DNA of 21,338 nucleotides from a virus. The first letter of the stretch is position 1, and each line of letters starts with the position of its first letter. The position numbers and the translations under genes are program-made. The stretch spans positions 1 through 21,338 of the IMG/VR virus record IMGVR_UViG_3300042988_001027; one strand, written 5' to 3'. Under the pieces are notes generated by a model that worked only from the letters and a program-made list of their open reading frames with translations, made no database searches and was not told where the DNA came from. Shown here in pieces: positions 1 through 21,338 of the stretch.

Positions 1-1441
1 CGTCCTCTTTCTTTGTGTTTGCCGGATATTTCCCGGATTTTTTATTGTACGCGTCGAGAGTGTCATCAAGCACGTCCTCGACCCTCTCGTCCGGCTTTTT
101 CTTCTCCATGCGAGTGAGGAAATCGTCCATCAGGGTACGCTTGATGTCCGGGTATCCTTTTTCCTCACGGTTCACATAATCGTTAATCCCCTTTAATCCT
201 TGTGACGCGAAGTCCTTGCTTTCAGGATCCATCGCATAAAGCTTCCCGAGATAATTGTAATCGTTCGGGTGAAGTTTTTTCCCGGCGTAGGCCGTGATAT
301 GGTCGAGTCTCTTCTTTTCATCAGCGTATCCAGGGGCGACCATCTTCAGCATCAGCTCAGTGTGAGTCTCATTATCCGTTTCTACGAACGGCATATCAGC
401 GCTGTTCTTGTTAGCGATAAATACCTGCTTTTCATATTCAGCTTCCGTGAGCCCACCCTTTGGAATTTTCTTAACCCGCTTTGGCTTATCCTCTTTCACC
501 CATGGCAGCTTCCACTCGTTCTCGATCGTAAGCTCCGTAGTCGCAATCTTTTCTTCAGCGGCAGTTCTTGCTTCGCTTTCGGCGACAGTTTTCTTTGACT
601 CGAGAGTGTCTTTTCTCGCCCTTAGCGAGCTAAGCTGCTCAGGAGAGAGCTCTTCCTTGGCCTCGGCATCCTTCATAAGTTTATTGATTGCTTTCTCATC
701 AGGGATGCGAGCGTTAAACATGTCGAACAGATCAGACTCGTACGCCTTGTACGTGGCTTTTGCTATTTTCTCTTCGGCGTCAGAAATTGGCTCCCCCGCC
801 AACTGTCCATTTTTATAAGCTGTATTTCTTATCTCCAGAATTCGCTCGTCTCTAGGAAGCACAGTACTCTGGGCGACCATATCAAGACGCGACTCGGTCT
901 CTTTATCGTAATAAGCCTTCTTCTGAGCTATCTCGTGAGAGTTCGCCCTGTCGTTCAAAGTTTGCGCGATCTTGGAATAGCGCATAATGAAGCGATCGGC
1001 CTCTTCCGCTGATCCGAGCTGGGAGACGTATTTGTCAGCGATCTGCATCGTTGTCTCTAAAGATCTTTTTCCGGCTCCACCGCCATAACTCGCCTGCTCT
1101 CCGCTCGCGAGAAGAATTCCCCCAGGGGCTATTTTCTTTACAGGCTTATTAGTCGTCGGATCAATTTCTTCAAACTCAGTGTCTTCCTGGTCATAATGCG
1201 CTTTAAGGGCTTCCTGCTCAGCCAGGCTAAGAAGCTTATTCGTCCTCAGGCTTGACTGAAGAGCTTTGTCTCGCGCCATCTTGTTCTGCAATGTCGTATT
1301 AAGCTGCTCCGCCGCGGCGACGACCTGCTTGTTCGCAGCTCCACCTCCGAATGTCTCCTCAGTTGCTGAGACGGTGTTCCTCGGACCCGGCATCTGATCC
1401 GCTAAAACCTCCCTGCTTTGCTGTCTCGGCACTGTCGGCAT
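1..1441 (-). CDS. Large internal virion/core protein, partial (C-terminus outside window)
   Basis: A reading frame stays open for 480 codons from ATG at 1441 to the left edge, with no stop in the window. The start has AGGAG six bases upstream, overlapping the stop of the preceding gene. The product begins MPTVPRQQSREVLADQ and is highly charged, rich in Glu, Lys and Ala, with long stretches that look helical or coiled-coil. I see no signal peptide, membrane segment or catalytic motif in this part. It follows tail tubular B and a gp14-like protein, which is where T7-type phages carry the internal core proteins gp15 and gp16. I therefore infer an ejected core protein, possibly with an enzymatic domain beyond the edge. 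The identity rests on gene order and composition, not on a recognised domain. Confidence 0.75.
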   Translation of the reverse strand, partial: MPTVPRQQSREVLADQMPGPRNTVSATEETFGGGAANKQVVAAAEQLNTTLQNKMARDKALQSSLRTNKLLSLAEQEALKAHYDQEDTEFEEIDPTTNKPVKKIAPGGILLASGEQASYGGGAGKRSLETTMQIADKYVSQLGSAEEADRFIMRYSKIAQTLNDRANSHEIAQKKAYYDKETESRLDMVAQSTVLPRDERILEIRNTAYKNGQLAGEPISDAEEKIAKATYKAYESDLFDMFNARIPDEKAINKLMKDAEAKEELSPEQLSSLRARKDTLESKKTVAESEARTAAEEKIATTELTIENEWKLPWVKEDKPKRVKKIPKGGLTEAEYEKQVFIANKNSADMPFVETDNETHTELMLKMVAPGYADEKKRLDHITAYAGKKLHPNDYNYLGKLYAMDPESKDFASQGLKGINDYVNREEKGYPDIKRTLMDDFLTRMEKKKPDERVEDVLDDTLDAYNKKSGKYPANTKKED

Positions 1442-1450
1442 GATAATCTC

Positions 1451-1966
1451 CTAGTATTTCGTGGTAAAGTTTGAGCTAGACTTTCCGCCAGAGCTAGCGA
1501 ACGTGTTAAGAATTCCAAGTCCGGTTGTAAGAATAGTTGCCCTAGATCGCTGCCTTCCGGTAATATCCGCGAACCTAGCTTTGTTTTTATAATCCTGGCT
1601 CTGGACGCGATATCCCCAGTTTTCCATCCAGGCATTCCTCTTCGTCTGCTCGCTGTCTAGCGCGACGTTTTCTGCGGTCTCTTGCTGGATGGCGAGAGCG
1701 TCATCGGCTTCGATATCGAGACCCTGCGCGGCCATCGCGGCTCTCTGCTTCCCGATAATGATCTTTCCCTTCTTCCTTATCTCAAGAGCTTTCTGCTCTC
1801 CTCGATACGTGGCGTCGTCCGCCTGCATGTTCGCCATTCTGGCATTCGATTCCATGATATCGCTCTCGTAAAGCCCCTGTTGCTTCTCAGCTTTCGATTG
1901 CCGATACCCCTGGACTCCCTGAAGCACCGCCGTCCCTATCGTAAGAAGCCCTCCCGCTGCACCCAT
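1451..1966 (-). CDS. T7 gp14-like internal virion protein B
   Basis: This 171-residue protein starts with a short Gly/Ala-rich apolar segment (MGAAGGLLTIGTAVLQGVQG) followed by an amphipathic, Gln/Glu/Lys-rich helical body and a Ser/Gly-rich tail. That layout, the length and the position right after tail tubular B match the T7 gp14 family. In T7, gp14 is a core protein ejected to form a channel across the outer membrane. The segment around residues 75-100 (KRAAMAAQGLDIEADDALA) resembles a pattern common in phage internal virion proteins. The start ATG has AAAGGAG upstream. Another frame across the gene also stays open but reads backwards relative to the operon and is a shadow. Confidence 0.8.
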   Translation of the reverse strand: MGAAGGLLTIGTAVLQGVQGYRQSKAEKQQGLYESDIMESNARMANMQADDATYRGEQKALEIRKKGKIIIGKQRAAMAAQGLDIEADDALAIQQETAENVALDSEQTKRNAWMENWGYRVQSQDYKNKARFADITGRQRSRATILTTGLGILNTFASSGGKSSSNFTTKY

Positions 1967-1978
1967 ATGATTTCTCCT

Positions 1979-4681
1979 TTATTTAAACGGCGCCGTTACA
2001 TTTGGCATAATCGCTAGAACCGAAAGAGGAATAGGATCAACCTGGCGTATAAAAGTTCTCCCGTTGCTGTTCCATTCCGACTTTGTGTTTATTTCTACCT
2101 GTCCGGTTTTAAGATCAGTGGGCTCACTCATCAGCTCATCATTTCGCCCCTTATGCTCATAAAGATCTTCGAGCGGATCTACGTCATCGTCTGAAGGGGG
2201 CTTATGACCTGCCCATATCCCTCGGGTCGCCTCGACGTACACTGTCACGCTAGTTACCAACTTCTTTTTGTCGGCAAGCGTTTCTCCTTGCGGATTATCA
2301 ATATCGAGAGTTTCAAGGTCTGACATATACGGAAGTCCGACATGGATTACAGAGTAACATTTATCGAGCGTAACAACTCCTGACGAAACAGTTTTCACAG
2401 TATATGCAGAGTTATTCGGGCTCGCAACGACAAAGGCGTCTCCAAATATTGAAACGTCTTCGCCTTCAATATGGCTCAATCCTGACACCTGATCAACAGC
2501 CTTAGCCCAGTTCGTCGTCGATCCAGTTCGTAGAGCAGTTGGGACAGTTTTATGTGGCTTAACGGTCACAACTGTCGTGCTCGTGTAAGCTACGATTTGG
2601 CATCGAAGCACCGAGCCATCAGCTCCGGTGATGTGGATTTCGTTTCCAATGTCTCCTGCTGAGAAGAACGCTGAGCTGGCCGTAAGCGTCAAGTCATCGG
2701 TGTACAGCCATCCTCCTGACGACGTAAGAGCCATCGTGACCGCTGTAGCATTTCTTCCATCATAAGTCAGCGATGAGTCCATAAAAATCGAGTCTTTTAT
2801 ATCGTCAATTCTCCGAGAGGAAAATCTCTCGATATATCTCACAGTCGCTCCGTTAATCGTTCTTTTTATGATGAGATAGAGCGCGTCTTCATTCCCCTCA
2901 GGTATCACAGCCACGTTCTCGACCTCTCCGTCCTGGAACGTATGGCGATGCCAGGCGAATATCTTGTGCTCGCGTAGATACGTAAGACCTAAAAGAATTC
3001 CGTCGCTTCTGACGATCCATGCAATTGGATTTGGAGTTTGCGCGAATGCCCAGTCGACAAGCGTGTATTGTTCAAATAGATGCCCGGACATGATCGTAAG
3101 GTCGGTGCCTTGGTATCCATCTGATCCGTCCGCACCGATTTGATACTTCAGGTCGCGAACAATGTTCTGGCGAGCCTGGACATAAAGAGCCGTGTCATTG
3201 ATTATGATCGGGCGAAGATCTGAGCATCCATTGTACGACTGCGCTACCTGATTTACTTCTCCAGCTCGAAGAATCCCAGCTTGGTCACCGTTCACGATCC
3301 ATTCAGCGCCGGTCGTGAAAACGACAAGTTTCCCAAGGTCTATCATGTGCTTCACCGAATTGACCTGGCGCCCCCTGAGCGGGAACGTGACAGCATCATC
3401 ATCTTGAAGAGGAGAGCTGATCGAGAAGTTCTTGAAGTTCGCGGATCGTGAGAACCACGCTTTCTCTGTGTCCTCATTCGTGTTCGCAAACCCCTGGCGC
3501 TGCTGATAATACCCTGACGTTGACGGGAAGTTGCCAGTCGTCACGGCCGTGATATTTATTGTGCAGTTACTCCCGGCTCCACCGGTCGTAGCCAATGCAT
3601 TCCCGACGGCGTATCCGGTACCGGGATCAATGATCGTATAGGTTACCACCGCTCCAGCGTTCACGGTATCGACTCGCATTTTACCACCGGACGCTCCGGT
3701 CTGTGTTATTCCAAGAATATCTCCGACGGAATAACCTGTCCCGCCAGCCGCGAGCGTTGTGGTTTTTATAGGAGTTGCCGCGAATGGGTTTCTGTATGTA
3801 GGCGCAGGATCAGCTTCGTCAGGTGAGATGGAGCTATCAGTAAACTCGAGGGCTGTAGCAATCCCTATAAAACCGTAAGCCCCATTCTTCTTTTTGTATA
3901 TGTTGTACTCTTTGGCACCGTCGGATGCAACCCATGTCAATTTAGAAGTTTCACTTGACGATCCAACCGGGTCTGTAGGCAAAGACTCTTCTAAAGTTTC
4001 TTCTTTTATCGCGGTAACCACATAATAATGGGCGGTTCCAGATGCTGAGGAAGCCAGTCCGGTGGGAGCCGAGATGCTTGAGGCGAACGTGACCGCGGTC
4101 AGCGTCCAGTTTGTATGCCCCGATCTCGCGAGCTCTCTGACAGCATAGCTTGGATGTGTCAACGTTATAACGTCAGCGGACTGGTTATAATGAAGCGTTG
4201 GGAGGTCTGCTTCGACATACGGGGTTGGAATTTCGTAAATGTTTCCGGTCAGAGGATACCAATACGTTGCGGATGATGCGGGGGTTTGGCCTGTGCCGGC
4301 CTTGATGCAGTAATAATTTATCCCACCGCTTGAGACAAGGTCCCCAATAACGTACGCTGTACCTCCGGCGTAAGCCGCGACACCAGAGACAGTGACCGGG
4401 ACTCCGTTTCTGAGAAATCGCATATAGAGATCGCCGACCTCTATCATGTAGGTTTGATCGTTATTAAAAATAAACGGGATCAACTTTGATGTTTTCGTCG
4501 ATCCGCTTTTTGTCGAGCAGACGTACTTAGTCCCTGGCCTATTCCAAGCCCCGCCATGCTTTCTGATTAGAAAATTATGGCACGACCTCAGCCCAGTGAG
4601 ATACTGGATGATGTCAGTTCTCGCGTAAAGGCTTGGCGAAATCTCTCCGGATGAGAAATTCCTTTGTGCGAGTGTCGGCAT
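1979..4681 (-). CDS. Tail tubular protein B / nozzle protein (T7 gp12-like)
   Basis: At 900 residues this is the largest complete protein here. The N-terminus (MPTLAQRNFSSGEISPSLYA) and the following region with HGGAWNRPGTKYV and FIFNNDQTYMIEVGDLYMRF are typical of the gp12-like nozzle/stabilisation proteins of podoviruses. These proteins form the distal tail tube below the gp11-like adaptor. The middle (about residues 90-390) holds Gly/Thr/Ser-rich stretches such as ATTLAAGGTGYSVGDILG that look like inserted beta-rich domains. The segment WIVRSDGILLGLTYLREHKIFAWHRH (read in two halves, around residue 560) is also typical of the family. The start ATG overlaps the stop of the upstream gene (TAATG), implying translational coupling; the only ribosome-binding signal is a weak GGTGG. 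Confidence 0.9.
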   Translation of the reverse strand: MPTLAQRNFSSGEISPSLYARTDIIQYLTGLRSCHNFLIRKHGGAWNRPGTKYVCSTKSGSTKTSKLIPFIFNNDQTYMIEVGDLYMRFLRNGVPVTVSGVAAYAGGTAYVIGDLVSSGGINYYCIKAGTGQTPASSATYWYPLTGNIYEIPTPYVEADLPTLHYNQSADVITLTHPSYAVRELARSGHTNWTLTAVTFASSISAPTGLASSASGTAHYYVVTAIKEETLEESLPTDPVGSSSETSKLTWVASDGAKEYNIYKKKNGAYGFIGIATALEFTDSSISPDEADPAPTYRNPFAATPIKTTTLAAGGTGYSVGDILGITQTGASGGKMRVDTVNAGAVVTYTIIDPGTGYAVGNALATTGGAGSNCTINITAVTTGNFPSTSGYYQQRQGFANTNEDTEKAWFSRSANFKNFSISSPLQDDDAVTFPLRGRQVNSVKHMIDLGKLVVFTTGAEWIVNGDQAGILRAGEVNQVAQSYNGCSDLRPIIINDTALYVQARQNIVRDLKYQIGADGSDGYQGTDLTIMSGHLFEQYTLVDWAFAQTPNPIAWIVRSDGILLGLTYLREHKIFAWHRHTFQDGEVENVAVIPEGNEDALYLIIKRTINGATVRYIERFSSRRIDDIKDSIFMDSSLTYDGRNATAVTMALTSSGGWLYTDDLTLTASSAFFSAGDIGNEIHITGADGSVLRCQIVAYTSTTVVTVKPHKTVPTALRTGSTTNWAKAVDQVSGLSHIEGEDVSIFGDAFVVASPNNSAYTVKTVSSGVVTLDKCYSVIHVGLPYMSDLETLDIDNPQGETLADKKKLVTSVTVYVEATRGIWAGHKPPSDDDVDPLEDLYEHKGRNDELMSEPTDLKTGQVEINTKSEWNSNGRTFIRQVDPIPLSVLAIMPNVTAPFK

Positions 4682-5052
4682 TATAGATCCACCAGGATAG
4701 TTTTCCCGCTGCTCTGCTTTTCTTCTCTGACAGTGCCATCGGTATTATAAAGCTTCTTCTCCGCCGGCTCTTCGCTCTTCTCGGCCTCTCCAAGATCCAT
4801 GTCAGTGATCTGGAGACTCATGTTCTGGCGTTTTCCGTCCTTCGTATCGTTCTGGGAGACGCTCTCAACGACTACGTTTGCTTTAAGAACCATTTTTTCT
4901 CCAACGTCCGGGAGCTCTTTTAAACCGAGCTTCTTCATGGTTTCGTCATTCAGCTCAAGTCTTAATCCCCACGGGTATTGAGGAGCCGCGGCCTTTGCTT
5001 CGATCGGAGAAGCGTTTTCAGTTTCAGCCTTTGTGAGTTTCATGGATTTCAT
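4681..5052 (-). CDS. Capsid staple-like small structural protein
   Basis: This 123-residue acidic and Lys-rich protein contains YPWGLRLELNDETMKKLGL, then a predicted beta segment with VVVESVSQND and MSLQITDMDL. This arrangement (PYGLxLxLxxExLxKLG, DVGE, then SLQITDM) matches small phage proteins commonly annotated as capsid staple proteins, which reinforce capsomer contacts. It lies between the two tail tubular genes, with TAATG overlaps at both ends, so its expression is tied to theirs. The residues after about 95 look disordered. The family assignment is from memory of the motif, and a general virion-associated role is more secure than the precise name. Confidence 0.65.
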   Translation of the reverse strand: MKSMKLTKAETENASPIEAKAAAPQYPWGLRLELNDETMKKLGLKELPDVGEKMVLKANVVVESVSQNDTKDGKRQNMSLQITDMDLGEAEKSEEPAEKKLYNTDGTVREEKQSSGKTILVDL

Positions 5053-5660
5053 TATGCTTCCCTCGCTCTTATCGCCTCTGCATCCGGCGGTTCTTCCTGC
5101 TGTTGATCGTTAGCGTCATGGGCGTCGGCCTTACCTTTAAAGTGCCGATACATTTCCATTGCTCTCTGCCCCATCTTGAAAGGATCCTCGCCAAGAAGTC
5201 TGGGCGCTGCGAGCCCGGCAAGCAGAAATGACATCGCCAGAAAAACGTCAATAGGATATCGGCTAGTGTCGTTTACGAACTGTGTGTACTCAAGCTGCGC
5301 GCCTTCCATATCCGTATAAATAAGCTCGCCCTGGGAGTCTTTGACAATCTTGTAAGGAACCCTGCTCTGGCGGCTATCGTTCCGTATCCCGGAAAGGATT
5401 CGAATAGGCTTCAGGGAATCTGTAGGGACTCGATAGGAATATGCCCACTCTTCTGTTGGGTCGGTTTCAACAAGGTCAAGAGTTTCCGTAACGTTGCAAA
5501 AAGAGTACGGGAAATCCTTCAGGAACATCTCGATAACGATAGGGAGATACCGGCGCATCGTTAAAGCTTCCGACGATCTTTCCGTGTCCACATTCGCGAC
5601 CTCTTTCCCTTGTCCGAGATGCGAGATCGCCAGATTTGCCATCTCAGTCTTAGAAGCCAT
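5052..5660 (-). CDS. Tail tubular protein A / head-tail adaptor (T7 gp11-like)
   Basis: The 202-residue product begins MASKTEMANLAISHLGQGKE. It continues with RRYLPIVIEMFLKDFPYSFCNVTETL and a beta-rich central section including WAYSYRVPTDSLKPIRIL. These are hallmarks of the gp11-like adaptor that sits between portal and tail nozzle in T7-like virions. The C-terminal helical part (VFLAMSFLLAGLAAPRLLG) and the final Gln/Glu-rich tail fit the usual length of about 200 residues. The start ATG has AAGGAGG five bases upstream. The stop overlaps the next start (TAATG). Confidence 0.9.
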   Translation of the reverse strand: MASKTEMANLAISHLGQGKEVANVDTERSSEALTMRRYLPIVIEMFLKDFPYSFCNVTETLDLVETDPTEEWAYSYRVPTDSLKPIRILSGIRNDSRQSRVPYKIVKDSQGELIYTDMEGAQLEYTQFVNDTSRYPIDVFLAMSFLLAGLAAPRLLGEDPFKMGQRAMEMYRHFKGKADAHDANDQQQEEPPDAEAIRAREA

Positions 5661-5670
5661 TTTGTCCTCC

Positions 5671-5964
5671 TTATGGAAGTGGAGTAGCTAGATCAATTCT
5701 TGCGAATGTAAAATTACCGATATACTGCCCTGACGCGTTCCAGGCCGACGCGTAAGCGGCGATGGTTCTTCCTTGAGCATACTCATAGATGATGCAGCTG
5801 GAAATGATATGGAACCTTTGTATGATCCATTTTCCATCCCGGGGGCTAATGTACCCGAAATACTGATACTCAGCCGAGCTCAAGTCCTGATTTGCGGCTT
5901 CGACATCTAAGAAGTTGTTCTTCTTCCCAGAATATACGAACGCCGGATCATAGAACCGCGTCAC
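5671..5964 (-). CDS. Small phage structural-type protein of unknown function
   Basis: The 97-residue product starts with GTG at 5964, preceded by AGGTGA directly after the stop of the upstream gene. It contains EYQYFGYISPRDGKWIIQRF, then TIAAYASAWNASGQYIG. This resembles small virion-associated proteins that describe themselves as a beta-rich YYGY...G.W domain in many podovirus and siphovirus tail regions. No signal peptide or membrane segment is visible. Position just before the tail adaptor suggests a tail or fibre accessory role, but I do not recognise a defined family. Confidence 0.7.
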   Translation of the reverse strand: MTRFYDPAFVYSGKKNNFLDVEAANQDLSSAEYQYFGYISPRDGKWIIQRFHIISSCIIYEYAQGRTIAAYASAWNASGQYIGNFTFARIDLATPLP

Positions 5965-5971
5965 ATATCAC

Positions 5972-6274
5972 CTAAGAGAATTTTCCTACAGCGATGACTG
6001 ATACGTTCGCGCCGGTCGTGATCTGCCAAGCGCCGGAAACTGAACGGGCTCCAAGCTCGATTACAAACGTCTGAAGATTCGTGAGCGTCCCGGCGACGAA
6101 TACGTTTACGGCATCAAGAGCACCGTCTTTGATGGAGATAGTCCCGGCGCCCGTTGTTGCCGGAACGACTACGATCCGTTGCAGAATATCGCCTTTCGCC
6201 CCGGCTGCTCCCAGAGATTGAGTCGTCTGTGAAGCCGCGACAGTTTCGTAAGCGTAGCTTAGAATGTCCTGCAT
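5972..6274 (-). CDS. Small beta-rich phage structural protein
   Basis: This 100-residue protein starts MQDILSYAYETVAASQ and contains AKGDILQRIVVVPATTGAGT, ISIKDGALDAVNVF and WQITTGANVSVIAVGKFS. The pattern of GDxLxRxxVxPxTT, SIKDG and a terminal TTGAxVSVxAxGxxS is one I associate with small structural proteins found near capsid or tail genes in many tailed phages; no function is known to me. It has a strong AGGGAGGA ribosome-binding site five bases before its ATG. It sits between the cement-type gene and the tail adaptor and is probably a virion component. Confidence 0.75.
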   Translation of the reverse strand: MQDILSYAYETVAASQTTQSLGAAGAKGDILQRIVVVPATTGAGTISIKDGALDAVNVFVAGTLTNLQTFVIELGARSVSGAWQITTGANVSVIAVGKFS

Positions 6275-6283
6275 ATTTCCTCC

Positions 6284-6535
6284 CTAAATAACGTCGTCTC
6301 CCAAAACTTCGGGATCTGGTTGATCGATCAGTTTCGATTCCTCCGGAACTTTATCAACACGCTCGAACCATTTTGTGCTTTCGAGCTGCTGCTCCGGAGT
6401 AAATACAATTCGCTTGCCTTCTTTGTTGATTCTCGCCAAAGGAACAAGATCAAAGATCTCACCGGCCACCCGGCGTTTGTGGTTGTAATACCCAGAATAT
6501 TTTTGGTTCGGTACAACTTTTGCCCTGACTCTCAT
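6284..6535 (-). CDS. Small hypothetical phage protein (basic N-terminus, acidic C-terminus)
   Basis: This 83-residue protein begins MRVRAKVVPNQKYSGYYNHK. It has a basic first half, with a probable small beta-barrel, and an acidic Pro-rich tail (PDPEVLGDDVI). The start ATG has AAAAGGAG upstream. It is the first gene after a strong hairpin that follows the cement protein gene. Short proteins of this type with an N-terminal MxVRAxxxxxxYxxxRR pattern occur in phage head-tail regions, but I cannot assign a function. A frame on the plus strand across the same stretch is a shadow. Confidence 0.7.
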   Translation of the reverse strand: MRVRAKVVPNQKYSGYYNHKRRVAGEIFDLVPLARINKEGKRIVFTPEQQLESTKWFERVDKVPEESKLIDQPDPEVLGDDVI

Positions 6536-6561
6536 GATGTCTCCTTTTGAGGGGGTAAGGA

Positions 6562-6583
6562 GTGGGGGCTTTTAGGCCCCCAC
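6562..6583 (-). promoter_or_regulatory. Intercistronic hairpin downstream of cement gene
   Basis: On the minus strand GTGGGGGC, loop CTAAAA, GCCCCCAC forms a perfect 8-bp stem, extendable by two pairs. It lies 17 bases after the cement gene stop. No U-tract follows, so it is more likely an mRNA-stability, processing or partial-attenuation element than a classical terminator. Confidence 0.65.
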
Positions 6584-6600
6584 CCTTAGCTTACGATCGA

Positions 6601-7077
6601 TTAGCTGATCGTGATGTTATCGGGATACGCGATGCTCTGCTGAATGTTCTTCAGCGGAACAAGGTGCGCGCTGACAGTGATCGTCGGCGAAGTACCGGCA
6701 AGCGTATAGCGAACGCCAAGATACCGCTCGGCTTCGGCAAGCGTTCCCGCGGGAAGAGGGATCGCGAAAATGAAACCTTCGACAAGAAGGTCCGCATTTT
6801 CAGCGGGAGCATCCGGAGTCCCGGACTCAAAAATCCTACGGCCAATAAGTTTCCTGGCTGTAGTGAGGCCGGCATCGGATGCAACTTCGATGTCAAACTG
6901 GTAATCTTCATCACCAGTCGTCTGATCCGCGGAAACTTCCACGTTAAAAACAACGGCCATGGGTTCGCCACCGCCGATATTCCTGTCCGCGGCTCCGAGG
7001 TCGATAACGTTCGCCGAAATGGCGGTCGCCGTCAACGCCGTGGAGTCGCTAAGCTGGAGCTGTTTATCAATGATCAT
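6601..7077 (-). CDS. Bbp16-like capsid cement/decoration protein
   Basis: The 158-residue product starts MIIDKQLQLSDSTALTATAI and continues VIDLGAADRNIGGGEPMAVV, a signature of the Bbp16 family of capsid cement proteins from Bordetella phage BPP-1 and relatives. These trimerise on the capsid exterior and stabilise it. The rest is beta-rich and ends with SAHLVPLKNIQQSIAYPDNI. It is the gene directly after the major capsid gene, as expected for a cement protein. AAGGAG precedes the ATG by eight bases. Hairpins flank the gene on both sides, which may set its dose relative to capsid. Confidence 0.85.
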   Translation of the reverse strand: MIIDKQLQLSDSTALTATAISANVIDLGAADRNIGGGEPMAVVFNVEVSADQTTGDEDYQFDIEVASDAGLTTARKLIGRRIFESGTPDAPAENADLLVEGFIFAIPLPAGTLAEAERYLGVRYTLAGTSPTITVSAHLVPLKNIQQSIAYPDNITIS

Positions 7078-7093
7078 GGTATTTCTCCTTCTT

Positions 7094-7122
7094 GGTTAGC
7101 GCCCCATTAGGGGCGCATAACC
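7094..7122 (-). promoter_or_regulatory. Intercistronic hairpin between capsid and cement genes
   Basis: On the minus strand GCGCCCC, loop TAAT, GGGGCGC forms a perfect 7-bp stem. It extends outwards with GGTTA/TAACC across a one-base bulge to 12 pairs. It lies ten bases after the capsid stop and before the cement ribosome-binding site. There is no U-tract, so a processing or mRNA 3'-end-protection role seems more likely than full termination. Confidence 0.7.
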
Positions 7123-7131
7123 GGTTTATTG

Positions 7132-8133
7132 TTAGGAAACGACAGCCTCGTTTTCGAGAAGCGCATCGCAGATACGGATCGGAATACCACGGAAAGAATA
7201 CTGAATCTTCCCGTCAACGTCCGCATAAGAGAGCCCACCACCCGAGATCACGTCGTCGCGGCGCATGATATCGAGCATCTGCATGACAGTCCGGTTCATA
7301 TAGAACACCGGACGAACCGCGCGGATGTTCGGAATGCGGTGGATCGCTTTGATCATCAGTTCGATGATGTCGGCAGCAGAAGATTTAGCAACAAGGTTCG
7401 AGACGTCGATGTTCGGGATACGAACCGAATACCGCCAGTCGCGAAGCGCGATGCCGCACTTCCACATCCACATGTCACGGAACGCGCGCATACGGGTACC
7501 GGCGATGCCAGCCGTCGCTTCGACGGTTTCTTCGCCAAGATCCTTATGCTCAAGGCCTGCCTTGGAGCCCTTCGGGAAAATACCATAAAGGCTCTGCGAT
7601 CCCCAACCAATAAGCCAGATCGAGGTGTTGTCGGTCGAGGCGCCGGAGCCGGACACGATGTTCTGTGCATTGGCAGCCGAGAGAGAGCTGTACCGAGGCG
7701 CGAGACCGGTGAATTCTTCAGGAGCTGTACCCGAATTGCCGTAAAACAGCGTCGAGGCCATCTCCTGGTTCATCGCTTCAATGAACGCCTGCGCTTCAGA
7801 AAGGCGGAAGGCAGAGGTGTTTCCGTTCAGTTTCGCGAGCTCAACATCGACTTCCGACCAAGCTTCAAGCATACCGCAGCCTTCGTCGATCTGCGCGGTC
7901 GTGCTCTTGCTGGGTTGAACTCCGTTGTTCAGCAAACGCCAGGCAACCGTCGGCAGCCCGGTGCGAACAGTCGTGCGATGCCCGGTAGGAAGATTGCCTT
8001 CCTGCCAAAGCATGTCCGTGAGAACTTCGTTCGTCTGGCTCAGAAGCTCGACGATGCTCGGCGTCTTACCATCCGGATCGAGACGCTTCGCCCAATCGGC
8101 CAGCGTTAAAGCGTTAGATGCAAGTGTGGTCAT
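7132..8133 (-). CDS. Major capsid protein
   Basis: This 333-residue protein begins MTTLASNALTLADWAKRLDP. It contains LPTGHRTTVRTGLPTVAWRL, an E-loop-like region, and later IPNIRAVRPVFYMNRTVMQM and RGIPIRICDALL near the C-terminus. These patterns match the HK97-fold major capsid proteins of BPP-1-like podoviruses, in which the peripheral domain contains the xVPVFYMNR and GIPIRxxDAIL segments. The start has AAAAGGAG upstream. The gene lies between a scaffold gene and a cement gene, the usual order. A 326-codon frame on the opposite strand over the same interval is an antisense shadow produced by codon bias. Confidence 0.92.
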   Translation of the reverse strand: MTTLASNALTLADWAKRLDPDGKTPSIVELLSQTNEVLTDMLWQEGNLPTGHRTTVRTGLPTVAWRLLNNGVQPSKSTTAQIDEGCGMLEAWSEVDVELAKLNGNTSAFRLSEAQAFIEAMNQEMASTLFYGNSGTAPEEFTGLAPRYSSLSAANAQNIVSGSGASTDNTSIWLIGWGSQSLYGIFPKGSKAGLEHKDLGEETVEATAGIAGTRMRAFRDMWMWKCGIALRDWRYSVRIPNIDVSNLVAKSSAADIIELMIKAIHRIPNIRAVRPVFYMNRTVMQMLDIMRRDDVISGGGLSYADVDGKIQYSFRGIPIRICDALLENEAVVS

Positions 8134-8136
8134 GGT

Positions 8137-8793
8137 TTACTCCTTTTTTTCCTCGCCATAGAACCTAGTGGCAAGGTCTTTTTGTTGGTTGGGTTGTGTA
8201 CCTGGCATGATGAACTGGTCGTCGCTCATCGCCTGGCCAATGCGAACGAATGTCCGCACCAGCTCGGGATGGTTTCCGAGTCCAGTCCTTTCAAGTTCGG
8301 CTTTGAATTCCGCAGTCCCGAAACGTGTGACAACGCGCTTTGCCAGTTCCGCGTTCTTCGGGAATGCTTCTCCGCCGATTTCCTTGTCCGTCTTTGCGGC
8401 TTCAAGCCATTGGCCAGTCGCCTCTTTCAACTTCTCAAGGCTTCTTGCTTCACCCACCTCGACAAGCTTGCTTTCTCGCTCTAGCTGTTTCTGGGCCTGC
8501 TCTTGCGACAATCCTTGCTCTTTTGCATAAGCAGCAATCTCGTCGGCGTCGGCCTTTGACAGTTTTGAGCCCTCCGGTAATTTTAGCTCGTAGGAGTCCG
8601 GCTTTTTCTCAGCTTCCTTTTTATCGGAAGCCTTTTTCTCCAAAGAAGCTTTCTCATCCGCGGCCTTTTTTTCAGCAGCAGCTTTTACCTCAGCGGATTC
8701 CAATTCAGCAGCATTCGCGTCATCGTTCCCGCCCTGGTCTAAGCCAGCCTTCAAATCAATCGCGTCTCCGTTATTCTCGGGTATCTGTTCCAT
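8137..8793 (-). CDS. Capsid assembly scaffolding protein
   Basis: The 218-residue protein has an acidic/Ala-rich N-terminus, a Lys/Glu/Ala coiled-coil segment (about residues 33-65), then DSYELKLPEG, EIAAYAKEQGLSQEQAQKQL and a C-terminal part with RTGLGNHPELVRTFVRIGQA. This layout is characteristic of phage scaffolds that fold the capsid shell and are released before packaging. The KLPEG...AKExGLSxEQAQ and GLGNHPExVRxFxRxG motifs are common to this group. AAGGAG precedes the start, which overlaps the end of the upstream gene by 23 bases. Only three bases separate its stop from the capsid start. Confidence 0.88.
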   Translation of the reverse strand: MEQIPENNGDAIDLKAGLDQGGNDDANAAELESAEVKAAAEKKAADEKASLEKKASDKKEAEKKPDSYELKLPEGSKLSKADADEIAAYAKEQGLSQEQAQKQLERESKLVEVGEARSLEKLKEATGQWLEAAKTDKEIGGEAFPKNAELAKRVVTRFGTAEFKAELERTGLGNHPELVRTFVRIGQAMSDDQFIMPGTQPNQQKDLATRFYGEEKKE

Positions 8794-9136
8794 TTTCTTG
8801 CTCCTTCGGTTCTTCTTGGTTTTTATCCCTGAGTTTGCTTTCGTTCAACATAATGATGTATGCTTCAGGTTTTGCATCCATCAGTTTGCTCAACAGCTGG
8901 TTCGCCTTATTCCTGCATCCTTCTTTAAAAGCTGTAAGATCCGGCATCCCCGTCACGAAACTTATCTCGTGAGCCGGAGATAGAAGACCCCAAATAAACC
9001 TTCTTCCTCTCGGATCACTTAAAACCCACAGAAGATCATTCGCCTCGCTGATCGCGCGGAATTTCTCTTTCTGTTTAGCGTTCTTAACCTGCTCCGGATC
9101 TGCCGCATTTTTCACAAAAGCTTTCGGCTCAGGCAT
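8771..9136 (-). CDS. Bbp19-like phage protein
   Basis: The 121-residue product contains LLWVLSDPRGRRFIWGLLSP, then AFKEGCRNKANQLLSKLMDA and PEAYIIMLNE. This is the pattern of the Bbp19 family (GRRFxWxLL, then AFxEGxRNxGxxLLxxx, then PEAYxxMxxE), small proteins encoded next to the scaffold in BPP-1-like phages. Its function is not established. The AAGGAGAC ribosome-binding site is encoded in the last codons of the upstream membrane-protein gene, and the two genes overlap by eight bases, so translation is probably coupled. The C-terminal 20 residues are charged and probably disordered. Confidence 0.78.
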   Translation of the reverse strand: MPEPKAFVKNAADPEQVKNAKQKEKFRAISEANDLLWVLSDPRGRRFIWGLLSPAHEISFVTGMPDLTAFKEGCRNKANQLLSKLMDAKPEAYIIMLNESKLRDKNQEEPKEQENGTDTRE

Positions 9137-10208
9137 TGGATGTCTCCTTTGCGGCTAGAGCAAATATCACAATCCCAAGAACGGCCAATCTCCCATAATG
9201 GAACATCGAGTGAAACGTCGAAAGGATTGCGATCCCAATTACAGCAGCAACGATCGCCCGGCTTTTTTTATTTAGCATCGCCGCAATGGCTACTAAAGCA
9301 GGGATAAGGCCTACGATTCCGGCCTCAAAGAAATGCTGATAGAATTCATTGTGCGCGAAGCGCCAATAATAGGCGTCCTGGCCGTTAAGCTTGAGGAATC
9401 CCTCATGCGCCCACGATCCGATGCCATTCCCAAAAATAAAATTATGAATATATTTTGCTGACCTTCCGATAACCTCGAATCTTGCGACGTCGATGCTTGG
9501 GTCTACGAAACACACGTACGCCAGCGCGAGAGCGATCCCGGCAAGAAAGATCGACCGAGAATGTTTCGGGATCATAAGAATAAACATGATTGCCGCCGAT
9601 ATCACACAAATAGAACTATGAGAAAGATACAGAGCCGGAGCCGCGATAAGACACAACCACGGGCTCAGGATATAAAGAAATGGGATAGAGAGAGCAGCGA
9701 AGCATCCCATCGCCCACGGCATGATGAATGTCCCGGAAACTTCTTTCGTAGCCCACGGGATATAGATCATGTCCTGTCCTGTCATTTGCCAATAAACAAA
9801 CACAAGCCCTACGACATGGGCAGCGAAAAGAAACACTCCAAAATGTTTGTTGGTAAATTTAATTCTTTCGGCCATTACCTTTATGGAAAAACACGCCATG
9901 AACATATTGGCGAAGGAAGCCTTTGCGAAGTTCGCCGGGTTCAAAAGCGTGCTCACCATGGCTGTCACAAGAACAACTCCTATAAGTTTTAAATCTACCG
10001 TCCGCTCTCTCTTAAAGAAAAAAGAAAGGACGGCGATGAGCCCTAGCGCGTAAAGCGACCAAAGCTCATCGCCATCTACTCTGTTGGGATAATAAAAAAC
10101 AAAGCTCCCAAACAACAAAGAAAGAACAAATGCATCAAACAATTTAAAGCGCTTTCCAGTTCGTTCCGTCAGAAATGCAGACGACGAACGATGTTCCGCC
10201 GACAACAC
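9129..10208 (-). CDS. O-antigen ligase/polymerase-like (WaaL/Wzy family) membrane protein
   Basis: This is a polytopic membrane protein with about ten hydrophobic segments and a large loop near residues 235-290. Residues 286-300 read HNEFYQHFFEAGIVG. This matches the WaaL signature H[NSQ]-x9-G-x-x-[GTY], and FGNGIGSW lies upstream at 259-266. Wzy_C/WaaL enzymes transfer or polymerise lipid-linked O-antigen on the periplasmic face of the inner membrane. The frame opens with GTG at 10208, overlapping the upstream gene by 65 bases. TTG at 10142 (TAAATTG with the upstream stop) would start directly at the first membrane segment and may be the true start. Such an enzyme has no role in head assembly, so I infer surface modification, for example receptor masking. 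Parts of the gene look AT-richer than its neighbours, suggesting acquisition. Confidence 0.85.
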   Translation of the reverse strand: MLSAEHRSSSAFLTERTGKRFKLFDAFVLSLLFGSFVFYYPNRVDGDELWSLYALGLIAVLSFFFKRERTVDLKLIGVVLVTAMVSTLLNPANFAKASFANMFMACFSIKVMAERIKFTNKHFGVFLFAAHVVGLVFVYWQMTGQDMIYIPWATKEVSGTFIMPWAMGCFAALSIPFLYILSPWLCLIAAPALYLSHSSICVISAAIMFILMIPKHSRSIFLAGIALALAYVCFVDPSIDVARFEVIGRSAKYIHNFIFGNGIGSWAHEGFLKLNGQDAYYWRFAHNEFYQHFFEAGIVGLIPALVAIAAMLNKKSRAIVAAVIGIAILSTFHSMFHYGRLAVLGIVIFALAAKETSNA

Positions 10209-10695
10209 CGCAATCCGTCGAGGAACTTGTATTTGTCATCGTGATGATCGTTCCAGCCGTCGCTCCAGAAGCCGGACGCGCGGCGGAGGAAATGGCCGTG
10301 ACTCTAAAACCCGACAATGATGCAGCCCCGCTCGCAATCGCTACAGCACCATTTAGCGCCGTAGTCCCGCTGACAGCTAACGTGTTCGTAAGCGTCGTGG
10401 CACCGTTCGCCGCGAGAGTTGTAAAGGCTCCAGTTGCGCGAGTCGTCGCGCCGACAGTGGAACTGTTAATGGCCGCGCCAGAGATAGTCCCTGACGTAAT
10501 CGCGCCTACTGATCCGGAAGAATTCGTAACGATATTGACCTGGTCACCAACCTTCGTGCAGGTCAAACCGTTGCTGCAATTCAGCTTGTTGATATGGCCT
10601 TTCTCTTCGCTGTCCTGATAGAGCTGAACGCTCGCGAAAGAAATGCTTGAAAGCGCAAACATCAGCGCCAGTGCGATCAAAAATACTTTTTTCAT
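10144..10695 (-). CDS. Secreted protein with phage tail-fibre-like repeats
   Basis: The 183-residue product has a clear Sec signal peptide (MKKVFLIALALMFALSSISFA, probable cleavage after residue 21). The mature part is Gly/Ser/Thr/Ala-rich, with a run such as ITSGTISGAAINSSTVGATT and ATGAFTTLAANGATTLTN. This resembles the INNTPIGxTTPxTGxFTTL repeats seen in phage tail-fibre and other beta-structured proteins. Two cysteines near the C-terminus (CGVVGGTSFVVC) could form a disulphide, which fits export. AAAAGGAG lies inside the end of the portal gene, and the start overlaps the portal stop (ATGA). A signal peptide is unexpected on a virion component, so a periplasmic or surface role is more likely. 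Confidence 0.82.
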   Translation of the reverse strand: MKKVFLIALALMFALSSISFASVQLYQDSEEKGHINKLNCSNGLTCTKVGDQVNIVTNSSGSVGAITSGTISGAAINSSTVGATTRATGAFTTLAANGATTLTNTLAVSGTTALNGAVAIASGAASLSGFRVTAISSAARPASGATAGTIITMTNTSSSTDCGVVGGTSFVVCISDGTNWKAL

Positions 10696-12422
10696 TTTTT
10701 ACTCCTTTTATTTTTTTTGCCTGCCAATTCGGTCAGGGCGTTATCTTCTTCAGTGGGTGAGTTTGCTAGATTTTTAACGGCTCCAGATACTTCTTTCGCA
10801 GCCAGGATTGCCTGCTGGGTCTCCTGCTGTTTCTGTGCAGCTGCCTTCATTTCCTCCACTACTTCGTCGGTTCGAACAACTCTAGGAGACACGCCTGAAC
10901 CGGCGGCGTACTCGTCAATAACTTGGTCAAAATCAACCTTCATAACATGGCTAGGATCGCCAGTCTGCCCAGCGATTCCTACGACGAAATTCGTGAACCG
11001 CTCCAAAGCACCAAGGCCAACTGCTTTTTGCGCCTCGGCCATTACGGAAATATATTCTACTTTCAATCGCTGGCCTTGGAGCTCTGGAGGGGGAGGAGGA
11101 AGGAGTCCCTGCGCGTTCATAAGATCAAATGCGATATCCGTTAAAGGATCCAAAAGATCCTGGTTTGTCTGTTCAAGCATCTGCCCGATCATAAACATTT
11201 TCTCTTGGGCTTTTGCTTCGATCTCTGTAGCCGTAATTTCTCTGCGATCGCTCTGGCTCATCATAAGGAACATGTCCTCATAATAAGCCTTCTGGATTAT
11301 CTTCTGAACAGCCTGGATATCCTGAAGAAGATAATTTAGATCGAGCCGGACTTCGTGTGCCGGCCGGAAGCCCTTCGTACCCTCGCGCTCGTCGAGGAAC
11401 GTAATGTCACCTGGGAGGATTGACGCCTTCGAAGTCCGAAGCGAAGTCGGTCCAACCATGGCTGGATTAACAGTCTTATCGATTCCCTGGTGCTTTCTTT
11501 TCTGTTCGTTCTGAAGCTGCTGAACGTCTCCAAGGGATGTCATCCCGGGGCAGTCGGTTCCATACACATCCTCACCGGTCGTTTCCCATCTCGGAGCCAG
11601 CACCGGGAAGAAGTCGTATCCGGATTCGCGGAGGAACGTATCGTTGTTCGGTTCGTACGCCCTTACACCGGCTCCTCCGTTCTCATAATATGAGCTTGAA
11701 TATTTCTTAAACTTCGAATTGAGCTTTTTGGGATCGTACTCATTGTTCGGCTCAATGCAGTGGGTTACATCGACCCATTCCTCGTACTGCCCTTTATCCC
11801 ACATATTTCTGACGTGCTGGCTGAACACGCTCCAGTCCGCAGATCCTGACGGAGTCTTCCTTCCAAACTTCATAATGAGTTGCCTGACAGTGAGACGGAA
11901 CTCGCGAGCGAATACGCGGACTTTCATTCTGTCGTCATTCGCAATCATGTAACTTCCGATCGGAAAAGGATAGGTCTGGATCACGTTCTCAAAATCTTCC
12001 TCGACAAGCATCGCGGCCGTCCCGAAATCGGCCATATCGCCGTAGACGATAGGGAGCGAGTTGTAAAGATTTGAGCGGCCGTACATATCAAGCATTCGTT
12101 TCGAGACATCGTCTAGCCACGTCTTGACAGGTCCGTACTCCATAAGGTCGCGGTCTGAGATCGCAAGCTTTTGCCACGGCCTAGCCGGAGATGTGATCCC
12201 GGCCATCATCCCGGCGCGGCACGTCCGGGATGCCAGGGTCGCCGTAGAGTCAATGATCTTCTGGTTTCTCCTCTCGCCGCGGTTGACGTCCGTAGTGAAA
12301 AACCTGGATCGTCGCGGACGAATGAATTCAGACAGCGCGCGCCAGTGAGAGAGAAACGAATTCCTCTCCTGCTTCATTGACTCTACCAGAGTGTTGAGAT
12401 GCTGGCGCTTCGTGTACTCCAT
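10692..12422 (-). CDS. Portal (head-tail connector) protein
   Basis: This 576-residue protein starts MEYTKRQHLNTLVESMKQER and contains EFIRPRRSRFF, ASRTCRAGMMAGITSPARPW, FGTAAMLVEE, FPVLAPRWETTGEDVYG, and PGDITFLDE. It ends in a Gln/Glu/Ala-rich coiled tail. These are the characteristic segments of the podovirus head-to-tail connecting (portal) family, which forms the dodecameric DNA gate and terminase docking site. Length is normal for the family. There is only a weak ribosome-binding signal; the start lies just after the stop of the small upstream gene (TAATAATG), so coupling is likely. Poly-A tracts near the 3' end encode Lys residues next to the following gene's ribosome-binding site. Confidence 0.93.
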   Translation of the reverse strand: MEYTKRQHLNTLVESMKQERNSFLSHWRALSEFIRPRRSRFFTTDVNRGERRNQKIIDSTATLASRTCRAGMMAGITSPARPWQKLAISDRDLMEYGPVKTWLDDVSKRMLDMYGRSNLYNSLPIVYGDMADFGTAAMLVEEDFENVIQTYPFPIGSYMIANDDRMKVRVFAREFRLTVRQLIMKFGRKTPSGSADWSVFSQHVRNMWDKGQYEEWVDVTHCIEPNNEYDPKKLNSKFKKYSSSYYENGGAGVRAYEPNNDTFLRESGYDFFPVLAPRWETTGEDVYGTDCPGMTSLGDVQQLQNEQKRKHQGIDKTVNPAMVGPTSLRTSKASILPGDITFLDEREGTKGFRPAHEVRLDLNYLLQDIQAVQKIIQKAYYEDMFLMMSQSDRREITATEIEAKAQEKMFMIGQMLEQTNQDLLDPLTDIAFDLMNAQGLLPPPPPELQGQRLKVEYISVMAEAQKAVGLGALERFTNFVVGIAGQTGDPSHVMKVDFDQVIDEYAAGSGVSPRVVRTDEVVEEMKAAAQKQQETQQAILAAKEVSGAVKNLANSPTEEDNALTELAGKKNKRSKK

Positions 12423-12424
12423 TA

Positions 12425-12706
12425 TTAAAGCCCTAAAATTGTTTTCGGTTTATCGTCCGGAGCTTCAGGATCCCCGAGGGGGCCGGTAAGGATCGTGTCA
12501 CGTTTCCCGGACGCGCCGGAGGCCTGCTGCTTCTGCCGATTCTTCGCGGCGTCGCGAGTCTTGTTGTTCTCATCATCCTGCTTCTGCTTTGCAAGCTCGG
12601 CGGCCCTTTGCGATTCGAGCTCCTGCTGCTTCCGCTTCGATTCCTCAGCCGCCTGTTTCGCAGCGTCGTCTTTCTTCCCACCAAAAGCGTCACCTAAAAA
12701 ACCCAT
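12425..12706 (-). CDS. Small coiled-coil protein upstream of portal
   Basis: This 93-residue protein begins MGFLGDAFGGKKDDAAKQAA. It has a long Ala/Glu/Lys/Gln/Arg helix (about residues 15-60) and ends with KRDTILTGPLGDPEAP and KTILGL. The same layout, a charged helix followed by TxLTGxxGx...KTLLG, is widespread in small proteins encoded next to portal genes in podoviruses and siphoviruses. Its function is not known to me; a head-associated or assembly role is inferred from position. GGAGGTG precedes the ATG. A second long frame in the same strand is a shadow with no ribosome-binding site. Confidence 0.75.
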   Translation of the reverse strand: MGFLGDAFGGKKDDAAKQAAEESKRKQQELESQRAAELAKQKQDDENNKTRDAAKNRQKQQASGASGKRDTILTGPLGDPEAPDDKPKTILGL

Positions 12707-12707
12707 T

Positions 12708-13157
12708 TCACACCTCCATCAGATATGTTTTTTCGTGAAGTTCAAAGCCGCGCTTCAAAAGTGCTCGCTCATTCACTTCCGTAAAACGGTTGAGAGAAAA
12801 AGAAATCCATTGTGCTTTTTGTTTTCCGAAATCAATGAAGGCGTTCATAAGCAGAGCCCCGGCTCGCGTGTGACGATATTCCGGGACAACCCACCAGAAA
12901 AGTTCGCAAAGGTACATGATGGAAGGATTGAAAAGGTGAGGATTGAAGTAGCCAGCCATGAAACCAATCGGCTCGCCATTTTCGTTAGCGGCGATATTGA
13001 GATAATGCTTATCGATGAGGAGCTGCAATCCATTTTTGGTGTACTCGTCATCACCATAAAGCTGATACTCCGTTTCGATGAATTTTGAAAACTCACGGAG
13101 CTGGATCATCAACCACGCTATATCACGCGCCTCAGCTCTTCTAAGAGTGTAGCTCAT
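12708..13157 (-). CDS. GNAT-family N-acetyltransferase
   Basis: This 149-residue protein starts MSYTLRRAEARDIAWLMIQL. It then has GEPIGFMAGYF (strand beta4), LCELFWWVVPEYRHTRAGALL (residues about 83-103, motif A, with a degenerate RHTRAG acetyl-CoA loop) and LKRGFELHEKTYLMEV at the end (motif B). This is a GNAT fold of normal length, transferring an acetyl group from acetyl-CoA to an unknown amine. Such genes occur beside terminase genes in several phage groups. Its SD is poor, and its ATG lies very close to a weak promoter-like sequence, so it may have its own transcript. The substrate cannot be predicted. Confidence 0.85.
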   Translation of the reverse strand: MSYTLRRAEARDIAWLMIQLREFSKFIETEYQLYGDDEYTKNGLQLLIDKHYLNIAANENGEPIGFMAGYFNPHLFNPSIMYLCELFWWVVPEYRHTRAGALLMNAFIDFGKQKAQWISFSLNRFTEVNERALLKRGFELHEKTYLMEV

Positions 13158-13267
13158 CTTGTGGTATTACTACATCAAAACACTACATATAGCAACAATA
13201 AAGAAAAATTATTTTTAATATGAGTGTCGGTAATATTGACGAAAGCTTAATTTGTATTGAGGAAACG
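13158..13267 (-). promoter_or_regulatory. AT-rich gap with weak promoter-like sequence and repeated ACTACAT motif
   Basis: This 110-bp gap follows the large terminase stop. On the minus strand TTGCTA (13195-13190), 17 bases and TAGTAA (13172-13167) form a weak sigma70-like promoter about ten bases before the acetyltransferase ATG. The plus strand shows ACTACAT twice (13169-13175 and 13182-13188). The motif TCAAAACACTACAT (13175-13188) recurs with one extra A at 16258-16272 in the divergent control region. No convincing terminator is present. Confidence 0.35.
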
Positions 13268-14722
13268 CTATTGTCTTGAGGGGTCGAACGGATCGTACTC
13301 GGACTTCATTTTCTGCTGGCCGTCCTGAATTTTGTGTAATTCGTACGCTGATGCCGCAGGCATCTCAGGAAGCGCGAACGTCAAGCAGAGAGCGTCGGAA
13401 TAATCCGGAGAGAAGCCGAGTCGTTTTTTTATTTGCTCTTTTTCTTCAACGCGAAATTTTCCATTATGGAATGTGTACGTTACAGACGGCAATTCTTTTC
13501 GCAGCTGTGGAATGTCAGGGAGATGGCCGCCGCGCTTCACCCACTCGGCCATCAAAAAATAAATTTCTGATCGCTTATTGAAATATCTTGGGTCGAGGGC
13601 TTTCCCGGCAAAATTCACTTCAACCGGGTTCCCGCCTCCCTGTAACATCGCATCGACAACGCCGGCGCCGTAGCCTCCGGTGCCATCTACGAATTCGATC
13701 TCGCTGTTCCATCGCTCTTTCGCGAGCATGGTGCGCGCTGCGACGACCTCAGTCCTTACGCCGCGAAGTTCAACGGGACGTCCGGAGAAAAGTCCCTGGC
13801 GAGGGAATATAACGTTCGCGTCCATTCCAAAGCGCGCGGCATCAATACCGAGACGTTTCTGAGCGAACTGATACTGATCAGGCCGCAGGTTTCGCTTCAT
13901 CGCTGTGTCGACCTCATCAAGAGAAAGAAGAGCGTTGATCGACGACGGAGGAAATTTTCCAAGGATGTAGGACATAACCCATGGGTCGGAGCGTCCATAT
14001 TTCGCGATCTGCTCGCGAGCCCACTCGATATCAATTCGCGGGGAACGCTTCGGATCGTCCGGGTCACCAGTGATCGAGATGACGTGCCATTTCTCGCGCA
14101 GCGTTGTCGCGGCCGCGTACAGCATTCCTTCGAGAGATGTTGGGTTTCCGGCCTGCACGATCTTTCCCCATTTGCAGTTCGAGAGACCTTGCTCGGCGGA
14201 TTTCAAGACCGCGACAGGAATGTCGCCTGACTCGTCAATGAGGTACAGGACGTACTCGCTATGAAGACCGGAAAGCGTTCGCCCCTGCTCCTCTTCGTCA
14301 GCGGTCTTTGACCAGGAGCGAAGGGACATGAACCAAGTCTCCGGGAAATCCCTTGATGCGATGCGCTCCTTCGTCCATTCGAACGCCGCTTTCAGGAATT
14401 CTGACCGGTTCTGCCATTTCGAGATCTCAGGCCAGATGTTGTCCCTGGCGTTGTCGCGCGTGATCGCGACCGTGGCGCCCTTTGGATGTTGACCGCGCCC
14501 GGCCTGGCAGGTGAGGAAATACAGCGCTGCCCACGCGAGCGCCGCGGATTTACCAGGACCGGCGCAGGCCTGGAGACTGATCCTCGATTTATTCTTGTCG
14601 GTCGAGCCCAGGGCTTCTAAAAACTCTAACTGCCAGGCGTCCGGCTCAACCTTGAAGTTGTCGCGAACGAATTTTACAGGATCCTTCCTCCAGCCGGCGA
14701 TCAGCTCACTTGCCTTGGACAC
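13268..14722 (-). CDS. terL: Terminase large subunit (ATPase-nuclease packaging motor)
   Basis: The 484-residue product has a Walker A-like loop ACAGPGKS (residues 52-59), a Walker B VLYLIDE (158-164) with catalytic Glu164, and a coupling motif AGNP (191-194). The C-terminal RNase H-like nuclease carries acidic residues Asp294 (LGIDAARFG), Asp346 (EFVDGTGG) and Asp443 (SPDYSDALC). It pumps DNA into the prohead through the portal and cuts the concatemer. The start is GTG at 14722 with GGGAG upstream (7-base spacing). The small-terminase gene ends 32 bases upstream. All expected catalytic elements are present, so it appears functional. Antisense and other frames across it are shadows. Confidence 0.95.
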   Translation of the reverse strand: MSKASELIAGWRKDPVKFVRDNFKVEPDAWQLEFLEALGSTDKNKSRISLQACAGPGKSAALAWAALYFLTCQAGRGQHPKGATVAITRDNARDNIWPEISKWQNRSEFLKAAFEWTKERIASRDFPETWFMSLRSWSKTADEEEQGRTLSGLHSEYVLYLIDESGDIPVAVLKSAEQGLSNCKWGKIVQAGNPTSLEGMLYAAATTLREKWHVISITGDPDDPKRSPRIDIEWAREQIAKYGRSDPWVMSYILGKFPPSSINALLSLDEVDTAMKRNLRPDQYQFAQKRLGIDAARFGMDANVIFPRQGLFSGRPVELRGVRTEVVAARTMLAKERWNSEIEFVDGTGGYGAGVVDAMLQGGGNPVEVNFAGKALDPRYFNKRSEIYFLMAEWVKRGGHLPDIPQLRKELPSVTYTFHNGKFRVEEKEQIKKRLGFSPDYSDALCLTFALPEMPAASAYELHKIQDGQQKMKSEYDPFDPSRQ

Positions 14723-14754
14723 GAAGGATCTCCCAAATGAACTTCACTTTCTCT

Positions 14755-15384
14755 TTAAACGACGCTTCCTTTAGCGCCATCATCAGTTCCGCCCTGGCCG
14801 CTTCCTGAAGCTTCCGAACCATCTCGAAGTCCGCGTTGGCTTTCTTTAGCATCCTCGATTGCCGTACCTTGAATTTCAAGTGGTACCTCCTTTATGGGTT
14901 CAATGCTCTGAACAAGAAGATCTTCCAAAGTCACCCGTCCCATGTGCAGGACCCTGGATGTGTCGATGAACAGCTGAAGGTTCTTCCCCAAAAGCTCAAG
15001 CGCGCGCAGTTTATCCGAAAATTTTACCTTCTGAACCTGGCCGATGAGCACGTCCTCCACCTTCAGTTCCTCGGTCTCGATGCTCACGATCGCCGAGGCC
15101 ACGTCCGGGGGAATGTCCTTGATCGGTTTCAAGGCGCCGTTGTCGTCATACGCCCTTCGAATGTCGACCAGGCCAATCCTCCGCAGCTCCTCCAGGATCT
15201 GTTTCACCATCACCCGGCTCCCGGACGTCTCCGCAACCGCGAGCGCGGTCTCGCGATCCTCATCACCCTTCACCCACCGCAGCATCTCAGCGTACGTCAC
15301 GCCCTTCCCGCATAAATACACAGGACCGCTCCCGCCCTCCGCGATGAATTCTAAGAATCCGTTCCAGATCGTCTCACACGCCAT
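14755..15384 (-). CDS. terS: Terminase small subunit-like protein
   Basis: This 209-residue protein (ATG at 15384, overlapping the preceding stop as TGATG) lies directly upstream of the large terminase. The N-terminal half contains GVTYAEMLRWVKGDEDRETA, an N-terminal helix-turn-helix-like segment, and the central part has KFSDKLRALELLGKNLQLFI. The latter is a motif of small terminases (xxSDKxRALExLGKxLGLF) that precedes the oligomerisation region. Small terminases recognise the packaging start site and stimulate the motor. The C-terminal 30 residues are Gly/Ser/Asp-rich and probably flexible. The frame extends upstream to a TTG at 15393, but the ATG coupled to the previous stop is a better choice. 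Confidence 0.85.
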   Translation of the reverse strand: MACETIWNGFLEFIAEGGSGPVYLCGKGVTYAEMLRWVKGDEDRETALAVAETSGSRVMVKQILEELRRIGLVDIRRAYDDNGALKPIKDIPPDVASAIVSIETEELKVEDVLIGQVQKVKFSDKLRALELLGKNLQLFIDTSRVLHMGRVTLEDLLVQSIEPIKEVPLEIQGTAIEDAKESQRGLRDGSEASGSGQGGTDDGAKGSVV

Positions 15385-15524
15385 CAGTGACAATGATATC
15401 CCCCAGTCGCGTACTCGTTATGGCAGCCGTATCCGTTCAACCCGCCGCCGTGCGCGAACGCGAATTTCGCGAAAAAGAATACCGCAATAATTGTAACCAA
15501 AGCCCACAGCCATCGATTTGCCAT
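15384..15524 (-). CDS. Tiny secreted YHCH-motif protein
   Basis: This 46-residue protein starts at ATG 15524, overlapping the upstream stop (TGATG), with AAGGAGAG seven to eight bases before it. Residues 1-24 form a Sec signal peptide (MANRWLWALVTIIAVFFFAK, then FAFA, cleavage before H25). The mature peptide is only about 22 residues: HGGGLNGYGCHNEYATGGYH followed by CH. The HGGGLN..GCH...GGYHCH signature is known from small secreted proteins and nuclease-associated tails and looks metal- or disulphide-binding (two Cys, several His). A longer frame beginning at 15578 exists but its extra N-terminus is hydrophilic and would hide the signal peptide. No role is known in phage; position suggests it is one of the first leftward genes made. 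Confidence 0.7.
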   Translation of the reverse strand: MANRWLWALVTIIAVFFFAKFAFAHGGGLNGYGCHNEYATGGYHCH

Positions 15525-15694
15525 CACTTCTCTCCTTTTTGGGTTTCGTCCCGGAAAAAAATTATCACCGGCTCCCACCAGTCACACTTCCGACATACCC
15601 ACACCTTCCTCCGCCGCGCGCATTTGATCTCGCTCGCGCACTCAGGACATTTTTTGTCGGAAATTTTTAAAATTTTTTTTCCAGAACTTTTCAT
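15524..15694 (-). CDS. Zinc-ribbon small protein, first gene of the leftward unit
   Basis: The 56-residue product (from ATG 15694) is basic. It contains CPEC (residues 16-19), Cys25 and CRKC (34-37), then DWWEP: a two-knuckle zinc ribbon of the kind that binds nucleic acid or proteins. The frame also opens five codons upstream at 15709, but that ATG lies upstream of and overlapping the -10 box of a good promoter (15701-15706), so ATG 15694, about seven bases after the -10 box, is the probable start. Its transcript would be nearly leaderless. The stop overlaps the next start (TGATG). Its function is unknown; a transcription-regulatory role is a guess from fold and position. Confidence 0.55.
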   Translation of the reverse strand: MKSSGKKILKISDKKCPECASEIKCARRRKVWVCRKCDWWEPVIIFFRDETQKGEK

Positions 15695-15700
15695 TGCAAA

Positions 15701-15729
15701 TTTATACATCAGTGTGGCGAAAAAGGCAA
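15701..15729 (-). promoter_or_regulatory. Leftward sigma70-like promoter
   Basis: On the minus strand TTGCCT (15729-15724) is followed after exactly 17 bases by TATAAA (15706-15701), then TTTGCA and ATG at 15694. It is placed to drive the leftward late block. The expected start point falls on or next to the ATG, so the first gene would have almost no leader. Confidence 0.65.
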
Positions 15730-16340
15730 CAAGAAAAAAGAAATATTTTTTAATCGCAAAATGGTGAGGATGGGATCCTATACGCCGCGCGTCGGAAAAC
15801 CCCGGGGGCCGGGGGTGGGGCCTACCTCCTTCCGAGCATCCAGGCGCGCAGGCAGGGCGCCCCGGGGCCTTGCATTATCGTCATATTTATATTTAATTGT
15901 GTGTTGCGCTTAGCGACATACAATATATGGGCATATTAGTTTACCGAAGTTGCGTTATAGGACGTATACGCCGTATTTCGCTTTAAATGCCCCAGGTGTG
16001 TCGAAAAGGTTTACGGCCACTGGACCATTCCCGGACCGGCGATAGGGCCGGAAATCGCGCCCAGTGTGTCGTTTTTCTGCCGGTTTTGTCCCACGTGTCC
16101 TACGGGCCCATGTTTTTTCGTGTTTTCAACACTTCCCAATAAATTCATTATCCTGGTGTACATGTAACATTTTCTCTCTTCACGTATATGCGCGTACATA
16201 GGACACATAGGCCATATAGGCCATATAGGTTTTCTATTGAGGTCTTTTTTCGACACGTCAAAAACACTACATGGGACAGCTAACCCGGGGCATCATTAAA
16301 GCTTTACGGAGCTAGGCCGATATTATTTGTGTCGAAATAG
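15730..16340. promoter_or_regulatory. Gene-free divergent control region, candidate origin
   Basis: No gene is supported in this 0.6-kb stretch between divergent transcription units. It contains GC-rich palindromes (CCCCGG-GGG-CCGGGG at 15800-15814; GCCCCGGGGC at 15859-15868), an AT-rich segment (about 15875-15960) with the palindrome CGTATACG (15963-15970), inverted clusters of 9-bp repeats (16088-16114 and 16198-16233), and copies of TGTCGAAA in either orientation (15999-16006, 16248-16255). An 81-codon minus-strand frame (16011-16256) spans the repeats but has no ribosome-binding site and starts with GTG. The mix of AT-rich DNA, iteron-like repeats and operator-like sites fits a replication origin and/or regulatory hub; this is inference. 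Confidence 0.5.
16088..16233. repeat. Two inverted clusters of 9-bp repeats
   Basis: On the plus strand 16198-16233 reads ATAGGACAC, ATAGGCCAT, ATAGGCCAT, ATAGGTTTT. On the minus strand 16114-16088 reads CATGGGCCC, GTAGGACAC, GTGGGACAA. The core GGACAC/GGCCAT recurs every nine bases, in opposite orientation in the two clusters. The segments 16090-16104 and 16197-16211 pair over 15 positions, with three G-U pairs when read as minus-strand RNA. They resemble plasmid or phage iterons, but the pairing also fits an RNA hairpin. Confidence 0.6.
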
Positions 16341-16376
16341 TTGACATAGTAAATTAATTCGTGTAGTATTTCGACA
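16330..16376 (+). promoter_or_regulatory. Rightward promoter within a 10-bp inverted repeat (operator)
   Basis: TTGACA (16341-16346), 17 bases and TAGTAT (16364-16369) make a near-consensus sigma70 promoter 38 bases before the first right-arm gene. It is embedded in a perfect inverted repeat, TGTCGAAATA (16330-16339) and TATTTCGACA (16367-16376), one arm abutting the -35 and the other covering the -10. A repressor dimer binding here would block transcription. A related site TTTCGACACGTCAAA (16248-16262) matches TTTCGACAAGTCAAA (16369-16383) at 14 of 15 positions. Confidence 0.75.
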
Positions 16377-16406
16377 AGTCAAAGCGCTGATGCGCGAGGG
16401 GGAAAT

Positions 16407-16745
16407 ATGAAAAATCCGAAACCATGGTCAAGCGGTACCAAGTTAAACGGACGCGGTGGAATATTCGACAAGAACGGCGCGCCGATAAAATGCACGGACG
16501 AAGAAACGCGCCAGGAGATTGTGCGCGCGGTTAACGGAGTGGACAATGCGCGCCTGGAAGAGTTGGAGAACTTCATCCAGGACGCGCGCGCGTTCATCGA
16601 ATGGGCATGTGAAAACGGCCGGATGGATATTATCGGGTCTACTCTGTCGCATGATATCGCGCGCCTCGCGCGCCGTTACGCTTGCTTTTCTCCGCGTGTT
16701 TCCGGGTATGCGAAAAGGGGGACGAATGGGGGATGCGCCCGGTAA
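16407..16745 (+). CDS. First right-arm protein, unknown function
   Basis: The 112-residue product follows the rightward promoter, with GAGGGGG four bases before the ATG. The N-terminal part (MKNPKPWSSGTKLNGRGGIF) is basic and flexible. Residues about 34-90 are helical: ETRQEIVRAVNGVDNARLEE, then ARAFIEWACENGRMDIIGST. The pattern of a RAVNxxxxxLEEL segment followed by FIxWAC is familiar from small phage accessory proteins of unknown function. The C-terminus is Arg/Gly-rich. The reading frame has a strong GCGCGC bias. I cannot assign a role; an early accessory or host-takeover protein is only a guess from position. Confidence 0.7.
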   Translation: MKNPKPWSSGTKLNGRGGIFDKNGAPIKCTDEETRQEIVRAVNGVDNARLEELENFIQDARAFIEWACENGRMDIIGSTLSHDIARLARRYACFSPRVSGYAKRGTNGGCAR

Positions 16746-16759
16746 AGAAATAGGCCGAA

Positions 16760-16800
16760 ACCGGGGGCGCTCGCTCCCGGTCCGCGTGTAATTGCACGCG
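16760..16800 (+). promoter_or_regulatory. Tandem intergenic hairpins
   Basis: ACCGGGGGC (16760-16768), loop GCTC, GCTCCCGGT (16773-16781) forms a 9-bp stem with one G-U pair. CGCGTG (16783-16788), loop TAATTG, CACGCG (16795-16800) is a perfect 6-bp stem right after it. No U-tract follows. The pair sits in the gap between two small genes and may be an attenuator, processing site or distant relative of the repeated element at 18062 and 20353. Confidence 0.6.
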
Positions 16801-16841
16801 CTGACGAGGCCAGGAAAGCCGGAAAGAAATAGGGGGATAAA

Positions 16842-17027
16842 ATGAGAACGTACGAATTCGAGATTATTACCGGGGAGAAAAAAATCGTTACAGTCGAAGC
16901 TTGCAATATCCGCGAGGCGCGCGAGCTTGTTACCGATTGCGACAACTGGACGAGCGAGGACGACATCGAAACTGATACCATCGTCCTGGACAAAGGTAAA
17001 GAACTTGTTGGGCACGAAGAGGAATGA
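16842..17027 (+). CDS. Small acidic protein, unknown function
   Basis: This 61-residue protein (MRTYEFEIITGEKKIVTVEA...) has an alternating beta-type N-terminus and a very acidic C-terminus (ELVGHEEE). It contains the segment VEACNIREARELVTD, which recalls short phage proteins with an ExxxNxxEAxxxV stretch, a common but uncharacterised pattern. AGGGGG lies five bases before the ATG. No signal peptide, Cys pair or membrane segment is present. Function unknown. Confidence 0.65.
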   Translation: MRTYEFEIITGEKKIVTVEACNIREARELVTDCDNWTSEDDIETDTIVLDKGKELVGHEEE

Positions 17028-17066
17028 GGCCGGACGTCAACAGATCATAAAACAAGGGGGTATAAA

Positions 17067-17489
17067 ATGGGATACATCGTCGAAAGGGAGTATGTAACGG
17101 AAACGCGCATCGAACGGAAAGAAATGAAGCGCCTGGAAGATTGGCGCCAGGTTTCTTTTCAATCGTCCACCGGGAAGACGGAAGAATTTAAAGCTTTCGC
17201 GCGTATGTTCCGGGCGCGCATCAAGAAAGAGGCCGGGCGCTTTGGTCTGTCCCTGGCCGATTTTAATACCGGGCATTTCTACGCGTCCGGGTTTTTAAAG
17301 AATGAGCGGACCGGGAACTATGTTTATTTTTCAACCGACGACGTGCGCGGTTCTTCCCGGTGGTATACCGATATCCTTGTAAGGTCCGCGAAGAACGAGA
17401 AAGATTACACCGGGGGCATAAATCAAAGCGCGAGCATTCCGAAATTCGGAGAAGCGTGCGCCAGGATTGCGGAAGGGGGCCGGGCATGA
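17067..17489 (+). CDS. Conserved-type phage protein paired with gp88-like gene
   Basis: The 140-residue product contains EFKAFARMFRARIKKEAGRF, then GHFYASGFLKNERTGNYVYF, STDDVRGSSRWYTDILVR and NEKDYTGGINQSASI. The segment YVYFSxxDVRxxxxxWYxxILxRxAKxxKDYTGGxN is one I associate with uncharacterised proteins in phage accessory regions; no enzymatic motif is obvious. AAGGGGG precedes the ATG, spaced by TATAAA. Its stop overlaps the start of the next gene (ATGA), so it is likely made together with the gp88-like protein. A role in phage-host interaction or nucleic-acid binding is possible but unsupported. Confidence 0.75.
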   Translation: MGYIVEREYVTETRIERKEMKRLEDWRQVSFQSSTGKTEEFKAFARMFRARIKKEAGRFGLSLADFNTGHFYASGFLKNERTGNYVYFSTDDVRGSSRWYTDILVRSAKNEKDYTGGINQSASIPKFGEACARIAEGGRA

Positions 17490-18058
17490 AGATATCCAAA
17501 GGAAATTCGAAGCTCGGCGCCATTCCGAATATTTCAATGTCGCCGATTAAATCATGCGGGAACTGTTCCGCGTGCGCGAAGGATTGTTACGCGCTAAAGT
17601 CCTATCGTCAGTACCCGGCCACGCGGAAGGCATGGGACCATAATTTCCGCGAGGCCGTTAACAACCGGGACGCGCATTTCCTCGCGCTTAAAGAGGACCT
17701 ACAGAAAAGGCGCCCCAAACATTTTAGGTGGCACGTGTCCGGGGACATCCTGGACCAAGACTACCTCCAAAGAATGAAGCTCCTCGCGTACTTGTGCCCG
17801 GAGACTAAATTCCTCGCGTTCACTAAAATGCACGGCATGGATTATAGCGGACGGCCGTCGAATTTAATAATCCGCTTCAGCATGTGGCCGGGCATGGACG
17901 GCATTCTACGCGCGAAGGTGGCCGGGGCGCCGTGCGCGTGGCTCCAGGACGGAACAGAGGACCGCATCCCCAAAAACGCGGTTAAATGCCCGGGTAGTTG
18001 CGAGAATTGCAAGGCCTGCTTTAACAGCACGAAGGACGTTTACTTTTTTAAACATTAA
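17486..18058 (+). CDS. Gene-product-88 (gp88) family protein with two four-Cys clusters
   Basis: The 190-residue protein starts at ATG 17486, overlapping the previous stop, with AAGGGGG upstream. A longer in-frame opening at 17360 reads through the upstream gene and is not supported. Residues 24-34 are CGNCSACAKDC, followed by YALKSYR. HVSGD is at 83-87, FLAFTK lies about 35 residues later, and residues 168-178 are CPGSCENCKAC. This is the layout of the gene-product-88 family of mycobacteriophages and many other phages (KTCP...C...CYA, HxSGD, C-terminal Cys cluster). Function is unknown; the clusters suggest an Fe-S or zinc site, and the HxSGD region a catalytic or binding role. Confidence 0.85.
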   Translation: MKISKGNSKLGAIPNISMSPIKSCGNCSACAKDCYALKSYRQYPATRKAWDHNFREAVNNRDAHFLALKEDLQKRRPKHFRWHVSGDILDQDYLQRMKLLAYLCPETKFLAFTKMHGMDYSGRPSNLIIRFSMWPGMDGILRAKVAGAPCAWLQDGTEDRIPKNAVKCPGSCENCKACFNSTKDVYFFKH

Positions 18059-18061
18059 TAG

Positions 18062-18119
18062 GCCCGGGGCCATTAGGCCGGGCGCGTCCGGGGCAGAGCA
18101 TCGCCCCGGGGTTGGCAAA
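18062..18119 (+). repeat. Repeated two-hairpin intergenic element, copy 1
   Basis: Stem I pairs GCCCGG (18062-18067) with CCGGGC (18078-18083), loop GGCCATTAGG. Stem II pairs CCGGGGC (18088-18094) with GCCCCGG (18103-18109), loop AGAGCATC. Then GGTTGGCAAA follows. Copy 2 (20353-20436) shares TTAGGCCGGG, GCGTCC, AGCAT and GGCAA. One pair in each stem is changed on both sides between copies. Confidence 0.65.
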
Positions 18120-18131
18120 TCGCTCTTTAAA

Positions 18132-18256
18132 CGCTCCAGGACGAGCCGAAAGGCGCGGACGGCTCCAAGTATGGCTTGGCGCGCTACGAAGCCAGGGCGC
18201 GAAGCCTGGCGCAAGCCGGACGGCTCGAAATACGGCGCGCCGGGCGCCCTGGAGCG
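18132..18256 (+). ncRNA. Candidate multi-helix structured RNA
   Basis: In the gap between gp88-like and the next gene (302 bases without a supported gene), CGCTCCAGG (18132-18140) pairs perfectly with CCTGGAGCG (18248-18256). Nested inside, CGAGCCG (18142-18148) pairs with CGGCTCG (18221-18227). Inside that are two local hairpins: CCAAG/CTTGG (18165-18179) and GCCAGG/CCTGGC (18191-18210). The result is a branched fold. A 56-codon frame from ATG 18171 to 18341 overlaps and has no convincing ribosome-binding site, so RNA is the better reading, at modest confidence. Direction of the RNA is assumed from the flanking genes. Confidence 0.4.
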
Positions 18257-18360
18257 GTACCGGCAAGCAAGACCCGGAGCGCCGTCGATCGCCGGGGATC
18301 TCCCGGGAGTCGGACGGCGCCGGATAACGGACGGATTTTAACGATTGAAAGGGGGAAGAC

Positions 18361-18546
18361 ATGAAAAAGCAGGGCCTGCCCTGGTTCGATTTCGTAGAAG
18401 AGCCGGAGCAGAAGCGCGGAATGCGATATATAACGGACCGCCGGCACCGCATCGGACAGTTCCAGGCGATTGTCCCGGCCGATACCGCGCTCCGTTTTTT
18501 GAAGTTAAGAACAGAGTACCGAAAAATAAAAGGGGGTTTGAAATGA
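18361..18546 (+). CDS. Small basic protein, unknown function
   Basis: The 61-residue product (MKKQGLPWFDFVEEPEQKRG...) is basic, with RYITDRRHRIGQFQ and a C-terminal helix (ALRFLKLRTEYRKI). AAAGGGGG precedes the ATG by five bases. The stop overlaps the next start (ATGA). There is no recognisable domain. It is the first gene after the structured intergenic stretch and could be regulated by it. Confidence 0.65.
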   Translation: MKKQGLPWFDFVEEPEQKRGMRYITDRRHRIGQFQAIVPADTALRFLKLRTEYRKIKGGLK

Positions 18547-18815
18547 AGCTGACAACAGAAAACAACAGATATCGGATGTTTTCCGTAAGTTACTCGGGAC
18601 CAACGGAGAGCGGTCGCGGTTCCCGGGTGATCATCCGCGACATGCGCCACGGAAAAACGAAGGTTATACCCTACCGCTACGACATGAACCGCATCGGGGA
18701 CATGGCGGAAGAGTATCTCGAAAAATGCCTTGGCATTTCATGCGATGGCCTCGCTATGACGAAGTCAGGGCCGGATTTCATTCTCTCGAAAGATTTCAGT
18801 ACACCATTAAAATAA
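18543..18815 (+). CDS. Small hypothetical phage protein
   Basis: The 90-residue product starts at ATG 18543 with AAAAGGGGG seven bases upstream. The frame is open further upstream (to 18345), but that region covers the preceding gene and lacks a ribosome-binding site. It contains RMFSVSYSGPTESGRGSRVI, GKTKVIPYRYDMN and AEEYLEKCLGISCDGLAM, suggesting a small alpha-beta fold with two Cys in the second half. Function unknown. Confidence 0.68.
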   Translation: MKLTTENNRYRMFSVSYSGPTESGRGSRVIIRDMRHGKTKVIPYRYDMNRIGDMAEEYLEKCLGISCDGLAMTKSGPDFILSKDFSTPLK

Positions 18816-18828
18816 AAGGGGGTGCCTT

Positions 18829-19128
18829 ATGGACTGGAAAGCGGAATTTAACGGACGGCAAAAAGGCGCGATTGGAATTTTTCACCCGGTCGTGTGCATG
18901 GTAACGGCGGATAGCAGAGACAAGGCCATTATCCGGCTCTATGATAATTGGGAATGTATCACGGATCTAAAGCTAGAGCCGGCAATTTATGAACTCGAAA
19001 CGGCGATGGTCTCTCTTATGGACGCGATAAAATGGGACGGCGCCGGGACCACTGGGACAATAAAAGGGGATGACGTTCCGGAGGTCCTCGAAGAATTATG
19101 GCGGACACATAAAAAGAAAGGGGTTTAA
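18829..19128 (+). CDS. Small acidic protein, unknown function
   Basis: The 99-residue product has an N-terminal beta-type half (MDWKAEFNGRQKGAIGIFHP, VCMVTADSRDKAIIRLYDNW) and a more helical C-terminal half (PEVLEELWRTHKKKG). The VTADSxxxAIxxLYDxWE stretch recalls uncharacterised early-region phage proteins that feed on a common alpha-beta pattern. AAAAGGGGGTG is six bases before the ATG. The stop lies one base before the next start. Function not known. Confidence 0.65.
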   Translation: MDWKAEFNGRQKGAIGIFHPVVCMVTADSRDKAIIRLYDNWECITDLKLEPAIYELETAMVSLMDAIKWDGAGTTGTIKGDDVPEVLEELWRTHKKKGV

Positions 19129-19129
19129 A

Positions 19130-19306
19130 ATGACCCACTTCACACCACGAACGAAGCAGGCCCTGGTAGATTGGCTTTCGATGTATTGGCCGGAAGACCG
19201 GGCAAAATTTCAACAAAAAACAAAGGCGGTGCTTTATGGGATACATTTTAGGGTTTTGGCTGATATTCGTCGCGGTAAGTACCCCGGCGCGCGCGTCAGT
19301 GCCTGA
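19130..19306 (+). CDS. Small phage protein overlapping the endolysin gene
   Basis: This 58-residue protein starts at ATG 19130 with AAAGGGG spaced by TTTAAA. It begins MTHFTPRTKQALVDWLSMYW, then PEDRAKFQQKTKAVLYGIHF. The pattern TxxTKxALxxWLxxxYPEDxxKFxxxxKxxLYxIxF is one I recognise from short phage ORFs of unknown function. Its last 71 bases are also used, in another frame, by the endolysin gene. A longer opening at 19070 runs through the previous gene and lacks a ribosome-binding site. Confidence 0.65.
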   Translation: MTHFTPRTKQALVDWLSMYWPEDRAKFQQKTKAVLYGIHFRVLADIRRGKYPGARVSA

Positions 19307-19622
19307 AGCGGACGCGGTCCGGGCGATTGTCGGCGAATGCGCGAACTGTGGAGAGCGCGGAATGCAGGCGGTCGCGGAAGTGATTCGGCGCCGGGATAGT
19401 CTCCGGGGGATCTACGGCTTCAAGGCTTCACACGTCGACCATGAGCCGGATTGGGTATGGAGGCAGGCAGAGAAAGCATGGCGGACGTCCGCGGATAGCA
19501 ACATAACGAACGGCGCCGATCATTTCGAGTCGATCGATTTCAAAACACCGGCATGGGCGAAAGGCCTGGCGCCGGTGTCAACTGTAGGTAAACACCGGTT
19601 CTACCGGTTGAAGGGGGTGTGA
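19236..19622 (+). CDS. Exported SleB-type cell-wall hydrolase (probable endolysin)
   Basis: The 128-residue product has a signal peptide (MGYILGFWLIFVAVSTPARA, cleavage before S21). Then comes a hydrolase domain: AIVGECANCGERGMQAVAEV (probable catalytic Glu34 in GE), IYGFKA, ITNGADHFES, PAWAKGLAP and VGKHRFYRL. These are the signatures of the SleB/Hydrolase_2 family of peptidoglycan-cleaving enzymes, used by phages as endolysins. The Sec signal means it can cross the inner membrane without a holin. It starts within the preceding gene, but has AAAGGCGGTGC before its ATG, close to the signal of other right-arm genes. The extra Cys pair (C35, C38) next to the active site is unusual. Confidence 0.85.
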   Translation: MGYILGFWLIFVAVSTPARASVPEADAVRAIVGECANCGERGMQAVAEVIRRRDSLRGIYGFKASHVDHEPDWVWRQAEKAWRTSADSNITNGADHFESIDFKTPAWAKGLAPVSTVGKHRFYRLKGV

Positions 19623-19623
19623 A

Positions 19624-19809
19624 ATGAACGTAACATGTGATGTATGTCTGAGCGGATGCGATTACGGAGACAAGAAAACATTAAAATCCTACACGCGAAA
19701 GATGAACGGCCGGAAGATCGTAATGTGCGCCGAATGCGAAGATGATTTCTTTCGTAAGGCGCACAAGGACCAGGACGTCCGGCTAAAGATCGCGCCGGAG
19801 GGGGTGTGA
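19624..19809 (+). CDS. Small double-CxxC protein (zinc-ribbon type)
   Basis: The 61-residue product has CDVC (residues 5-8), Cys12, and CAEC (35-38), separated by a basic stretch (KKTLKSYTRKMNGRKIVM). This is a compact zinc-ribbon layout, likely binding nucleic acid or protein. AAGGGGGTG precedes the ATG. It lies one base after the endolysin stop and one base before the next gene. Function unknown. Confidence 0.7.
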   Translation: MNVTCDVCLSGCDYGDKKTLKSYTRKMNGRKIVMCAECEDDFFRKAHKDQDVRLKIAPEGV

Positions 19810-19810
19810 T

Positions 19811-20101
19811 ATGTTTTTCGTTGATGATCTTGACGGAAAATGGACGCTGTCAGTAACCCATGAGGATGGATCGACGGAGAGCTGTATAACTGTCGTGGGT
19901 GATGACGATTGGATTTATCCGGATGATTTTAAAAAGCAGATCGGCCAGGAGCTTCCATTCGTTGTCAATGTGTTTAATGGGTCCGAGAAAGTCCCGGAGA
20001 TCAATGTCTACGCTTTGCCGGACAATTGGAAGCAGATCACCGGTCCCGGGAAAAAGTCAGTTCACGATGTGATGTATGAAATCGAAAACAAGGGGGTGTA
20101 A
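19811..20101 (+). CDS. Small acidic phage protein, unknown function
   Basis: This 96-residue protein is acidic and beta-rich at first (MFFVDDLDGKWTLSVTHEDG, STESCITVVGDDDWIYPDDF). It continues with ELPFVVNVFNGSEKVPEINV and a helical end. The ribosome-binding site is GAGGGGGTG, six bases before the ATG. It ends with the next gene's AAGGGGGTG signal inside its last codons. No known domain is recognised. Confidence 0.65.
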   Translation: MFFVDDLDGKWTLSVTHEDGSTESCITVVGDDDWIYPDDFKKQIGQELPFVVNVFNGSEKVPEINVYALPDNWKQITGPGKKSVHDVMYEIENKGV

Positions 20102-20102
20102 T

Positions 20103-20342
20103 GTGGAAACGATGATAATTGTTGTGCCGGCATCAAACAAAAAAATTGATAGGTCATTTCTCGAAATGAGGACCGGAGACCTTGAGACAACCTATCAAAC
20201 GCGCCAGGAATTAATCAAGGCGCTGAGAGGAAAAGGAAAATATACACTGTACAATCTCTCCGCGTTTCAAGATGCATGGAATAACGAGGAGCTGACCGCC
20301 GAGGATCACTGGCTCGGGTTCGTGACAGTATCAAAAGACTAA
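20103..20342 (+). CDS. Small hypothetical protein with GTG start
   Basis: The 79-residue product starts at GTG 20103, spaced like its neighbours from AAGGGGGTG. A 20076 ATG in the same frame lies upstream of that signal, inside the previous gene, and is not supported; ATG 20112 is an alternative. It reads METMIIVVPASNKKIDRSFL..., with TTYQTRQELIKALRGKGKYT, YNLSAFQDAWNNEEL and WLGFVTVSKD. The ETTxxTRxELIxALRxxxxxxxYxLxxFxxxxNDEEL pattern is a small phage protein type I have met without function. Confidence 0.65.
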   Translation: METMIIVVPASNKKIDRSFLEMRTGDLETTYQTRQELIKALRGKGKYTLYNLSAFQDAWNNEELTAEDHWLGFVTVSKD

Positions 20343-20352
20343 CCCCCAAGCG

Positions 20353-20436
20353 TCCCGGCGCATAGTGCCTTAGGCCGGGAGCGTCCAGGCGCCAGCATGG
20401 GCCTGGGGTGGCAATTAACCGCCGGAGTTATCCGGC
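20353..20436 (+). repeat. Repeated two-hairpin intergenic element, copy 2, with third hairpin
   Basis: Stem I pairs TCCCGG (20353-20358) with CCGGGA (20375-20380). Stem II pairs CCAGGC (20385-20390) with GCCTGG (20401-20406), loop GCCAGCATGG. A third hairpin, GCCGGA-GTTA-TCCGGC (20421-20436), lies just before the ribosome-binding site of the next gene. Shared blocks with copy 1: TTAGGCCGGG, GCGTCC, AGCAT, GGGGT and GGCAA. Confidence 0.65.
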
Positions 20437-20451
20437 AAAAGGGGGGAACAT

Positions 20452-20715
20452 ATGGACAAGATCAATTCAAAAGAAGAACAATATAAAAGGCTCCTGGAGC
20501 TGATTTCGGAGAAAAGATCGGACATTGCGGACGTCTTGGAGGCGATCGAGGCCGGGCGCCCATGGGATGACGACTGGATCGAGCACCGGTTCATTACGGC
20601 CACGCTCCAGGACAAAACAGAAGTGCAGTATGATACTCTGACGACGGAGATCAGCTATCTCCCGGCTAATGAAGAGGAATGGAAAAAGGCGGAGGCACAC
20701 AAATATGAGGACTAA
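20452..20715 (+). CDS. Small helical protein, unknown function
   Basis: The 87-residue product starts with MDKINSKEEQYKRLLELISE and continues KRSDIADVLEAIEAGRPWDD, DWIEHRFITATLQDK and a charged C-terminus. The first half is a helical coiled segment. AAAAGGGGGG is five bases before the ATG, directly downstream of the third hairpin of copy 2, so this start could be sensitive to RNA structure. Function unknown. Confidence 0.66.
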   Translation: MDKINSKEEQYKRLLELISEKRSDIADVLEAIEAGRPWDDDWIEHRFITATLQDKTEVQYDTLTTEISYLPANEEEWKKAEAHKYED

Positions 20716-20851
20716 ACGTTTAGCGGTAGTTCTGCACTCGGAGCGTCCGCACTGGATCGACGTAGAATGGCTCGACGATGAAGCCAAGCGTCAGCTTGAT
20801 ATTTCTGATCGGTCCCGGTCAATCGAAGAACAACAACGGAGGAAGCCATGA
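20705..20851 (+). CDS. Very small protein, unknown function
   Basis: This 48-residue protein starts at ATG 20705 with GGAGG nine bases upstream, inside the previous gene. It reads MRTKRLAVVLHSERPHWIDV, then EWLDDEAKRQLDISD and a basic Arg/Gln-rich end. An earlier ATG (20669) in the same frame lies upstream of that signal. The stop overlaps the next start (ATGA). Short proteins ending in a basic tail are common in this part of phage genomes; no function is assignable. Confidence 0.55.
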   Translation: MRTKRLAVVLHSERPHWIDVEWLDDEAKRQLDISDRSRSIEEQQRRKP

Positions 20852-21030
20852 AAAAGAAAACTTGCCTTGAGGATCATACCAAAAAGGAACTGATCGATAT
20901 TATTTGCGAGATGCAGGACTACGAGTTTAAAGCGGAGTGCCATATCATCTCGCAGGCGGAAAGGATCCGGAAGCTCTTAAAAGAGCGCCGTCTTAAAATG
21001 GCCGTGAACAACAAAAGGGGGAAGCCATGA
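20848..21030 (+). CDS. Small basic helical protein, unknown function
   Basis: The 60-residue product (MKKKTCLEDHTKKELIDIIC...) begins with a short KKELIDIICEMQD helix. It continues with a second helix (HIISQAERIRKLLKERRLKM) and a basic tail, and has three Cys. GGAGG precedes the ATG, unlike the G-run sites of most right-arm genes. The stop overlaps the next start (ATGA). The KEELIxxIxxMQxxxxxA pattern is widespread in small phage regulators or accessory proteins, but its role is unknown. Confidence 0.65.
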   Translation: MKKKTCLEDHTKKELIDIICEMQDYEFKAECHIISQAERIRKLLKERRLKMAVNNKRGKP

Positions 21031-21308
21031 AAAGAAGAAAGCCGACCATAACGGATTTCATTAAGATGCACGAGGTCAAGCGCTACAACCTGGAGCAGAA
21101 GGCGCCGACGAAGAAAGCGCTAAAGGAGTGGTTCTATCTATCCGGGATTATCGACGGCGCGAAGACGATCAAAAGGACTTGCACCATGACCGCGGTCCTT
21201 CTTATGATCGCCGGCACCGCGTATGCCGGGCAAGACTTCACTGTTAACGACTCCGGCGGATCTCAGCAGGTCTGCACGATGTCCCAAGGCCAGATTTACT
21301 GCCGGTAA
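21027..21308 (+). CDS. Small protein with internal signal-peptide-like segment
   Basis: This 93-residue protein has a hydrophilic, basic first half (MKRRKPTITDFIKMHEVKRY...). At residue 54 MTAVLLMIAGTAYAGQ looks like a Sec signal peptide (AYA|GQ), leaving a 26-residue mature tail with two Cys (VCTMSQGQIYCR). AAAAGGGGG drives the first ATG. An internal ATG at 21186 has AAAGGA about eight bases upstream and could start a separate secreted peptide of 40 residues, giving a nested gene. Alternatively the full-length protein is a type II membrane protein. Its position after the endolysin-containing cluster allows a lysis role, but nothing proves it. Confidence 0.7.
   Translation: MKRRKPTITDFIKMHEVKRYNLEQKAPTKKALKEWFYLSGIIDGAKTIKRTCTMTAVLLMIAGTAYAGQDFTVNDSGGSQQVCTMSQGQIYCR
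21186..21308 (+). CDS. Possible nested secreted peptide
   Basis: In frame within the previous entry, ATG 21186 opens a 40-residue product whose first 14 residues are a compact signal peptide with an AYA cleavage site. The mature peptide has two Cys near its end. An AAAGGA stretch sits eight bases before the ATG. This may be an internal translation start producing a second product from the same gene, as in several phage lysis genes. Confidence 0.3.
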   Translation: MTAVLLMIAGTAYAGQDFTVNDSGGSQQVCTMSQGQIYCR

Positions 21309-21315
21309 AAGTTAC

Positions 21316-21338
21316 CCCCGGGATCGGGGCAGAGCATC
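21316..21338 (+). repeat. Repeated intergenic element, copy 3, cut by window edge
   Basis: CGGGGCAGAGCATC (21325-21338) is identical to 18089-18102, the 5' arm and loop of stem II in copy 1. CCCCG-GGAT-CGGGG can pair just before it. The 3' arm would fall beyond the window. Confidence 0.5.

Follow-up and report, generated by a model that had tools for sequence, protein, structure and literature searches.

A predicted pistol ribozyme and a P1-less companion at gene-block junctions of an epsilon15-like phage

Introduction

The catalytic and structural nucleotides of the pistol self-cleaving ribozyme are R32, G33-C41, G40, G42 and the G-U junction (PMC6154101, PMC4604425), and its cleavage chemistry produces a 5′-OH and a 2′,3′-cyclic phosphate (PMC4604425). 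Among other ribozyme classes, hammerheads flank genes or gene blocks in prophages, where a role in transcript processing has been proposed (PMC3088659). The class and the processing idea having both been published, the surprise in the present locus is limited; what is new is an unrecognised pistol ribozyme at the junctions described here.

The window, that is, the whole stretch of DNA analysed, is a 21.3-kb IMG/VR record. Compared with named phages, its capsid and head-tail adaptor share 59% and 46% identity, respectively, with the epsilon15/phiV10 group, and tail and terminase families were also identified, so that by sequence it is assigned to an epsilon15-like podovirus. Judged by the same kind of evidence, its rightward arm appears to carry an unrecognised pistol ribozyme (copy 2), a companion lacking P1 (copy 1) and a fragment cut by the contig end (Table 1).

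Table 1. Features of the rightward arm and of its ribozyme-like elements
Feature	Position	Strand	Remarks
Gene upstream of copy 1	17486..18058	+	Gp88 family (PF17338)
Copy 1, pistol without P1	18062..18116	+	RF02679 29.9 bits, R1 39.5 bits
Copy 1 pseudoknot	18062-18067/18078-18083	+	
Copy 1 P2	18069-18072/18113-18116	+	
Copy 1 P3	18087-18094/18103-18110	+	
Copy 1 core	R32=G18076, G33=G18077, G40=G18084, C41=C18085, G42=G18086	+	
Copy 1 predicted cleavage site	between G18111 and U18112	+	if active
Eight small genes, copy 1 to copy 2	18361..20342	+	gaps of at most 13 nt
Cell-wall-hydrolase-like gene	19236-19622	+	weak match; in the eight-gene block
Copy 2, pistol with all helices	20348..20413	+	RF02679 and R1 matches
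Copy 2 P1	20350-20352/20359-20361, plus A20348-U20363	+	
Copy 2 pseudoknot	20353-20358/20375-20380	+	
Copy 2 P2	20366-20369/20410-20413	+	
Copy 2 P3	20384-20390/20401-20407	+	
Copy 2 core	R32=G20373, G33=G20374, G40=G20381, C41=C20382, G42=G20383	+	
Copy 2 predicted cleavage site	between G20408 and U20409	+	
Four overlapping small genes, copy 2 to third element	20452..21308	+	
Possible third element, cut by contig end	21309..21338	+	14-nt identity with copy 1

Identification of the element

An earlier note on this DNA had described a repeated two-hairpin element between gene groups and had called for an Rfam search. The sequence words said to be shared by copies 1 and 2 are present exactly where they were placed, as are the named pairs, 18062 G-18083 C in copy 1 against 20353 U-20380 A in copy 2, and 18090 G-18107 C against 20387 A-20404 U. 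When searched against Rfam, the repeated element matches the pistol ribozyme (RF02679, curated cut-off 34.5 bits). Copy 2 (20348-20413, + strand) scores 35.8 bits, barely above this gathering score, and copy 1 (18069-18116, + strand) scores 29.9 bits, below it, with a match confined to model positions 24-68, from P2 onward. The similarity seen in the two copies is not due to chance: with this record searched alone the E-values are 5.5e-7 for copy 2 and 1.3e-5 for copy 1, and among 14 control genomes there is no match at the RF02679 cut-off. A covariance model built from phage pistols and both window copies, R1, gives 57.9 bits for copy 2 and 39.5 bits for copy 1, matches that are partly by construction; no other site in the window exceeds 14 bits. 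No other Rfam match was found in window positions 1-18050.

Seen as a pistol, the element is longer than had been described, with P1 lying upstream in copy 2 and P2 closing the 3′ end. Of the two stems proposed, the second is retained as P3, whereas the first is the pistol pseudoknot helix; P1 and P2 had been missed. The broader claim, a structured RNA with compensatory changes between gene groups, is upheld and can be given a name, copy 2 being by sequence a pistol self-cleaving ribozyme.

Copy 2 begins 5 nt past the stop codon at 20342, and the next ATG is at 20452. Its P1 is short, consisting of three pairs and an A-U pair beyond an A-A mismatch, and its four-nucleotide J1/2 linker, AUAG, lacks the usual UAAA and departs from the Rfam consensus AUAAAuA. 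As two other pistols, L049 and L050 (the latter read out in L008), also deviate in this linker, with an inserted hairpin, J1/2 is treated here as variable and not as defining for the class.

Core nucleotides, pseudoknot and covariation

All of the nucleotides R32, G33-C41, G40 and G42 and the GU junction are found in both copies. Each copy has a six-pair pseudoknot of the kind that joins the P1 loop and the P2-P3 junction (the strand in copy 1 having no P1 loop around it), and in each, P2 and P3 are separated by a cleavage junction of strictly two nucleotides, GU.

Pairing was assessed in an alignment of 11 phage pistols: both window copies and nine others, which had been found by a pattern fixing part of the core and then by the Rfam model, a caveat to the figures that follow. 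The pseudoknot-inclusive structure is paired in 97.4% of cells, and 11 of its 19 pairs are changed on both sides; such double-sided changes occupy 32 cells, against 8.9 in shuffles. Sliding the pair partners by 1-3 columns lowers pairing to 33-51%. The MAFFT row of copy 1 is gapped across P1 and the pseudoknot strand, and its pseudoknot was checked by eye. This strong covariation, which includes the pseudoknot change from U-A to G-C, agrees with the selection on pairing proposed earlier. The G-C end pair of the copy 1 pseudoknot also occurs in two further phage pistols (L045 and L047). An A-to-C change beside G40 in copy 1 was considered as core damage and rejected, as it belongs to this end pair and covaries. 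Single-strand folding alone is uninformative (z of -1.4 and -0.4), which is expected given the central place of the pseudoknot in the structure.

The pseudoknot-type hammerhead ribozyme has the same helix connectivity and a secondary structure nearly identical to that of pistol (PMC11300833). Its CUGAUGA core loop is absent from both copies, however; after P2 comes the four-nucleotide loop of pistol, UUAG, and then G33 with the GCGU block, and Rfam returns pistol and no hammerhead, so that this assignment has almost no probability. Were the elements hairpins of an intrinsic terminator or attenuator, this would account for the GC-rich P3 hairpins and for their position between gene groups, but the conserved nucleotides are in unpaired core positions and in a pseudoknot, neither of which a terminator requires. 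No terminator-like site is called at either copy, and because no T-run follows the stems, terminator function is very improbable; the attenuation suggested in the earlier note is unsupported for the same reason.

Copy 1 and the missing P1

Copy 1 retains the catalytic nucleotides, the G-U junction, the pseudoknot, P2 and P3. A single nucleotide (J1/2) links its pseudoknot strand to P2, and this strand lies outside any P1 loop. Disruption of P1 in one assayed pistol led to a substantial loss of activity (PMC4604425); since P1 is absent here, weak activity or decay is probable for copy 1. When viral contigs were scanned with a pattern for P1-less pistols, no further example emerged; scans of genomes gave two matches, which lack P3 or P2 and are ascribed to chance.

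The 20-nt P3 hairpin of copy 1, CGGGGCAGAGCATCGCCCCG, has one exact occurrence elsewhere, in a viral contig (L221:11310-11329, - strand), where no pistol core accompanies it; this occurrence is possibly due to chance.

Genome setting

From position 17067, the + strand forms an arm of small, tightly packed genes. Only three gaps between 17067 and 21338 exceed 20 nt (after 18058, 20342 and 21308). Each contains one of the copies or the fragment, in every case directly behind a stop codon, that upstream of copy 1 ending at 18058. Ahead of the arm is a promoter-like site (16341-16369), weak as evidence, since nine such sites occur in the region against 5.4 expected. By blastn the right arm has no match in named phages, and loci reached through its genes (L034, L225 and L226) contain no Rfam match at cut-off.

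Downstream of copy 1 is a GC-rich gap of about 225 nt (18120-18345) with a 29-nt direct repeat (at 18156 and 18217). Three of the differences between the repeat copies are synonymous in a DGSKYG reading, but the frame breaks because the copies are 61 nt apart. The gap has a fold z-score of -2.6 and may be a coding remnant or a structured RNA.

At the right edge, the 14 nt at 21325-21338 are identical to the 5′ arm and loop of copy 1 P3, an identity unlikely to arise by chance, as the longest obtained with about 2,950 random segments of 30 nt was 11 nt. No pistol core is found within the 30 nt between the last stop codon and the contig end, and neither RF02679 nor R1 matches there. Of the third copy proposed earlier, the 14-nt identity is real, but with only these 30 nt visible and no core among them, it is no more than a candidate copy. 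The proposed mobility or duplication is no more than a possibility: identity between the two copies, at 81%, falls inside the range of 61-93% observed between pistols of other phage contigs. Local duplication is nevertheless hinted at by the AGCAU loop motif that both copies have and by the identity of the 14-nt tail.

Being repeated and partly palindromic phage DNA, the copies could in principle act as a DNA-level signal, such as a packaging site, a recombination site or a REP-like palindrome. The agreement with an RNA family extends to unpaired catalytic positions, and the location is strand-specific, behind stop codons, which makes a DNA-level role exceedingly improbable. The packaging signal raised in the earlier note is also without support, in a dsDNA tailed phage and with the same RNA class present at gene junctions of unrelated phages.

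Ribozymes in other phages

Pistol matches are found in none of 50 epsilon15-like records, and the pistol is therefore a non-essential feature of this group. A weak R1 match in one relative (L191, 19 bits) was rejected, as it showed no pistol core on inspection. Among the long relatives the nearest, G039 (87% identity in the capsid and 74% in the tail), carries in the same arm one twister-P5-like match (L053:14086-14138) of 34.8 bits, below the cut-off of 37.6, located two nucleotides past the stop codon of an ORF. No homology was found between the right-arm genes of the window phage and G039.

In a separate observation, the terminase large subunit of G039 (L053:9486-11867, - strand) is interrupted in frame at its Walker A motif by some 300 aa with a LAGLIDADG match above the Pfam cut-off and a weak Hint domain match, and is predicted to contain an intein. 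In other relatives (L152, L164, L187, L189, L200, L212, L217 and L218) the terminase match starts only at residue 58-59, and these terminases may have an intein too.

Mixed sets of ribozymes occur in several other phage contigs. L021 combines two pistols with seven type-II hammerheads, L028 a pistol with a twister-sister, L060 a pistol with a twister-P5, and L058 two pistols with a twister-P1-like match below its cut-off. Most of the pistols, twisters and hammerheads in other phages start 1-16 nt past a stop codon, and the start that follows is about 20-55 nt further on; exceptions include two L021 hammerheads, at 63-64 nt, and L020, where the starts are 102-126 nt away. In Streptomyces phage Loofah, a stretch of 12.6 kb contains 11 type-II hammerheads. 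Of the 13 gaps there that measure at least 50 nt, 9 enclose a whole hammerhead, and one of these, a 248-nt gap, is overlapped by another as well.

The Loofah hammerheads (L224, PQ244019, 40000-52574) all score above the Rfam cut-off, on the coding strand and mostly in gene gaps, and none of the eleven is annotated in the record. The L021 ribozymes form an array within 6 kb (L021:3742-9597, genome G019), with one behind almost every gene. As dozens of Streptomyces phages, along with three of Gordonia, give short blastn matches to L021, elements similar to the L021 and Loofah hammerheads may be common in those phages. Beside tRNA genes in L060 is a DUF3800-VIII RNA motif just above cut-off (L060:6320-6384).

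Proposed role

Placement behind stop codons, dividing a phage arm into gene blocks, points to cutting of transcripts at junctions as a putative role of the pistol; hammerhead, twister and twister-sister ribozymes arranged likewise in other phages point the same way. We consider it probable that the pistol ribozyme stands at gene-block junctions of the rightward arm to cut a long transcript into separate mRNAs, and cutting during transcription is the most likely and best-supported role. The processing signal suggested in the earlier note is in this form supported by sequence, as a pistol ribozyme between gene groups. Copy 2 would fold while the arm is transcribed and cut between G20408 and U20409. 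The upstream mRNA would keep the ribozyme hairpins and end in a 2′,3′-cyclic phosphate, and the downstream mRNA would start with a 5′-OH about 43 nt before the next ATG. One long phage transcript would thereby be resolved into gene-block mRNAs, each with its own stability, the effect of such ends on mRNA decay being one that we infer.

Pistols might also be passengers that are carried from phage to phage through recombination at the ends of genes, cleave themselves harmlessly and decay, with no benefit for mRNA processing. This would fit the patchy distribution, with no match in the 50 relatives, the loss of P1 from copy 1, the absence of a core from the visible part of the third element, and the single twister-P5-like match that G039 has in the same arm instead. 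It fits less well with a site that is consistently after the stop codon and before the ribosome-binding site, for several classes and in unrelated phages, which suggests selection on location, or with the persistence of one complete copy in the window genome; we regard it as unlikely. Improbable, too, is a compound proposal in which copy 1 is active as a minimal, P1-less pistol, its pseudoknot strand passing into P2 via one nucleotide in the manner of an H-type pseudoknot, and in which ribozyme classes (pistol here, twister in G039) swap at junctions as interchangeable RNA scissors in this phage group. Loofah and similar Streptomyces phages, in which many unannotated hammerheads occupy gene junctions, offer a culturable test system for transcript cutting.

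Comparison with known systems

The element shares with described pistols (RF02679; Weinberg 2015, Harris 2015) the core nucleotides, the six-pair pseudoknot, P2 and, in copy 2, P1, together with a P3 that has a U-G closing pair and a two-nucleotide GU junction; proximity to phage genes has already been described for the class. It differs from the usual pistol in the short P1 and the short, A-poor J1/2 of copy 2 and in the absence of P1 from copy 1, and its setting, the gene-block junctions of a GC-rich epsilon15-like podovirus, differs from those of known pistols. Like the G039 element, it is a member of a self-cleaving ribozyme family and follows a stop codon in the same arm, the two phages being related, but it is of a different class and lies among right-arm genes without detected homology. 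As in the clustered prophage hammerheads (Perreault 2011, PMC3088659), several ribozymes divide an operon into blocks and the same role is proposed, the class here being pistol.
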